This document shows, piece after piece, positions 1 through 64,000 of a stretch of 64,000 nt of DNA; position 1 is the first letter of the stretch, and each line of letters starts with the position of its first letter. Position numbers and translations under genes: made by a program. This DNA comes from Paludibacterium purpuratum. GTDB lineage: Bacteria > Pseudomonadota > Gammaproteobacteria > Burkholderiales > Chromobacteriaceae. The notes under the pieces were generated by a model. It searched no databases and was not told the DNA's origin. It saw only the letters and a list, made by a program, of their open reading frames with translations. The DNA lies in the NCBI RefSeq assembly GCF_004363805.1, contig NZ_SNZP01000001.1, forward strand, positions 62,001-126,000, read 5' to 3'.

Positions 1-932
1 GCAATCAGCAAGAAGGCGAAGTGCGGCATGTTGGGGATGATGCCGATCATGCCGATCACGCCGGCGGTGATGTTGAGTACGCGCGGTTGGGTGAACAACT
101 GTCCCAACAGCATTTCGGACAGGTCTTTATCCGTGCCGACGCGCGATACCACGATACCGGCGGCGGTCGAGATGATCAGCGCCGGGATCTGCGCCACCAG
201 GCCGTCGCCGATGGTCAGCAGCGTATAGGTGGTGGCCGCCTCGCCGGCGGCCAGGTCGTGTTGTACCACGCCGACGATCAGACCGCCGACGATGTTGATC
301 AGAATGATCATGATGCCGGCCATGGCATCGCCGCGCACGAACTTGGAGGCACCGTCCATGGCGCCGAAGAAGTTGGCTTCCTCGGCGATGGTGGCACGGC
401 GCTTGCGCGCGTCCTCTTCGCCGATCAGGCCGGCGTTCAGGTCGGCGTCGATGGCCATCTGTTTGCCTGGCATGGCATCCAGAGTGAAGCGGGCGCTGAC
501 TTCGGCGATACGGCCGGCGCCTTTGGTGATCACCACGAAGTTGATGATGGTGATGATCACGAACACCACGATACCGATGGCGACATTGCCGCCGACCAGG
601 AAGCGGGCGAACGACTCGATGACGTGGCCGGCCGCTGCCGGGCCGGTATGGCCGTTGAGTAGAATCACCCGCGCGGAGGCGACGTTAAGCGATAGGCGCA
701 ACAGGGTGGTGATCAGCAATACGGCAGGGAAGGCCGAAAAATCGAGCGGCTTGCGTACATTGATGCCGACGAGCAGAACGATCACCGATACGGCGATATT
801 GAAAGTAAAGAAAATATCGAGCAGCAACGGCGGCAGCGGCAGCACCATCATCGTCAGAATCAGGATGATGAGGATCGGGCCTGCCAGGGCCCCATAATTG
901 AACCGTTTTAGTACATCTAGGAAATTGTCCAT
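1..932 (-). CDS. flhA: FlhA, flagellar type III export gate (5' part, runs off the left edge)
   Basis: The reverse complement from an ATG at 932 encodes about 310 residues beginning MDNFLDVLKRFNYGAL and continuing through several hydrophobic helices and the conserved FlhA/FHIPEP segment (RKRRATIAEEANFFGAMDGA, then KFVRGD). FlhA is the inner-membrane ring that forms the export gate of the flagellar type III secretion system and docks chaperone-substrate complexes in its cytoplasmic C-terminal domain, which lies beyond the window. The start is 6 bp after the flhB stop, so the two genes form an operon. The forward-strand ORFs here (21-897) are antisense shadows. Confidence 0.95.
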   Translation of the reverse strand, partial: MDNFLDVLKRFNYGALAGPILIILILTMMVLPLPPLLLDIFFTFNIAVSVIVLLVGINVRKPLDFSAFPAVLLITTLLRLSLNVASARVILLNGHTGPAAAGHVIESFARFLVGGNVAIGIVVFVIITIINFVVITKGAGRIAEVSARFTLDAMPGKQMAIDADLNAGLIGEEDARKRRATIAEEANFFGAMDGASKFVRGDAMAGIMIILINIVGGLIVGVVQHDLAAGEAATTYTLLTIGDGLVAQIPALIISTAAGIVVSRVGTDKDLSEMLLGQLFTQPRVLNITAGVIGMIGIIPNMPHFAFLLI

Positions 933-938
933 ACCCGA

Positions 939-2105
939 TTATTCGCTCGCGCCAGGCGCCGCATCATGCTGGCGTTTGCTTTGTGGGTCAAGATCCGCGG
1001 GGACCTCGATCTGGTCCGGGTAGACCGGCGCCAGGCCGCCGTTGATTTCGTAAAGCTTCAACTGGTGCACATAGGCCAGTACCTGCGCTGCCGCGGCGTA
1101 AAGCCGACTCGGGATTTCGTCGCCGGGTTCGGTGTTGAAGTACAGCGCGCGGGCAAAGCTCGGCACGCGCATGATGGCGATGCGGTTTTCCTGCGCCAGG
1201 TCGATGATTTTCTCGGCCAGAATCAGCGAGCCCTTGGCCACGACTTGCGGTGCCCGCATGCCTTCCTTGTAGAGCAAGGCGACAGCGTAGTGCGTCGGGT
1301 TGGTGACGATGACGTTGGCGGTCGGCACGGCCTGCATCATGCGACGGCGCGCCGCTTCGCGCTGCATCTGGCGGATTTTGCCCTTCACCTCGGGCGAGCC
1401 TTCCTGTTCCTTGTATTCTCGCTTGACCTCGTCCTTGGTCATGCGCAGTTTCTTGTGGTAGCTCCACAACTGATAGGGTGCGTCGATCGCCACCAGCAGA
1501 ATCATGGCGCCGGCGATGATGAAAAAGTTATGGATCATCATATCGACTAGCTTGGCCAGCCCCGATTCGAGGGGCATTTGTCCGATACCGATGATTTCTT
1601 GTCGCTGTTTCCACAGAACGGTGGTGGCGACGCCGCCGATCAGCAGCGACTTGAGAATCGCCTTGAGCGCCTCGGTGGCCGAATTGAGCGATACCAGCCG
1701 GCCCAAGCCGCTGATCAGGTTGAATTTGCCGAAATTGGGCTCCACCGCCTTGGTGGTGAAATTCCAGCCGCCGATCAGCATGGGGACAAACAGGGCGACG
1801 AAAAATAGCGTGCCAAGAATGGGGGCCATCTGCCACAAGGTGCCGAAGATGGCATCCTTGAAGCGTTCCAGCATATTGTCGGGGGAGAGCAGCGCGGCGT
1901 GGTCGAAGGTCAGCACGCGCCGGGTCAGATCCATGATGTAATGCGACAGCTTGCCGCCTTGCGACATCAGCATGGCCACGCCGGTCATGGTGAGGGCGAA
2001 GGTGGACAGTTCGCGCGAACGCGGAATGTTGCCTTGCGAACGTGCCTCTTCCAACCGTTTACCGGTTGCGGCTTCTGTTCGTTCGAGGTCTGAGTCTTCT
2101 GCCAT
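939..2105 (-). CDS. flhB: FlhB, flagellar export switch protein
   Basis: This 388-residue membrane protein matches FlhB in length and layout: a short acidic N-terminus (MAEDSDLERTE), four hydrophobic segments, then a cytoplasmic domain. The autocleavage motif NPTH is present with Asn at residue 269, the canonical position; known FlhB proteins cut themselves between Asn and Pro to switch export from rod/hook to filament substrates. The C-terminal tail is extended and charged (QSKRQHDAAPGASE). It is cotranscribed with flhA, which starts 6 bp downstream. Confidence 0.96.
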   Translation of the reverse strand: MAEDSDLERTEAATGKRLEEARSQGNIPRSRELSTFALTMTGVAMLMSQGGKLSHYIMDLTRRVLTFDHAALLSPDNMLERFKDAIFGTLWQMAPILGTLFFVALFVPMLIGGWNFTTKAVEPNFGKFNLISGLGRLVSLNSATEALKAILKSLLIGGVATTVLWKQRQEIIGIGQMPLESGLAKLVDMMIHNFFIIAGAMILLVAIDAPYQLWSYHKKLRMTKDEVKREYKEQEGSPEVKGKIRQMQREAARRRMMQAVPTANVIVTNPTHYAVALLYKEGMRAPQVVAKGSLILAEKIIDLAQENRIAIMRVPSFARALYFNTEPGDEIPSRLYAAAAQVLAYVHQLKLYEINGGLAPVYPDQIEVPADLDPQSKRQHDAAPGASE

Positions 2106-2253
2106 CGTCTCGGTTCAAGGCAATCTATGAATTTTCAACCGGATGTTAGCGTATTTAAGGTGTGAGAAGCTACCTGAATAGCCTATGCATGTAGTCTCGC
2201 CGCTAGCGGTTTCGGGTACAATCGAGCGTTATGTCCCTAACCTTCGAGGCACC

Positions 2254-3048
2254 ATGAAACAGTATCTGGATTTGATGCAGCACGTCCTGGCGCATGGCCA
2301 GGACAAGTCAGACCGGACCGGCACCGGTACGCGCTCGGTGTTCGGTTATCAGATGCGCTTCGATCTGGGGCAGGGCTTCCCGCTTGTGACCACCAAGAAG
2401 CTGCATCTGAAATCCATCGTTCACGAGTTGTTGTGGTTTCTGTCCGGCGATACCAATATCCGCTATTTGAAGGAAAACGGCGTGTCGATCTGGGACGAGT
2501 GGGCCGACGAGCATGGCGATCTGGGGCCGGTGTACGGTTACCAGTGGCGCAGTTGGCCGACGCCGGACGGCGGCAAGATCGATCAGATCGCCAAGGTGGT
2601 CGAGATGATCCGCAAAAGCCCGGACTCCCGTCGGTTGATCGTTTCGGCCTGGAACCCCGCGCTGGTGGATGAGATGGCGCTGCCGCCTTGTCATTCGCTG
2701 TTCCAGTTCTATGTGGCCGACGGCAAGTTGTCCTGCCAGTTGTATCAGCGCTCGGCGGACATCTTCCTTGGCGTGCCGTTCAATATCGCCAGCTACGCGT
2801 TGTTGACCATGATGGTGGCGCAGGTGTGCGATCTGCAGCCGGGCGATTTCGTGCACACCTTGGGCGACGCGCACTTGTACAGCAATCATTTCGAGCAGGC
2901 GCGCGAGCAGTTGTCGCGCGCGCCTCGGCCGTTGCCGAGCATGCGTCTGAATCCGGCGGTGCGCGATTTGTTCGCCTTCCGCTTCGAGGATTTCGCGCTA
3001 GAGGGCTACGAGCCGCATCCGCATATCAAAGCGCCGGTGGCGATATGA
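2254..3048 (+). CDS. thyA: Thymidylate synthase
   Basis: ThyA methylates dUMP to dTMP using methylenetetrahydrofolate and releases dihydrofolate. Starting at ATG 2254 the product is 264 residues, the exact E. coli length; an in-frame ATG at 2185 would add 23 unconserved residues. The catalytic cysteine is in the motif [12 protein letters not shown] and falls at residue 146, as in E. coli. The [15 protein letters not shown] and [12 protein letters not shown] folate/nucleotide-binding blocks are intact. Its stop overlaps the folA start (ATGA at 3045-3048), so the enzyme making dihydrofolate is translationally coupled to the one recycling it. Confidence 0.97.
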
Positions 3049-3539
3049 CGCGGCCGCTATTGACGTTGGTGGCGGCGATGGCCGCCGACCGGGTGATCGG
3101 CATCGATAACCGGCTACCTTGGCATCTGCCGGAGGATCTGAAGCATTTCAAGGCGCTGACGCTGGGCAAGCCGGTGATCATGGGGCGCAAGACGTTCGAG
3201 TCGATCGGCCGTCCGCTGCCGGGGCGGCGCAACATCGTGGTGACCCGGCAGCCGGATTGGCGTGCCGAGGGCGTGGAGACTGCGCACGGGGTGGAAGAGG
3301 CGCTCGATCTGGCGGGCGATGTGGCCGAAGTCTGCTTGATCGGCGGCGCCGAACTCTACGCGCAAGCCTTGTCGCAGGCCGATCGTCTGCTCTTGACCGA
3401 GATCGAGCTGGCGGTGGCGGGCGATGCGCGTTTTCCCGAATTCCGAACGCTTGGCTGGCGTGAAGTAATGCGCGAAGCGCAGGTCAGTGCCGACGGCCTG
3501 CGCTTCGCTTTTGTCGAGTACCGTAAAGACAGCGCTTAA
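3045..3539 (+). CDS. folA: Dihydrofolate reductase
   Basis: The 164-residue product reduces dihydrofolate to tetrahydrofolate with NADPH. Typical DHFR blocks are visible: [28 protein letters not shown] at the N-terminus (active-site acidic residue in LPEDLKHF), [20 protein letters not shown], and the NADP-binding IGGAEL. The start ATG at 3045 overlaps the thyA stop by 4 bp. A longer same-frame reading beginning inside thyA is not needed. The 3' end overlaps the convergent GntR gene by 4 bp, so there is no room for an intrinsic terminator between them. Confidence 0.97.
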
Positions 3540-4210
3540 CGCAACGTCCGGCCTTGCAGCGCTTCGGCCGAGGCTTGCGCCAACTCGCTGTAACCCGCAC
3601 CGAAATCGGTCACCATGCGGTGCAGCCGAGCCTCGTCGCGTTCAATGACGACTTTCAGAAGATCTTCCAGGAACCGGTAAGTGCGCGCGATCTGGGTTTG
3701 ACCCGCCCGCAAGATGGCGAACAGGCAACGCTGGGTCAGCGGGAACAGATCGTCCAGGGTGTCGCTCAGGTAGCGGTTGTCGGCATAACGATACAGCGTG
3801 CGCAGGAAATCCATGCCGTGCTGATAGAAGCCTTGCAGATCGCCTTGGCGTTGGCAGTGATCCATCCGCGTCATCAGTTCGAAGAAACCGGCCAGGTCGT
3901 CGTTTTGCCAGTTTTTCGCCAGGTTGCAGACCACGCGGTCGAATAACATCAGCCACAGCTCGAAGAAATCCCTCACATCGTTCGCGGCGATGCTGGCGAC
4001 CACGGCGCCGCGGCGCGGGAAGATTTCCACCAGGTGTCGCCGCTGCAGAATCAGCAGTGCCTCGCGCACAGAACCGCGGCTGACTTCCAGTTCGGCGGCG
4101 ATGCGCAGTTCCTGAATGCGCTCGCTGGGTTTCATTTCTCCCAGGATGATGCGTTGTTCCAGATATTGGGCGATTTGTTCGGTCAGCGAATCGTTGGCCT
4201 TGAATGACAT
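3536..4210 (-). CDS. GntR-family transcriptional regulator, FadR (FCD) subfamily
   Basis: The 224-residue protein has an N-terminal winged helix-turn-helix (about residues 8-70: LTEQIAQYLEQRIILGEMKPSERIQE, then VSRGSVREALLILQRR) followed by an all-helical FCD ligand-binding domain. The start at 4210 is preferred over 4225 because AGGAG lies 7 nt upstream, within the longer reading. FCD regulators usually respond to small organic acids; the ligand cannot be read here. A perfect dyad containing a TNGTNNNACNA site lies about 70 bp upstream (4278-4296), suggesting autoregulation. No neighbouring catabolic operon identifies a target. Confidence 0.9.
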   Translation of the reverse strand: MSFKANDSLTEQIAQYLEQRIILGEMKPSERIQELRIAAELEVSRGSVREALLILQRRHLVEIFPRRGAVVASIAANDVRDFFELWLMLFDRVVCNLAKNWQNDDLAGFFELMTRMDHCQRQGDLQGFYQHGMDFLRTLYRYADNRYLSDTLDDLFPLTQRCLFAILRAGQTQIARTYRFLEDLLKVVIERDEARLHRMVTDFGAGYSELAQASAEALQGRTLR

Positions 4211-4277
4211 GTGCGGCTCCTGCATACGCGGATATTTCCTGATGCGATTTGCTTATGATCTATTAAGTAAAATTATA

Positions 4278-4296
4278 TTGTTCGGTTGTCGAACAA
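4278..4296. promoter_or_regulatory. Candidate GntR/FCD operator
   Basis: Perfect inverted repeat TTGTTCG-N5-CGAACAA. Its right half contains TTGTCGAACAA, which fits the TNGTNNNACNA consensus described for FadR/FCD-type regulators. It lies upstream of the GntR gene that starts at 4210, in an AT-rich stretch suitable for a promoter. Confidence 0.55.
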
Positions 4297-4424
4297 TGGG
4301 CAGTCATTCTACCCGTGTGGCAAGTGATCGGGCGAGCGAAATGACAGGAGAAGTGCGGGGCGGAGGCCGGAATATGATCTGGCGCAAAAGAAGAAGCCGG
4401 GCGGCCGTTGGGTGCGGTCGCGAA

Positions 4425-4454
4425 AATGCCAGTCGGCGTTGACCGACTGGCATT
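4425..4454 (-). terminator. Rho-independent terminator after ubiG
   Basis: Perfect 12-bp stem (AATGCCAGTCGG / CCGACTGGCATT) with a 6-nt loop. On the minus strand it is followed by TTTTCG and lies 30 nt past the ubiG stop codon. Confidence 0.75.
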
Positions 4455-4484
4455 CGGGGGGGGGCTCCAGACGTCTGCCGAGCC

Positions 4485-5183
4485 TTAGCTGCGCCGCGTG
4501 GCGACCAGATAGTTGACGTCGGTGCTGCCGCCGAGCGAATACACTTTGCTGAGCGGGTTGTAGTGCATGCCGGTGAACTCCGCCGGTTCCAGGTCGTGCG
4601 GACGCAGCATGCGCGACAGTTCGGAGGGTTTGATGAAGCGCTGGTACTCGTGTGTGCCGCGCGGCAGCATGCCCAGCAGGTATTCGGCGCCGATGATGGC
4701 CTGCAGATAGGCCTTCGGATTGCGGTTGAGGGTGGAGAAGAACACCCAGCCGCCGGGTTTGACCAATTGGGCGCAACTGGCGACGACACTGGCCGGGTCG
4801 GGGACGTGCTCCAACATTTCCATGCAGGTGACCACGTCATAGTGCGCCGGTTCGTTGGCCGCCAGCTCCTCGACCGGCACGCAGCGGTACTCGACCGCGA
4901 CGCCCGACTCCAGGCTGTGTAGTTGCGCGACCTTGAGCGACTTCTTCGCCAAGTCGATGCCGCATACCTCGGCGCCCGCCACCGCCATGCTCTCGGCCAG
5001 GATGCCGCCGCCGCAACCGACGTCCAGCACCTTCTTGCCGGCAAGCCCAGCGTGACGATCGATAAATGCCAGTCGCAACGGGTTGATTTCGTGCAGCGGC
5101 TTGAATTCGCTTTCGCGATCCCACCACTTGTGCGCGAGCTCGCTGAATTTCGCGAGTTCGCTCTCGTCGACGTTGATATCCAT
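4485..5183 (-). CDS. ubiG: Ubiquinone biosynthesis O-methyltransferase
   Basis: The 232-residue class I SAM methyltransferase performs the O-methylation steps of ubiquinone synthesis. The N-terminus ([18 protein letters not shown] followed by [14 protein letters not shown]) is the UbiG signature, followed by the SAM-binding motif [10 protein letters not shown] near residue 52 and motif [11 protein letters not shown]. It starts 2 bp after the stop of the upstream hydrolase gene, so the two are cotranscribed, and a strong terminator follows. Ubiquinone is the electron acceptor of the succinate dehydrogenase encoded in the same window. Confidence 0.96.
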
Positions 5184-5185
5184 GC

Positions 5186-6508
5186 TTATTTCGCACTCAC
5201 GATACGGTGGCGCCAGTCTTCGGCCTTGGCCTTCAGGGCGCCTTCATCCAGGGTTTGCAGTTTACGCTCGTTCATCAGCGCCTGACCTTTGACCCAAACA
5301 TGGCTGACCTGTTCGCGGCCGGCGGCATACACGACGTGCGAGATCGGATCGAAGGTCGGGGCGGTTTCCAGCGCCGACATGTCGATGGCGATCACGTCCG
5401 CCTGCTTGCCGGCCTTGAGGCTGCCGGTGCGGTCGTCGATGCCGAGTGCCTTGGCGCCGTTGAGCGTCGCCATGCGCAATGCGGTGGCGGCCGGCACCGC
5501 GGTCGGATCGAGCGTGCCGACTTTGGCCAGCAGGGCGGCCAGACGGGTTTCGGCCAACATGTCCAGTTTATTGTTGGAGGCGGCACCATCGGTGCCGATG
5601 CCGACATTGACGCCGGCGGCCAGCATCTGGGCGACCGGGGCAATGCCCGAGGCCAGCTTCATATTGGACGACGGGTTGTGCGCCACCGAAACGCCGTGGC
5701 TCGCGGCCAGGGCGATTTCCTCCGGCGACAGATGCACCATATGCGCGGCGATCAGGCGCGGCGACAACAGCCCCAGCGCCTTGAGACGGGCCAAAGGCCG
5801 CTGGTGGTGTTCCTTGACGCCATTTTCCACTTCGACGCCGGTTTCGTGGATGTGGCAGTGAATCAACATGTCTTCTTGTTCGGCCAGGGTCACCACCTTG
5901 CGGAAGGTATCGTCGCCGACCGTGTAGGGCGCATGCGGTGCCAGGGTGAAGGTGACCAGATCTTCGCCGAGGAATTCGCGCCGCTCGGCCAGCGCCTTGC
6001 TGATGTAGTCGTCGGCGTTCACGGCATAGTTGGTGGGGAATTCCAGAATCGAACAGCCGACGAAGGTGCGCATGCCGGCGGCTAGCCCCGCGCGCGCCAT
6101 AGCGCCGTGGAAGAAATACATATCGTTGATGGTGGTGGTGCCGCAGCGGATCATTTCCGCCATGGCAAGCATTGCGCCGTCGAAGACGAAGTCGTCGCGC
6201 ACATGCTTGCCTTCGGTCGGCCAGATATGGCCGGTCAGCCAATCCATCAGCGCCAGATCGTCGGCCATGCCGCGCAACAGGCTCATGGCGGAGTGACCGT
6301 GCAGATTGATCAGACCGGGCATCAGTACATGGCTGTCGAGCTTCACATGGCGGACTGCGTCAAGCGTGGCGGCCTGCGCGGCCGGAAGAATGGCTTCGAT
6401 GACGCCATTGCGGATGGCTAGTGCATGGTTCTCCAGCACTTCACCATCGTTCTCGACAGTGATTATCCAGCGTGCTGTCAGCACAAGGTCATAAGTCTTG
6501 CCCGCCAT
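5186..6508 (-). CDS. mtaD: TRZ/ATZ-family amidohydrolase, probable 5'-methylthioadenosine/S-adenosylhomocysteine deaminase
   Basis: From the ATG at 6508 the product is 440 residues, usual for the family; the ORF extension to 6562 is not conserved-looking. Metal-binding motifs of the amidohydrolase superfamily are present: [13 protein letters not shown] (HxH), [18 protein letters not shown] and GTDGAASNN. Characterised relatives deaminate MTA, SAH or adenosine. Coupling to ubiG fits a role in removing SAH made by methyltransferases, but that is inference; chlorohydrolase-like paralogues with other substrates exist, so the symbol is tentative. Confidence 0.82.
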
Positions 6509-6746
6509 GGTATCGATCCCGAATGGAAAAATGAATCGATTGTAGGCATTCGACCCAGGCAAGGCAATCTAATGTCTTGTCATTAAGTAAGTAAATTCCT
6601 AAGTTTGAGAAATTTCCCGAATCATAATAAAAAGACATAACATCTGAGTGAGGTAAATAATGATGTACGTGTATACTTCACGCAAAGATGATCGACATAA
6701 TTTCCCATCCAGGTTTTTCTTGATGATTTGGACGGACTGAGATCGC

Positions 6747-9551
6747 ATGACAACGTCGAACGCTAAAGCCGGTTTTGCTGCCGTACTTTCGTTGCGCACT
6801 GTATTTCTGATTGCGGTCCTGTTGGGTGTGCTGATTCCCGCCATGCTGAGCGGCGCATTGACGCTGAATCTGCAACGCGAAGCGGCCACCACGGATCTCT
6901 CCACCGATCAGCGGCGCGTACTGGACATCCTTGCGCTTGGCATGCAGGAGCCCTTGTGGAACCTCAGCCGGCAATCGGGCGCACCGCTTATCGAATCGGT
7001 GATGGACGACCCGCGCGTGGTGTCGATCCGCGTCACCGATACCCAATCGAACACCGTCTTCCTCTCGGCGTTGCGCAGCGAGCGACGCATCGGTTCGGTC
7101 TCCGTGCTGCAAAAGCCGGTGATCTACCGCGGCGAGGAAATCGGTCAGGTCACCATCGAATTCGATACCGAGCATCTGGCCAATCAGCTCAAGAGCGATC
7201 TACAGCGCATGCTGGGGACGTTGCTGGCGCAGATCGTGTTCTCGATGCTGTTGATCATGGCGATCCTGCACTCGCGCTTCCTGCGCCCCATCCGCGAACT
7301 GACGCACCAAGCCACCCAACTGGCCGAGCTCAAGCTGGACAGCCACTTCCTCTGGGAGCGTAGCGATGAGATCGGCCGTCTGGGGCGCCACCTCGAATGG
7401 ACCCGCTCCGAACTCAAACGCCTGTTCGACGAATTGCGCGCCAAGACCATCGCCCTGGAAGCGGACATCGCCCGCCGGCGCGAGATGGAAGAAGCGCTGC
7501 GCCGCTCGGAAAACAAATACCGCGAACTGTTTTGGTCCAATCTGGACGGCATCGTCATCAGTTCGCTCGACGGCCAGGTGATCGATGCCAATCCGGCCTT
7601 CCTCAATCTGATGTGCTACAACCTGGATCAGCTCAAGCTGCAAAACTTCTGGTCGTTGGTGGCGCAAGAGAGCGAGGCGCTGGAGCATTTCAACCTGGAC
7701 AACAAGGTGTTGCGCTTCGGTTACTGCGACGAGTTCGAGGCCACCTACCTGAACCGTTTCGGCAATGCGGTGCCGGTCAGTGTCAAGACGGTGGCGATGC
7801 GCGATTCGATGGGGCGCATCAACGCGGTATGGCGCATGGTGCGCGACATCTCGGAACGCCGCAGTGCCGAGGAGCGTATGCAACTGGCGGCCAAGGTGTT
7901 CGAAAACACCACCGAAGGCATCATGATCACCGACACCGACCTGCGCATCCGCATCGTCAACCGCGCCTTCAGCGATATCACCGGCTATAGCCAGCAGGAG
8001 GTGCTGGGCCAAAAACCGAGCATCCTATCCTCCGGGCGCCACGACGCGGCCTTCTATGCCCAGATGTGGCAGCAACTGGGCAGTCAGGGCTTCTGGCAGG
8101 GCGAAGTCTGGAACCGGCGCAAGAACGGCGAGATTTATCCCGAGTGGCTGGCGATCAATGTGGTCAAGAGTCCGCTGGGCGAATTGACACACTATGTGGC
8201 GATTTTCAGCGACCAGACAGAGCGTCGCGCCGCCGACGAGCGCATCCAATTCCTGGCGCATTTCGATGTCCTGACCAATCTGCCCAACCGCGCGCTGATG
8301 CAGGATCGTACCGAGCTTGCCATTGCCGCAGCCTCCCGCGACAACCTCCATCTAGCCTTGTTGTTGCTGGATCTCGATCGCTTCAAGACCATCAACGAGT
8401 CGTTGGGGCACTCGGCGGGCGACACGCTGCTGCAGGTGGCCGCCGACCGTATCAAGTCGGTGCTGGCGCCAGGGCAGATGGTGGCGCGCCAAGGCGGCGA
8501 CGAGTTCATCATCATGCTGCCGGCGATCGGCGACCCGAGCGAGGCCGCGATGGTTGCCGAACGCATCATCCATGCCTTCGCCCCGTCGGTCGATCTGCAT
8601 AACCATTCGATCAGCATCACGCCGTCGATCGGCATCAGCATCTATCCGGAGGATGGACGCGATTTCGATATGCTGGTGCGCAATGCCGACGCGGCGATGT
8701 ATCACGCCAAGTCGTTCGGTCGCAATAGCTTCAAGTTTTATACCGCCGACCTCAACGCCCGCGCGCACGAAATTCTGGCGATCGAGAGTCAGTTGCGTTT
8801 TGCGTTGGATCGCAACGAATTTCTGCTGCACTACCAGCCACAAGTCGATATGCGTACCGGGCGCATCGTCGGCGCCGAGGCGTTGATTCGCTGGAATCAT
8901 GCCGCACTCGGCCTGCTCGGACCGAATCGTTTCATCGATGTTGCCGAGGAACGCGGGTTCATCGTGCAATTGGGTAACTGGGTGATTCGCGAAGCCTGCC
9001 GTCAATTGGCTGCCTGGAATGCCGCCGGATTGCCGGAAATTTCGCTGGCGATCAATCTGTCGGCGCTACAGTTCCGCCAGGCCGACCTGGTGGCGACCCT
9101 GGAGCGGGCGGTGTCCGCCAACGGCCTGCCGGGCCGGGCGCTGGACATCGAAGTGACCGAGAGCGTGGTGATGGAAGATGTCGAGGCGACCGTGCAGACG
9201 ATCGGCGCCATCAAACGCATGGGCATGCAACTCTCTATCGACGATTTCGGTACCGGTTATTCCAGCCTGTCTTACCTCAAGCGTTTCAAGGCCGACAAGT
9301 TGAAGATCGACCGCTCCTTTGTGCAGGATATCCCGGGCGACAGCGACGACAGTGAAATCGCCAAGGCGGTGATCAACATCGCGCAGACACTGAATATGAA
9401 AGTGGTGGCCGAAGGGGTGGAAACCATCGAACAGTGGCAGTTCCTGCTGGCAGAAGGGTGCGACTTGGTGCAGGGCTACCTGCTGGCCAAGCCGATGCCG
9501 GCGGCCGAGTTCGCCCAGTTGCTGAGCCAGGGGGTGCTGCTGCCGGCGTAG
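6747..9551 (+). CDS. Membrane PAS-PAS-GGDEF-EAL cyclic-di-GMP signalling protein
   Basis: This 934-residue protein has a TM segment (about 16-41), a periplasmic sensor region, a second TM (about 155-178), a HAMP-like linker, two PAS domains (about 255-365 and 380-500), a GGDEF domain and an EAL domain. The cyclase motif is intact (GGDEF at 583-587). The EAL domain keeps EAL-type Glu711 (AEALIRW), the NLSALQF block, DDFGTGYSSL and AEGVET, so phosphodiesterase activity is plausible. The net direction (c-di-GMP synthesis or breakdown) cannot be read from sequence. It converges on the minus-strand cyclase gene 17 bp downstream. Confidence 0.93.
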   Translation: MTTSNAKAGFAAVLSLRTVFLIAVLLGVLIPAMLSGALTLNLQREAATTDLSTDQRRVLDILALGMQEPLWNLSRQSGAPLIESVMDDPRVVSIRVTDTQSNTVFLSALRSERRIGSVSVLQKPVIYRGEEIGQVTIEFDTEHLANQLKSDLQRMLGTLLAQIVFSMLLIMAILHSRFLRPIRELTHQATQLAELKLDSHFLWERSDEIGRLGRHLEWTRSELKRLFDELRAKTIALEADIARRREMEEALRRSENKYRELFWSNLDGIVISSLDGQVIDANPAFLNLMCYNLDQLKLQNFWSLVAQESEALEHFNLDNKVLRFGYCDEFEATYLNRFGNAVPVSVKTVAMRDSMGRINAVWRMVRDISERRSAEERMQLAAKVFENTTEGIMITDTDLRIRIVNRAFSDITGYSQQEVLGQKPSILSSGRHDAAFYAQMWQQLGSQGFWQGEVWNRRKNGEIYPEWLAINVVKSPLGELTHYVAIFSDQTERRAADERIQFLAHFDVLTNLPNRALMQDRTELAIAAASRDNLHLALLLLDLDRFKTINESLGHSAGDTLLQVAADRIKSVLAPGQMVARQGGDEFIIMLPAIGDPSEAAMVAERIIHAFAPSVDLHNHSISITPSIGISIYPEDGRDFDMLVRNADAAMYHAKSFGRNSFKFYTADLNARAHEILAIESQLRFALDRNEFLLHYQPQVDMRTGRIVGAEALIRWNHAALGLLGPNRFIDVAEERGFIVQLGNWVIREACRQLAAWNAAGLPEISLAINLSALQFRQADLVATLERAVSANGLPGRALDIEVTESVVMEDVEATVQTIGAIKRMGMQLSIDDFGTGYSSLSYLKRFKADKLKIDRSFVQDIPGDSDDSEIAKAVINIAQTLNMKVVAEGVETIEQWQFLLAEGCDLVQGYLLAKPMPAAEFAQLLSQGVLLPA

Positions 9552-9567
9552 AGGCCTTGGGCGCTCG

Positions 9568-10893
9568 TCAGACAACCTCTACGCGGTTGCGCCCGAGATC
9601 CTTGGCGCGGTACAGCGCCTCGTCGGTGCGGGCGAGTACTTGATCCGGGTTTTTATCGTCTGCCCGCAGTTCGGTCATGCCCAGGCTGATGCTGAAGCAG
9701 ATCTGCTGGTCGCCGATCTGCAGCGGGTGTTCGGCGACCCATACACGCAATTGTTCGCCCAATTCGCGGGCGCCGGCCAGTGCCGTATCCGGCATCAGGA
9801 TGGCAAATTCCTCTCCCCCCAATCTTCCCAACAGATCGGTTGCCCGCAGTCGTTGCAGGCAGGTCTGGCTGAAATACCGCAGCACAGCGTCGCCGCTACT
9901 GTGACCCCAGCGGTCGTTGATGAGCTTGAAGTGATCGAAGTCGAGCATCAGGCAGCAGGCCGGCGTGCCATAGCGCCGCACCCGGGCCAGTTCTTGTTGC
10001 ATGCGTTCCAGGAACGGGCGGCGATTGGCGACACCGGTGAGCGGATCGGTATTGGCCAGCCGCAGCAGTTCTTCTTCGATGCGTAGGGTTTCCGTGATGT
10101 CGTTGATGTGAGCGACGAAATACAGCGGCACTCCCTGCGGGTCGCGTACCAGCGAGATGGCGACGCGACAGTGCAGGAAGTGGCCGGCTTTGTGCAGGTA
10201 GCGTTTCTCGATTTCGCCATGCGGTAAATCGTTTCGCAGGATTTTCCGGATCAGGGCCATGACGCGTGCGCGATCTTGCGGATGGGTGATGCTTTCGATG
10301 CTGCGGCCTTCCAGCTCGGGGTGCTGGTAGCCGAACAATTGGCTGCCATGGGGATTGATGCGCAAGATGTTGCCGCCGATGTCGATCATCGCCATGCCGA
10401 CAGTGGCCTGTTCGAAAGCCAGACGGAAGCGTTCTTCGCTCGCCCACAGCAATTGTTCCGCCGCCTTGCGCGCAGTGATGTCGGTGGCGATCAGTCCGGT
10501 GGCGTACAGCGTGCCGAGGAAATCGTGGATCGGAAATTTGACCGATAGGAAATGCCGCGTTTGGCCGTCTACCTGCACGATTTCCTCGATGGTCAGTGCC
10601 ATGTTGTCGTGCTGAACGCGCAGATCGTTGGCACGAAACTGCGCGGCGGTGTCTGCCGGGAACAGCTCGGCGTCGGTGCGGCCGAGGTAGTGCTCCTGCG
10701 GCAAATGGAATAGCTGGCTGTATTTGGTATTGACATAGAGGTAGCGCCCAGCCAGATCCTTGACGCCCACAACATTGTTGGAGTTGTCGGCAATGGCCCG
10801 AAACAACGCAGCCTGTTGGTCGGCATTGAGTGTCTGTGTCGTTTGACTCTTCGGTGGCGGCATGTCCGGATGTCTCTGGGAGGCATTATCCAT
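9568..10893 (-). CDS. PAS-PAS-GGDEF diguanylate cyclase
   Basis: The 441-residue soluble protein carries two PAS domains (about 25-140 and 150-270, with PAC-like ends such as FVAHINDITE) and a GGDEF domain whose catalytic motif is GGEEF (RLGGEEFAILMPDT), an active variant in known cyclases. No transmembrane segment is seen, so it senses a cytosolic or redox/ligand cue through PAS. It lies 28 bp downstream of the receiver-HPt gene on the same strand and is probably cotranscribed with it, which would link phosphotransfer to c-di-GMP output. Confidence 0.92.
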   Translation of the reverse strand: MDNASQRHPDMPPPKSQTTQTLNADQQAALFRAIADNSNNVVGVKDLAGRYLYVNTKYSQLFHLPQEHYLGRTDAELFPADTAAQFRANDLRVQHDNMALTIEEIVQVDGQTRHFLSVKFPIHDFLGTLYATGLIATDITARKAAEQLLWASEERFRLAFEQATVGMAMIDIGGNILRINPHGSQLFGYQHPELEGRSIESITHPQDRARVMALIRKILRNDLPHGEIEKRYLHKAGHFLHCRVAISLVRDPQGVPLYFVAHINDITETLRIEEELLRLANTDPLTGVANRRPFLERMQQELARVRRYGTPACCLMLDFDHFKLINDRWGHSSGDAVLRYFSQTCLQRLRATDLLGRLGGEEFAILMPDTALAGARELGEQLRVWVAEHPLQIGDQQICFSISLGMTELRADDKNPDQVLARTDEALYRAKDLGRNRVEVV

Positions 10894-10921
10894 GCTGGCA
10901 GTATAGGAAACGCCCGCTACG

Positions 10922-11752
10922 TTACAGCGTTATGCGATGCCTTATCTGCTCTAAAGTCTGCTCAAGCCTGGCGGCCAGCTCGACAATGCATTGTGCCAAT
11001 TCGGGCGCATCCAGCTTGGCTGCCTGCTCGGCGCTCTGACTCAAGGTCTGCAGCTCGTGTGCCGCAATGCTGCCGGCCATCCCCTTGAGGCCGTGTGTGA
11101 GTCCCGCCAGGGCGCGGGTGTCCTGGCGAGACAATGCCTGGCGCAGTTGGTTGGGTAGCCCGCTATTGCTGATGAGAAAAACGTTCAGCAGTTGATCGAC
11201 GAAAGCCGGGTTGCGGGCGTAGCGGCTAGCCAATTCGCCCCACGGGTCGACCGCACTGCCCGGTTCCTGTTGCGTTGCCGCGACCGGAAGGGGCGGGCCG
11301 CCGGGGCGGACGTGGCGCAGAATGCACAGCACGAGCAAATCCCGGTCGAACGGTTTGGTAATGTGGTCGACCATATGGGCTGCCAGGCATTTGGCCCGAT
11401 CCTCGGCCATGGCATAAGCACTTTGACCGATGATCGGTAGCCCAGGCACCAGCGCATGCAACTGGCGAGCGGCTTCGAAACCGTCCATCACCGGCATCTG
11501 GATGTCCATCAGGACCAGGTCGAAGCGGTCGGCGCCGCATTGTCGCAGCCGATCGACCACCTCTCGGCCATTTTCCGCCATCTCGACGTGCGCACCTTCC
11601 GCGCTCAGCATCTCCTCCAGCACCATTTGATTGACGCGGCAATCCTCCGCCGCCAGGATCGTCAACCCTTCGAGGCGGCGGTGCGGCGCCGGCTGCCTGG
11701 TGTCGTCGGGCAGTGCGCTATCCGGTGCGGTATTGGAGGAGGGCGTGGTCAT
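10922..11752 (-). CDS. Response-regulator receiver plus HPt phosphotransfer protein
   Basis: This 276-residue protein has a receiver domain (about 30-150) with the acidic pair in AAEDCRVN, phosphoacceptor Asp83 in LVLMDIQMPVMDG and Lys133 in ITKPFD, followed by an HPt helical bundle with His220 in LTHGLKGMAGSI. No DNA-binding or enzymatic output is present. Such Rec-HPt arrangements are usually tails of hybrid sensor kinases; here it stands alone, so it probably relays phosphate from a kinase encoded elsewhere. The downstream diguanylate cyclase gene suggests the pathway affects c-di-GMP (inference). Confidence 0.88.
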   Translation of the reverse strand: MTTPSSNTAPDSALPDDTRQPAPHRRLEGLTILAAEDCRVNQMVLEEMLSAEGAHVEMAENGREVVDRLRQCGADRFDLVLMDIQMPVMDGFEAARQLHALVPGLPIIGQSAYAMAEDRAKCLAAHMVDHITKPFDRDLLVLCILRHVRPGGPPLPVAATQQEPGSAVDPWGELASRYARNPAFVDQLLNVFLISNSGLPNQLRQALSRQDTRALAGLTHGLKGMAGSIAAHELQTLSQSAEQAAKLDAPELAQCIVELAARLEQTLEQIRHRITL

Positions 11753-11840
11753 TGGATAAGTGGGGTGTTTGCTGGTTATTCATTTTGAATATAGGCGCAA
11801 TCCGGCGTTTGTCATTCTAGACGTCGCCGCGAAAAAAAAC

Positions 11841-11862
11841 GGCCGCCGATTCATCGGCGGCC
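11841..11862 (-). terminator. Terminator after the phospholipase gene
   Basis: Perfect 10-bp GC stem (GGCCGCCGAT / ATCGGCGGCC). Minus-strand reading gives the stem then a run of eight T, 36 nt past the stop of the gene ending at 11899. Confidence 0.85.
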
Positions 11863-11898
11863 GGTTGCCAGCATCGTGATGCCTGGGTGGGCGATCTG

Positions 11899-13581
11899 TC
11901 AGCCAAGCGCCAGAGCGTTGGTCAGGTCCCCCGGGCCGTGCGTACCTAGGGCCGCGAAGGCCTCGTCGCGAATCCGGATGCCTTCGAGTTTAGGCAGGCC
12001 ATGTACTCGGGTGATCAGGCGCAAGATCGAGGTCGTGTCGTAGAAGGTATGGTCGACATGCCCCTTGCGCGCGAACGGCGAGACGACGATGGCCGGAATA
12101 CGCGAGCCAGGGCCGAAGCGGTCGCCTTTCGGCGGCGCCACATGATCCCACCAGCCACCGTTCTCGTCGTAGGTAATCACGACCACCATATGTTTCCACT
12201 GCGGGCTCTTCTTCAGGTAAGCCAGCACGTTGGCGACGTGGCGGTCGCCGGATTCGACATCCGAGTAGCCGGCATGCAGGTTGAGGTTGCCCTGTGGTTT
12301 GTAGAACGATACCGGCGGCAATTTCCCCGCTTCGATATCGGCCAGGAAGTGGTTGGAGATCGGGCTGTCGCCCAGGCCGGCGTCGCGCAGGTGTTTGGCG
12401 CGCTCGGCGGTGCCCGGGGCAAAGCGTTCGAAGTAGTTGAACGGTTGATGATGGTACTGGAAGTTCGGTGCGTCGGCACCGCCCTTGCCATCCAGCGCAG
12501 CTTGCCAGGCGCCGCTGTACCAGGCCCAGTCGACACCCTGGCGCGACAGCAAATCGCCGATGGTATCGTGGGTTTGCGGCGGCAGGGTGCTGGGATTCTG
12601 TGGATCGGCCCGTAGCGGATCTCCGCCAGCGGCCGGCGGAATGTAGCTTGGCTGGAAGGGCGGCGCCATGGTGTTGACGGCGTAGCCATCCGGCGAGATG
12701 GCGCCATTGTTGACGTACTTGGGCTGCCCGTTCAGCGCCGAGGCCGGGCAGTCGGCCGCCAGTTTCAGCTGCGTGCCTGTCGGGCCGTCATCCAGTACCG
12801 CGATCTTGCTTTTGGCCGGGCTGTTCTCGGCATTGGGGTAGAACGGCGCGCGGGCGCAGGCCAGGAATTGGTGGTTGAGGAACGAACCGCCGAAGGCTGC
12901 CATGAAGAAGTTATCGCACAGGGTGTATTCCTGGGCGATTTGCCATTGGTTGAGATGCTTGGCGGTTTCGGCGTAGTAGCCCATCGGCAAGGCGCCCGAG
13001 TCGGCCCAGGCGACAAAGCCATCATTTTTGCCGCCGTTGATCTGTCGCTGGTTCTGGTAGAACAAGTGCCACAGATCGCGGGTGATGACGGCTTCCGGCA
13101 GGAGTTTGCCTTCGGCATCCTTGAGCGGGAACGGCGCGTTGGCAAGCCCGGTGATCTTGTCCTCGCCGATCATGTAGTACTTGCCGGCGACTGTCTGCCC
13201 CTTTTGAACCAGGCCGCCCCAGATCTTCGGCAAGGTGGCGAGCGGGGTGACGCCGTCGCGATCCTTTTGGCGGTAGCTTTCGGGCGGTACGGCCGATAGC
13301 GGATGGCGCACACCGGGGAAGTTGCCGAACAGATTGTTGAAACTGCGGTTTTCCAGGTAGATGACGACGATGTTTTTGACGTGCGCTTTGAGCTGTTTGT
13401 CGAGCGCGCCGCCGGTCAGATGCAGGGGAGTGGCGCTGGGCGCGGCCTCGGCGCCTTGCGGCCAGACACCTGGCATGACGCTGGCTACGCCAAGCGCGGC
13501 GGCGGCTTCGAACAGTTTGCGTCGCGACGGATCGACGGGCTGTTCGGTGGACGGGGCTTGATCTTCTGACTTCGATGTCAT
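11899..13581 (-). CDS. Tat-exported phosphoesterase, phospholipase C / acid phosphatase family
   Basis: The 560-residue product begins with a twin-arginine signal (SRRKLFEAAAALGVASVM, Arg20-Arg21), so a folded enzyme is exported to the periplasm or beyond. The catalytic-core start VVIYLENRSFNNLFGNF is typical of the phosphoesterase family that includes bacterial non-haemolytic phospholipases C and AcpA-type acid phosphatases; further conserved blocks include ITYDENGGWWDHVAPP and RIPAIVVSPFARKG. The exact substrate (phospholipid, phosphate ester or nucleotide) cannot be decided from sequence. It is a single-gene unit with its own terminator. Confidence 0.88.
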   Translation of the reverse strand: MTSKSEDQAPSTEQPVDPSRRKLFEAAAALGVASVMPGVWPQGAEAAPSATPLHLTGGALDKQLKAHVKNIVVIYLENRSFNNLFGNFPGVRHPLSAVPPESYRQKDRDGVTPLATLPKIWGGLVQKGQTVAGKYYMIGEDKITGLANAPFPLKDAEGKLLPEAVITRDLWHLFYQNQRQINGGKNDGFVAWADSGALPMGYYAETAKHLNQWQIAQEYTLCDNFFMAAFGGSFLNHQFLACARAPFYPNAENSPAKSKIAVLDDGPTGTQLKLAADCPASALNGQPKYVNNGAISPDGYAVNTMAPPFQPSYIPPAAGGDPLRADPQNPSTLPPQTHDTIGDLLSRQGVDWAWYSGAWQAALDGKGGADAPNFQYHHQPFNYFERFAPGTAERAKHLRDAGLGDSPISNHFLADIEAGKLPPVSFYKPQGNLNLHAGYSDVESGDRHVANVLAYLKKSPQWKHMVVVITYDENGGWWDHVAPPKGDRFGPGSRIPAIVVSPFARKGHVDHTFYDTTSILRLITRVHGLPKLEGIRIRDEAFAALGTHGPGDLTNALALG

Positions 13582-13879
13582 TGCATGGACTCCGCGTTTA
13601 CCAAGTTGGCAATTGTGTGATTATGCCACTCCACTATTAAATAGTCCCATGGCAAGTAATTTGAAATAATTGGCAAAAGTTTAATTCGCTTTGATTACAG
13701 TAATCTGTACACGCGGTGCTTGTGGTATTTGAGCCAATGCTAAATCTTTCGGGAAGGCCGGCTTGGACGCAACGGAGGGGGCCGGCCGAGAATCCGGGCG
13801 GCGGATTTATGCGGTTTTTATATTGAAGTTTCTATGATGATCTGGTCGCTGCTTTATGCGGCATGATCAGGAGAAGGCC
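13582..13879. other. Non-coding region between the phospholipase gene and a small ORF
   Basis: An AT-rich stretch that should hold the phospholipase promoter on the minus strand and that of the small ORF on the plus strand. A 7-bp GC stem (GGCCGGC at 13756-13762 with GCCGGCC at 13791-13797) encloses a 28-nt loop. No convincing Pho-box or known operator was seen. Confidence 0.4.
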
Positions 13880-14077
13880 ATGGGCCTTTATATTCATTTG
13901 CTCAATCACACGATGCAGGACAAACGGCCATCGGTGTCGGATGAAGTTCCGGCGAACGCCTGGGCGCTTCGTCAACGTATCCTGCTGGCGCGTTATCTGG
14001 CGTTTACCCGTCCAAGGCGTGTGGGGCTTCTCCGATGGTGGCGCGAGCGATTCCGCCAGGTGTTGGCGGCGAAGTGA
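13880..14077 (+). CDS. Small basic protein of unknown function
   Basis: A 65-residue ORF beginning MGLYIHLLNHTMQ. Support for expression is a strong AGGAG Shine-Dalgarno 6-7 nt before ATG 13880 and an intrinsic terminator 25 bp after the stop. The C-terminal half is highly basic and rich in Arg/Trp (RPRRVGLLRWWRERFRQV) and could form an amphipathic helix. No family is recognised and no signal peptide is visible. It sits 350 bp upstream of the RiPP cassette on the same strand but is separated from it by the terminator, so a functional link is unproven. Confidence 0.6.
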   Translation: MGLYIHLLNHTMQDKRPSVSDEVPANAWALRQRILLARYLAFTRPRRVGLLRWWRERFRQVLAAK

Positions 14078-14102
14078 GGAGGGTAGTTTCATTGACGCTT
14101 GG

Positions 14103-14123
14103 GCCCCGTTCGGGGCTTTTTTT
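14103..14123 (+). terminator. Intrinsic terminator
   Basis: GC stem GCCCCG / CGGGGC followed by a run of seven T (14117-14123). It closes the small ORF ending at 14077 and insulates the cassette downstream. Confidence 0.8.
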
Positions 14124-14430
14124 ATGGCATTCATTCCCCAGTTGGAGCGGCTGTTGGGTGGATTCGTCGGAGGCAATCCACCAGGCCATCGCACGTTAAG
14201 TGCGATGCTTCGCGACCGCACCCTATCGCCGTGCCTACATGGTCAGGTTCGTTGTTATGGGCTGTCGTATAAATATATGTTTTTAGTATTGTTTTTTGAT
14301 TTTTGCTACTGGTAAAGCGATACGGTTTGCATGGTTTGCCGCACATAATTTTTTGACATAGTGTTTGAGAACCGTTCTCGCTTGGACGGTTTCCCTCCAC
14401 GTTGTTTTCTTGTGATAAAGGGTTCTCATC
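14124..14430 (+). promoter_or_regulatory. Upstream region of the RiPP cassette with a TTGACA box and perfect palindrome
   Basis: The 307 bp before the precursor gene are markedly AT-rich. A consensus -35-like TTGACA lies at 14353-14358, immediately followed by a perfect dyad GAGAAC-C-GTTCTC (14367-14379) placed where a promoter would be occluded. A smaller stem ATCGCAC-N5-GTGCGAT is at 14188-14206. No good -10 hexamer 17 bp from the TTGACA was found, so the promoter assignment is weak; the palindrome is directly visible. Confidence 0.45.
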
Positions 14431-14640
14431 ATGACAACCAAACCCGCAGTGGATCTCACCAATGCCAGCAATGAAGATCTGAAGCAAATCCACAACGCAG
14501 TGCTGCAACAACTGACGACACGCGCCATGAATCCGGCCACGCTGGCGGATGGTTACGATCGACACGGTAGCGGGCACTCTCGCTCCGGCGGCAACCCGAC
14601 GATTCAGCAGCAGGTCACCAACGTCGCGCGCGGAGGCTGA
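14431..14640 (+). CDS. Putative RiPP precursor peptide (69 residues)
   Basis: A short gene directly ahead of a radical SAM/SPASM enzyme. The N-terminal ~38 residues look like a helical leader (VDLTNASNEDLKQIHNAVLQ); the rest is Gly/Ser/His/Arg-rich with a likely core around residues 41-55 (GYDRHGSGHSRSGG), then a polar tail ending in RGG. Tyr42, His45 and His49 are the only aromatic/imidazole side chains of that segment and are candidates for ring-to-beta-carbon cyclophane links, with Asp43, Arg44, Ser47 or Arg51 as partners or hydroxylation sites. AGGG lies about 8 nt before ATG. The 3' end carries the GGAGG ribosome binding site of the next gene. Core boundaries and modifications are inference. 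Confidence 0.75.
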   Translation: MTTKPAVDLTNASNEDLKQIHNAVLQQLTTRAMNPATLADGYDRHGSGHSRSGGNPTIQQQVTNVARGG

Positions 14641-14643
14641 ATC

Positions 14644-15825
14644 GTGAACGCCATGGCTCGGGGGGGCTCTCCGGCGCTGGACTGGATCGTGCTGAAGGTC
14701 GCACAGCGTTGCAATCTCAACTGCACCTATTGTTATGTATACAACCGTGGCGACGACTCGTGGAAGTCGCGTCCGGCGCTCATTTCCGATGTCGTGGTCG
14801 CCAAACTGGCCGAACGCATTGTCGCGCATTGCGCACAGTACGGGCTGGACGCTTTCGTGGTGGAGTTGCATGGCGGCGAGCCTCTGCTTCTGGGCAAAAA
14901 GCGCATGCAACGGCTGATCGACATGTTGCGCCAGCGCTGCGCGCCGGTCAGGTTGCGGCTGATCCTACAGACCAACGGCTTGTTGCTGGATCCGGAATGG
15001 CTTGAGCTGTTCGACCGCAATGGCATCTCTTTCGGTATCAGCCTGGATGGTCCGCCGGAAGTGGCCGACCGCTTTCGCATCATGCGCAACGGGCAGGGGT
15101 CGACGCAGAAGCTGCTGGATAAGATTCGCGCTCTGCGTGCCGCCGGACCGGATTTCAACCGGCTGATGGGCAGTATCCTGTGCGTGGTCAATCCCGACCT
15201 CGATGGCGGCAAGCTAGTGCACTGGTTCGTCGACAACGGCTTCGATGCTTTCGAGTTTCTGCTGCCGGACGGCAATTACGTCAACTACCCGCAAGGATGG
15301 CGCGGCGTCGAACCGTACCGGCGCTTTTTGCTGGAAGCGTTCGAAGCTTGGTATGCCATGGGGAGCGCGGCACCGCAAATTCGTCTGTTCGAGATGATGA
15401 TGATGGGCTTCATGGGCATCAAGTCGCCGCTGGATGCGCTGGGCGGCGATCTGCGCCGGCTGTGCGTGGTCGAATCGGATGGTTCGATCGGCGTCAGCGA
15501 TGTGGTGCGCATCTGCCGGGGCGAGTACGCCAACGACAAGTTGGACATCTTCCAGCATCCGCTCGATCTGCATGCCTCGGTTTACCGCTTGGCGCAAATC
15601 CAGCAGCCCTGCGCACAATGCCAAGCCTGTCCGCATTTCGCCAGTTGCGGCGGCGGTTACTTGCCGCATCGCTTCGATGGCGCCGGGTTCGACCACCCGT
15701 CGATTTACTGCCACGCTTTGTATGCCCTGTCCGAACGCATGCTCTCGGTCATCCGCCGGGATCTGCCGCCGACGCTGCTCAGCGATCCGACCACTAGCCT
15801 TTGGACAGCCAGTCTGGCTGAATGA
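14644..15825 (+). CDS. Radical SAM/SPASM peptide-modifying enzyme (FxsB-like)
   Basis: The 393-residue protein carries the radical SAM cluster motif CNLNCTYC (Cys23, Cys27, Cys30) near its N-terminus and a C-terminal Cys-rich auxiliary-cluster region (PCAQCQACPHFASCGGG, later PSIYC). The CGGG...HR...GF..PS.YC tail resembles FxsB-type maturases, which in studied members form three-residue cyclophanes on ribosomal peptides. GTG 14644 is chosen as start because GGAGG sits 7 nt upstream; ATG 14653 is too far. The gene begins 3 nt after the precursor stop and overlaps the next gene by 4 bp (ATGA), so the three are translated as a unit. Confidence 0.88.
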   Translation: MNAMARGGSPALDWIVLKVAQRCNLNCTYCYVYNRGDDSWKSRPALISDVVVAKLAERIVAHCAQYGLDAFVVELHGGEPLLLGKKRMQRLIDMLRQRCAPVRLRLILQTNGLLLDPEWLELFDRNGISFGISLDGPPEVADRFRIMRNGQGSTQKLLDKIRALRAAGPDFNRLMGSILCVVNPDLDGGKLVHWFVDNGFDAFEFLLPDGNYVNYPQGWRGVEPYRRFLLEAFEAWYAMGSAAPQIRLFEMMMMGFMGIKSPLDALGGDLRRLCVVESDGSIGVSDVVRICRGEYANDKLDIFQHPLDLHASVYRLAQIQQPCAQCQACPHFASCGGGYLPHRFDGAGFDHPSIYCHALYALSERMLSVIRRDLPPTLLSDPTTSLWTASLAE

Positions 15826-17039
15826 CTATGCACAATGATGCGATCGATCCCCGTTATCGTCAGTTCGCCTGCCCGAAAATCGCTTTCGATCCGGTGCTAT
15901 TCGAAGCGGTGGTGTTATTTCATGCCCAGGCGGTGGTGGACATGTTCCTGCAACGCCGTGCGGCACTGCTGGCGGAAAGAAGCGTTGGTGTGATTCCCCT
16001 GATCGAGCGCTGGCGGCAGCGTTCGCAGTGCGGCAGTCTGGATGCCGGCCTGGCATGGGATATGGCATTCGGCCGTGTGCAGTGGGCGCTGGAGACCGAT
16101 GAGGTCGATGCGGGGGATGTGGCGCTGCACCTCGCCTTGCACCTGACTTCCCATGGCCTCCCCGGCGATTGGCGCGGCAGCTTGAGTGAAGCGGGTATGA
16201 TGCGCTGGGGAAACTGGCTGCTGCCGGTGGAAGGGGAGGTTTCGGTTGTGAGCGACGGCGGGCAGGCGAGCGTATCGTTTGTCGATTTTGCGCGCGGGGC
16301 GCCGAGCACGCTGAGTTTTTACGCCGACGAGCACGGCTGGCAATGCGATCAGCCCGAAGCGTTGCTGCGAGTGGGGATCCATCAGTCGATCCTGCTGCTG
16401 CCGGAGTTTGCCATTCGCGGCCAACTGACCTTGGAGGATCAGTTCGGCAGCATTGTCGGCTATCCCGAACCCGATGCCGGCATGGCCGACACGCTGGCGC
16501 GCGCACTCGACTTGCTTGCCCGTTATGCACCGGATTATCTGATCTGGGTCGAGCGGGTGATTCGCGGCGCGGTGATTTGCCAATGCAAGGAAACCCGCAC
16601 GCGCAGCAGCACTTGGTCCGAAGCGCCTGGCATCATCCTGTTGTCGCATACAACGGATGTGGCGACGATGGCCGAGATGCTGGTTCATGAGGCGTCGCAC
16701 CAGTACTACCATGTCGTTGGGCGCGTCGGACGAGTCGACGACGGTAGCGACCGTCAGCTTTATTATTCGCCGGCCGTCGCGCGCGAGCGGCCATTGGCGC
16801 GGGTACTGATCGCGTATCATGCGTTCGCCAATATCCTATTGATGTACCGCGACTTCCGTCAGAACGGTTTGGCCATGACGGGGACGACGGGATGGTGGCA
16901 TACCGCGGAACGGATGGAAGCCGATGTCGGCGTATTGGCTGCGCCGCTTTGCGACAATCCGGCGCTCACCGCCTACGGGCGTGCGCTATTCGAGCCGTTA
17001 CACCAACGCGTCCACGCCGTGGCGGCCATCGATGGTTAA
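15822..17039 (+). CDS. HExxH-motif putative peptide-modification protein 1 (aKG-HExxH peptide beta-hydroxylase-like)
   Basis: This 405-residue protein has a single metal-binding HExxH motif, HEASH at residues 289-293 (EMLVHEASHQYY), followed by YYSPAVARERPLARVLIAYHAFANI. This layout matches HEXXH proteins encoded beside, or fused to, FxsB-type radical SAM enzymes; members of that family have been described as alpha-ketoglutarate-dependent peptide beta-hydroxylases rather than proteases. No signal peptide or TM segment is seen. Its ATG overlaps the radical SAM stop by 4 bp. It shares domain order with the downstream protein, suggesting duplication. Catalysis and target residue are inferred from family and context. 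Confidence 0.8.
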   Translation: MTMHNDAIDPRYRQFACPKIAFDPVLFEAVVLFHAQAVVDMFLQRRAALLAERSVGVIPLIERWRQRSQCGSLDAGLAWDMAFGRVQWALETDEVDAGDVALHLALHLTSHGLPGDWRGSLSEAGMMRWGNWLLPVEGEVSVVSDGGQASVSFVDFARGAPSTLSFYADEHGWQCDQPEALLRVGIHQSILLLPEFAIRGQLTLEDQFGSIVGYPEPDAGMADTLARALDLLARYAPDYLIWVERVIRGAVICQCKETRTRSSTWSEAPGIILLSHTTDVATMAEMLVHEASHQYYHVVGRVGRVDDGSDRQLYYSPAVARERPLARVLIAYHAFANILLMYRDFRQNGLAMTGTTGWWHTAERMEADVGVLAAPLCDNPALTAYGRALFEPLHQRVHAVAAIDG

Positions 17040-18099
17040 TGCTCTGGCCGGCGAAGCGCCGACGACGGTGGCACTGGAGCATTTACTTCATCTGCTGGCA
17101 TGGGAGGCGCCGCCGCAAGCATGGCGCCCTTGGCAGGCGGCCTATGACGTGTTTTTGTGGCAGCGTGTCCAGTATTTATGTGAACAAAGCGTCGACGACG
17201 GCTGCATCTTCCAGGCGCTGCAAGCATTGTCCCCGGCGCGCTGCCAGCGTTTCTTACGCACACCGCAGGTCGCACGATTACTTTATCGGCACGACGACAA
17301 CGAGGACGTTTGGCGAGGCGGCACACGCTTGGCCGGTTTCTTGCTCGAAGAGTTGGGCGATTTGGACACCGCCGCTTGCGACTCGGCCGTGTTGCCTTGC
17401 GCGCGCCGCGTCACCTTGCTAGCTGACGCACTGGCTCTGGATCTGGATGGCAGGCAAACCTTTCCGGACGAAGACGGTCAGTGGCGCACGGTCTGCCATG
17501 CCTCTCCGGAGCGCGAAGCGGTACTGGACCAGCTCAGCGATGCGATGGCGGCATTGCAGCATCTGTCGCCGTCGTTGGCGGCCTTGGTGACGACTTGCAT
17601 CGAGGTGCTGGCACTGCGCTGCGAACCCGAAACGCCGCGCGGGCTATTTTCCAGTACCTTCAGTCACTACGTCGGCCTGGTGCGTATCACCAATGCACAT
17701 CTTGCCGAGGCGGATGCTCCCGCCTTGATGGATGCCTTGGTTCACGAGGCGATTCACTGCCTACTCTATCGCTACGAAGAGTCCTGCGCGCCTTTTCAGT
17801 CTGCTCGAGCGTGGACGGTAACGATCCAATCGCCATGGACGGGCGCGACCATCGCGTTGCCGTCTTATTTGCAGGCATGCATGGTGTGGTACGGCTTGTT
17901 CCACTTGTGGCGCCTTGCCGCCGTCAGCGGCTTCGGGCCGGCGCCGCGGGTGGCGCAGCTCGCAGAGCGCGCGCGCGTGGGGTTTTGCCACCGGCCGGTC
18001 TCCGAGGGGCTTATCGCACACCGTGGGTGGATCGCGCCGGCCTATCTGGATCTGCTATTGGCCGCCGAGGCTCGTATGTTGGCCGAACCCCCGGGATAG
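17032..18099 (+). CDS. HExxH-motif putative peptide-modification protein 2
   Basis: From ATG 17032, which overlaps the previous stop by 8 bp, the product is 355 residues; a longer reading from 16924 would run deep into the preceding gene. The motif HEAIH is at residues 238-242 (ALVHEAIHCLLYRYEE), followed by a region (SPWTGATIALPSYLQACMVWYGLFHL) that parallels protein 1. Similarity to protein 1 is clear in layout but low in sequence, so the two may act on different residues of the single precursor, or form a hetero-oligomer. It is the last gene of the cassette. Confidence 0.75.
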   Translation: MVNALAGEAPTTVALEHLLHLLAWEAPPQAWRPWQAAYDVFLWQRVQYLCEQSVDDGCIFQALQALSPARCQRFLRTPQVARLLYRHDDNEDVWRGGTRLAGFLLEELGDLDTAACDSAVLPCARRVTLLADALALDLDGRQTFPDEDGQWRTVCHASPEREAVLDQLSDAMAALQHLSPSLAALVTTCIEVLALRCEPETPRGLFSSTFSHYVGLVRITNAHLAEADAPALMDALVHEAIHCLLYRYEESCAPFQSARAWTVTIQSPWTGATIALPSYLQACMVWYGLFHLWRLAAVSGFGPAPRVAQLAERARVGFCHRPVSEGLIAHRGWIAPAYLDLLLAAEARMLAEPPG

Positions 18100-18143
18100 C
18101 ATCGGATCGCCGGTTGTCCACGCGAGGTTCGCCACGGACAAAA

Positions 18144-18175
18144 AAAACCGCGCAACCCTTGGGTTGCGCGGTTTT
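18144..18175. terminator. Bidirectional terminator between the RiPP cassette and lysS
   Basis: Near-loopless 15-bp inverted repeat (AAAACCGCGCAACCC / GGGTTGCGCGGTTTT) with an A run on the left and T run on the right, placed between convergent genes. Confidence 0.9.
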
Positions 18176-18202
18176 GTGCTCTCGTAGGCTTGCGTCGAGG
18201 TA

Positions 18203-19705
18203 TTACTCGGGGCGCATGTGCGGGAAGAGGATGACGTCGCGGATCGAGGCCGAGTCGGTCAGTAGCATGACCAGACGGTCGATGCCGATACCGCAACCGC
18301 CGGTCGGCGCCAGGCCGTATTCCAGCGCGCGCACGTAGTCGGCGTCGTAATGCATGGCTTCGTCGTCGCCGCTTTCCATCTGCTTGACCTGTTGCATGAA
18401 GCGATCGGCCTGGTCTTCCGGGTCGTTCAACTCGGAGTAACCGTTGGCCAGTTCGCGACCCACGCAGAACAGCTCGAAGCGTTCGGTGATGCCTTGGTGT
18501 TTATCCGAGGCGCGCGCCAAGGGCGACACTTCCACCGGGTAGTCGATGATGAAGGTCGGATTCCACAGTTGGCCTTCGGCGCACTCTTCGAACAGTGCCA
18601 GGTGCAGGCTACCCAAGCCCTTGGCCGGCGGTAGCTTGCCGCCGAGGCGCTGGATCTCCGCGGCCACCCACGCGGCATCGTTCAGCTGCGCGTCGGTGTA
18701 CTGCGGGTTGTACTTCTTGATTGCCTGCACGATGGTCAGCCGGTCGAAGTTCGACAGGTCGACGGTTTTTCCCTGGTACGGAATCTGCAACGAACCGCAG
18801 ACACGCATGGCGCCGTCCTGGATGATCCTTTCGGTCAATTCCATCATGCGATGGTAATCCGAATAGGCCTCGTAGAACTCCATCATGGTGAACTCGGGGT
18901 TGTGGCGAGTGCTCATCCCCTCGTTGCGGAAGTTGCGGTTGATTTCGAACACGCGTTCGAAGCCGCCGACCACCAGCCGCTTCAGATACAGTTCCGGCGC
19001 GATACGCAGGAACAGCGGCATGTCGAGCGCGTTGTGGTGCGTCTTGAACGGACGCGCCGAAGCGCCACCCGGGATCGGGTGCATCATCGGGGTTTCCACT
19101 TCCAGGTAGCGTTCGCCGATCATCACCTGGCGGATGCCTTGGATGATTTGCGAGCGCTTCATGAAGACGCTACGCGACTCTTCGTGCATCACCAGGTCGA
19201 CATAGCGCTGGCGGTATTTCTGCTCTTGGTCGGCCAGGCCGTGGAACTTGTCCGGCAGCGGGCGGATGGCCTTCGACAACAGACGCACTTCGCTTGCGCG
19301 CACGGTCAGCTCGCCGGTCTTGGTGATGAACAGCGTGCCCTTGACCCCGAGGATGTCGCCCATATCCCAACGCTTGAAGTCGTCGTAGGCTTCGGCCGGG
19401 ATGTCGTCGCTGGCGACGAAGATCTGGATCGCGCCGGTGAAATCCTGCAGCGTGGCGAACGAAGCCTTGCCCATGACACGTTTAAGCATCATACGACCAG
19501 CGACGGCGACCTCGATCTTTTCGGCTTCCAGCGCGTCACCCGGTTTACCGGCGTATTTATCCTGCAGATCTTTGGCAAACGCATTGCGTTTGTAATCGTT
19601 CGGATAAGCGACGCCTTTTTCGCGGATGGCTTTCAGCTTCAGGCGGCGCTCCGCCATGATTTGGTTTTCGTCCTGAATCGCAGATGTTTGTTCGTGTTCA
19701 GACAT
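18203..19705 (-). CDS. lysS: Lysyl-tRNA synthetase (class II)
   Basis: The 500-residue class II synthetase charges tRNA-Lys. An N-terminal OB-fold anticodon-binding domain (about 60-170) is followed by the catalytic domain with motif 2 [23 protein letters not shown] and motif 3 [20 protein letters not shown]. Start [14 protein letters not shown] is in frame with a long charged N-terminal helix typical of LysS. It follows prfB on the same strand with a 107-bp gap, the same order as in E. coli. Confidence 0.97.
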
Positions 19706-19791
19706 AAAAGCTCCATTAGCTACTGAATGGGGAAACCGTCGTCGGCGCGCGTGGGGTAGTGTGCGTCGGGCAGCGGGTTTCCCTTACTACG

Positions 19792-19810
19792 GCCGGGGAC
19801 CATCCCCGGC
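19792..19810 (-). other. GC hairpin between prfB and lysS
   Basis: 8-bp stem GCCGGGGA / TCCCCGGC beginning 2 nt after the prfB stop. No T run follows on the minus strand, so it looks like an RNA-processing or partial attenuation element rather than a full terminator. Confidence 0.45.
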
Positions 19811-19812
19811 TT

Positions 19813-20920
19813 TTAAACGCCTTGCTTCAGGCTGGCCTCGATGAAATCGTCGAGGTCGCCGTCCATCACGGCTTTGATGTTGCCGACTTCATGGCCAGTA
19901 CGCAGATCTTTGATACGAGACTGGTCGAAAACGTAGGAGCGAATTTGATGCCCCCAGCCCACGTCGGTTTTACTGTCTTCGAGTGCCTGCTTGGCGGCAT
20001 TGCGCTTTTTAAGCTCAAGCTCATATAGCTTGGCACGCAGCATCTGCATGGCTTCGTCGCGGTTGCGATGCTGAGATCGGTCGTTCTGACACTGTACCAC
20101 AATGCCCGTTGGGTTGTGGGTAATACGAACCGCGGAGTCGGTTTTGTTGATGTGCTGACCGCCCGCGCCGGAAGCGCGGTAGGTATCGATTCTGAGATCG
20201 GCCGGATTGATGTCGATTTCGATCGAGTCGTCGACCTCGGGGTAGACGAATACCGACGAGAACGATGTGTGCCGGCGGGCATTGGAATCGAAGGGCGAAA
20301 CACGAACCAAACGGTGCACGCCGACCTCGGTGCGCAACAGGCCGTAGGCGTAGTCGCCCTCGATCTTCAGCGTTGCGCTGGTAATGCCTGCGACTTCGCC
20401 TTCGGACTCTTCCAGTACGTCGACCTTGAAACCCTTGCGCTCGGCGTAGCGGGTGTACATGCGCAGCAGCATGCCGGCCCAGTCCTGCGCCTCGGTGCCG
20501 CCCGCGCCGGCCTGGATGTCGAGGAAGCAGGGGCGCGGATCCATCGGGTCGTTGAACATGCGGCGGAATTCGAGTTGCGCCAGGCGTGTCTCGATGTCGA
20601 CCAGGTCGGCCTGTACGGCCAGAACGGTGTCGTCGTCGCCTTCGTCGCGCGCCATGTCGAACAGGTCACGGCTGTCGCCGATGCCGGCGTCGAGCGACTC
20701 CAGCGTGACGACGACGTCTTCAAGTTGCTTGCGTTCGCGGCCCAAGTCCTGGGCGCGTTTGGGATCGTTCCAGACTTCCGGATCTTCGGTCAGGCGAACC
20801 ACTTCTTCCAGCCGGTCTTTTTTACCAGCGTAGTCAAAGATACCCCCGAATATCGGTCAATCGGCTGGCCAGGTCCTCCATTTGGGCGGCGATCTGGTTC
20901 AGTACCTCGGCTTCGATCAT
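19813..20920 (-). CDS. prfB: Peptide chain release factor 2 (programmed +1 frameshift)
   Basis: RF2 reads UGA and UAA stop codons and triggers peptide release. The gene is split: codons 1-28 run from ATG 20920 to 20837, then an in-frame TGA at 20836-20834; shifting +1 to GAC at 20835 joins the 340-residue remainder, giving 368 residues (E. coli 365). The stop-recognition tripeptide SPF ([10 protein letters not shown]) and the catalytic GGQ ([11 protein letters not shown]) are present. Annotation of only the second frame would drop the N-terminus. Confidence 0.95.
20833..20848 (-). promoter_or_regulatory. prfB programmed frameshift site
   Basis: Minus-strand CGGGGGTATCTTTGAC: an internal Shine-Dalgarno-like G run, slippery CTT and UGA followed by C, the classical RF2 autoregulatory element. 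Low RF2 lets the ribosome pause at UGA and slip forward to make more RF2. Confidence 0.95.
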
Positions 20921-21036
20921 GTCTACTACTCCAAAAAAATATCGAGAAAAACCTAGGAGCGCGTGCTCCTCATGTTGAGGTTTCGCTGGCGCGGCGTCCT
21001 TTTAACAAATCGGTCGGCAGGCCTTGGCTGCAAATG

Positions 21037-21063
21037 CAAAGCGCACCCGAGGGGTGCGCTTTG
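21037..21063 (-). terminator. Hairpin/terminator after mdh
   Basis: 12-bp stem CAAAGCGCACCC / GGGTGCGCTTTG, 38 nt past the mdh stop on the minus strand. The T tract is short (TTT), so strength is uncertain. Confidence 0.65.
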
Positions 21064-21100
21064 GTCGGCTGCCGCTACGTCAGGCAGACGGATGGAGCGT

Positions 21101-22081
21101 TCAGCCCAGCAGGGGAAGAATCGCTGCGCGTTCTTCTTCCAGTTCGTTCTGGGTCAGGGTCATCCGTTCGCGGCTGAATTCGTCAATGGCAAGACCTTGC
21201 ACGATCTTGTAGTCGCCATTCTCGCACACCACCGGGAAACCGTACATCAGGCCTTCCGGGATGCCGTAGGAACCGTCGGACGGTATGCCCATGGTCACCC
21301 ATTCGCCGTTGGTGCCATGCCACCAGTCGTGGATGTGGTCGATGGCGGCGTTGGCGGCCGATGCGGCGGAGGACAGACCGCGTGCTTCGATGATGGCGGC
21401 GCCGCGTTTGCCCACGGTCGGCAGGAACACGTCGCGGTTCCAGGCTTCGTCGTTGATCAGGCTCTTGACGTTCTGACCGTCGATGGTGGCGAAGCGGTAG
21501 TCGGCGTACATGGTCGGCGAGTGGTTGCCCCATACCGCCAATTGGCGGATGGCGGCCACCGGCTTGCCGGCCTTGGCGGCGATCTGCGACAGCGCCCGGT
21601 TGTGGTCAAGACGCAACATTGCGGTGAATTGACGTGGATTCAGATCCGGCGCGCTCTTCATGGCGATGTAGGCGTTGGTGTTGGCCGGGTTGCCGACCAC
21701 CAGCACCTTCACTTTGCGGTCGGCATGGTCGTTCAGCGCCTTGCCCTGCACGGTGAAGATGGCGCCGTTGGCTTCGAGCAGATCCTTGCGTTCCATGCCC
21801 TTCGAGCGCGGGCGGGCGCCGACCAGGATGGCGACCTGGGCATCCTTGAACGCCACGTTCGGGTCGTCGGTGGCGACCATGCCGGCCAACAGCGGGAAGG
21901 CGCAGTCTTCCAATTCCATCATTACGCCCTTAACCGCGGTTTGCGCTTGCGGGAGGTCGAGCAGTTGCAGGATGACAGGCTGATCTTTGCCGAGCATTTC
22001 GCCGCTGGCGATGCGGAACAGCAGGCTGTAACCGATCTGGCCGGCAGCGCCGGTTACGGCTACACGTACGGGGGCTTTCAT
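21101..22081 (-). CDS. mdh: Malate dehydrogenase (NAD-dependent)
   Basis: Oxidises malate to oxaloacetate in the TCA cycle. From ATG 22081 the product is 326 residues, as usual for proteobacterial cytosolic-type Mdh; AAGGAGA lies about 8 nt upstream. The longer in-frame reading to 22309 is non-coding leader. The Rossmann motif [20 protein letters not shown] and the catalytic region with [15 protein letters not shown] (active-site His) are intact. It diverges from the GntR gene that leads into the sdh-suc block, so all TCA genes of the window cluster around one regulatory interval. Confidence 0.96.
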
Positions 22082-22212
22082 ATGACTGACTCTCCTTTTG
22101 TTGTGTCCGTTTTGTTGCTGCGATTGCGTCAGGATGACTGAGTGTAGCACGCAGAATTCGCGATGTGTTTGGAAATGTCCTACTTTGGTAAATGTCTTTG
22201 TCTGAAACTTAT

Positions 22213-22233
22213 GTCTTATATAAGACTGGTCTT
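22213..22233. promoter_or_regulatory. Overlapping palindromes between mdh and the GntR gene
   Basis: A perfect 14-bp palindrome GTCTTATATAAGAC (22213-22226) overlaps a second dyad AAGAC-TG-GTCTT (22222-22233). They lie in the divergent interval and are good candidates for the operator of the adjacent HutC-type GntR regulator. Confidence 0.5.
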
Positions 22234-22267
22234 TACGCTTGATTTGTTTGGTGATAAAAAGACGGGG

Positions 22268-22999
22268 ATGATGAGAAACACGCTGCGGCGTCTGCCGCTT
22301 TATGCACAAATCAAGTCGGTTTTGATCCGGCGTATCGTCGATGGCGAATGGCAGGCCAATCAGGCGCTGCCCAGCGAGTGGGAGCTCGCGGCCGAGCTCG
22401 ATGTCAGCCAGGGCACCGTGCGCAAGGCGCTGGGCGAGTTGGTGACGCAGGGCGTGCTGTACCGGCGCCAGGGGCGCGGTACTTTCGTGGCCGAGGTGGC
22501 CAGCGACTGGGGTGCGGGCTATCTGGTGACGCCGGGGCTATTGAACGAAAAGCCGGACGAGCTGGTGCTGGAGCTTTTGGGCTGTTCGCGCGGCAATGCG
22601 CCGGACGAGGTGGCCCAGGTGCTGGGGCTCAGACGCGGCGCGCCGGTGATCCGGGTTCGGCAGTTGTGGCGGCTCTCCGGTCTGGCGGTGGCGCTTGACG
22701 ATGCCTATCTGCCGGCCGAGCCGTTCGACGGCCTGGATGCGCGCTCGATCCGCCAATGTGGCGGCGGCGTTTATGTGACGCTGCAGCGGCGTTTCGGCGT
22801 GCGGCTCCGCGTGACGGGCGAGCAACTGCGTGCGGTCATGCTCGGGCGCGAGGACGCGGCCATGCTGGGCGTGGCGCCCGACCAGCCGGTGCTGTCGCAG
22901 TTGCGGGTGTCGGCGACCATGGAGGGCGAGCCGTTGGAGTGGCGGCAGCGGATTTGTCTGACCGATTCGCTCGCTTTTACCACTGGCCGGCAGCCATGA
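22268..22999 (+). CDS. GntR-family regulator, HutC/UTRA type
   Basis: The 243-residue protein (from ATG 22268; ATG 22271 also possible) has a winged HTH ([19 protein letters not shown]... [15 protein letters not shown]) and a C-terminal UTRA effector domain (about 85-240). The longer reading to 22163 is AT-rich and unconserved in character. Position between divergent mdh and the sdhC start suggests it regulates the TCA block, with the palindromes at 22213-22233 as sites; the effector is unknown. A 172-bp gap separates it from sdhC. Confidence 0.88.
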
Positions 23000-23171
23000 T
23001 TCGGACGGCAAGCGTCCGCTTTTGATAGAATTCATCGGTCATATTCCGGTTTCGACCGGTGTATGGCCAAGCACGAAGCCAGAGTCGACCGCACAACAAG
23101 AGTCGACGGCTCGGGCGGTCCCGCAGGTCGGGAACCGTCGATATATATTGCTCAACAAAGTGGAAAACCAA

Positions 23172-23546
23172 ATGCAGAAGCAAAGACCCAAGCATCTGGA
23201 CCTGGCCAAAATCAGGCTTCCGGTGCCCGGCATTGTCTCGATCTTGCATCGGGTCAGCGGCGTGGCGCTGTTCCTGTTCTTGCCGGTCCTGATTTACCTC
23301 CTCCAGGGTTCGCTGAGCTCGGCCGAATCCTTCGATGCCTTCCGTTCCGTCATCGCCCATCCGCTCGTCAAGCTGGTTCTGATCGGCGTGCTATGGGCAT
23401 TTCTGCATCACGCGATGGCGGGCATTCGTTTCCTGTTTCTCGATATGCACAAGGGGCTCGAACTGGCCACCGCGCGCGCGACCGCTAAGACCGTGCTGGT
23501 CGTCAGCCTGGTGCTGACCTTGATCCTGGGGGTGGCGGTATGGTGA
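23172..23546 (+). CDS. sdhC: Succinate dehydrogenase cytochrome b556 subunit
   Basis: The 124-residue membrane anchor begins MQKQRPKHLDLAKIRLPVPGIVSILHRVSG, containing the conserved SILHRxSG quinone/heme region, and has three hydrophobic helices with the heme-ligand-type His in LHHAMAG. Start 23172 is chosen because the upstream in-frame ORF (from 23022) is unrelated to the family; an in-frame GTG at 23160 is an alternative. It overlaps sdhD by 7 bp. Confidence 0.93.
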   Translation: MQKQRPKHLDLAKIRLPVPGIVSILHRVSGVALFLFLPVLIYLLQGSLSSAESFDAFRSVIAHPLVKLVLIGVLWAFLHHAMAGIRFLFLDMHKGLELATARATAKTVLVVSLVLTLILGVAVW

Positions 23547-23884
23547 ATCGTATTGTTGTCGGAGCCCACTACGGCTTGCGCGACTGGCTGGTCCAGCGCG
23601 CCACCGCCGTGATCATGTTGGCCTATACCCTGGCGCTGGTGTTGTTCCTGCTGGTGATGCCGTCGGGTTTTGCCGGCTGGAAGGCGTTGTTCGCTTGTTC
23701 CTGGGTGCGTCTCTTGACCCAGGTCACGTTGCTGGCGCTCTTGCTGCATGCCTGGGTGGGCGTGCGCGATATCTGGATGGACTATGTCAAACCGGTCGGC
23801 GTGCGCCTTGTGCTGCATGTGCTGACCATTCTGTGGCTGGTGTCCTGTTTCATCTATTCCGTTAAGGTAGTCTGGGGGCTGTAA
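23540..23884 (+). CDS. sdhD: Succinate dehydrogenase membrane anchor subunit
   Basis: A 114-residue, three-helix protein starting MVNRIVVGAHYGLRDWLVQRATAV, with the conserved Trp/Arg and the heme-side HAWVGVRDIWMDYVKP segment. With SdhC it anchors the SdhAB catalytic dimer in the inner membrane and forms the ubiquinone site. Overlaps sdhC by 7 bp and sdhA by 1 bp. Confidence 0.93.
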   Translation: MVNRIVVGAHYGLRDWLVQRATAVIMLAYTLALVLFLLVMPSGFAGWKALFACSWVRLLTQVTLLALLLHAWVGVRDIWMDYVKPVGVRLVLHVLTILWLVSCFIYSVKVVWGL

Positions 23885-25650
23885 TGGGCGTACCCGTTCG
23901 TCGTTTCGATGCAGTGATTGTGGGGGGCGGTGGCGCCGGCTTGCGCGCTGCGCTGCAACTGTCCGAGGCCGGTCTCAAGACCGCCGTGCTTTCCAAGGTA
24001 TTTCCGACGCGTTCGCACACCGTGGCGGCGCAAGGCGGGATTTCCGCTTCGCTGGGCAATGTCCAGGAAGACCACTGGCAGTGGCATATGTATGACACCG
24101 TCAAAGGGTCGGACTGGCTGGGCGACCAGGATGCCATCGAGTTCATGTGCCGCACCGCGCCGGATGCCGTGGTGGAGCTGGAACATTTCGGCATGCCGTT
24201 CGACCGTTTGGAGAACGGCAAGATCTATCAACGGCCGTTCGGCGGCCATACGCAGCATAACGGCAAGACCCCGGTACAGCGCGCCTGCGCCGCAGCCGAC
24301 CGGACCGGCCATGCCATGCTGCACACGCTGTACCAGCGCAATGTGCGCGCCAATACCCAGTTCTTCGTCGAATGGATGGCGCTGGATCTGATCCGCGACG
24401 CCGAGGGCGACGTGGTCGGCGTGACCGCGCTGGAAATGGAGACCGGCGAGATCTATGTGCTGCACGCCAAGGCGGTGTTGTTCGCCACCGGCGGCGCCGG
24501 CCGTATCTATGCCGCGTCCACCAACGCCTTCATCAATACCGGCGATGGCCTGGGCATGTGCGTGCGTGCCGGGCTGCCGCTGGAAGACATGGAATTCTGG
24601 CAGTTCCACCCGACCGGCGTGGCCGGCGCCGGCGTGCTGATCACCGAGGGCGTGCGCGGCGAGGGCGGCATTCTGCTCAACGCCAACGGCGAACGCTTCA
24701 TGGAACGCTATGCGCCGAACCTCAAGGATCTGGCGCCGCGCGATTTCGTCTCGCGTTCGATGGAGCTCGAGGTGCTGGAAGGCCGCGGTTGCGGCCCGCA
24801 CAAGGATCACGTGCTGCTCAAGCTCGATCACCTCGGTCCGGACATCATCAATCAGCGTCTGCCGGGTATCCGCGAAATCGCGATCAAGTTCGCCGGCGTC
24901 GACCCGATCAAGGAGCCGATCCCGGTCATCCCGACCTGTCATTACATGATGGGCGGCATTCCGACCAACTATCGCGGCGAAGTGGTCGCGCCCAAGGGCG
25001 ACGACCCGGAAGTGCGCGTCAACGGTTTCTACGCCGCGGGCGAGTGCGCCTGCGCCTCGGTGCACGGCGCCAACCGTCTGGGCACCAATTCCTTGTTGGA
25101 TCTGGTGGTGTTCGGCAAGTCGGCCGGCGACAGCATGATCAAGTACATCCGCGAGGAAATGCCGACCTGGAAGGATCTGCCGGCGGATGCGGCCGACCGG
25201 TCGCTCGCCCGGGTGGCGCGACTCGACGGTCAGACCGGCGGCGAGGAAGTGGCCGATGTGCGCGCCGCGATGCAACGCACGGTGCAGTCGCGTGCCGGGG
25301 TGTTCCGTAACGACGCCAACCTCAAGCTGGGCGTGGACGAGATCGCCCAGGTGGCCGACCGTGCCCGCCTGTTGCAGATCAAGGACAAGTCCAAGGTGTT
25401 CAATACTGCGCGTGTCGAAGCGCTGGAACTGGAAAACCTGGTCGAAGTCGCCGTGGCCACGCTGGTGGCGGCCGAGGCGCGCAAGGAGTCGCGCGGTGCG
25501 CATGCGCACGACGATTATCCGAAGCGCGATGACGATAACTGGATGAAGCACTCGCTGTTCTTCGGTTCCGACCGCAGCTTGCGCTATAAGCCGGTTCACA
25601 CCAAGCCGCTGTCGGTGGATTACATTCCGCCGAAAGAACGGACTTTCTGA
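23884..25650 (+). CDS. sdhA: Succinate dehydrogenase flavoprotein subunit
   Basis: The 588-residue subunit oxidises succinate to fumarate. The FAD-binding motif VIVGGGGAGLRAALQLSEAG is at residues 11-30, and His45 in TRSHTVAAQGG is the expected covalent FAD attachment residue. Substrate-site blocks (FHPTGVAGAGVLITEGVRGEGG, PTCHYMMGGIPTN, GANRLGTNSLLDLVVFG) are intact. Long minus-strand ORFs over this gene are shadows. Confidence 0.97.
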   Translation: MGVPVRRFDAVIVGGGGAGLRAALQLSEAGLKTAVLSKVFPTRSHTVAAQGGISASLGNVQEDHWQWHMYDTVKGSDWLGDQDAIEFMCRTAPDAVVELEHFGMPFDRLENGKIYQRPFGGHTQHNGKTPVQRACAAADRTGHAMLHTLYQRNVRANTQFFVEWMALDLIRDAEGDVVGVTALEMETGEIYVLHAKAVLFATGGAGRIYAASTNAFINTGDGLGMCVRAGLPLEDMEFWQFHPTGVAGAGVLITEGVRGEGGILLNANGERFMERYAPNLKDLAPRDFVSRSMELEVLEGRGCGPHKDHVLLKLDHLGPDIINQRLPGIREIAIKFAGVDPIKEPIPVIPTCHYMMGGIPTNYRGEVVAPKGDDPEVRVNGFYAAGECACASVHGANRLGTNSLLDLVVFGKSAGDSMIKYIREEMPTWKDLPADAADRSLARVARLDGQTGGEEVADVRAAMQRTVQSRAGVFRNDANLKLGVDEIAQVADRARLLQIKDKSKVFNTARVEALELENLVEVAVATLVAAEARKESRGAHAHDDYPKRDDDNWMKHSLFFGSDRSLRYKPVHTKPLSVDYIPPKERTF

Positions 25651-25664
25651 CCCGGAGCCCAGAC

Positions 25665-26369
25665 ATGAAGAAAATGCGTTTTTCGATCTACCGCTACAAC
25701 CCGGAGACCGATGCCAAGCCTTACATGCAGGACTACGAGGTGGAGATCGGTCCGAAGGACATCAAACTTCTGGATGTGTTGACCAAGCTGAAGGCGATGG
25801 ACGACACGCTGTCGTTCCGCCGCTCCTGCCGCGAAGGCATCTGCGGTTCCGACGGCATGAACATCAACGGCAAGAACGGCCTCGCCTGCTTGACCGACGT
25901 GGCGAGCCTGTCCGAGCCGGTCGCGTTGCGTCCGCTGCCGGGCCTGCCGATCGTGCGCGACCTGATCGTCGACATGACCCAGTTCTTCAAGCAATACCAC
26001 TCGATCAAGCCTTATGTGGTCAACAACACCCCGGCGCCCGAGCGCGAGCGTTTGCAGTCGCCGGAAGACCGCAAGGAACTGGATGGTTTGTACGAGTGCA
26101 TCTTGTGTGCTTGCTGTTCGACGTCCTGCCCGTCGTTCTGGTGGAACCCCGACAAGTTCGTCGGCCCGGCGGGCCTATTGGCCGCCTACCGTTTCATCGC
26201 CGATACGCGTGACGAGATCACCAGCGAACGCCTGGATAATCTGGAAGACCCGTACCGCCTGTTCCGCTGCCATACCATCATGAACTGCGTCGATGTGTGT
26301 CCGAAGCATCTGAATCCGACCCGTGCGATCGGCAAGATCAAGGACTTGATGGTGAAGCGCGCGGTATGA
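25665..26369 (+). CDS. sdhB: Succinate dehydrogenase iron-sulfur subunit
   Basis: The 234-residue subunit carries electrons from FAD to quinone through three clusters: the ferredoxin-type SCREGICGSDGMNING with a later Cys for [2Fe-2S], CILCACCSTSCP for [4Fe-4S], and CHTIMNCVDVCPKHLNP for the [3Fe-4S] side. It ends with an ATGA overlap to sdhE. Confidence 0.97.
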   Translation: MKKMRFSIYRYNPETDAKPYMQDYEVEIGPKDIKLLDVLTKLKAMDDTLSFRRSCREGICGSDGMNINGKNGLACLTDVASLSEPVALRPLPGLPIVRDLIVDMTQFFKQYHSIKPYVVNNTPAPERERLQSPEDRKELDGLYECILCACCSTSCPSFWWNPDKFVGPAGLLAAYRFIADTRDEITSERLDNLEDPYRLFRCHTIMNCVDVCPKHLNPTRAIGKIKDLMVKRAV

Positions 26370-26614
26370 GCGAGATCGATGCCACCGAAAAGAAGCGGAT
26401 TCGTTGGCGCTCGCGGCGAGGACTGCTGGAGCTCGATATCGTGCTCGAGCGGTTTCTCGCCAGCGGCTTCGACGATCTCGATCAGGGCCAACTGGCGGAC
26501 TACCGCCGTCTGCTTCAGCTTGACGACAACGATTTTCTCGACGTCGTCAACGGCAAGGCCGATCTCGACGATGCGGCGCTGATGGCGATCGTGCGCCTGC
26601 TGCGCGCCGTCTGA
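26366..26614 (+). CDS. sdhE: SdhE, FAD assembly factor for SdhA
   Basis: An 82-residue protein starting at ATG 26366, overlapping the sdhB stop by 4 bp. It has the SdhE/DUF339 signature RWRSRRGLLELDIVLERFL, the RRGxxE motif that in characterised homologues contacts SdhA and promotes covalent flavinylation. A longer reading from 26297 overlaps sdhB and is rejected. Confidence 0.93.
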   Translation: MSEIDATEKKRIRWRSRRGLLELDIVLERFLASGFDDLDQGQLADYRRLLQLDDNDFLDVVNGKADLDDAALMAIVRLLRAV

Positions 26615-26711
26615 ACGGGGAGGGGAAAGCCGCCTGCTCGCGCGGGCGGTTAGGGTCGATAGACCCGAGGGGCTGCAAACAAAATCACCATAACAACTGG
26701 GAGTTAAGCTA

Positions 26712-28001
26712 GTGGAAACCAACCGTAAAGTGACGCTCACTTACAGCGAAGGCAAAGATACGCTGGAGATGCCGGTTCTGGCCGGTTCGCTCGGGCCGGA
26801 CGTCGTCGACATCCGTAACTTTGCCAAGACCGGCATGTTCACCTTCGACCCGGGGTTTCTCGCCACCGCGAGCTGCGAATCGAAGATCACCTTCATCGAT
26901 GGCGATCTGGGCCAGCTCTACTATCGCGGCTACCCGATCGAACAGTTGGCCGAACATTCCGACTACCTGGAGTGCTGCTACTTGCTGATGAACGGCGAAC
27001 TGCCGACCGCCAAGCAGCGCGAAGAATTCAGTTACACCATCATGCACCACACCATGGTGCACGAGCAGTTATCCAGCTTCTTCAAGGGCTTCCGCCGCGA
27101 CTCCCACCCGATGGCGATGATGGTCGGCGTGGTCGGCGCGCTGTCCGCGTTCTATCAGGACAGCCTGGATATTTCCAACCCCGATCACCGCAAGGTGGCC
27201 AAGTTCCGTCTGATCTCCAAGATCCCGACGATCGCCGCCATGTGTTTCCGCTACTCGATCGGTGCGCCGTTCATGTATCCGCGCAACAACCTGTCCTATA
27301 GCGCCAACTTCCTGCACATGATGTTCGCCACCCCGTGCGAACCGTACGAGCCGAACCCGGTGCTGGTACGCGCGCTGGATCGTATTCTGATCCTGCATGC
27401 CGACCACGAGCAGAACGCCTCCACGTCGACCGTGCGCCTGGCCGGTTCCTCCGGCGCCAACCCGTTCGCCTGCGTCGCCGCCGGTATCGCCTGCCTGTGG
27501 GGCCCGGCCCATGGCGGCGCCAACGAAGCGGTGCTGAAGATGCTGGACGAGATCGGCTCCGAGGACAACATCGAAGAATTCATCCAGGGCGTGAAGGACA
27601 AGCGCTATCGCCTGATGGGCTTCGGCCACCGCGTGTACAAGAACATGGATCCGCGCGCCAGCATCATGCGCGAGACTTGCCACGATGTGCTGCAGGAACT
27701 GGGTTTGCACGACGATCCGAAGTTCAAGTTGGCGATGAAGTTGGAACAAATCGCGCTCAGCGACCCGTACTTCGTCGAGCGCAAGCTGTATCCGAACGTC
27801 GACTTCTACTCCGGCATCGTGCTGGCCGCGCTGAATATCCCGGTTTCGATGTTCACCGTGATCTTCGCGTTGGCGCGCACCGTGGGCTGGATCAGCCACT
27901 GGGACGAAATGCTGTCCGACCCGCAACAGAAGATCGGCCGTCCGCGCCAGCTGTACACCGGTGCGCCGCGTCGCGATTACGTGCCGGTCACCAAGCGCTA
28001 A
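26712..28001 (+). CDS. gltA: Citrate synthase (type II)
   Basis: The 429-residue enzyme condenses acetyl-CoA and oxaloacetate. It starts with GTG 26712 preceded by GGGAG about 7 nt upstream. Catalytic blocks [34 protein letters not shown] and [13 protein letters not shown] are present. The N-terminal small domain typical of NADH-sensitive hexameric type II enzymes is included. Contiguous with sdhCDABE and followed by sucA after 161 bp. Confidence 0.97.
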
Positions 28002-28162
28002 ACGGAGGGTAGGGAGTTGGGCGTAGCTCGCATTCGCCGCAGGCAATGCGACATGCCCGCCCACTCCCCCCAAGAGTCTTACGTCGATCGCGGCGTTTTG
28101 CCGCCGCCATCGCCATAACGCTTTTACCACGCTGCAGCCAAGACAAAACAAAGGACCGAACC

Positions 28163-30991
28163 ATGATGCAAAGCATGTACAGTCATTCCTACCTGTTCGG
28201 TGGGAATGCACCGTTCATCGAGGAGCTGTACGAACAGTATCTTGCCGATCCGAACGCTATCGACGAACAGTGGCGCGCCTACTTCGACAAGCTCGCCCAG
28301 GCGCCGGGCGCGAGCGAGCGCGATGTGCCGCACTTGCCGATCCAGGAATCGTTCATCCAACTGGCGAAACAGCCGTCGGCCGCGCGCGGCAAGAGCGCGG
28401 TCGCCGAGTGGGAGTCGATGCAAAAGCAGGTCGGCGTACTGAAGCTGATCTCGGCCTATCGCGTGTTGGGGGCACGCCAGGCCAATCTGGATCCGCTGAT
28501 GCGCATGGATCAGCACGCGGCGCCTGAACTCGATCCGGCCAACCATGGCCTGGGCGACGCCGACATGGCGGTGCAGTTCAACGTCGGCTCGTTGGTTGGG
28601 CCGCAGCGCCTGCCGCTGTCGGAGATTCTGGCGCGCCTGAAGCAGACCTACTGCGGCAGCATCGGTTTCGAGTACATGCATTTGACCGATTCGCAAGAAA
28701 AGCATTGGCTGCAGCATCGCTTCGAGGCCGATTTGTCGACGCCGCGTTTCGACGCCGCCCGCAAAAAGCGCATCCTCAAGCAGATCACCGCCGCCGAGAC
28801 GCTGGAACGCTATCTGCACACCAAGTATGTCGGCCAGAAGCGCTTCTCGCTCGAGGGTGGCGAAAGCGCCATCGTCGCGCTCGATCACCTGATCCAGAAT
28901 GCCGGCCAGCACGGCACGCAGGAACTGATCATCGGTATGGCCCACCGTGGCCGCCTGAACGTGCTGGTCAATACGCTGGGCAAGCTGCCGCGCGATCTGT
29001 TCGCCGAGTTCGAGGGTAAGAAGACCTCCGACCTGGCTTCGGGCGACGTCAAATACCATATGGGTTTCTCCAGCGATATTCCGACGCCGTCGGGCCCGAT
29101 GCACGTCTCGCTGGCGTTCAACCCCTCGCACCTGGAAATCGTCAATCCGGTGGTCGAGGGCTCGGTGCGTGCCCGCCAGGAGCATCGCAACGACAGCGAA
29201 CGCAAGCAGGCGGTGCCGGTGCTGATTCACGGCGACTCCGCGTTTGCCGGCCTGGGCGTCAACCAAGGTACGTTCAACCTGTCGCAGACCCGTGGCTACG
29301 GCACCGGCGGCACGATCCACCTGGTGATCAACAACCAAGTGGGCTTCACCACCTCGGATACGCGCGACGTCCGCTCGACGCTGTACTGCACCGACGTGGC
29401 CAAGATGGTCGAAGCGCCGATTTTCCACGTTAACGGCGACGATCCGGAAGCCGTGTGCTACGTGACGCAGCTGGCGCTCGATTACCGCATGGCCTTCAAG
29501 AAGGATGTGGTCATCGATATGGTCTGCTATCGCAAGCTCGGCCATAACGAGGGCGACGATCCGTTCCTGACCCAGCCGATGATGTACAAGCGCATCGCCA
29601 AGCACGAGGGCGCCCGCGCGTTGTACGCCAACCGTCTGATCGCCGACGGCGTGATCGGCAAGGACGAGGCCGATGGCCTGATCAAGGCTTATCGCGATGC
29701 GCTGGACAAGGGCGAGCATGTCGAACAGACCGTGCTGTCCAACTACAAGCGCGAGCATGCCAACGACTGGAGCCATTTCATCGGCACCCACTGGGCGCAT
29801 CCGACCGACACGTCGTTGCCGTTGGCCGATCTGCAACGTCTGGCCGATAAGGTCACCTCGGTACCGGAAGGCTTCAAGCTGCATCCGACAGTCGAGAAGG
29901 TGATCAACGCGCGCCGCGCCATGGCCGAGGGCAAGCAGGACGTCGACTGGGGCATGGCCGAAACCCTGGCCTATGCGTCGCTGGTGACCAACGGTTATTC
30001 GGTGCGGCTGTCCGGCGAGGACTCCGGTCGCGGCACCTTCGCTCACCGCCATTCGGTGCTGCACGATCAGAACCGCGAGCGCTGGGATCAAGGCACCTAT
30101 GTGCCGTTGCGCAATATGGCCGAGGGTCAGGGCAATTTCCTGGTGATCGACTCCATTCTCAACGAAGAAGCGGTGTTGGCCTACGAGTACGGCTATGCCT
30201 GTTCGGCGCCGAACGATCTGGTGATCTGGGAGGCGCAGTTCGGCGATTTCGCCAACGGCGCGCAAGTCGCCATCGACCAATTCATTTCCTCGGGCGAGAC
30301 CAAGTGGGGCCGCTTGTGCGGTCTGGGCCTGATTCTGCCGCACGGCTACGACGGTCAGGGTCCGGAGCACTCGTCCGCCCGCCTGGAGCGCTGGCTGCAA
30401 CTGTGCGCCGAGCACAACATCCAGGTGATCATGCCGTCCGAGGCCGGCCAGATGTTCCACCTGCTGCGTCGCCAGATCCTGCGCCCGTATCGCAAGCCGC
30501 TGATCATCTTCCTATCCAAGCGCCTGCTGCGCTACAAGGATTCGATGAGCCCGATCGAGTCGCTGACCACGGGCGGTTTCCGCCCGGTGATCGGCGACAG
30601 CACCGTGGCCGACCCGAAGAAGGTCAAGCGCGTGCTGCTGTGCGCCGGGCAGGTGTATTACGACCTGTTCAACGCCCGCCGCGACCGCGGCTTGGACAAA
30701 GACATCGCCATCGTGCGCATCGAACAGCTCTATCCGTTCCCGACCGAGCAAGTCGCCGCCGAGCTGGCACGCTACTCCACGGCGCGCGAAGTACTTTGGG
30801 TACAGGAAGAGCCGCGCAACCAGGGGGCCTGGTATCAGATTCGCCACCGGCTGGAGGGGCTGTTGATCGGCAAGCAGACGCTGGCGTTCGCCGGTCGTCC
30901 GTCCTCCGCGTCGCCTGCCGTCGGTTACATGAGCAAGCATGTCGCGCAGCTCAAGGCCTTTATCGATGACGCCATGACCCTTACCAAGTAA
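28163..30991 (+). CDS. sucA: 2-oxoglutarate dehydrogenase E1 component
   Basis: Thiamine-diphosphate-dependent decarboxylase of the 2-oxoglutarate dehydrogenase complex. From ATG 28163 (next ATG 28166) it has 942 residues, close to the E. coli 933, with the N-terminal E2-binding region ([18 protein letters not shown]) and conserved blocks [21 protein letters not shown] and [18 protein letters not shown] (ThDP/Mg site). A 778-residue minus-strand ORF over it is a codon-bias shadow. The extra in-frame sequence from 28046 is untranslated leader. Confidence 0.97.
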
Positions 30992-31010
30992 GGCACGAGA
31001 CAAAAAAACC

Positions 31011-31030
31011 CGCGGGGCTGCGCCCCCGCG
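31011..31030 (+). other. GC hairpin between sucA and sucB
   Basis: CGCGGGG / CCCCGCG stem with a 6-nt loop ending just before the sucB ribosome binding site. No T tract follows, so it may tune processing or sucB translation rather than terminate. Confidence 0.4.
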
Positions 31031-31044
31031 CAATGGAGAAGAAG

Positions 31045-32304
31045 ATGCTGATCGAAGTCAAAGTCCCGCAATTGCCGGAATCGGTTTCCGAAGCCACGCT
31101 GATGACCTGGCACAAGAAGGTGGGTGAGTCCGTCAACCGCGACGAAAACCTGATCGACCTGGAAACCGACAAGGTCGTGCTGGAGCTGCCGGCGCCTCAG
31201 GCCGGCGTGATCGTCAAGATCGTCGAAGCCGATGGCGCGACCGTGGTGTCCGGCCAGTTGCTGGCGCAGATCGATACCGAAGCGGTGGCAGGCGTCGCCG
31301 CCGCGGCGCCGGCCGCGGCTTCTGCTGCAGCACCCGCCGCTGTCGCCGCGGCGCCGGGTGGGGCCGCCATGCCGTCGGCCGCCAAGCTCGCCGCGGAGAG
31401 CGGTGTCGACCTGTCCCAGGTCGCCGGTAGCGGCCGCGATGGCCGTATCCTCAAGGAAGACGTGCAGGCCGCCGCCAAGGCGCCGGTTGTCCCGGCCGCT
31501 GCGCCGGCCCAGGCCGGTCCGGTGTTGGCCAAGAGCGCACCGGCCGGCGGCGCCGCGCTGGCAAGCACCCCGCCGGCAGTCAATGTCGCGGGCCTGTTGG
31601 CCGATCGGCCGGAACAGCGCGTACCGATGTCGCGTCTGCGCCAACGCGTTGCCGAGCGTTTGGTGATGTCGCAACAAACCAACGCCATCCTGACCACCTT
31701 CAACGAAGTCAACATGAAGCCGGTCATGGATCTGCGCAACAAGTACAAGGAAAAGTTCGAGAAGGAGCACGGCGTCAAGCTGGGCTTCATGTCGTTCTTC
31801 GTCAAGGCCGCCGTGGCCGCCTTGAAGAAATTCCCGGTGGTCAATGCCTCGATCGACGGCAACGACATCATCTATCACGGCTACTTCGACATCGGTATCG
31901 CCGTCGGCAGCCCGCGCGGTCTGGTCGTGCCGATTCTGCGCAATGCGGATCAACTGAGCATCGCCGAGATCGAACGCCAGATCGCCGATTTCGCGGTCAA
32001 GGCCCGCGACGGCAAGCTCGCGCTGGAAGACCTGACCGGCGGTACCTTCTCCGTCACCAACGGCGGTACGTTCGGCTCGATGATGTCGACCCCGATCATC
32101 AACCCGCCGCAATCGGCGATCCTCGGCATGCATGCCACCAAGGAGCGTGCGGTGGTCGAGAACGGTCAGGTGGTGGTGCGGCCGATGATGTATCTGGCCC
32201 TGTCCTACGACCACCGTATCATCGACGGTCGCGAAGCCGTGCTGACGCTGGTAACCATCAAGGATCTGCTGGAAGATCCCGCGCGTCTGATCCTGGATCT
32301 GTAA
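31045..32304 (+). CDS. sucB: Dihydrolipoyl succinyltransferase (E2)
   Basis: From ATG 31045, with GGAG 6 nt upstream, the product is 419 residues. An N-terminal lipoyl domain has the modified lysine in [10 protein letters not shown], then an Ala/Pro-rich linker, a peripheral-subunit binding domain ([29 protein letters not shown]) and the catalytic acyltransferase domain ending with [13 protein letters not shown], whose His/Asp are catalytic. It forms the core of the 2-oxoglutarate dehydrogenase complex with SucA and Lpd. Confidence 0.96.
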
Positions 32305-32389
32305 TCGACGCGGGCTCGGGGCGCGGCATGGGGCGATCCCCCCGCCGCGCCCCGCATCACGATTTGCGTTTCTCCTTCAAGGAAGACTT

Positions 32390-33817
32390 ATGAGTCAGGA
32401 ATTTGATGTCGTAGTGATCGGCGCCGGCCCCGGCGGCTATATCGCCGCCATCCGCGCTGCGCAACTCGGTTTCAAGACCGCATGCATCGATGCCTACAAG
32501 GGACCGGATGGCCAGCCGGCATTGGGCGGAACCTGCCTGAACGTGGGTTGCATCCCCTCCAAGGCGCTGTTGCAGTCGTCCGAGCACTTTCATGCGCTCA
32601 ACCATGGCTTCGCCGAGCATGGCATCAACGTCAAGGGCGCCAGCTTCGACCCGGCGCAGATGGTCGCGCGCAAGGATGGCATCGTGCAGAAGCTGACCGC
32701 CGGCGTTGCCTTCCTGTTTAAGAAAAACAAGATCGCCAACCTGCACGGGCTGGGCAGTTTGAAGGGCCGTGCCGACGAGAAGTGGCAGATCGAAGTGCGC
32801 GACGGCGACAAGGTCGAGACCGTCTCCGCCAGCCATGTGATCGTCGCCACCGGTTCCCGTCCGCGCCCGCTGCCGGGGGTGGAAATCGACAACAAGACCG
32901 TGCTGGATAACACCGGCGCGCTGGCCATGGCCGCCACGCCCAAGCGTCTTGGCGTGATCGGCGCCGGTGTGATCGGCCTGGAAATGGGCTCGGTCTGGGC
33001 CCGTTTGGGTAGCGAGGTCACCATCCTGGAGGCACTGCCGACCTTCCTCGGCGCCGCGGATGCCCAGATCGCACGCGAAGCGCTGCGCACGTTGACCAAG
33101 GACACCGGGCTGAACATCCAGACCGGCGTCAAGATCGGCAACATCAAGACCGGCAAGACCGTGACCGTCGAGTACGAAAAGGACGGCAAGAGCGAAAGCC
33201 TGACCGTCGACAAGCTGATCGTCGCCATCGGCCGCGTGCCGAACACCGACGGCCTTGGCGCCGAAGCGGTGAATCTGCAGGTGGACGAACGCGGCTTCAT
33301 CGTGGTCGACGATAGCTGCCACACCAATCTGCCCAACGTCTGGGCCATCGGCGATGTGGTGCGCGGGCCGATGCTGGCGCACAAAGCGATGGAAGAGGGC
33401 GTGGCCGTGGCCGAACGCATTGCCGGCCAGAAGCCGCACGTCGATTTCGGTTCGATCCCGTGGGTGATCTATACCTCGCCGGAAATCGCCTGGGTCGGCA
33501 AGACCGAAGAGCAGCTCAAGGCCGCGGGTATTGCCTACAAGAAAGGCACGGCGCCGTTCGCTCCCAACGGTCGTGCGCTTGGCATGGGGCAGGCGCAAGG
33601 CACGGTCAAGATTCTGGCCGACGCCGAAACCGACCGCATCCTCGGCATGCACGTCATCGGGCCGATGGCATCCGAATTGGTGACCGAGGGCGTGCTGTCG
33701 CTGGAATTCAAAGCGGCGAGCGAGGATATCGCCCGCATCGTGCACGCGCACCCGAGCTTGTCCGAGGTGGTGCACGAAGCGGCGCTGGCCTGCGACAAGC
33801 GTGCGTTGCACGGTTGA
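32390..33817 (+). CDS. lpd: Dihydrolipoyl dehydrogenase (E3)
   Basis: The 475-residue flavoprotein reoxidises dihydrolipoamide with NAD. FAD motif [20 protein letters not shown], redox disulfide [18 protein letters not shown] motif [23 protein letters not shown] motif 2 [20 protein letters not shown] and the dimer-interface [13 protein letters not shown] with the catalytic His are all present. It lies within the suc genes, so it probably serves the 2-oxoglutarate complex; pyruvate dehydrogenase may have its own copy elsewhere. Confidence 0.96.
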
Positions 33818-33923
33818 CCAATGAAATACCGGGCGGGGACTTTCCGCCCTTGAAGAAGCTGCAAATCAGCCACCATCTGGCACGGCGGTGCGAGCCGCCG
33901 GCCCAGTGAAAAGGAAACCATAG

Positions 33924-35090
33924 ATGAACCTCCACGAATACCAAGCGAAAGCGCTGTTGGCCAAGTACGGTCTGCCGGTGCAGCAGGGCGTGTTGGCGGC
34001 GACGCCTGAAGAAGCCGCAGCCGCGTTCGACACGCTCGGCGGCAAATTCGCCGTGATCAAGGCCCAAGTGCATGCCGGCGGTCGCGGCAAAGCCGGCGGC
34101 GTCAAAGTGGTCAAGAGCCGCGAAGAAGCCACCGATGTGACCAAGTCGTTGCTGGGCACCCGGCTGGTGACCTATCAGACCGACGCACTGGGACAGCCGG
34201 TGAACTCGGTGCTGGTGTGCGAAGACATGTACCCGGTCGAGCGCGAACTGTACTTGGGCGCCGTGGTCGACCGCGGTAGCCGCCGCGTCACCTTCATGGC
34301 CTCCACCGAAGGCGGTGTGGAAATCGAGAAGGTGGCCGAGGAAACCCCGGAAAAGATCATCAAGGTGACCGTCGACCCGCTGGTCGGCATGCAGCCGTGC
34401 CAGGCGCGCGAAGTGGCTTTTGCCCTGAATCTCAAGGGTGAACAGATCGCCGCCTTCACCAAGCTGATGCTCGGCGCCTACCAGGCCTTCGTGGACAACG
34501 ATTTCGCCCTGTTCGAAATCAACCCGCTGGCGGTACGCGCCAACGGTGCGCTGGCTTGCGTGGACGCCAAGATCGGTATCGACAGCAATGCGCTGTATCG
34601 CCACCCGGAGCTGTCGATTCAACGCGACAAGAGCCAGGAAAACGAGCGCGAGCTCAAGGCCTCCGAGTTCGATCTGAACTACGTCGCGCTGGAAGGCAAT
34701 ATCGGCTGCATGGTCAACGGCGCCGGTCTGGCGATGGCGACCATGGACATCATCAAGCTCTACGGCGGTCAACCGGCCAACTTCCTCGACGTGGGCGGCG
34801 GCGCCACCAAGGAGCGCGTGATCGAGGCGTTCAAGCTGATCCTGGCCGATCCGTCGGTGGAAGGCGTGCTGATCAACATCTTCGGCGGCATCGTTCGTTG
34901 TGACATGATTGCCGAAGCCATCATCGCCGCGGTCAAGGAAGTGCATGTGACCGTGCCGGTCGTGGTGCGTCTGGAAGGCAATAATGCGGAATTGGGCGCC
35001 AAGCTCTTGTCCGAGTCCGGTCTGAAGCTGACGCCGGCCGATGGCCTCGCCGACGCCGCCGGCAAGATCGTGGCCGCCGTCAAAGCCTAA
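33924..35090 (+). CDS. sucC: Succinyl-CoA synthetase beta subunit (ADP-forming)
   Basis: The 388-residue subunit has the N-terminal ATP-grasp fold ([36 protein letters not shown]) and the C-terminal CoA-ligase domain with [12 protein letters not shown] and [10 protein letters not shown]. It converts succinyl-CoA to succinate with ATP formation together with SucD, 23 bp downstream. Confidence 0.97.
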
Positions 35091-35113
35091 CCCAGCACAA
35101 AAAGGACAGAACA

Positions 35114-36001
<888 letters not shown>

Positions 36002-36023
36002 GCCCGCAGGATCTAGCAAAGAC

Positions 36024-36054
36024 AAAGCGCCGGCATGATGCCGGCGCTTTTTTT
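36024..36054 (+). terminator. Terminator closing the TCA block
   Basis: 13-bp inverted repeat AAAGCGCCGGCAT / ATGCCGGCGCTTT followed by a run of T to 36054. Confidence 0.95.
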
Positions 36055-36104
36055 GTGGGAGCGGCTTGAGCCGCGATGGCCGCCGCGGTTAAAACCGCTC
36101 CCAC
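36055..36104. repeat. REP-like palindromic element
   Basis: GTGGGAGCGG at 36055-36064 pairs with CCGCTCCCAC at 36095-36104, enclosing a nested GCGGCTTGAGCCGCGA stem. Related pieces occur near 54221, 57701 and 58241 in intergenic DNA, as expected for a dispersed REP-type repeat. Confidence 0.7.
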
Positions 36105-36115
36105 GGCCGACGTTG

Positions 36116-37336
36116 CTACTTCCAGCACCGCACACCCAGCGCGGCCAACGAAGCAACGGCCGCAAGCCCAGTCACGCCGAGCCAGCCATGGCTCGCCAGC
36201 AACCAGCTGCCGCTGACCGAGCCCGCCGCCATGCCGATGAACATCCCGACGAACAGCACGGCGTTGAGCCGGCTGCGCGCCGCCGGGTCGATCCGGTAGA
36301 TCACCGACTGGTGTGCGATCAGGCTGGCTTGCACGCCCAGGTCGAATAGCACCGTACCGATGCCGAGCGCGATCAATTGCGCCGTGGCCGGCCAGGTCGT
36401 AGCCAAGCTCAGCAGTGCGAAAGCGATGATGGCAAGCCCCGCGCCGATGCGCGTGACCACTTCCGGCCCGCGCCGATCCGCCATGTGGCCGGCCAGCGGC
36501 GCGGCCAAAGCACCGGCGGCGCCGGCTAGACCGAAGGCGCCGGCCACGGCGCTGCCCAGATGGAACGGCGCATCGGCGAGCATCAGCGCCAGTGTCGACC
36601 AGAAGGCGCTGAAGCCCAGCGACAGCAGGCCTTGCGCGATCGCGGCGCGACGCAGTGCATCATGTCGCCGCCACAGCGTCCACAGTGACGCCAATAAGGC
36701 GTGGTAGGGCAGGGTCGTCGTCGGACGCACATGGGGCAGGAAGCGACGAATCGCCAGGCTAATCAGCACAATGCTGCCCGCGGCGATGAAGAACATGGTG
36801 CGCCAGCCGAACTGCTCGGCCACCAGGCCGCTCACCACTCTTGAGAGCAAAATGCCGGTGAGCAAGCCGGTCATGACCGTACCGACCACCTTGCCACGCG
36901 CGGCTTCCGGCGACAGCGTGGCGGCGGCCGGCACGATGTCCTGCGCCATGGTCGCCATCAGCCCGATCATGAGCGAAGCGGGCAGCAAGGCGGCGAGCGA
37001 ATGGGACAGCGCCGCCAACAGCAGCGCCAGAACCAGCAGCATCGCCTTGACCAGCATGATATTGCGGCGGTCGTGACGGTCGCCCAGCGGCGCCAGTAGC
37101 AGAATGCCCAGCGCGTAGCCTAACTGGGTCAAAGTCGGAATCAAGCCGACGGCGCGGCTCGACGCGCCGATATCGCCGGCCATCACCCCCAACATCGGCT
37201 GGCTGTAGTACAGGCAAGCCACCGATAGGCCAGCAGCCACGGCCAGCAACAGAATCAGCGCGCGCGATAGGGGGTGTGCGGCCGTTTGCGAGATGGCCGG
37301 TGCTTCTTCGGCCGGTAGCACTTCGGTCGTGGACAT
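36116..37336 (-). CDS. MFS transporter (drug/sugar efflux type)
   Basis: A 406-residue, about 12-helix major facilitator protein. The start at 37336 is preferred because TGAGG lies about 7 nt upstream; the longer His-rich reading from 37393 lacks this. The MFS motif A-like LAPLGDRHDRRNIML lies between helices 2 and 3 and HMADRRGPEVVTRIG in the second half. It resembles AraJ/YbcL-type proton-driven exporters; the substrate is unknown. It diverges from a LysR gene with a palindromic site in between, a typical regulator-pump pair. Confidence 0.88.
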   Translation of the reverse strand: MSTTEVLPAEEAPAISQTAAHPLSRALILLLAVAAGLSVACLYYSQPMLGVMAGDIGASSRAVGLIPTLTQLGYALGILLLAPLGDRHDRRNIMLVKAMLLVLALLLAALSHSLAALLPASLMIGLMATMAQDIVPAAATLSPEAARGKVVGTVMTGLLTGILLSRVVSGLVAEQFGWRTMFFIAAGSIVLISLAIRRFLPHVRPTTTLPYHALLASLWTLWRRHDALRRAAIAQGLLSLGFSAFWSTLALMLADAPFHLGSAVAGAFGLAGAAGALAAPLAGHMADRRGPEVVTRIGAGLAIIAFALLSLATTWPATAQLIALGIGTVLFDLGVQASLIAHQSVIYRIDPAARSRLNAVLFVGMFIGMAAGSVSGSWLLASHGWLGVTGLAAVASLAALGVRCWK

Positions 37337-37406
37337 GATCAACCTCATGGAACGATGGATAACGTCTGCATGATGGCTGTGCGCGTGATGCATGGGTAGG
37401 TGCGCA

Positions 37407-37429
37407 AAATGTAGATTTGTTATACATTT
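37407..37429. promoter_or_regulatory. Candidate LysR operator (T-N11-A dyad)
   Basis: Perfect inverted repeat AAATGTA-N9-TACATTT located 5 bp before the LysR start and about 70 bp before the MFS start. It contains the T-N11-A pattern of LysR-type binding sites. Confidence 0.6.
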
Positions 37430-37434
37430 AACGT

Positions 37435-38433
37435 ATGACTATGAACGAAAAAACGCCAATGGCCCTGGATGACTCGCAAAGTAAGATCCCGAGCGGGACG
37501 CTGCTCTTGCCGCCGGGTACCGGCGATCGAATCGAACTGATGTTGACGTTCTTGCGTATCGTCGAAGCCGGCAACCTCTCCGCCGCGGCGGCGCAATTGG
37601 GCACCACCCAGCCCACCGTCAGCCGCCGCCTGCAAACCCTTGAACGTGCGCTGGGGCTGCGCTTGCTCCAGCGCACCACCCATACCATGCGCCTGACCCA
37701 GGACGGCGAGCGCTGCTACGAGCGCGCCAAGGAGCTGCTGGCCGGTTGGGCCCGCTTCGAATCGGAATTGAAAGGCGCACGCGAGGAGCCTGAAGGGACG
37801 CTACGGGTGATTGTGCCGCACGCCTTCGGTCAAGACCGGCTGGTCGGCCCGCTGGCCCGTTACCTGCAACAGCACGCCGGCATGACGGTGGAGTGGCTGC
37901 TGCACGACGATCGTGCCATTCACGACTACATCTCCGCCGGTATCGACTGTGCCATTCAGGTCGGCGAAGTGACCGACCCCGGACTGGTGGCTATTCCGCT
38001 AGGGCAGGTGCAGCGCATCGTCGTGGCCGCGCCGTCGCTATTGGCCGGGCGGGATGTGCCGCAGGACGCGGGCGAGTTGGCCAAGCTGCCTTGGCTCGCG
38101 CTGCACACCTACTATCGCAACGAGGTGCTACTGGAACACACCGTCAGCCATAAGCGCAAACGCCTGCAGATCAAGCCGCGTTTTAGCACCGACAGCCTGT
38201 ATGCCTTGCGCAGCGCCGCCATCCGCGGCCTAGGCGTCGGCATCGGCTCGCGCTGGGCGTTGACCGAGGCGTTGGCCAACGGCCAACTGGTCCAGTTGGT
38301 GCCGGAATGGCAGGCTGCCCCTCTGCCGGTAAGTCTGGTCTATCCCTACGCCCGCTTCTACCCAGCCCGGCTTCGGCGCTTCATTGACCTCATTCGTGCC
38401 GAAGGGGGGGCGCTTTTCGACAGTGCGGGTTAG
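37435..38433 (+). CDS. LysR-family transcriptional regulator (paired with MFS pump)
   Basis: The 332-residue protein has an unusual ~30-residue polar N-terminal extension before the LysR HTH (MLTFLRIVEAGNLSAAAAQLGTTQPTVSRRLQTLERALG) and a periplasmic-binding-protein-like effector domain. ATG 37435 or 37441 could start it; the true start may be internal. It probably controls the divergent pump and itself through the dyad at 37407-37429. It overlaps the convergent acetyltransferase gene by 4 bp. Confidence 0.88.
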   Translation: MTMNEKTPMALDDSQSKIPSGTLLLPPGTGDRIELMLTFLRIVEAGNLSAAAAQLGTTQPTVSRRLQTLERALGLRLLQRTTHTMRLTQDGERCYERAKELLAGWARFESELKGAREEPEGTLRVIVPHAFGQDRLVGPLARYLQQHAGMTVEWLLHDDRAIHDYISAGIDCAIQVGEVTDPGLVAIPLGQVQRIVVAAPSLLAGRDVPQDAGELAKLPWLALHTYYRNEVLLEHTVSHKRKRLQIKPRFSTDSLYALRSAAIRGLGVGIGSRWALTEALANGQLVQLVPEWQAAPLPVSLVYPYARFYPARLRRFIDLIRAEGGALFDSAG

Positions 38434-38954
38434 GACGCTGGGGGACAGGGGATGCGATAAATCACGGCGGTGTACTTCGGCTTCTCGCAGCGGTCGATCA
38501 CCATCCCGCCCAGCGACTCGGCGATGCCTCGACTGGGGCTGTTCTGCTCCGCCACCGGATAAGTGAAGCTGGCCGGGGGCATCGTTTGCGCTGCCCATTG
38601 CGCCACCAGTCGCACCGCTTCGCGGCCAAAGCCATGGCCGTGGCTGTCTTCGCGAATCCAGATGCCGAGTTCCGGACTGTCCTCCCGCAGGTGGTGCAAA
38701 CCGGCCAAGCCCAAGAAATGGTCATCGGCGCGCTGTCGTATCGCGAACACATAGTCCGTGCCATCCGCCATCGACGTTAACCACGACTGGTAGATCTGGT
38801 CGAACGATGCCCGGTTGGCGGGCGGATCCCACGACATAAAACGCGCCAGCGTCGGGGTGATGCAGCCGTAGGCCTCGCCGGCGTCGCTGGCGGTGAATGG
38901 CTGCAGCGATAATCGGATCGATTGAATGTGAATCTCGCGTGTTAATAGTGCCAT
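38430..38954 (-). CDS. GNAT-family N-acetyltransferase
   Basis: From ATG 38954, preceded by GAGGG, the product is 174 residues. It has the RimJ/RimL-type layout (RLSLQPFTASDAGEAYGCITPTLARFMSW) and the acetyl-CoA loop region GIWIREDSHGHGFGREAVRLVAQWA, followed by the NSPSRGIAESLGG motif. Acetylates an amine of unknown identity (protein N-terminus, antibiotic or small molecule). Confidence 0.85.
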   Translation of the reverse strand: MALLTREIHIQSIRLSLQPFTASDAGEAYGCITPTLARFMSWDPPANRASFDQIYQSWLTSMADGTDYVFAIRQRADDHFLGLAGLHHLREDSPELGIWIREDSHGHGFGREAVRLVAQWAAQTMPPASFTYPVAEQNSPSRGIAESLGGMVIDRCEKPKYTAVIYRIPCPPAS

Positions 38955-39233
38955 TTTTACCCTCATAGCTAGGTGCCGCCGTGACGTCGATCATGATCGT
39001 GAAATGATCTTTGAATAAGTATCGTACAGCAAATGGCTTAGGCGTATGAATCGAAAATATGCCTTTTTCATTGAGCGATGATTGGGAATCGCTGAGGCGT
39101 GAGAGTGATTGTCAATAATGATTTTGATGGTTTGAATTTGTGCAACCAAACCGCACTCTTGGTAAGATAAGCTTCAGCCGTAATATTACTGAATTAATAA
39201 GAAAATAAGAATTCAAAATAAAGGAAACAATCA

Positions 39234-40073
39234 ATGAAACGCCTTCTGCTCCTTGCCGCGCTGTGGTTATCCGGTTATAGCGCTTGGGCAGGCCAAACGA
39301 TCGCGCTGCTTCCCGTTATTGAGACCTCTGCGGCAATCCCTGAAGCGCTCCTTGACGATACGATTAACCTGGCATTTGCCAATACGTATCGTTTTACGCT
39401 GATCAAACCGGCACAACCCAAAGCCTTGTTGAATAAGCTCAAGTTTCCGCAAACGGAATTACTGAAAGCCGATCCGGCCGCCGTGGCACTTGTTGGTAAA
39501 CAGGCCGGGGCAGACATGGTGGCCTTGGTTAGCGTGCACCACTCGATATCTAAAACTATGCATGTTGCTCCAAGTGCTCTCGTGCTTACCGGTATGCTTG
39601 CATTTTCTGTCAATGTGTATTGGGACTATCCCTCTTTATTGACCGCCGATATGGTGTTGGTTGATGTTAATACTGGCCAGGTATCTGACAATATACATGT
39701 CAACGATACCTATAAAAATATGATGACCAATGCCGCCATCAACGAAAGTCTCGAAAAATTTCAGGTCACACTGCAACGAGAAATAGCCGACCGTTATCCG
39801 CTGAGCGCCCATATTGTCAAAGTCAGATCCGCTGGCGAATATTTGTTCGATATCAATGCCTGCCAAGCCAAGGAAATAGGCAACAAAATGATCGTTTACA
39901 ACGATGGCAAAAACAGCGTGGACCCCGTATCCGGCAAGGTGACCAAAGGTGAGCGGGTCATTCTCGGCGTGGGCAAGATTACCCAGATATCGGGCGATAT
40001 TGCGGTATTGGAAGCCTCGGGTCTGGATGGGGCGGTGGAGCCAGGAAAAACCCTGGTAACGCCAAAGCTATAA
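39234..40073 (+). CDS. Secreted/periplasmic protein, CsgG/FlgT-like, copy 1
   Basis: A 279-residue protein with a Sec signal peptide (MKRLLLLAALWLSGYSAWA, cut near residue 19) and no lipobox. The mature start QTIALLPVIETSAAIP resembles the IAVLPF opening of CsgG-type folds; the C-terminal ~60 residues (KMIVYNDGKNSVDP through GVGKITQISGDIAVLE) resemble the SH3-like tail of FlgT. This is pattern similarity only. It is clearly homologous to the next gene. Coding GC is visibly lower than in surrounding genes and the 280 bp upstream are AT-rich, suggesting acquisition. A 12-bp palindrome CGATCATGATCG lies at 38988-38999. Confidence 0.7.
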   Translation: MKRLLLLAALWLSGYSAWAGQTIALLPVIETSAAIPEALLDDTINLAFANTYRFTLIKPAQPKALLNKLKFPQTELLKADPAAVALVGKQAGADMVALVSVHHSISKTMHVAPSALVLTGMLAFSVNVYWDYPSLLTADMVLVDVNTGQVSDNIHVNDTYKNMMTNAAINESLEKFQVTLQREIADRYPLSAHIVKVRSAGEYLFDINACQAKEIGNKMIVYNDGKNSVDPVSGKVTKGERVILGVGKITQISGDIAVLEASGLDGAVEPGKTLVTPKL

Positions 40074-40185
40074 GGGGCGATAGGCTGGGTAATGTGTGCC
40101 AATGTTTCTTCATACATAGAACAATTGCCGAGCGAAAAATGCGCATCGGATATTTGAAAAGAAAATTGTGTAAGGATATTAAAGA

Positions 40186-41001
40186 ATGAAACGTTTTTTG
40201 CAGCTTGCAATGTTTTGGGTATTCGGCCTCGGCGCTTTTGCCAACCCGACAGTGACGGTGCTGCCGGTTCTTGAGTCCAATTCAAACCTGCCGATTGCCG
40301 CCATCTCCGATGCGTATGCTCAGACATTGGTCAATAGCCGCCGCTTCACCACCGTTGCACCTGGCCAGCAAACCGCCATGCTGAACGCGTTAAAGCAGCA
40401 GCCAGCAGGACTACTCGGCGCCAATCCAAAGACGCTCGCCAATCTAGGCAAGCAAGCCGGCGCGCAAATGGTGGCCGTTGCCCGCGTCAACGGTTCGGAA
40501 AGCCCTCTGCATCCGGATGAAATCGTGCCGGATAGCAATAACAAAAAAGCGGCTTACATCACTATTCTTACACTGGAGATGAGGCTGATCGATGTGCAAA
40601 CAGGCATGGTGACCAAGACCCTGTTCGCCAACGTTAGAAATTATTCCGACGACAAGGATAAATGCCTGGACGACTCGCTTTCCGACTTGCAGGACAAGCT
40701 GAAGAGCGAGATCCAGACCGTTTACCCATTAGAAGGCAATATCGTCAAAAATAGCGCCGATAAGAAGTACATCATCAATCTCGGCGCCGCAGATGGGCTG
40801 GAAGACGACAGCACCATGTTGATTTACGAAGACGGCCAACCGATTCCCGACCCGAGTACCGGCAAGCTGCTGCTGGGAGAGCAAACCATGCTCGGCGACG
40901 GTGTCATCACCCAGCTTTCGGCCGATAGCGCGGTGCTGCGAGTCAAGCATCTGAAAGGAACGATTGTCGAGGGCCAGACCAAGGTCAAACCCAAGCCATA
41001 A
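40186..41001 (+). CDS. Secreted/periplasmic protein, CsgG/FlgT-like, copy 2
   Basis: A 271-residue paralogue of the preceding protein: signal peptide MKRFLQLAMFWVFGLGAFA, then [16 protein letters not shown]. Shared blocks include the RFT.. .P.Q..A.LN.LK pattern, LGKQAGAQMVAVARVN and the C-terminal LGDGVITQLSADSAVLRVKHLKG. The 112-bp spacer makes a two-gene tandem. Function unknown; a periplasmic scaffold or secretion accessory role is conceivable but not shown. Confidence 0.7.
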   Translation: MKRFLQLAMFWVFGLGAFANPTVTVLPVLESNSNLPIAAISDAYAQTLVNSRRFTTVAPGQQTAMLNALKQQPAGLLGANPKTLANLGKQAGAQMVAVARVNGSESPLHPDEIVPDSNNKKAAYITILTLEMRLIDVQTGMVTKTLFANVRNYSDDKDKCLDDSLSDLQDKLKSEIQTVYPLEGNIVKNSADKKYIINLGAADGLEDDSTMLIYEDGQPIPDPSTGKLLLGEQTMLGDGVITQLSADSAVLRVKHLKGTIVEGQTKVKPKP

Positions 41002-41008
41002 GGAATGT

Positions 41009-41052
41009 GCGGATTCCTCGAGGACTACCGTCAAGTCCTCTCCGGAATCCGC
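41009..41052. terminator. Long interrupted stem-loop between convergent genes
   Basis: GCGGATTCC and AGGACT on the left pair with AGTCCT and GGAATCCGC on the right, around a 7-nt loop, with a small internal mismatch. It sits between the tandem pair and gstA; no clear T run on either side, so termination is plausible but not certain. Confidence 0.55.
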
Positions 41053-41076
41053 AGCATCGTCGCGGCTAGGTAAACA

Positions 41077-41682
41077 CTATGCGGCCGATTGGCCCATGAG
41101 CGCATCGCGCACCGACGGGCGGCGTGCCGTCGCGCGCAGATAGCGCTGTGTCGCGGGCCATGTCGCCAGGTCGATGCCGAGGAATTTGAACCAGCTCAGC
41201 ACGGTGAACAGATAGGCGTCGGCTACGCTGAAACGTTCGCCGAAGAGGTACTCGTGCTCGGCCAGTCTCGCCTCGACGATGCGCATGCGCTCATCTAGTT
41301 TGAGGCGAAATTTCGCTTTGACCTCATCGCTCAGAAAATCGTTGAACAACACCGCCGAACCGTGATGTAGTTCGCTGGTGATGTAGTTGAGCCACTCCTG
41401 CAAGCGGGTCCGGGCGAGTGTACCGTTGGCGGGGGCGAGCCCGCTCTCGGGATACTGGTCGGCAAGATACTGAATGATGGCCGGTCCTTCCGTCAGTACC
41501 TCGCCATTATCGAGTTCCACCGCGGCGACATAGCCTTTGGGATTGATTTGCAGGAAGTCCCTGCCATCCGCTGTGCGCTTGCTTTCCTTGTCGACGCGGA
41601 TCAGATCGAAGTCCACACCGAGCTCTCGCAAGACGATATCCGGCGAAAGCGAGCAGGTATAGGGGATGTAATACAGTTTCAT
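41077..41682 (-). CDS. gstA: Glutathione S-transferase (beta class)
   Basis: From ATG 41682, with GGAGG upstream, the 201-residue product begins MKLYYIPYTCSLSPDIVLRELG; Tyr5 and Cys10 match the beta-class GST active site. The thioredoxin-fold domain (to about residue 80, with TEGPAIIQYLADQYPE binding glutathione) is followed by the helical domain. Role: conjugation or peroxide detoxification. It diverges from a LysR gene that may regulate it. Confidence 0.92.
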   Translation of the reverse strand: MKLYYIPYTCSLSPDIVLRELGVDFDLIRVDKESKRTADGRDFLQINPKGYVAAVELDNGEVLTEGPAIIQYLADQYPESGLAPANGTLARTRLQEWLNYITSELHHGSAVLFNDFLSDEVKAKFRLKLDERMRIVEARLAEHEYLFGERFSVADAYLFTVLSWFKFLGIDLATWPATQRYLRATARRPSVRDALMGQSAA

Positions 41683-41810
41683 CAGTGCTCCTCCACGTAG
41701 GGTCGAATAGGCCGATACGGCCTGAATGAACACCAACGAGTCTGCCGTGGGCGAGTGCCACGGTAAAATTAACACGCCAATTTCGAACCATTAGTTGAGC
41801 TACTGATTCC

Positions 41811-42716
41811 ATGATGAATTTGACGCATTGGCAACTGCTGGTTGCCGTGGCGGATCTGGCCAATATCACGCGGGCGGCGGAACGGGTCGGCATGACGCAA
41901 TCGGGCGCTAGTCAGGCGATTGCACAAATGGAAGCGCATCTTGGCATGCCGCTGTTCCGCCGCGAGCGGCGCCATGTCGCCGTCACCGAGCTGGGGGAGC
42001 ACATCATCGCCCAAGCGCGCGACATGCTGGGGGCGTGGGAGGCAATCCGGGCGTTTGCCGACGAAAACCAGGGCCTTGGGCATGGCCGCATCCGTCTCGC
42101 TAGTTTCCCTTCCGCTTTTTCGCATGTGTTGCCCGACTTGCTCGGGCCATTCCGGCGCCGGCACCCCGGTATCGAGTTGGTCATGCTGGAAGGTAGCGAT
42201 GTGGAGGTCGAGTCCTGGCTGGAGGACGGTACCGCCGAAGTCGGGGTGATGTTGAATCCGCCCCCCGAGCGCTCGCCGATCATGCTTGGCCGTTCCGAAT
42301 GGGTGGTACTGGTGCCGAACGCCCACCCACTGGCCAGACGTTCGAGACAACAAGGTGTCTCGTGGGCGGAGCTGGCCGACGAGCCCTTCATCGCGGCTAC
42401 TGGCGGCTGCCGCAACAATGCACTAAGTTTGAGTGCCCAAGCCGGCGTTTTCTTGAACCAGATCCGTGTCACTGTCCATGATTGGGCCAGCGCGGCGGTG
42501 CTGGTGAAGGAGGGGCTGGGCGTGGCGGTGCTGCCGGAATCGACCGTGCCTGTCGATCTGGCGGGGGTGCGGATGCTGGCGCTACAGCCCGGCATTTTCC
42601 GCAGCTACGGTCTGGTGCAGGCGCCGGCCGCAGTCGGCGCCAAACCGGTGCAAGCGTTGTTCAGTATGTTGCGCGGCACATTCAATGCGGCAACTTCAAC
42701 TGCCCCTCGCGCTTGA
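41811..42716 (+). CDS. LysR-family transcriptional regulator (divergent from gstA)
   Basis: A 301-residue LysR protein: HTH (LTHWQLLVAVADLANITRAAERVGMTQSGASQAIAQMEAHLG) then a substrate-binding domain. Two consecutive ATGs at 41811 and 41814 are possible starts. Divergence from gstA, 128 bp away, suggests it controls it. Its 3' end overlaps the convergent lipoprotein gene by 35 bp. Confidence 0.88.
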   Translation: MMNLTHWQLLVAVADLANITRAAERVGMTQSGASQAIAQMEAHLGMPLFRRERRHVAVTELGEHIIAQARDMLGAWEAIRAFADENQGLGHGRIRLASFPSAFSHVLPDLLGPFRRRHPGIELVMLEGSDVEVESWLEDGTAEVGVMLNPPPERSPIMLGRSEWVVLVPNAHPLARRSRQQGVSWAELADEPFIAATGGCRNNALSLSAQAGVFLNQIRVTVHDWASAAVLVKEGLGVAVLPESTVPVDLAGVRMLALQPGIFRSYGLVQAPAAVGAKPVQALFSMLRGTFNAATSTAPRA

Positions 42717-43137
42717 ACGGAATCCTGCCCCAGCCGTTGAGGCCGTCCAGATAGCCGCTGATCTGGTAGTCCAGCGTGGTGTTGCCTTGCTGCAGTGCGC
42801 TTTGCGTCAGCTGCAGCAGTTCGAGCAGCGAGGTGTGCACGGTCAGCGGCACGGTGCCTTCGCCCATGGCGGGGATCGCGATCGGCTGATTGTTGATGCC
42901 CGAGCCGATCTTCTTGCCGTGGCTGGTCAAGTCGAAGTACAGACCTTGAGCGTTCAGGTCGCGGTCGTTAGGGTTCTGCACGCGGAGCGTGACGGTGAAG
43001 TCCTGTTCCAAGAGCGATGTTTTGCCGGCTTCGATGCTGGCGACTTGCACTTCGGGTTTTTTCAGCGATAGATCGCCACAGGCGCCGAGTAGGCCCAATA
43101 CCAATAACATGGCACAGGCGCGAAGTTTTCTTTTCAT
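42682..43137 (-). CDS. LEA14-like (LEA type 2) lipoprotein
   Basis: A 151-residue protein with a lipoprotein signal and lipobox LLGAC (cut before Cys20), followed by one WHy/LEA-2-type beta-sandwich domain (VQVASIEAGKTSLLEQDFTVTLRVQNPNDRDLNAQGLYFDL). LEA14-like lipoproteins are associated with desiccation or envelope stress, but bacterial roles are poorly known. Its ATG overlaps the stop of the upstream LysR gene (ATGA at 43134-43137), so it is translated from the regulator's mRNA. Confidence 0.85.
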   Translation of the reverse strand: MKRKLRACAMLLVLGLLGACGDLSLKKPEVQVASIEAGKTSLLEQDFTVTLRVQNPNDRDLNAQGLYFDLTSHGKKIGSGINNQPIAIPAMGEGTVPLTVHTSLLELLQLTQSALQQGNTTLDYQISGYLDGLNGWGRIPFKREGQLKLPH

Positions 43138-44024
43138 GGCAACTTCCCCAAAATTTCTTGCGTGACCTGAATCCAGGCGCGCGCAGCGTGTGATAAATAA
43201 ACGTCTTTTTGCCAGATCAGGCCAAGATTCCAGACGATTTGCTCTTCATCCAGCCGGATCACGTCGAACGGCCAGGACTCCAGCCGGTCGGTGACAGATT
43301 GCGGCAGCAACGCGATGCCGAGCTTGGCGTTGACCATGGCGACGATGAAGTCCCAGTGCGCACTGCGACCGGCGATGCGCATCGGCTGGCCGAGTCGGGC
43401 GAAACCGTCGCGGATTCGCCGGCTCAGCGTGAAATCCTCCGGAAAGAACACGATGGGCCAATCGGCCACATCGGCCAATCGAACCGATTCGCGTCCCTGC
43501 CACGGCGATCCGGCCGGTGCCACCACGCATAACGGGTCGCGCGCGAAGCCGAATTGCTCGAACACCTGGCTGTCCACCGGCAGTACCGCGGCACCGATTT
43601 CCAACTGGCCGCTCCTGACGCTATTTTCGATTGCGACGGCGCCGTCTTCCACCACTTTGAGTTCAATATTCGGATAACGTTCTCGGAATGCGCTGACCAC
43701 CGGTGCCAGGAAGGCGCCGCCAGACATCGGCGGTAAGCCGACCATCAGTTCGCCACGCTCGAGCGATACCAAGTCGGAGAGCTCGGTTTTCATGCGAGTC
43801 ATGGCCGAGAGCACGTCCTGACCGCGCTCGAAGGTGACCTGGCCGGCATCGGTGAGGCGAAAGCCGCGCCCCTCGCGGATAAACAGCGGCATGCCGAGCT
43901 CATCCTCCAGTTGTTTCATCATCTTGCTGATGGTCGGCTGGGTGACGAACAACTTTTCGGCTGCCCGGGTAAAGCTTTGTTGGCGAACCACTTCTGTAAA
44001 GTAGCGCAGTGCGCGGATGTCCAT
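43134..44024 (-). CDS. LysR-family regulator, likely controller of lrgAB (CidR-like)
   Basis: A 296-residue LysR protein: HTH MDIRALRYFTEVVRQQSFTRAAEKLFVTQPTISKMMKQLEDELG and an effector domain. It is divergent from the lrgA/lrgB pair, the usual arrangement for CidR/YwbI-type regulators, and a dyad (44032-44046) lies between them. Downstream it is coupled to the LEA14 lipoprotein gene. Confidence 0.87.
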   Translation of the reverse strand: MDIRALRYFTEVVRQQSFTRAAEKLFVTQPTISKMMKQLEDELGMPLFIREGRGFRLTDAGQVTFERGQDVLSAMTRMKTELSDLVSLERGELMVGLPPMSGGAFLAPVVSAFRERYPNIELKVVEDGAVAIENSVRSGQLEIGAAVLPVDSQVFEQFGFARDPLCVVAPAGSPWQGRESVRLADVADWPIVFFPEDFTLSRRIRDGFARLGQPMRIAGRSAHWDFIVAMVNAKLGIALLPQSVTDRLESWPFDVIRLDEEQIVWNLGLIWQKDVYLSHAARAWIQVTQEILGKLP

Positions 44025-44031
44025 CTATAAC

Positions 44032-44046
44032 ATTCCATAATGGAAT
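44032..44046. promoter_or_regulatory. Candidate LysR operator upstream of lrgAB
   Basis: Perfect dyad ATTCCA-TAA-TGGAAT, 7 bp from the LysR start, with a T-N11-A core as expected for LysR-type sites. The AT-rich stretch to 44090 would hold the lrgAB promoter. Confidence 0.6.
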
Positions 44047-44167
44047 CGATTTTATAAGTTTAATTCATTTTTAGAATGTTAGCAGCGCTCCTATACTAGC
44101 GTCTCTCCCTGTGTTGTGTTGTGGCTCGATCATGTTGGCAGCAAGGTTTTCCAGTTGTACGAATACG

Positions 44168-44548
44168 ATGCGGACTTTGGTTCAAGTCGTGTTGTTCAGC
44201 GCGGTTTGGCTGGCAGCCAATAGATTGAGTAGTCAGTTCCTGCCAGTGGTGCCCGCCGGGGTGCTGGGGATGTTCCTGGTGCTCGGGGTGCTCTGGCTGG
44301 GATGGCTTCCGGTCGAGTGGTGCAGGGATGGCGCACGATGGCTGTTGGCGGAAATGTTGTTGTTCTTTATTCCCGCCGTGGTTTCGGTCGTGCAGTACCC
44401 GGATGTGATTATAACCGCCGGATTGAAGATTCTGTTGGTGATCGTGATTTCGACCGCGATCGTCATGGTTGTCACCTCATTGGTGGTCGACCGTTGTTAT
44501 CGGCTGGAGATCATGCTCAAGCGCCAATGGCGCGGAAGGACGGCATGA
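44168..44548 (+). CDS. lrgA: CidA/LrgA family membrane protein
   Basis: A 126-residue, four-helix holin-like protein starting MRTLVQVVLFSAVWLAANRLSS with the family segment PAGVLGMFLVLGVLWLG. Family members modulate murein hydrolase activity, lysis or metabolite transport. ATG 44168 fits family N-termini best; ATG 44132 or GTG 44111 would add 12-19 residues, and none has a clear ribosome binding site. Overlaps lrgB by 4 bp. Confidence 0.8.
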   Translation: MRTLVQVVLFSAVWLAANRLSSQFLPVVPAGVLGMFLVLGVLWLGWLPVEWCRDGARWLLAEMLLFFIPAVVSVVQYPDVIITAGLKILLVIVISTAIVMVVTSLVVDRCYRLEIMLKRQWRGRTA

Positions 44549-45234
44549 TGGCGCAGATAGTGGCATGGTGTTGGATGTTGGTGACCTTGGCGCTGTATTG
44601 GGGCGTTAAATGGGGTTATCGCCAGCACAGGGCTTGGTGGAGCTCGCCGCTGATTGCCGTTCCGGCTTTGCTGATATTGCTGGTGCAGCTGTTGCACGAG
44701 CCGTTCGCTGAATATTTTCAGGTGACGCATTGGTTGGGCTGGATGCTTGGCCCCGCGACTGTCGCCTTTGCAGTACCGATTTACGAGCATCGTCAGTTGA
44801 TTCGCAAACATTGGCTGTCCCTCAGCGCGGGTGTGTTGGTTGGGATGCCGGTCGCGGTGATCAGCTCGGTGATGTTGGCAAGATGGTTGAACCTGTCGGA
44901 CCTGCTGCAACGCAGCCTGGCACCTCGATCGATCAGTACGCCGTTCGCCCTGGTGACGACCGGTAGCATTGGCGGATCGCCGCAGCTGACCGCCGTGTTT
45001 GTCGTGATTACCGGTGTGTGCGGCATGTTGTTCGGCGAAATGATGCTGGCGCTGTTGCCCTTACGCAGCAAACTGGCGCGAGGTGCGCTGTTCGGCGCGG
45101 CGGCTCATGCGGCCGGCACCGCCAAGGCGTTGGAGATCGGCGCCGAGGAAGGGGTGGTCGCCAGCTTGACCATGATGCTGGGCGGTGTCGCTACCGTGTT
45201 CGCCGCGCCGCTGATCGCAATGTATTTGCAGTAG
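44545..45234 (+). CDS. lrgB: LrgB/CidB family membrane protein
   Basis: A 229-residue polytopic protein with the LrgB signature LAPRSISTPFALVTTGSIGGSPQLTAVFVVITGVCG and the C-terminal GAAAHAAGTAKALEIGAEEG. It starts at ATG 44545, overlapping the lrgA stop, with AAGGA upstream. Together with LrgA it forms the CidAB/LrgAB-type pair; an intrinsic terminator follows. Confidence 0.92.
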   Translation: MMAQIVAWCWMLVTLALYWGVKWGYRQHRAWWSSPLIAVPALLILLVQLLHEPFAEYFQVTHWLGWMLGPATVAFAVPIYEHRQLIRKHWLSLSAGVLVGMPVAVISSVMLARWLNLSDLLQRSLAPRSISTPFALVTTGSIGGSPQLTAVFVVITGVCGMLFGEMMLALLPLRSKLARGALFGAAAHAAGTAKALEIGAEEGVVASLTMMLGGVATVFAAPLIAMYLQ

Positions 45235-45313
45235 CAGTAAACGTTTCCCTGTGTGCTGTGTGGGCACCATCGCGGAAGAATTTCTCCGTATGTCCCATAA
45301 CGAGCGTTGATTC

Positions 45314-45343
45314 GGGCCGGCCAATCGCCGGCCCATTTTTTTT
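45314..45343 (+). terminator. Terminator after lrgB
   Basis: 8-bp stem GGGCCGGC / GCCGGCCC with a 5-nt loop, then A and eight T. Confidence 0.9.
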
Positions 45344-45359
45344 GCTATATATTTTATAT

Positions 45360-45414
45360 GGGAGTCAGGTCTTGTTTGATGCATGCTTCGTGCGACAGAC
45401 AAGACCCGACTCCC
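45360..45414. repeat. Long palindrome resembling RAYT/REP-type mobile hairpins
   Basis: GGGAGTCAGGTCTTGT at 45360-45375 pairs with ACAAGACCCGACTCCC at 45399-45414 (16-bp arms, one mismatch) around a 23-nt loop. Arms of the GGG(A/G)GTCAGGTCTTG type are familiar from palindromes mobilised by REP-associated tyrosine transposases. No transposase lies nearby. It sits between the lrgB terminator and the CigR-like gene. Confidence 0.6.
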
Positions 45415-45438
45415 ATTTCTTTATATGAGGTGAACACA

Positions 45439-45882
45439 ATGGATAAACATCGTTTTGTTGTGTCGGCAGTCGTGCTGATCGCCTCGCTGGCGATGGCGCC
45501 GACGGTCATGGCGGATCCGGGCGGCAACGGTAATGGCCAAGGACACGGGCAAGGGCATGGCATGGGCCATGGCAAGTCGAACAAACGGATGGCGCAGGAC
45601 GAAGCCGCCGTGGGGGTCGGCATATCCTACGGCCAAGCGCGCGCTCTGGCGGTGAACGACGGTTTGGTCGGCTATCCGGCATTGCCGCCGGGAATCGCCA
45701 AGAATCTGGCGCGCGGCAAACCGCTGCCGCCGGGAATCGCCAAGCGCCTGCCGCCGCCTGGGATGTTGGCGCAATTGCCACGCGATGAGGCCCATGAATG
45801 GCGTGTTGCCGGCGATACCTTGATTCAGGTGTCGATCTCAACCAATACGGTGAGCGCGGTGTTTCGCGGGGTATTCAAATAA
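45439..45882 (+). CDS. CigR-like periplasmic protein
   Basis: From ATG 45439, with GAGGTG upstream, a 147-residue protein with a signal peptide (cut near residue 25, MADPGG) followed by a Gly/His-rich linker (GNGQGHGQGHGMGHGK) and a C-terminal domain with ISYGQARALAVNDGLVGY, two PLPPGIAK-type repeats (LPPGIAKNLARGKPLPPGIA) and HEWRVAGDTLIQVSISTNTVSAVFRGVF. This matches the CigR family, whose Salmonella member is an anti-virulence inner-membrane/periplasmic regulator. The His-rich stretch next to a metal-efflux locus hints at metal binding (inference). Confidence 0.82.
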   Translation: MDKHRFVVSAVVLIASLAMAPTVMADPGGNGNGQGHGQGHGMGHGKSNKRMAQDEAAVGVGISYGQARALAVNDGLVGYPALPPGIAKNLARGKPLPPGIAKRLPPPGMLAQLPRDEAHEWRVAGDTLIQVSISTNTVSAVFRGVFK

Positions 45883-45890
45883 TCGTCTCG

Positions 45891-46328
45891 TCAGCTTGAC
45901 CGCTCGCTGTCGTGGCAGGCACAACCTTCGCCTTCGGCGGCCTGCACCAGCGTTTGCAGAATCCCGCAGTGCGCGGCATCGCTCGCCTGCGGGCAACGCT
46001 GGCGCAATACCTGCAGTTGCTGCTCAAGCAGGCGCAGGGATTCGACCTGTTGGTGCACGCTTTTGATGTGGCGGTCGATCAGTTGGTTGATTTCCTCGCA
46101 CGCCAGCGTCGGGTCGGCGCGAAAATCGGCCAGCTGTCGGATCTCCGCCAGGGAAATGCCCAACGAGCGGCAGTGCAGAATAAAGTTCAATTCGCCCAGA
46201 TGTTCGCTGCGGTAATGACGGTAGCCTGCCGGACTGCGGTCAGGTGCAGTGAGAAGTTTTTCCTTCTCGTAGTAGCGGATGGTCTCCACTTCGCAGCCAG
46301 CCATTTTGGCTAGTTCGCCGATCAGCAT
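45891..46328 (-). CDS. cadR: MerR-family Cd(II)/Pb(II)/Zn(II)-responsive regulator
   Basis: The 145-residue MerR protein has a winged HTH (MLIGELAKMAGCEVETIRYYEKEKLL), a dimerisation helix and metal-ligand cysteines Cys77, Cys112 and Cys121 matching the CadR/PbrR pattern, plus a Cys/His tail (GCACHD). It diverges from a zntA-type ATPase gene with a MerR-type promoter between, so it should twist that promoter into an active form on binding metal. Confidence 0.9.
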   Translation of the reverse strand: MLIGELAKMAGCEVETIRYYEKEKLLTAPDRSPAGYRHYRSEHLGELNFILHCRSLGISLAEIRQLADFRADPTLACEEINQLIDRHIKSVHQQVESLRLLEQQLQVLRQRCPQASDAAHCGILQTLVQAAEGEGCACHDSERSS

Positions 46329-46350
46329 GATGATGCTCGCAAAAAAGATC

Positions 46351-46381
46351 TTGACCCTATAGTAGCTTCAGGGTGTGAAAT
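46351..46381 (+). promoter_or_regulatory. MerR/CadR-type promoter-operator for the metal ATPase
   Basis: TTGACC (-35, 46351-46356) and TGAAAT (-10, 46376-46381) are separated by 19 bp, the hallmark long spacer of MerR-family promoters. The spacer holds the dyad ACCCT(A)TAGTAGCTTC(A)GGGT. Transcription should start near 46388. Confidence 0.85.
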
Positions 46382-46416
46382 TGACTACAACCGAACTGCA
46401 TGGCAAGGATTGCCCC

Positions 46417-48738
46417 ATGAGCGAATCGACCACCCATCAACAGCGTTGTGGCTGTCACGGACATGGCTGTACCGAGACTGTCAGCGCACACGAGCACCAG
46501 CAAGAGCACGAAGCTCATCATGAGCACGAGCACGAGCACGAGCATGAACATTCGCATGAGCACGCGCACCAGGCTGGCGCATGTTGTGGCGGCACCGATG
46601 GCGGTGTTCTGAAGGCCCGTTTAAGCGACAAGGCCGGTGCCGAAAGTACCCGGCTGCGCATTCAGGCGATGGATTGTCCGACCGAGGCTCGCTTGATCGA
46701 GAAGGCGTTGGCGGGTGTGCCGGGCGTGACCGAGCTGCATTTCGATTTCTTCGAGCGGGTGCTGACGGTCGAGCACGAACGACTGGAATCCCAGCGCTTG
46801 ATCGATGCGATCGCTCATGTCGGCATGCGCGCCGAACCCTTGTCTGCCGGTGCAGCTTCCGAACCGGCGGCCTCGACGCGGCATGGCGGACAGGGATGGT
46901 TTGCGTTGTCCGGCGTGGCGGCGTTCACGGCCGAGGGGGTGGCCTGGGGGATGCACGACCAGCATCCGCTGGTGGTTCTGCTGGCCGTGCTGTCGATTGC
47001 CTGCGGTGGCCTGCCGACCCTGAAAAAGGGCTGGATCGCATTGCGTTCCCGCGTGCTGAACATTCATTTCCTGATGGCGCTGGCCGTGAGCGGCGCCCTG
47101 CTGATCGGCCAGTGGCCGGAAGCGGCCATGGTGCTGTTCCTGTTCGGTTTGGCGGAAAAGCTGGAAGCCATGTCGCTGTCGCGTGTCGGTCGGGCCGTGC
47201 GCGAGCTAATGAGCCTGGCGCCGGCGACCGCCTGGGTGCGTGCGGGCGATGACTGGCGCGAAGTGGCCGTGGCGGAGGTCGCGGTGGGCGACAAGCTGCG
47301 GGTTAGGCCTGGAGAGCGGGTGCCGTTGGACGGCGATATCGTGGTCGGCCGCAGCGATTTCAACGAGGCGCCGATCACCGGCGAAAGCCTGCCGCGCGAC
47401 AAAGGCGAAGGCGAGCCGGTATTCGCCGGCAGCATCAACGGCCAGGGCATGGTCGAGATCGTTGCGCGCGCGCCGGCCGACGGCTCGGTGCTGGCGCGCA
47501 TTATCGACAGCGTGCGCGATGCCCAGGCCTCGAAGGCGCCGACCCAGCGTTTTATCGACCGCTTCGCTCGGATCTATACCCCGGCTGTGGTATTGCTGGC
47601 GGTGGCCGCCGCCATTCTGTTGCCGCTGTTCGGTCTGATGCCGGCCCGCACCGCTTTCTACCAGTCGCTGGTGTTGTTGGTGATCGCCTGCCCCTGCGCC
47701 ATGGTGATCGCCACGCCGGTAACGCTGGTCAGCTCGCTGGCCGCCGCCGCGCGGCACGGGTTGTTGATCAAAGGCGGCGAAGCGCTGGAAACCGCCGCCC
47801 GTGTGCGCGCCGTGGCTTTCGACAAGACCGGCACCCTGACGACCGGACAGACCGAAGTCGTGCGTATCCTTCCGTTGGCCGAGTGCGACGAGGTCGAGGT
47901 GCTGCGCCTGGCCGCCGCGTTGGACGCACATTCGACCCATCCTTTGGCTCGAGCCTTGCTGTCGGCCGCTGGCGCGCGCCAGCTTGACTTGCCGCCGGCC
48001 GAACAGTTGCGCGAGCAGGCGGGTTTGGGGGTGAGCGGCATGATCGCCGGCCGCCAACTGTCTCTTGGCAGCCAGCGCATGGCGCGCGATGCCGGTGCAT
48101 GGGGTCCGGCGCTGCAGCAGTCGTTGGATGAGATCGAACTCCAGGGGCAGGCCGCCTTGCTGTTGCTCGAGGGCTCGCGGGCGCTTGGGGCGATCGCCGT
48201 GGCGGATCGGGTACGACCCGAGGCCGCGGCGGCGGTGTCCCGCCTGGCGGCGCTTGGCGTGCATGCGGTCATTCTCTCGGGCGATAATCAGCGGGTGGTC
48301 GACAGTCTGGGGCGGGTGACCGGTATCGACGACGCGCAGGGCGCTTTGCTACCTGAAGATAAACTGACGCAGATCGAGCGGCTGCAGGCCCGCTACGGTG
48401 TGGTGGCCATGGTCGGCGACGGCGTCAACGACGCACCCGCCCTGGCGCGTGCCGACCTGGGTGTCGCCATGGGCGCGGCATCGGATACGGCACTGGAAAC
48501 CGCCTCGGTGGCTTTGATGGACGACCGGCTGGCCAAGCTACCGCAAATGCTGTCCCTGGCGCACCGAACCATGCGGGTGCTGCGTTTCAACCTGGGTTTG
48601 GCACTGGCGATCAAGCTGGTGTTCTTCGCCTTGGCGTTGTCTGGCTTGGCAACGCTTTGGATGGCGGTTTTCGCCGATGTCGGCGCCAGCTTGATCGTGG
48701 TCGGCAACGGTTTGCGCCTGGCACGACACAAGCCCTAG
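46417..48738 (+). CDS. zntA: Zn/Cd/Pb-translocating P1B-type ATPase
   Basis: The 773-residue pump exports divalent soft metals. The N-terminus has CGCHGHGC, then a His/Glu-rich repeat (13 His between residues 25 and 51) and an HMA-like domain with MDCPTEA. Eight TM helices include CPC at Cys425-Pro-Cys427; phosphorylated Asp469 is in DKTGTLT, and GDGVNDAPALARADLG follows. The start at 46417 is chosen because an in-frame GTG at 46375 lies inside the -10 element of the promoter and cannot be transcribed. It overlaps the convergent gene by 4 bp. Confidence 0.93.
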   Translation: MSESTTHQQRCGCHGHGCTETVSAHEHQQEHEAHHEHEHEHEHEHSHEHAHQAGACCGGTDGGVLKARLSDKAGAESTRLRIQAMDCPTEARLIEKALAGVPGVTELHFDFFERVLTVEHERLESQRLIDAIAHVGMRAEPLSAGAASEPAASTRHGGQGWFALSGVAAFTAEGVAWGMHDQHPLVVLLAVLSIACGGLPTLKKGWIALRSRVLNIHFLMALAVSGALLIGQWPEAAMVLFLFGLAEKLEAMSLSRVGRAVRELMSLAPATAWVRAGDDWREVAVAEVAVGDKLRVRPGERVPLDGDIVVGRSDFNEAPITGESLPRDKGEGEPVFAGSINGQGMVEIVARAPADGSVLARIIDSVRDAQASKAPTQRFIDRFARIYTPAVVLLAVAAAILLPLFGLMPARTAFYQSLVLLVIACPCAMVIATPVTLVSSLAAAARHGLLIKGGEALETAARVRAVAFDKTGTLTTGQTEVVRILPLAECDEVEVLRLAAALDAHSTHPLARALLSAAGARQLDLPPAEQLREQAGLGVSGMIAGRQLSLGSQRMARDAGAWGPALQQSLDEIELQGQAALLLLEGSRALGAIAVADRVRPEAAAAVSRLAALGVHAVILSGDNQRVVDSLGRVTGIDDAQGALLPEDKLTQIERLQARYGVVAMVGDGVNDAPALARADLGVAMGAASDTALETASVALMDDRLAKLPQMLSLAHRTMRVLRFNLGLALAIKLVFFALALSGLATLWMAVFADVGASLIVVGNGLRLARHKP

Positions 48739-49268
48739 GCGTAGGTATTGATCAGGCTGCCGGCCGAGGCGCTGTTGTTGACCCCGGTGCCGGCTGCGGA
48801 GTAGGAAGAAGGGCCGGTGGCGTTGTTGGTGCCGCCGGCTGTTTTGTTTTGTTGGGCTTGGGCTTCGCGCAGTTGCGCTTCGGCACGGGCGATCTGCTGC
48901 GCGGCTTCGGCCGCCACTCGCCGATCCTGCGGCGAAGGGTCGGCCGGCGCCAGCGCCGCCTGTTGAATGCGCCGGGCCCGATCCAGTGTTTCTTGCGGCG
49001 TGCGGCCCGGCGACGTATCGATCGAAACCTCACCGCCTACCGCATAGCGCTTGCCGTCCGGTCCCGTTTCGTAGCTGAAACTGGCACCGCTGGTGGCGAG
49101 TCCGCCGGCCGCGGCCAGGTGGGCCTGCTCGTGAGCATGCACGTCCCGGTCGATGGCCTGGAGTCGGGCCACTTCTTGCTGCTGGGCGGGCGTCAACGTT
49201 TGGCTGCCGCTAGCCGGGTAAGGGCTGGCGCTGCCGAAGGTGCTGGCGCTGATGGATGAAATCGACAT
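48735..49268 (-). CDS. SprA-related putative metalloprotease (HExxH)
   Basis: From ATG 49268, a 177-residue protein with low-complexity ends and a conserved middle: DRDVHAHEQAHLAAAGGLATSGASFSYETGPDGKRYAVGGEVSIDTSP. The HEQAH sequence is an HExxH metal site typical of the SprA-related (CJM1_0395-type) family. No Sec signal is evident. Function is unknown in the family; cotranscription with neighbours is not indicated. Confidence 0.82.
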   Translation of the reverse strand: MSISSISASTFGSASPYPASGSQTLTPAQQQEVARLQAIDRDVHAHEQAHLAAAGGLATSGASFSYETGPDGKRYAVGGEVSIDTSPGRTPQETLDRARRIQQAALAPADPSPQDRRVAAEAAQQIARAEAQLREAQAQQNKTAGGTNNATGPSSYSAAGTGVNNSASAGSLINTYA

Positions 49269-49339
49269 GGAAACAAGCCCTTGTACTGCTATGATCTTAG
49301 CAGTTTGGCATGTCAAATCAATCTAGAAGGAGTGCGCGC

Positions 49340-49810
49340 ATGGTTGAGCGCGAGCTGAAGATGTCGGTGCTGATGACGCCCGATATGGCGAATTTTTCCG
49401 GCAACGTGCACGGCGGCGTGTTGCTCAAGCTGCTCGACCAGGTGGCTTATGCCTGTGCCAGCCGCTATGCCGGCAGCTATGTGGTGACGCTGTCGGTCGA
49501 TCAGGTGCTGTTCAAGCAGCCGATCCACGTCGGCGAGCTGGTGACTTTCTTCGCCAGCGTCAATCACGTTGGTCGCACCTCGATGGAGGTCGGCATCAAA
49601 GTGGTGGCGGAAAACATCCAGCAGCGGCTGGTACGCCATACCAATAGTTGTTATTTCACCATGGTGGCGTGGCAGGATGGCAAGTCGATGCCGGTACCGC
49701 CGTTGACGCTCGATACCGATGAGCAAAAGAAGCGTTTCCGCGCAGCGGAGATCCGCCGCAAGATGCGCATGGAGGCCGAGGCGCGCATGCGCGACCTGGC
49801 GGTGGATTGA
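49340..49810 (+). CDS. Acyl-CoA thioesterase (YciA-like hotdog)
   Basis: From ATG 49340, with AAGGAG 8 nt upstream, the 156-residue product has a single hotdog domain: MLMTP-type start (MSVLMTPDMANFSGNVHGGVLLKLLDQVAYACASRYAG) with the catalytic-loop Asn/Gly/Asp pattern, and GRTSMEVGIKVVAENIQ. Hydrolyses acyl-CoA, probably medium or short chains. The start at 49310 is rejected for lack of a ribosome binding site. Confidence 0.88.
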   Translation: MVERELKMSVLMTPDMANFSGNVHGGVLLKLLDQVAYACASRYAGSYVVTLSVDQVLFKQPIHVGELVTFFASVNHVGRTSMEVGIKVVAENIQQRLVRHTNSCYFTMVAWQDGKSMPVPPLTLDTDEQKKRFRAAEIRRKMRMEAEARMRDLAVD

Positions 49811-49814
49811 CGCT

Positions 49815-50480
49815 ATGTTTCGTTTGGTTCATCAAGACCCGCGTTTTTTTCTGATCGACAAATCCCCCGGTGTCAGCTTCCACCGCCATGGCGAGGAGGC
49901 CGGTTTGGTGGAGTCGGTGCGGGCGGCGCTTGGGCCGGTTTGGCCGGTGCATCGCCTAGATCGCATGACCTCTGGACTGTTGTTGCTCGCCCGTAGCCCC
50001 GACGCCGCTCGGCAATTGGCCTCCGCTTTGGCGGAGCGGCGCATCGACAAGCGCTATTTGGCGCTGTCGGATCGCAAGCCGGCGAAGAAACAGGGCTTGA
50101 TCCGCGGCGACATGGAGAAAGGCCGCGGCGGTGCCTGGCGCTTATTGCCCAGCCGCCAACACCCGGCCGAAACCCGTTTTCTCAGCACATCGCTCGCGCC
50201 CGGCGTGCGTGTCTTCTTCCTCAAGCCGCTGACTGGCAGGACACATCAATTGCGCGTCGCCTTGAAAAGTCTCGGCGCGCCGATCATCGGCGATCCGCTC
50301 TATCACCCGGCAAGCGCCGAGCCGGTGGATCGGGGGTATCTGCATGCCTGGTGGCTGCGGTTCGAACTCGATGGCGAAGTCTTTGCTTTCGAATGCGCGC
50401 CGCAGCAGGGCGCATTATTTCTGCGAGAGGATTTTCGTTCGTTGATCGCGCTGCCCGATTGGCACCCCACTGCCTGGTGA
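49815..50480 (+). CDS. RluA-family pseudouridine synthase
   Basis: From ATG 49815, 4 bp after the thioesterase stop, the product is 221 residues. The catalytic Asp49 lies in HRLDRMTSGLLLLA; GRTHQLRVALKSLGAPIIGDPLY is the second conserved block. There is no S4 domain, as in the smaller RluA-type enzymes. The RNA position modified cannot be told from sequence. The longer reading from 49719 overlaps the thioesterase and is rejected. Confidence 0.9.
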   Translation: MFRLVHQDPRFFLIDKSPGVSFHRHGEEAGLVESVRAALGPVWPVHRLDRMTSGLLLLARSPDAARQLASALAERRIDKRYLALSDRKPAKKQGLIRGDMEKGRGGAWRLLPSRQHPAETRFLSTSLAPGVRVFFLKPLTGRTHQLRVALKSLGAPIIGDPLYHPASAEPVDRGYLHAWWLRFELDGEVFAFECAPQQGALFLREDFRSLIALPDWHPTAW

Positions 50481-50496
50481 GCATGTGGCCGATGAA

Positions 50497-51279
50497 TCAG
50501 CCGGCGTAGCGCGCGAGCCGCACGCCATTGGCAGCGCAGTCGGCGTTGAATCGATCGCTCGCCAGATAGGCGTATTCGAGTGGCCGCGTCGCGGCGATAG
50601 GGTCGGGCAGGGGATCGGCATGGCCCGGATGGCACATGATCAGGGCGCCGTCGGGCAGCCGAGCGAGCCAGCGCTGCATCAGCGCGGCGAAGTCGGCGCC
50701 GGGCGTCAACGAGTAAAGGCCGGCGAACCAATCGGGGCCGGTCAGGCCATGGCGCTGCAAATGTGCGCTGAACCCGTGACAGCACTGCTTGAGCACCTGT
50801 CCCTTGAAGCCGCTGTCGCCAAGGTCGGCCAGACGGTCCGGGCGGCGTACATAGGGTGGCGCGCGATCATGCCAGCGCAGTGCGATCGCCTCGGTCAGCG
50901 CTTGGCGCACCACGGGGAGTGCGTGTACATGCTGGTGGCCGTCCAGATAATCCGGCAAGCGGCCGAGGGCGTCGCAGAAGGCGTCGATCTGAGCCAGCAG
51001 CCGGTCGCGCAGATCGGCGCGCGCCAACAGCCGTAGTTGGCTCGCCAACAACCAATAACTCAAGCCGCGCACCGGCTGGCCCAACGGCTCCGTCAGATTG
51101 AAGTGCAGGCCGACGTCCACCGGCAACGGTGCGAGTTCGCTCGCCAGTTCTCGCCAGTAGGGGGATTGTGCGAACACGCTGGTGGCGGATAAGCGACCGG
51201 CGCCGATCAGTTCGAGAATGCCGCGACTGATACCGGGCGATTGGGCGAAATCGTCGGCGCATAGAACCAGGCGGCGCAT
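50497..51279 (-). CDS. YdjC/ChbG-family deacetylase (NaxD/HpnK-like)
   Basis: From ATG 51279 a 260-residue enzyme with carbohydrate-deacetylase metal motifs: LCADDFAQSPGISRGIL, VGLHFNLTEPLG and YLDGHQHVHALP. Within an operon with a GT2 lipid-sugar synthase, a GtrA protein and a GT39 transferase, the best analogy is NaxD, which deacetylates undecaprenyl-phosphate-N-acetylgalactosamine before the amino sugar is added to lipid A. Its start overlaps the gtrA-type stop (TGATG). Substrate is inferred from context. Confidence 0.85.
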   Translation of the reverse strand: MRRLVLCADDFAQSPGISRGILELIGAGRLSATSVFAQSPYWRELASELAPLPVDVGLHFNLTEPLGQPVRGLSYWLLASQLRLLARADLRDRLLAQIDAFCDALGRLPDYLDGHQHVHALPVVRQALTEAIALRWHDRAPPYVRRPDRLADLGDSGFKGQVLKQCCHGFSAHLQRHGLTGPDWFAGLYSLTPGADFAALMQRWLARLPDGALIMCHPGHADPLPDPIAATRPLEYAYLASDRFNADCAANGVRLARYAG

Positions 51280-51665
51280 CAGACCGCGCTCCTCGCGCGG
51301 AAGGCCCACAGTTTACTCAGTACGAAGGTCAGCGCGGCCACGGCGAATAGCACGATCAGCAGCGAGACGCGATAGTCGAGCGCGGTGAAGCGTAGCAATA
51401 GCGCATAGAGAGCTTCGTTGACGAAGAAGCTCAGGCAGGCAACGCCGAAAAAGCGCGGCAGCGATTGCCGGTGCGGCGTGCCGCTGTGACCGAAGGTGAA
51501 TTGACGGTGGCCCCAGTAGCTGACCTGGAACGCCAACAGGAAGGCGGCGACATTGGCGATGAGCGGCGCCAACCCCAACGGCGTCAGTACGACGGTCACC
51601 GTCAGGTAGTGCACCACCAATGCGCTGATGCCGACGACCCCGAACCAGAACAACTGCCGTTTCAC
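51279..51665 (-). CDS. GtrA-family membrane protein (putative lipid-linked sugar flippase)
   Basis: A 128-residue, four-helix protein with the GtrA pattern FGVVGISALVVHYLTV, NVAAFLLAFQVSYWGHRQFTF and the basic C-terminus. GtrA proteins are thought to flip polyprenyl-phosphate-linked sugars across the inner membrane. It overlaps the GT2 gene by 4 bp and the deacetylase gene by 1 bp. Confidence 0.9.
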   Translation of the reverse strand: MKRQLFWFGVVGISALVVHYLTVTVVLTPLGLAPLIANVAAFLLAFQVSYWGHRQFTFGHSGTPHRQSLPRFFGVACLSFFVNEALYALLLRFTALDYRVSLLIVLFAVAALTFVLSKLWAFRARSAV

Positions 51666-52669
51666 TCGCGGCCCTCGTCGCTGCTCGTCAGGTGGGTGAT
51701 GCGGCTGACGAAGTAGGATGGGCGAAGTTTCACTTCGGTGAAGATCCGGCCGATGTATTCGCCCAGCACGCCGATGGACAATAGCTGTACGCCGCCGAGG
51801 AACATGATGGCGACGATCAGCGTCGGCCAGCCATGCTGATCGTTGCCATACAGCAGCGTTTGCAGCAGGACGAACAGCGCATAGGCGATCGAGGTCAGCG
51901 AGATGATGCTACCCACCAGGGTCCAGATCCGCAGCGGCACATTGGAGAACGCGGTCAAACCGGTTAGCCCCAGACCGAGCAAGCGGTAAAGGTTGAAGCT
52001 GCTCTGGCCGCCGCGCCGGTCGTTGGTATGGGTTTCTACGCCCAATCGGGTGAATCCGACCCAGTTGTACAGCCCCTTCATGAAGCGGTTACGCTCCGGC
52101 ATTTGGCGTAGCGCATCCAGGATGCACCGATCCAGTACGCGGAAATCCTGGGTGTTCTCGGGAATCTTCAATTGCGCGCCGGTATTGAGCAGCGTATAGA
52201 ACACCCTCGTGAACCAGCGCTTGGCGAAGCTCTCTCCCTCGCGGCTGGCGCGCACGCTGTAGACCATGTCGTAGCCCTTGCGCCAATTGTCGAGGAAAGC
52301 CGGAATCATTTCCGGCGGGTGCTGGAAATCGCCGTCGATCAGCACCGCCACGTCGCCGCGCGCCAGATCGATCCCGGCGGTCAGCGCCAATTCTTTGCCG
52401 AAGTTGCGCGAAAGTTGCACCAAGGTGACCGGCAATTGCTCCTTGAGGCGCAATACCCGCTCGACCGTGGCATCGCGGCTGCCATCGTCGATCACGATCA
52501 ATTCGTGGCGCAGCCCCTGGGCCAGTAGGATCTGATGCAGGGTGTGCAATAGCGGTGCGATATTCTCCGCTTCGTTGAAGGCCGGCACGATGCAACTGAC
52601 CAGCGGATCGGCCGGCCGCTCGGCGGCACGAAGTTGCAATAGATATTCTGGGACAAAATCTTCGGTCAT
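51662..52669 (-). CDS. GT2 polyprenyl-phosphate glycosyltransferase (DPM1/ArnC/FlmF-like)
   Basis: The 335-residue protein has a GT-A domain with SCIVPAFNEAENIAPLLHTL, the metal-binding DGDFQHPPEMI (DxD-like) and DFRVLDRC, followed by two C-terminal TM helices. This is the layout of enzymes that load a sugar from a nucleotide donor onto undecaprenyl phosphate. It lies between the GT39 transferase and GtrA. Confidence 0.93.
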   Translation of the reverse strand: MTEDFVPEYLLQLRAAERPADPLVSCIVPAFNEAENIAPLLHTLHQILLAQGLRHELIVIDDGSRDATVERVLRLKEQLPVTLVQLSRNFGKELALTAGIDLARGDVAVLIDGDFQHPPEMIPAFLDNWRKGYDMVYSVRASREGESFAKRWFTRVFYTLLNTGAQLKIPENTQDFRVLDRCILDALRQMPERNRFMKGLYNWVGFTRLGVETHTNDRRGGQSSFNLYRLLGLGLTGLTAFSNVPLRIWTLVGSIISLTSIAYALFVLLQTLLYGNDQHGWPTLIVAIMFLGGVQLLSIGVLGEYIGRIFTEVKLRPSYFVSRITHLTSSDEGRE

Positions 52670-52681
52670 AGCGGATCCTGG

Positions 52682-54121
52682 TCAGGCATTGCCTTGTCGC
52701 TTGCGCAACAACAGGGTGACTTCGCCCGGGTTGTGGAAGCGACCGATTTCTTCAAAAGCTTGTTTGACCGAGGCAGGCAAGGTCAAGTAGTCGTTTGGCG
52801 TCGTGGCGATGTAGTCCACCGTATGGTCTTGCAGCAGCGCCAGTGCGGCTTGTGCATCGGTACTGGTACGCACGCGCCCTTGCGAATAGAACTCGGCGGA
52901 GAACTCGCGCCGGGTGTCCCAGTACAGTAGCCGGCTATCTGCTGTCGGGTGCTCTGCCTGCCAGGCACGGATCAACGTCTCCTGGGTACGGCCGACCTTG
53001 CCGGGCAGCGCGACGAAAGCCAGCGTCGCCGCCAGCGTGATCAAGCCCGCACTGAGCCCGAGCCAAACGACCGGGGCGCTCGCCATCCGGCTCCGACGCC
53101 ACAGTTCGGCGAACAGTAGGGCGAAGCCGCCGGTCATCGGCAGCGGATACGGGAAGATAATATTGCCAGACAAGGTGAAAAACGCCAACGCCATCAGCGA
53201 CCACAACACGATATACGACATCCAGCCATCGTCCGCTTCGCCTGCCGGCGCGGGTCTGCGCCGGCACAGCCAATAGATCGCAAGCGGCGACCAAGGCAGC
53301 AGGCCGGCGAAGGCGAAAGGCCAAATCATGCCATGCGGCGTGGCATGGGCAAAACCATAACGGTCGCCCTTCCAGCCCGGATCGAGGAAGCGGTGTACAT
53401 GCTCGCCCATGATGAAATAGTTTAGGAAGCCCGGTGTGCGCATTTCCGCCAGGATGTACCAGGGTACGCCGATGGCTAGCATCAGCAGCAGGCCACCCAG
53501 CCAGGGTAGACCGCGCCACATCGTCATCCACTCGCGCCGCAGGCAAAGCCAGATGAAGATCGGCATGCCGACCAACACAATGGCCAGCGGTCCTTTGGCC
53601 AGCAAGCCCAGGCCGAGACCCGCGAAAAACAGGTAGCCCCACAATTTGCTGCGTTCGCGTAGCGCCAGCCAGAACGCCACCTGCGACAGCGTGACGCAGA
53701 ACATCAGCGCCGGGTCGGTCATGACCGTACCGGCGCACAGGTAGAACAGCAGCCCGCCCGCGAGCGCGAGCAGTGCGATCCAGGCGGCGTCGATACCTTG
53801 GCGGCGGCGCGCGACCAACCAGATCAGCCAGCCTGCGCCGATGGCTAGCAACAGCGCCGGTAGGCGCACAGCGAACGCGTTGACACCGAATAGTCCCATG
53901 GTGGCAGCGGACAACCAGGTCGATAGCGGCGGTTTTGCCCAGAACGGCACACCGTAATCGTGCAGCAGCGTGACCCAGTTGCCGGTCTCCAGCATCTTGC
54001 GGGCGATTTCCGCGTACCGTGCTTCGGTGGTGTCGTTGAGCGGGATGACGAACATGGCGATTAGCCGGATGACCAGCAAAGCCATCAAAACCCTTACCAC
54101 GCGTCGTCGAGTCTGTTCCAT
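52682..54121 (-). CDS. ArnT/FlmK-like GT39 lipid A glycosyltransferase
   Basis: The 479-residue integral membrane protein has about a dozen TM helices. The first periplasmic loop has the catalytic pattern DTTEARYAEIARKMLETGNWVT and FWAKPPLSTW characteristic of ArnT-type enzymes that move a sugar from undecaprenyl phosphate to lipid A. The C-terminal soluble domain (about 370-479) is present. First gene of a four-gene operon. Whether the donor is aminoarabinose or a hexosamine cannot be seen directly; the absence of arnAB-type genes here favours hexosamine. Confidence 0.88.
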   Translation of the reverse strand: MEQTRRRVVRVLMALLVIRLIAMFVIPLNDTTEARYAEIARKMLETGNWVTLLHDYGVPFWAKPPLSTWLSAATMGLFGVNAFAVRLPALLLAIGAGWLIWLVARRRQGIDAAWIALLALAGGLLFYLCAGTVMTDPALMFCVTLSQVAFWLALRERSKLWGYLFFAGLGLGLLAKGPLAIVLVGMPIFIWLCLRREWMTMWRGLPWLGGLLLMLAIGVPWYILAEMRTPGFLNYFIMGEHVHRFLDPGWKGDRYGFAHATPHGMIWPFAFAGLLPWSPLAIYWLCRRRPAPAGEADDGWMSYIVLWSLMALAFFTLSGNIIFPYPLPMTGGFALLFAELWRRSRMASAPVVWLGLSAGLITLAATLAFVALPGKVGRTQETLIRAWQAEHPTADSRLLYWDTRREFSAEFYSQGRVRTSTDAQAALALLQDHTVDYIATTPNDYLTLPASVKQAFEEIGRFHNPGEVTLLLRKRQGNA

Positions 54122-54260
54122 GTCGATTCCTGAAACGGCAATTTTTGCAACCGGCTATTTTATACCAGCAAAGCTTAATATGCTTTTAAACCTAGCGTAT
54201 TGCATGAAAAATCTTTATGTCCGTAGAGCGGCTCCTGCCGGCGATCATGGCCAGCCAAAA

Positions 54261-54288
54261 AAAAGCCACCGCGCGGGCGGTGGCTTTT
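54261..54288. terminator. Terminator after the peptide transporter gene
   Basis: 12-bp stem AAAAGCCACCGC / GCGGTGGCTTTT with a 4-nt loop and A/T runs on both sides, 19 nt past the transporter stop on the minus strand. A degenerate REP-like piece (GAGCGGCT...GGCGAT) lies just beyond at 54226-54245. Confidence 0.88.
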
Positions 54289-54307
54289 GTAGTGTTCGCT
54301 ATCCGGA

Positions 54308-55684
<1,377 letters not shown>

Positions 55685-56062
55685 CTGTGTTTTCCTAGTG
55701 CAACGAGCTTGAGGGACCAACGACTTATATATGCTTTTGTTATGTCCCATACAGTGGTGGCACTGCTGGGGACTCGCATGATAACGATATTCTTATGTGC
55801 TAAGGGGGTTTTTTGCTGTTTGTGGGTATTTATATGTCATCATGTGCGTGTTTGTTGATATAAGTCTTGTGGTTTGCACAAAGTCATCGGAATAAAAGTT
55901 TTGTTGGGATGCGCCGGTTGGCATATAAGTGCTGCTATGTGAAGCGATTGTCACATCGCAAAAAAATGATTTATTGCTACTTGAACTCAAATAGGTGGGT
56001 GGCGTAGGCTAAGCAAAGCGCCATGGGGCGTTTTGACCAACCATACAGTATCGAGTTTGAGG
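55685..56062. promoter_or_regulatory. Divergent dtpA / tna regulatory interval with a CRP-like dyad
   Basis: A 378-bp AT-rich interval. A near-perfect dyad spans 55933-55960: TGC-N-ATGTGA-N8-TCACAT-N-GCA. The half-sites match CRP/Vfr-type TGTGA/TCACA, but the spacer is 8 rather than 6 bp. Its position suits control of both the transporter (minus) and the tna operon (plus). No other structure is convincing. Confidence 0.55.
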
Positions 56063-56146
56063 ATGGATGCTCACTGCTTTAGGGCTGTGGTTCCGCACTG
56101 GTACACGCTCGACATCGTTTTGACCTACGACTTTCCCCGCGCCTGA
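56063..56146 (+). CDS. tnaC: TnaC-like tryptophan-sensing leader peptide
   Basis: A 27-codon ORF 115 bp upstream of tnaA. Its C-terminal part, HWYTLDIVLTYDFPRA, keeps the landmark residues of TnaC: Trp13, Asp17 (Trp+4) and Pro25 (Trp+12), the same spacing as E. coli Trp12, Asp16, Pro24, and it ends in PRA before UGA like longer TnaC variants. In E. coli free tryptophan stalls the ribosome at the TnaC stop codon and blocks Rho termination. The initiation site is uncertain: GAGG abuts the ATG, and TTG 56057 or GTG at codon 9 are alternatives. Confidence 0.78.
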   Translation: MDAHCFRAVVPHWYTLDIVLTYDFPRA

Positions 56147-56261
56147 TCTCCCTTGCGCCGAGCGGCGCATTCGCTTTGCCGTTTTCAGTCACCGCAACAG
56201 TACCGGCCGACATGCATTTGCCGTTTGAGGCAGGCTAAGTCGCGTCCGTGGGAGAGTAAAC
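56147..56261 (+). promoter_or_regulatory. Leader between tnaC and tnaA
   Basis: A 115-nt untranslated stretch, starting C-rich and G-poor (ctcccttgcgcc), consistent with a Rho-loading region overlapping the tnaC stop. A ribosome binding site (GGGAGAG) lies 6-8 nt before the tnaA ATG. No intrinsic terminator is seen. Confidence 0.5.
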
Positions 56262-57650
56262 ATGGCTCGTCGTATTCCTGAACCGTTCCGTATCAAGATG
56301 GTAGAACCGATTCACCAAACCACCCCCGAATATCGTCGCCAGGCATTGGATGCCGCCGGCTGGAATCCCTTCCTGCTGCATGGCGACGATGTCTATATCG
56401 ATTTGCTGACCGACAGCGGCACCGGCGCGATGAGCGACCGCCAGTGGGCCGGGTTGATGATGGGGGACGAGTCCTACGCCGGCAGTCGCAACTTTTATCA
56501 CTTGGAACAGACCGTGCGCGAGGTGTTCGGCTATCAGCACGTCATGCCGACGCACCAGGGGCGCGGCGCCGAACAGATCCTGTTCCCCGAGCTGGTCAAG
56601 CGCGTCAAGGGCAGCGCGCCGGTGTTTTTCTCCAACTATCATTTCGACACCACCAAGGCGCATGTGGAGATGGCCGGCGCTCGGGCGCAGAACCTGCTGA
56701 CCCCGGCCGCGCTAGATACACAGAAGGCGTATGACTGGAAAGGCGACTTCGATGTCGAGGGTCTGAAAAGCGCTATCACCGCGCACGGCCCGGACAACGT
56801 GGCAGGGGTGATCGTCACCATCACCTGCAACAGCGCCGGCGGTCAGCCCGTATCGATGGGCAATATTCGCGAAGTCAGCCGGCTGGCGCGCCAACACGGC
56901 ATCCCGGTCATCCTCGACGCCGCGCGTTTTGCCGAAAACGCCTGGTTCATCAAGCACCGCGACCGCGACTACGCCAATGCCGAAATCGGCGACATCGTGC
57001 GCGAAATGTTCGGCTACGGCGATATCTTCACCATGTCGGCCAAGAAGGATGGCCTGGTGAACATCGGCGGTCTCTGCTGTTTCCGCGACAACCTCGATTT
57101 ATTCCGTGCGGTGCAGGTGCGCTGTGTGGCGATGGAAGGCTTCGTCACCTATGGCGGTCTGGCCGGTCGCGATATGGAAGCGTTGGCGATTGGCTTGAAG
57201 GAGGGGATGGACCACGGCTACCTGAGCTATCGCATCGCCCAAGTGGCCTATCTGGGCGAACGCCTGGCGCAGGGCGGCGTGCCGATCCAGACGCCGACGG
57301 GTGGCCACGCGGTCTTTGTCGATGCCAAGCGTATGCTGCCGCATATTCCGGCCCATCAATTCCCGGCGCATGCGCTGGCGTGCGAGCTGTACCTGGAAGG
57401 CGGCATCCGCGGGGTGGAAATCGGCTCGCTGCTCTTGGGCCGCAATCCGGTCACCGGCGAACAGGAACCGTCCGACCTGGAGTTGCTGCGCCTGACCATT
57501 CCGCGCCGTGTCTACACCAACGACCATATGGACTACATCGCCGATTGTCTGATCGACCTGAATGCCCGAGCCAACAGCATTCGCGGCCTGACCTTCGAGT
57601 ATGAGCCGCCGATCCTGCGTCACTTCACCGCACGGCTCAAGCAGGTGTGA
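56262..57650 (+). CDS. tnaA: Tryptophanase
   Basis: A 462-residue PLP enzyme of the beta-eliminating lyase family that cleaves tryptophan to indole, pyruvate and ammonia. The PLP lysine is Lys262 in [22 protein letters not shown] and [11 protein letters not shown] are conserved. Tyrosine phenol-lyase is the close alternative, but the C-terminal [11 protein letters not shown] has His454, equivalent to E. coli TnaA His463 (Phe in TPL), and the Asp in HFDTT matches tryptophanase. The tnaC-like leader agrees. No tnaB permease follows; the divergent peptide transporter may substitute. Confidence 0.92.
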
Positions 57651-57668
57651 GTCGCCCTGCCTGGTGTC

Positions 57669-57695
57669 AAAAAACCGCCTTCGGGCGGTTTTTTT
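57669..57695 (+). terminator. Terminator after tnaA
   Basis: 11-bp stem AAAAAACCGCC / GGCGGTTTTTT with a TTCG loop and T run, 18 nt past the tnaA stop. Confidence 0.92.
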
Positions 57696-57823
57696 AGTTT
57701 GTGGAGCGGCTGTCAGGATGCGTTTGCGAAGCAACGCACCAACCTTCTCGTTTTTTAAAGGTAGACAGCTATCAGGCCACCGCCAGTCGGGGGCGCTTCG
57801 TCCCCCGCCTCCGGTTGCAGGCC

Positions 57824-58081
57824 TTAGTCGGCCGTTAGAATCAGGCAGCCCGCCAGCCTCCGCGCCTGTACGGCTTTGGGCAGAACCATCCACGACATGT
57901 GACTATCGAGCGGCTCGAACGCCCAAAACAACCGGCTATCGACCACCAATCGGTACTCGTCGGAATTTGGATGACTCTGACGCGGCAAGCACAACACGGA
58001 AATTAGGCTAAGTAACCGCTGTTGGCGGAAATCCTGATTTGAAGAAGAGATAGGGACTGCATTACCATCGTGGGCAACCAT
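57824..58081 (-). CDS. Small hypothetical protein
   Basis: An 85-residue ORF from ATG 58081 with a strong AGGAG 7 nt upstream, the main support for expression. The sequence starts MVAHDGNAVPISSSNQDFRQQ, contains LISVLCLPRQSHPNSDEYRLVVDSRLFWAF and ends LAGCLILTAD. No TM helix, signal or known family recognised. A longer reading to 58180 has no ribosome binding site. The lower-GC, atypical codon use suggests an accessory gene. Confidence 0.55.
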   Translation of the reverse strand: MVAHDGNAVPISSSNQDFRQQRLLSLISVLCLPRQSHPNSDEYRLVVDSRLFWAFEPLDSHMSWMVLPKAVQARRLAGCLILTAD

Positions 58082-58240
58082 ACTGACTCCTGCTGTGAGT
58101 TGGTTTGGCCAGCGGGTTCGGTGGTGCTGCGAACACCCCGAACCCGCGCCTTTCGCGGCTTGCGCCGCGACACCCACCATACCCAGCTAGCGAGCCAGTG
58201 ACAATGGCGCGTGGCTGTCAGGAAATGCTGAAAATGTGGC

Positions 58241-58269
58241 GTGGGAAGGCGTCGCGGCTGAAGCCGCGA
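58241..58269. repeat. REP-like palindrome
   Basis: GTGGGA at 58241 followed by the perfect dyad TCGCGGCT-GA-AGCCGCGA (58252-58269). It shares the core GCGGCT-N2-AGCCGCGA with the element at 36055-36104. It lies just past the chemoreceptor stop and could also act as a 3' hairpin for that gene. Confidence 0.6.
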
Positions 58270-58279
58270 ATGCCCGACT

Positions 58280-59944
58280 TTACAGCGAGTAGCTCTTCAA
58301 AATACGGATCTGTTCCCGCGCCAATTGATCGAGTTCGCCGGACAGGCGCGCGGTTTCTTCCGAGGCGTGGCTTGCTTCCACCGCCATACCGGCCACCTGT
58401 TCGACCCGGGTGGCGATGGACTGGCTCGCGGCGCCCTGTTCGCCGATGGCCTGGCTGATTTCCCCCACCTGCTGCGAGGCGATACGGGTTGCTTCGTGGA
58501 TTTCCCGGATCGACCTGTCAGCCAGGTCGGCGCGTTCCTCGCCGGTCTGCACCAGATTCTCGACGTTGGCCATGTGGCTGGTGGCGCTTTGCGCGTAGTC
58601 GCGCATCTTGTTGATGGTGGCGCCGATCTCCAGCGTCGATTGCGCGGTACGCTCGGCCAGTTTACGCACCTCGTCGGCCACCACGGCGAAGCCGCGTCCC
58701 TGCTCGCCGGCACGGGCGGCCTCGATGGCGGCGTTGAGCGCCAGCAAATTGGTCTGGTCGGCGATGTCGCGGATGATCTGCAGCACGTTGGCAACCTGGG
58801 TACTTTCTTCGCCGAGTTTGCGGATGCTCTCGGCCGCTTCTTCCACCACGCCGGCGATATTGTGGATGTCGCCGATGGTGGCGCTGATCGACTCGGTGCC
58901 CTGCTTGGCCTTTTCGCCGGCGAGCTGTGCGCCGTCGCGGGTGTCGCGGGCGCTATCGGCCACATGGCTGATGCTGACGGTCATCTGCTCGATGGCGGCG
59001 GCCATGGCCGACGACGCCTCGCTTTGCACGCCGGCGCTTTGCGAGACTTTGCGCGAGGCCTCCGTCACCGAGTTGGCCAATTGCGCCACGCCATCCGCGC
59101 CGCGCAGGATCGTGCGCAGATTGTCTTGCAGCCGATCGAGCAGTTCGTTGAAGTTCTGCGAGGTTTCGCCGATTTCGTCATGGCGGATCGTCGGGGCGCG
59201 CAGCGTCAGGTTCAGGCTGTCCTTGATGTGCTGCATGGTGTCTTTCAACGCCAGCAGGCTCGTGCGCATGCTGCGCACCATGCGGATGCCGAACAAGGCG
59301 GATAGCACGCCGGACACGACGATCAACACCAGCATCAGTTTGCGCGCCAGCAAATAGTTGGCCTGATTGCTGTTGGAGACGTCGTTGCCGAGGTCGTAGT
59401 TCATCTTCAGATGCGTCTGTAAGGCTTGCGTCAGCGCATCGCTGGCCTTGGCGAAACCGGGGTAGGCGGCTTGCATGCCCGCTTGATCGTTGGCCCGAAC
59501 CGCCTTGAGGAAAGTGGCGCGCTCGGTACGCCAGGCCTTGAGCGCCGCCACGTCTTGCTTGAGCAATATCGGATCTTGCGCCGAATAGAACGTCACTCTG
59601 GCCTGGCCGATCATTTTCACATCCTGATCGGTATAGTCGGAGACGTATTGCGACAGGGTCTTGTCCATCGAGGCATCGAGCGCGGCAATCTTGCTTTCCA
59701 GTTCCGGTCTGGCTGCCTGGGCTGCGACCGGCAGCAGCAGCACGTCGATGCGCAGTTGGTCCGAGGCGTTGCTCAGATCGCTCATTTGTTGGATGGCTGG
59801 AAACACGTACTGCATCGAGTAGTCGAAGCGCTCCTGCGATTCGGATAGCTTGAACATGCCAATGATGCCCACCAGCAGCAGGGCGAAAAAACTCAACGCC
59901 GAGGTGGCGGTCAATTGTTGGGTCAGCGAGAAGTGGCGTTTCAT
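58280..59944 (-). CDS. Methyl-accepting chemotaxis protein
   Basis: From ATG 59944 a 554-residue chemoreceptor: TM1 (about 13-31), a periplasmic four-helix-bundle ligand domain (about 35-190, MCP_4HB-like), TM2 (about 195-215), HAMP and a cytoplasmic signalling domain whose tip region contains [19 protein letters not shown]. No C-terminal pentapeptide for CheR/CheB tethering is present. The ligand is unknown. The coiled-coil stretch ends near the C-terminus with [17 protein letters not shown]. Confidence 0.93.
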
Positions 59945-60058
59945 ATTGTCCCCCCATGCGCGGACGCGAACGTCCACGCGGACCTTTTCTGTTATTAGAA
60001 ATGAAACAATAACGGGTACTGCATCAGCTTGGTGTTGCTCGACATCAGGTTTGGTCGA

Positions 60059-60469
60059 TTATGGCGCGACCGGCGCCACCCGGATGTCGACGGTGGCCGG
60101 CAACCCGCTGTCGGTGCCGGTCACCGTCTGCGATGCATGCCACTTCAATTCGCCGTTGGCGTAGACCTGGGTATCCACTTCGTAATGTCCCCCGGCACGG
60201 ATGGCGCGGCGGTCGTAGATCAGGGCGTAGACCAGCGGAGTCTTCTTCGGATGGTTGAGGAACTGTTCGCTCAACACCGCCGCCGCACCGCCGCTACCGC
60301 TCACATCCATCAGCCGCTGGCGCACCATCACGTTGCGCGCATCCTTGAACAGTCCCGCGGGCAGATCGATATTGCCGTTCAGCGAGGTGGGCTGATAGGG
60401 CGTGCCGGCACAGGCGCCGAGCAGCAGCGCGACGCACAAAACGACGAGTCGCGGGAAACGTTGCAGCAT
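60059..60469 (-). CDS. YbaY/YscW-type lipoprotein
   Basis: From ATG 60469, with GGAG upstream, a 136-residue lipoprotein with lipobox LLGAC followed by one beta-sandwich domain (NGNIDLPAGLFKDARNVMVRQRLMDVS; HYEVDTQVYANGELKWHAS). This resembles the YbaY/pilotin-like YscW family of envelope proteins. Role unknown; no secretion genes are adjacent. Confidence 0.8.
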   Translation of the reverse strand: MLQRFPRLVVLCVALLLGACAGTPYQPTSLNGNIDLPAGLFKDARNVMVRQRLMDVSGSGGAAAVLSEQFLNHPKKTPLVYALIYDRRAIRAGGHYEVDTQVYANGELKWHASQTVTGTDSGLPATVDIRVAPVAP

Positions 60470-60578
60470 GTTTAGATCTCCGGTTTTCGATGCGAAGACC
60501 AAATTGGACGCTTTTTGCCGATTGGATGCAATCACGCCGTCGAAGACGACGGCGTGATTGGGGGGCGGGAAGGGGGGG

Positions 60579-62006
60579 TTATTCCCCGATAAAACTCGAT
60601 TTCTCTCGGGTCTTGAGCGATGGATCTTCCACCTGGGTGACGGTGAAGTGGATCTCGTGGCTGCCCTTGGTGGCGACCTCGGGTTCTGCCTGGACGCGTA
60701 AGCCGACCAGCCGATTGTCGCCCGGGCGGACGGTAATTTCCTTTTCGTCCGTCTGCAGCCGCAAGTCCGGTAGCCCGTCGACCTTCACCGTGAAATGCTG
60801 CGGCTGGTCGGTGACGTTCATGATGCGGATGCTGTAGCTGTTCTCCAGCCAGCCGTCGTCGGTTTCACGTACCAGCGAGGCGCGGTCGCGAATAATGTCG
60901 ACCTTGAATGGCAAGCGCAGGTAGAACGCCGTGCCGGCCGTTGCCAACACCGCCAGCAGCACCACCGAGTACATGATCACCCGCGGCCGCAGAATGCGGT
61001 GCGGAATCTGCTCGCGGCTGAACTTGCCTTCCTGCACGTTCTCCGTGGTGTAGCTGATCAGCCCGCGCGGGTAGCCCATCTTGTCCATGACTTCGTCGCA
61101 GCCGTCGATACAGGCGGCACAGCCGATGCATTCGTACTGCAGGCCGTCGCGGATGTCGATGCCCACCGGGCACACCTGCACGCAAATACCGCAATTGATG
61201 CAGCTGCCCAAGTCGACCGTCGCGGGGTCGATGCCTTTCTTGCGTGCGCCGCGCGGTTCGCCGCGGGCTTCGTCGTAGGAGATGATCAGGGTGTCGCGGT
61301 CGAACATCACGCTTTGGAAGCGGGCATAGGGACACATGTATTTGCAGACCTGTTCGCGCATGTGGGCGGCGAACAGGTAGGTGAAGCCGGCGTAGAAGAA
61401 GATCCAGAAGGTTTCCCACGGCCCGTAGTCGAAGGTCGGCGCGGCGGCCACCAGATCGCGGATCGGCGTGTAGTAGCCGACCAAGGTGAAGCCGGTCCAG
61501 AGCGAGAACAGAATCATCAGGCCGTGCTTGACCGATTTGATCGCGAACTTGCGCCCGTTCATCGACTGTTTATCCAGCTTCATGCGCTGTACGTGATTGC
61601 CTTCGATCAGGCGTTCGATCCATAGCATGACCTCGGTGTACACGGTCTGCGGACAGGCATAGCCGCACCACAAACGGCCAGCGATGGTGGTCCAGAGGAA
61701 TAGGCCGAAAGCACAGACCATCAAGAGCGCCGACAGATAGACGAAATCCTGCGGCCAGATGGTCAGGCCGAACAGGTAGAACTTGCGGTTGACCAGATCG
61801 AACAGCAACGCCTGGCGGCCATGCCAGGTGACCCAAGGCATGCCGAGATAAAACAGTTGCGTACCGAACAGAAATAACAAGCGCCACTTGGCGAAGATGC
61901 CGCGTACGTCGCGCGGATAGAGTTTTCGAGATTTTTCGTACAGTGAAATCGATTGCTCTTGTTGGCCTTCCACCTTGACCTTGATGTCCTTGAGTGAACC
62001 CGACAT
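60579..62006 (-). CDS. ccoG: CcoG, cytochrome cbb3 oxidase accessory protein
   Basis: The 475-residue protein has an N-terminal membrane part, WCGYACPQTVYTEV, a ferredoxin domain with two 4Fe-4S motifs (CINCGICVQVCPVGIDIR and CIGCAACIDGCD) and a C-terminal Ig-like domain (about 370-475). CcoG is known to act in copper delivery for cbb3 oxidase assembly, reducing Cu(II). The ccoNOP genes are not in the window. Start MSGSLKDIKVK is preceded by AAGGGAAAAACC. Confidence 0.94.
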   Translation of the reverse strand: MSGSLKDIKVKVEGQQEQSISLYEKSRKLYPRDVRGIFAKWRLLFLFGTQLFYLGMPWVTWHGRQALLFDLVNRKFYLFGLTIWPQDFVYLSALLMVCAFGLFLWTTIAGRLWCGYACPQTVYTEVMLWIERLIEGNHVQRMKLDKQSMNGRKFAIKSVKHGLMILFSLWTGFTLVGYYTPIRDLVAAAPTFDYGPWETFWIFFYAGFTYLFAAHMREQVCKYMCPYARFQSVMFDRDTLIISYDEARGEPRGARKKGIDPATVDLGSCINCGICVQVCPVGIDIRDGLQYECIGCAACIDGCDEVMDKMGYPRGLISYTTENVQEGKFSREQIPHRILRPRVIMYSVVLLAVLATAGTAFYLRLPFKVDIIRDRASLVRETDDGWLENSYSIRIMNVTDQPQHFTVKVDGLPDLRLQTDEKEITVRPGDNRLVGLRVQAEPEVATKGSHEIHFTVTQVEDPSLKTREKSSFIGE

Positions 62007-62308
62007 GGTTTTTCCCTTGCGAGACTGTTCTTAAAAGTAAGGCGCGGATGAATTGTGCCTGACTATCTTATTATTGTGCAGCATTACCCTCTCATAACCC
62101 CTCTCATATAGCCATAGTTCTTCAGTCGTAGTTTTGCTTTATGTTAAATGCATTTTAGGTTTTCCCAGGCAAGGATGATCGCGCTGCGGCGATGTTGCAT
62201 TTATTTGTAATTATCATAATTAAAACAATTAATTTTTTGTTTGTCATTGCCTTGGGGTGTGGCTATAACAGGCTCTCAACGCACTAATCGCAGTGCAGAG
62301 GGGGGCGT
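62007..62308. promoter_or_regulatory. AT-rich upstream region of the Tc toxin gene with a perfect palindrome
   Basis: A 302-bp stretch much more AT-rich than the flanking genes; it should hold the ccoG promoter (minus) and the toxin promoter (plus). A perfect 15-bp palindrome TAATTAT-C-ATAATTA lies at 62208-62222, about 87 bp before the toxin start. No consensus Fnr or Fur box was recognised. Confidence 0.5.
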
Positions 62309-64000
62309 ATGCCGAACTCCAACCCTGTCATGTCCGATGCTTCTCCCGTGCAAGATAGCGGGTCGACATCGCCTGTGCCGGATCTGCCCAAAGGCGGGGG
62401 TGCCGTTCGCGGCATCGGCGAGAAATTTGCCGTCAACCCCGTGACCGGCACCAGCTCATTGACGCTTCCGATTGCCTGCTCGCCCGGACGTGCCGGCGCC
62501 ACGCCGCAACTCGTGCTGTCTTACGACTCGGGAACCGGCAACGGCCCGTTCGGCATGGGCTGGCAATTGGGATTGCCGACGGTCAGCCGCCGTACCGACA
62601 AAGGCTTGCCGCAATATCGGGACGATGAGGCGTCGGACAGCTTTCTGCTGTCGGGGGCGGAGGATCTGGTTCCCGTACTGTTGCCAGACTCCGAGGGCGG
62701 TTCGCGCATCAAGGAAACGCACCGGCACGGTTACCGCATCCGCTACTATCGGCCGCGCATCGAAGGGATGTTCTCGCGTATCGAGCGTTGGACGCGCGAG
62801 TGCGATGGCGACACGCATTGGCGCAGCTTCAGTCGCGATAATGCCTTGACGATCTACGGCGCCACGCCCGACAGCCGGATCAGCGATCCCAGCGACCCCC
62901 GCCGTGTTTTCTCCTGGCTGATCTGCCAAAGCTACGATGCCAAGGGCAACGCGATCGACTATCGCTACCTGGCCGAAGACCAGCAAGGCGTGGATCTCGG
63001 ACTGGCTAACGAGCGCAACCGTCTGCGCGGGGCCAACCGATATCTGAAATCGGTTCGTTACGGCAACCGTCGGCCGCTATTGCTGGATGCGACCAGTCCC
63101 AGTTTTCGGCCGCCGGCATTGCCCGATCTATCCGATGCGTCATGGCTGTTCGAACTGCTGTTCGATTACGGCGAGGGGCATTACCAGGAGACGACGGCCG
63201 ACGATGGCGAGTGCTACGCAGGCGTGCGCCTCGATCCGTTGCACGCGTGGCCTGCGCGCGCGGACCCCTTTTCCGGCTATCGCGCCGGCTTCGAAGTGCG
63301 CCACTACCGCTTGTGCCGTCGTGTGCTGATGCTGCATCACCTGCCGGAAGAACTGGGCGTTGCCGATTATCTGGTCAGTGCGCTGCACTTCAATTACCGC
63401 GAAAAAGCGCGCGGCAGCCAGATGATCGGTGCCACGCAGTCCGGTTATCAACGATTGCCAAACGGGGACTACCTCAAGCGCAGCTGGCCCGAGTTGACAT
63501 TGGATTACAGCGAAAGCCCCCTGGATGACGGCCGCTACCGGCAACTGCCGGTGCAGGCCGCGCCCGAGGATAGCCTGGACAATTTGCCCGCGGGTATCGA
63601 TCTATCTCGTTACCGCTGGGTGGATCTGAACGGCGAGGGGATCGCCGGCGTGTTGACGGAGCAGGGTAACGGCTGGTTCTACAAGCCCAACCTCGGCGAG
63701 GGGATGCTCGGTGCCGCACGCCAAGTCTCCGCGCGCCCCTCGTTGGCTAATCTGAACGCCGGCAGGCAGCAATTGCTCGACCTGTATCGCGACGGCAATC
63801 TGGCCCTGGCGGAATTCGATGCGCCGAACCCGGGGTTCTACCCGCGCGGCGAGGCGGCCGGCTGGCAATCATTTCGTCCATTCCCTTCGCTGCCCGATCT
63901 CGATTGGCGCGATGCCAATCTGCGTTTTATCGATCTGACCGGCGATGGCCACCCCGACATTCTGCTGACTCGCGATACGGCGGTCACCTTGTGGCATGAG
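62309..64000 (+). CDS. SpvB/TcaC-type insecticidal toxin complex B component (5' part, runs off the right edge)
   Basis: An uninterrupted reading of 564 codons from ATG 62309, with a G-rich ribosome binding site (GAGGGGGGCGT) upstream. The segment AVRGIGEKFAVNPVTGTSSLTLPI, then GRAGATPQLVLSYDSGTGNGPFGMGWQLGLP is the SpvB/TcaC N-terminal domain. RYRWVDLNGEGIAGVLTEQGNGWFYKPNLGEG and FIDLTGDGHPDILLT are beta-propeller repeats of TcB proteins. TcB with TcC forms the cocoon delivering a toxic domain through the TcA pore; a following C component is expected beyond the window. The 13-20-residue Ser/Pro-rich N-terminus has no Sec signal. Confidence 0.9.
   Translation, partial: MPNSNPVMSDASPVQDSGSTSPVPDLPKGGGAVRGIGEKFAVNPVTGTSSLTLPIACSPGRAGATPQLVLSYDSGTGNGPFGMGWQLGLPTVSRRTDKGLPQYRDDEASDSFLLSGAEDLVPVLLPDSEGGSRIKETHRHGYRIRYYRPRIEGMFSRIERWTRECDGDTHWRSFSRDNALTIYGATPDSRISDPSDPRRVFSWLICQSYDAKGNAIDYRYLAEDQQGVDLGLANERNRLRGANRYLKSVRYGNRRPLLLDATSPSFRPPALPDLSDASWLFELLFDYGEGHYQETTADDGECYAGVRLDPLHAWPARADPFSGYRAGFEVRHYRLCRRVLMLHHLPEELGVADYLVSALHFNYREKARGSQMIGATQSGYQRLPNGDYLKRSWPELTLDYSESPLDDGRYRQLPVQAAPEDSLDNLPAGIDLSRYRWVDLNGEGIAGVLTEQGNGWFYKPNLGEGMLGAARQVSARPSLANLNAGRQQLLDLYRDGNLALAEFDAPNPGFYPRGEAAGWQSFRPFPSLPDLDWRDANLRFIDLTGDGHPDILLTRDTAVTLWHE

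Follow-up and report, generated by a model that had tools for sequence, protein, structure and literature searches.

The window, namely the whole stretch of 64,000 nucleotides of Paludibacterium purpuratum DNA analyzed in this study, carries a compact cassette of four plus-strand genes, designated A to D. Gene A (14431..14640, stop codon TGA) encodes a precursor peptide of 69 aa, consisting of a leader at about residues 1-40, the core YDRHGSGHSR at residues 42-51, and a variable C-terminal follower. Gene B (14644..15825), starting with GTG 3 nt downstream of A, encodes a radical SAM peptide maturase of 393 aa, a predicted cyclophane synthase, with the motif C23-x3-C27-x2-C30 and a Cys-rich C-terminal region that we take to be SPASM-like. 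Genes for two aKG-HExxH-type proteins follow. C (15822..17039) encodes 405 aa with HEASH at residues 289-293 and shares 4 nt (ATGA) with the end of B; D (17032..18099) encodes 355 aa with HEAIH at residues 238-242 and shares 8 nt with the end of C. The mechanical open reading frame of D begins at 16924, and its start is likely the ATG at 17032. The 69-codon gene, the CxxxCxxC radical SAM gene, and the two HExxH genes, with their spacing and overlaps, were thereby all confirmed as an earlier note on this DNA had described them.

Between D and the neighboring gene, presumably lysS, lies a hairpin (18144..18175) formed by a perfect 15-bp inverted repeat (18144-18158/18161-18175) with 2 nt between the arms. 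In the terminator scan it was listed for the minus strand alone, which is the direction of lysS, and in a related genome carrying the cassette in inverted orientation (L059), positions 4075-4105 match window positions 18145-18175 at 90% and lie beside lysS. As the hairpin is listed on that strand only and stays with lysS where the cassette is flipped, it is probably the terminator of lysS, and not the bidirectional terminator closing the cassette that had been proposed. A sigma-70 promoter scan of 13600-18300 found no promoter against 1.6 expected. The palindrome GAGAACCGTTCTC at 14367-14379 was considered as an operator and rejected, being missing from the same place in the nearest related locus, L009; with up to two mismatches allowed, the window contained two matches, both at that site, against 1.15 expected.

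The precursor gene is present in 11 other loci besides the window, and the alignment of A comprised 11 rows, namely the window and 10 of these 11 loci. Between the window and L009, dN/dS was 0.066/1.14 for A, 0.09/0.84 for B, 0.21/1.23 for C, and 0.30/1.56 for D. The presence in the further loci, the low dN of A relative to its dS, and the retention of the core motifs demonstrate that A is a real gene under purifying selection, so that the precursor-conservation test set by the earlier note, once run, did not refute its proposal. Residues D8, H45, S47, and H49 were invariant in all aligned rows (11/11), and the core was identical as protein in the window, L009, and L010, with differing codons. 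The core can be divided into three units (YDR-HGS-G-HSR in the window): unit 2 is H-x-S and unit 3 is H-x-[RKN] in 11 of 11 aligned precursors, and 10 of the 11 have [YH]-x-[RKS] as unit 1, the exception being the Pantoea precursor with H-x-S one residue out of register. When the window segment was shuffled 100000 times, such a motif triple arose in 55 cases, a frequency that refers to a pattern chosen after the core was seen.

No NCBIfam or Pfam model matched A, and the YhhA precursor model NF041705 (cut-off 36 bits) gave no match up to E 1, with the controls L022 and L041 scoring 57.3 and 59.3 bits, respectively. The best hit of a PDB search with the precursor profile (E 0.13) was unrelated. 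A conserved short precursor gene coupled to modifying enzymes, the general mark of a RiPP locus, is found here, and B together with A provides the combination that marks triceptides, namely a radical SAM enzyme and a precursor with ring residue-x-X3 motifs. The available text of PMC11002830 describes the i,i+2 rule for the ring residue and X3 in triceptides, and the cross-linking of both Tyr and His to Arg by YhhB.

Concerning the enzyme, B matched PF04055 at 61.7 bits and the ChlB radical SAM domain (PDB 9gm3) at E 5e-57. Its scores were 295.2 bits against the YhhB model NF041707 (cut-off 445; control L022, 519.4) and 278.7 bits against the FxsB model TIGR04269 (cut-off 370), and among the best 25 matches listed there was no cyclophane family whose curated cut-off it reached. 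FxsB membership also calls for an FxSxx-ending precursor, whereas A ends in ARGG. By sequence, B is therefore a relative of YhhB, FxsB, and ChlB and not an FxsB member; the FxsB-type assignment made earlier holds as far as kinship with cyclophane-forming radical SAM enzymes is concerned, but not as membership. The His-Xaa-Ser system was rejected for B (HxsB, 51.4 bits against a cut-off of 370), as was a viperin-type defense function, since the PADLOC pVip match (45.5 bits, residues 16-139) covers the common radical SAM core only.

The YhhA/YhhB system resembles the cassette in having Tyr and His as ring residues and Arg at the second position after them, and 12 of 15 YhhB-clade loci have a stand-alone HExxH gene nearby. 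It differs in that B and the YhhB of L022 share 34% identity, and in that the YhhA core is C-terminal (YDRVHNRHNR; YhhA-model matches end in YDRxHNRHNR), whereas the core of A is followed by further residues. In the tree, B fell outside the YhhB group, in a clade of its own (100/100), and a His-x-Ser ring is not reported for YhhB in the portion of PMC11002830 available. These points leave some room for B forming another cross-link, or fewer than three cyclophanes (e.g., a Tyr-Arg ring only, or a His-His link), with the invariant His and Ser serving metal binding or recognition. This possibility deserves attention but appears doubtful, as the closest characterized relatives by sequence, YhhB and ChlB, form cyclophanes.

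Both HExxH proteins passed TIGR04267 (cut-off 40 bits), C with 83.1 bits and D with 42.2 bits, the latter by 2.2 bits only, and they were the sole matches to this model at E 0.001 in their own genome; the relatives of C in L012 and of D in L011 scored under the cut-off. Single-sequence PDB searches gave no match for C and an unrelated best hit for D (E 0.74), and 30-row profiles of C and D reached ChlH at 1.7e-29 and 1.5e-29, respectively. The predicted folds match solved structures of the family and are of the ChlH type with HExxH, that of D being nearest to ChlH and that of C nearest to SjiH (PDB 22ob/22nu), yet at 15% identity. By score and modeled fold, C and D thus belong to the aKG-HExxH family, with predicted oxygenase activity, in line with the earlier note, which had pointed to alpha-ketoglutarate-dependent peptide beta-hydroxylases described among HExxH proteins near FxsB-type enzymes. 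Its description of a RiPP-type cassette likewise stands, as the conserved precursor is joined by a relative of cyclophane-type radical SAM enzymes and by these two proteins.

It has also been described, in the accessible part of PMC7159879, that zincin-like proteins beside FxSxx peptides cleave those peptides, and PflC hydrolyzed a truncated substrate. Accordingly, C or D could be a zinc metallopeptidase trimming the leader, leaving a single oxygenase to act; we consider this very unlikely.

C and D sit in separate clades of the tree, which rules out a recent tandem duplication as their origin, and in clades other than those of the YhhA-type HExxH proteins. An acidic residue seven places past HExxH was found in 1 of 9 C-type rows, 10 of 10 D-type rows, and 11 of 12 YhhA-type rows. 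A viral-contig scan for C gave no match.

In the stretches read, C occurs alone in L060, L078-L080, and L012, D alone in L011, L081, and L082, and both in the window, L009, and L010; the contigs of L079 and L080 stop shortly after C. This distribution suggests, at the level of sequence, that each enzyme may work without the other. D was present in all five aligned loci with Arg44 (window, L009, L010, L011, and L081) and was not found in the stretches read of the five aligned loci lacking it (Lys in L060; Ser in L078-L080; L012, with the register unsure), a count that omits L027, whose contig ends in B, and L082, which lies outside the alignment and also has Arg. As about two lineages stand against three, the association of D with Arg44 is a lead only. 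In cassette loci, D was seen only where a core ring motif has Arg or Lys at X3.

The cassette family also occurs on a Rhodococcus plasmid, in Mesorhizobium and two relatives, and in Pantoea, so that it extends beyond the betaproteobacteria, in which the earlier note had placed the combination. The lack of an obvious protease or exporter was upheld among the 11 neighbors scanned at the window, and five C39-peptidase matches were found elsewhere in the genome. According to the available sections of PMC12636437, PflC and PosC, whose cluster lacks a protease close by, hydroxylate Gln and cut the peptide backbone. Together with the different lineages of C and D, this would fit one HExxH protein hydroxylating and the other oxidatively cutting the backbone, so that the product is self-released and a protease is unneeded. 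We regard this as unlikely, since no ARMD-like cleavage motif is conserved after the core across the family, and since a C-only locus in Rhodococcus has an adjoining peptidase-family gene (caspase, Peptidase_C14), in a neighbor scan that covered few of the other single-enzyme loci.

Among the closest known systems is ChlB, a fused radical SAM and aKG-HExxH protein (Morishita 2024, as cited in the available parts of PMC12636437 and PMC13060819), in which the HExxH domain acts once the cyclophane has formed and adds hydroxyl groups to its His and Asp (PMC12636437, same portion). The cassette likewise pairs predicted aKG-HExxH oxygenases with a radical SAM enzyme related to cyclophane synthases, but here nothing is fused, and the single HExxH domain is replaced by two HExxH proteins, in a comparison that leaves the Chl precursor aside. 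PflC/PosC, PesO, and BipH, as far as their available descriptions go, belong to the same oxygenase family and are stand-alone HExxH proteins oxidizing RiPP precursors; they differ in having MNIO or B12 radical SAM partners, no cyclophane synthase, and one aKG-HExxH protein per cluster. No description of the four-gene cassette was found among the matches listed from the open-licence literature, and the cassette looks like an uncharacterized variant of an already known kind of peptide natural product.

Taken together, the cassette probably directs the synthesis of a tri-cyclophane RiPP of the triceptide/ChlB kind, oxidized by two non-redundant aKG-HExxH enzymes. B would bind to the leader of A and use radical chemistry to join a phenol or imidazole ring of the core to the beta-carbon two residues on; links at Tyr42-Arg44, His45-Ser47, and His49-Arg51 would give three putative cyclophanes (-6 Da). 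C and D, which come from different lineages and may be non-redundant, would then each oxidize a different position of the cyclized core (+16 Da each), with Asp43 and the His residues as the first candidate sites, and the peptide would depend on enzymes from other parts of the genome for its release and export. The calculated mass of the untagged precursor is 7308.625 Da; three cyclophanes would change it by -6.047 Da, and one or two hydroxylations on top of these would bring the net change to +9.948 or +25.943 Da. Two HExxH enzymes need not mean two hydroxylations, because backbone cleavage is also within the reach of such enzymes (PMC12636437, available text). A more speculative version, to which we give a low probability, is a relay in which one aKG-HExxH enzyme per lineage acts on the same tri-cyclophane, each recognizing a different ring, and the chemistry of D differs from simple beta-hydroxylation, being for instance the oxidation of Arg or an oxidative, protease-free backbone cleavage that frees the product.

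As stated in the available part of PMC13060819, it is not yet possible to predict which reactions members of the recently discovered aKG-HExxH family catalyze. The loci described here provide natural C-only, D-only, and C+D cassettes on closely similar cores, and therefore the assignment of enzymes to residues and the question of whether ring closure comes first become directly testable. Further, the known range of His cyclophanes could extend to a His-x-Ser ring.

The gene order of the earlier note was borne out: precursor A (69 aa; 14431-14640), radical SAM enzyme B (14644-15825) and the HExxH proteins C (15822-17039) and D (17032-18099) were all present as claimed. The genes, their conservation, their families, the folds of C and D, and the separate ancestry of C and D were directly established in this analysis. 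B starts with GTG, 3 nt past the stop of A and preceded by GGAGG within the end of A, while the B/C overlap is ATGA and the C/D overlap is ATGGTTAA. The mechanical ORF of D opens earlier, at 16924; the coupled ATG at 17032 is the better-fitting start. The palindrome GAGAACCGTTCTC lies upstream of A (14367-14379) and is absent from that place in the Paludibacterium sp. MAG locus (L009).

The hairpin 3' of D, previously taken as a terminator closing the cassette, is probably the terminator of the neighboring gene, which we take from its sequence to be lysS, since the terminator scan listed it on the minus strand only and it is kept beside lysS in a related genome despite the inversion of the cassette. 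The genome holding the window is 4.04 Mb; another genome of the genus (G002) has a copy of the cassette as well, on a contig of 76,265 bases, and the MAG belongs to Chromobacteriaceae by its tree-tool label. In the window (11899-20800) and in G002 (stretch L059), lysS stands on one side of the cassette and a PF04185 phosphoesterase gene on the other, with opposite orientations. At the same site of a third genome of the genus (G003, stretch L058), no credible match to A-D was found and other ORFs were present instead, two of which presumably encode a GNAT protein and a GGQ-motif protein. Hence this site varies between genomes, and the cassette has been relocated or inverted as one block. In L059, a perfect, MITE-like 25-bp inverted repeat with arms 223 nt apart (4441-4713) lies upstream of the inverted copy; it was not among the repeats listed for the window copy.

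The absence of an obvious protease or exporter held among the 11 neighbors scanned by Pfam, which lie outside 18203-23883 and include an FlhB-family flagellar/type III export protein (942-2105). Next to the Rhodococcus plasmid cassette (L060), a convergent caspase-family gene was observed at 7243-8295 (Peptidase_C14, 77 bits).

Of the 69 codons of A, 26 differ synonymously and 9 non-synonymously between the window and the MAG (dN 0.066, dS 1.14), a synonymous excess indicating that A is no chance ORF; in the window and Collimonas (L010), LADGYDRHGSGHSRSGG is the same at the protein level with different codons. The precursor alignment comprised 11 rows, with a twelfth copy (L082) left out. Four residues are invariant, one in the leader (D8) and three in the core (H45, S47, and H49); D43 is kept in 10 of the 11 rows, and residue 42 is Tyr or His, likewise in 10. 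The cores are YDRHGSGHSR in the window, L009, and L010; HDSHGSNHSN in L078-L080; YDKHTSNHLR on the Rhodococcus plasmid (L060); YDSHSSSHSK in L027; HDRHYSNHSK in L011, L081, and L082; and HASDHRSSHTN in Pantoea. Each reads as three (Tyr/His)-x-X3 units, X3 being the third residue of the unit.

B scored 295.2 bits against the YhhB model and 278.7 bits against the FxsB model, below the cut-off in both cases. Six relatives of its clade reached 241.6-317.7 bits on the YhhB model, all below the cut-off of 445, and the YhhB control (L022) reached 519.4. In the radical SAM tree, the window and others (11 loci) formed one clade with 100/100 support, separate from a 15-row clade containing the control and from a 16-row, mainly Bacteroidota group (87/76). 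In the PDB, B matched the radical SAM domain of ChlB (E 5e-57), a radical SAM enzyme fused to an aKG-HExxH domain. According to PMC11002830, YhhB links Tyr C3 or His C2 to Arg C-beta, MscB closes its ring on Ser, and XncB on Arg or Asn; these closures are precedents for Arg, Ser, and Asn at X3. Lys at X3 would fit by analogy only.

Matches to B were found in 2 of 150 relatives at E 1e-40 (own genome counted) and, at E 1e-90, in 1 of 369 genomes drawn from the class, namely its own. At E 1e-70, the sets of relatives around the Collimonas genome (294) and the Mesorhizobium genome (301) contained 4 and 3 matching members, respectively (centers counted); at E 1e-60, 1 of 246 relatives of the Pantoea genome matched, the center itself; and at E 1e-50, 3 of 72,556 plasmid records did. 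One of these, the Rhodococcus plasmid, is a member of the window clade; the remaining plasmid matches, at 36.3% and 31.7% identity, lie outside the tree sampling.

Within the stretches at hand, at least one HExxH gene accompanied 22 of 36 radical SAM loci on genome contigs and none was found in 14, among them L027, which is cut off; two were present in three (L009, L010, and L025). In the window clade, C and D occur together in the window, L009, and L010; C occurs without D in L078-L080, L060, and L012 (tree placement unsure), and D without C in L011, L081, and L082. Whole-genome TIGR04267 (aKG-HExxH) counts agree, with two each in the L009 and L010 genomes, one each in L011 and L012, and one in L060 from a plasmid-only search; the L078-L082 genomes are outside these counts. 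That C and D are found both apart and together argues for different tasks of the two proteins. In this small sample of loci, the presence of D coincides with an Arg at position 44 of the precursor. Close behind C in L078 (7088-7792), and also in L079 and L080, a gene stands in place of D; its Pfam HD match in L078 is weak (E 0.015, below cut-off), and it could be another tailoring enzyme.

A second lineage with two HExxH proteins, one resembling C and the other D, is represented by L025 (Candidatus Paracaedibacter symbiosus, 6638-10245). There, a possible precursor (100 aa, containing HSKDFSK) comes first, followed by the C-like gene, the radical SAM gene, and the D-like gene; the radical SAM gene lies outside the window clade on a long branch. 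In Bacteroidota, F/W-x-R repeats occur in small ORFs that precede radical SAM and D-type HExxH genes: FSR and WER in L013 (7756-7926), WSR and WSR in L023 (7721-7906). As elsewhere, these are ring-x-Arg units next to a D-type enzyme. D-like HExxH proteins were also observed on three Rhizobium plasmids typed conjugative (NZ_CP071682.1, NZ_CP050304.1, and CP007643.1), with 27-31% identity across about half of D.

The pairing of an aKG-HExxH enzyme with a cyclophane synthase is already known in the fused form ChlB, and stand-alone HExxH genes adjoining YhhB-like enzymes are plain in genomes. Among the open-access papers searched, we found no description of a cassette that combines two separately encoded HExxH enzymes from different lineages, nor of the precursor family of A.

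In ChlB, the HExxH reaction needs a preformed cyclophane and targets His and Asp, as described in PMC12636437; A keeps residues of these types, Asp43 (10/11) and His45 and His49 (11/11 each). B, guided by the leader of A, would form up to three 3-residue cyclophanes, and C and D may then oxidize the cyclized peptide.
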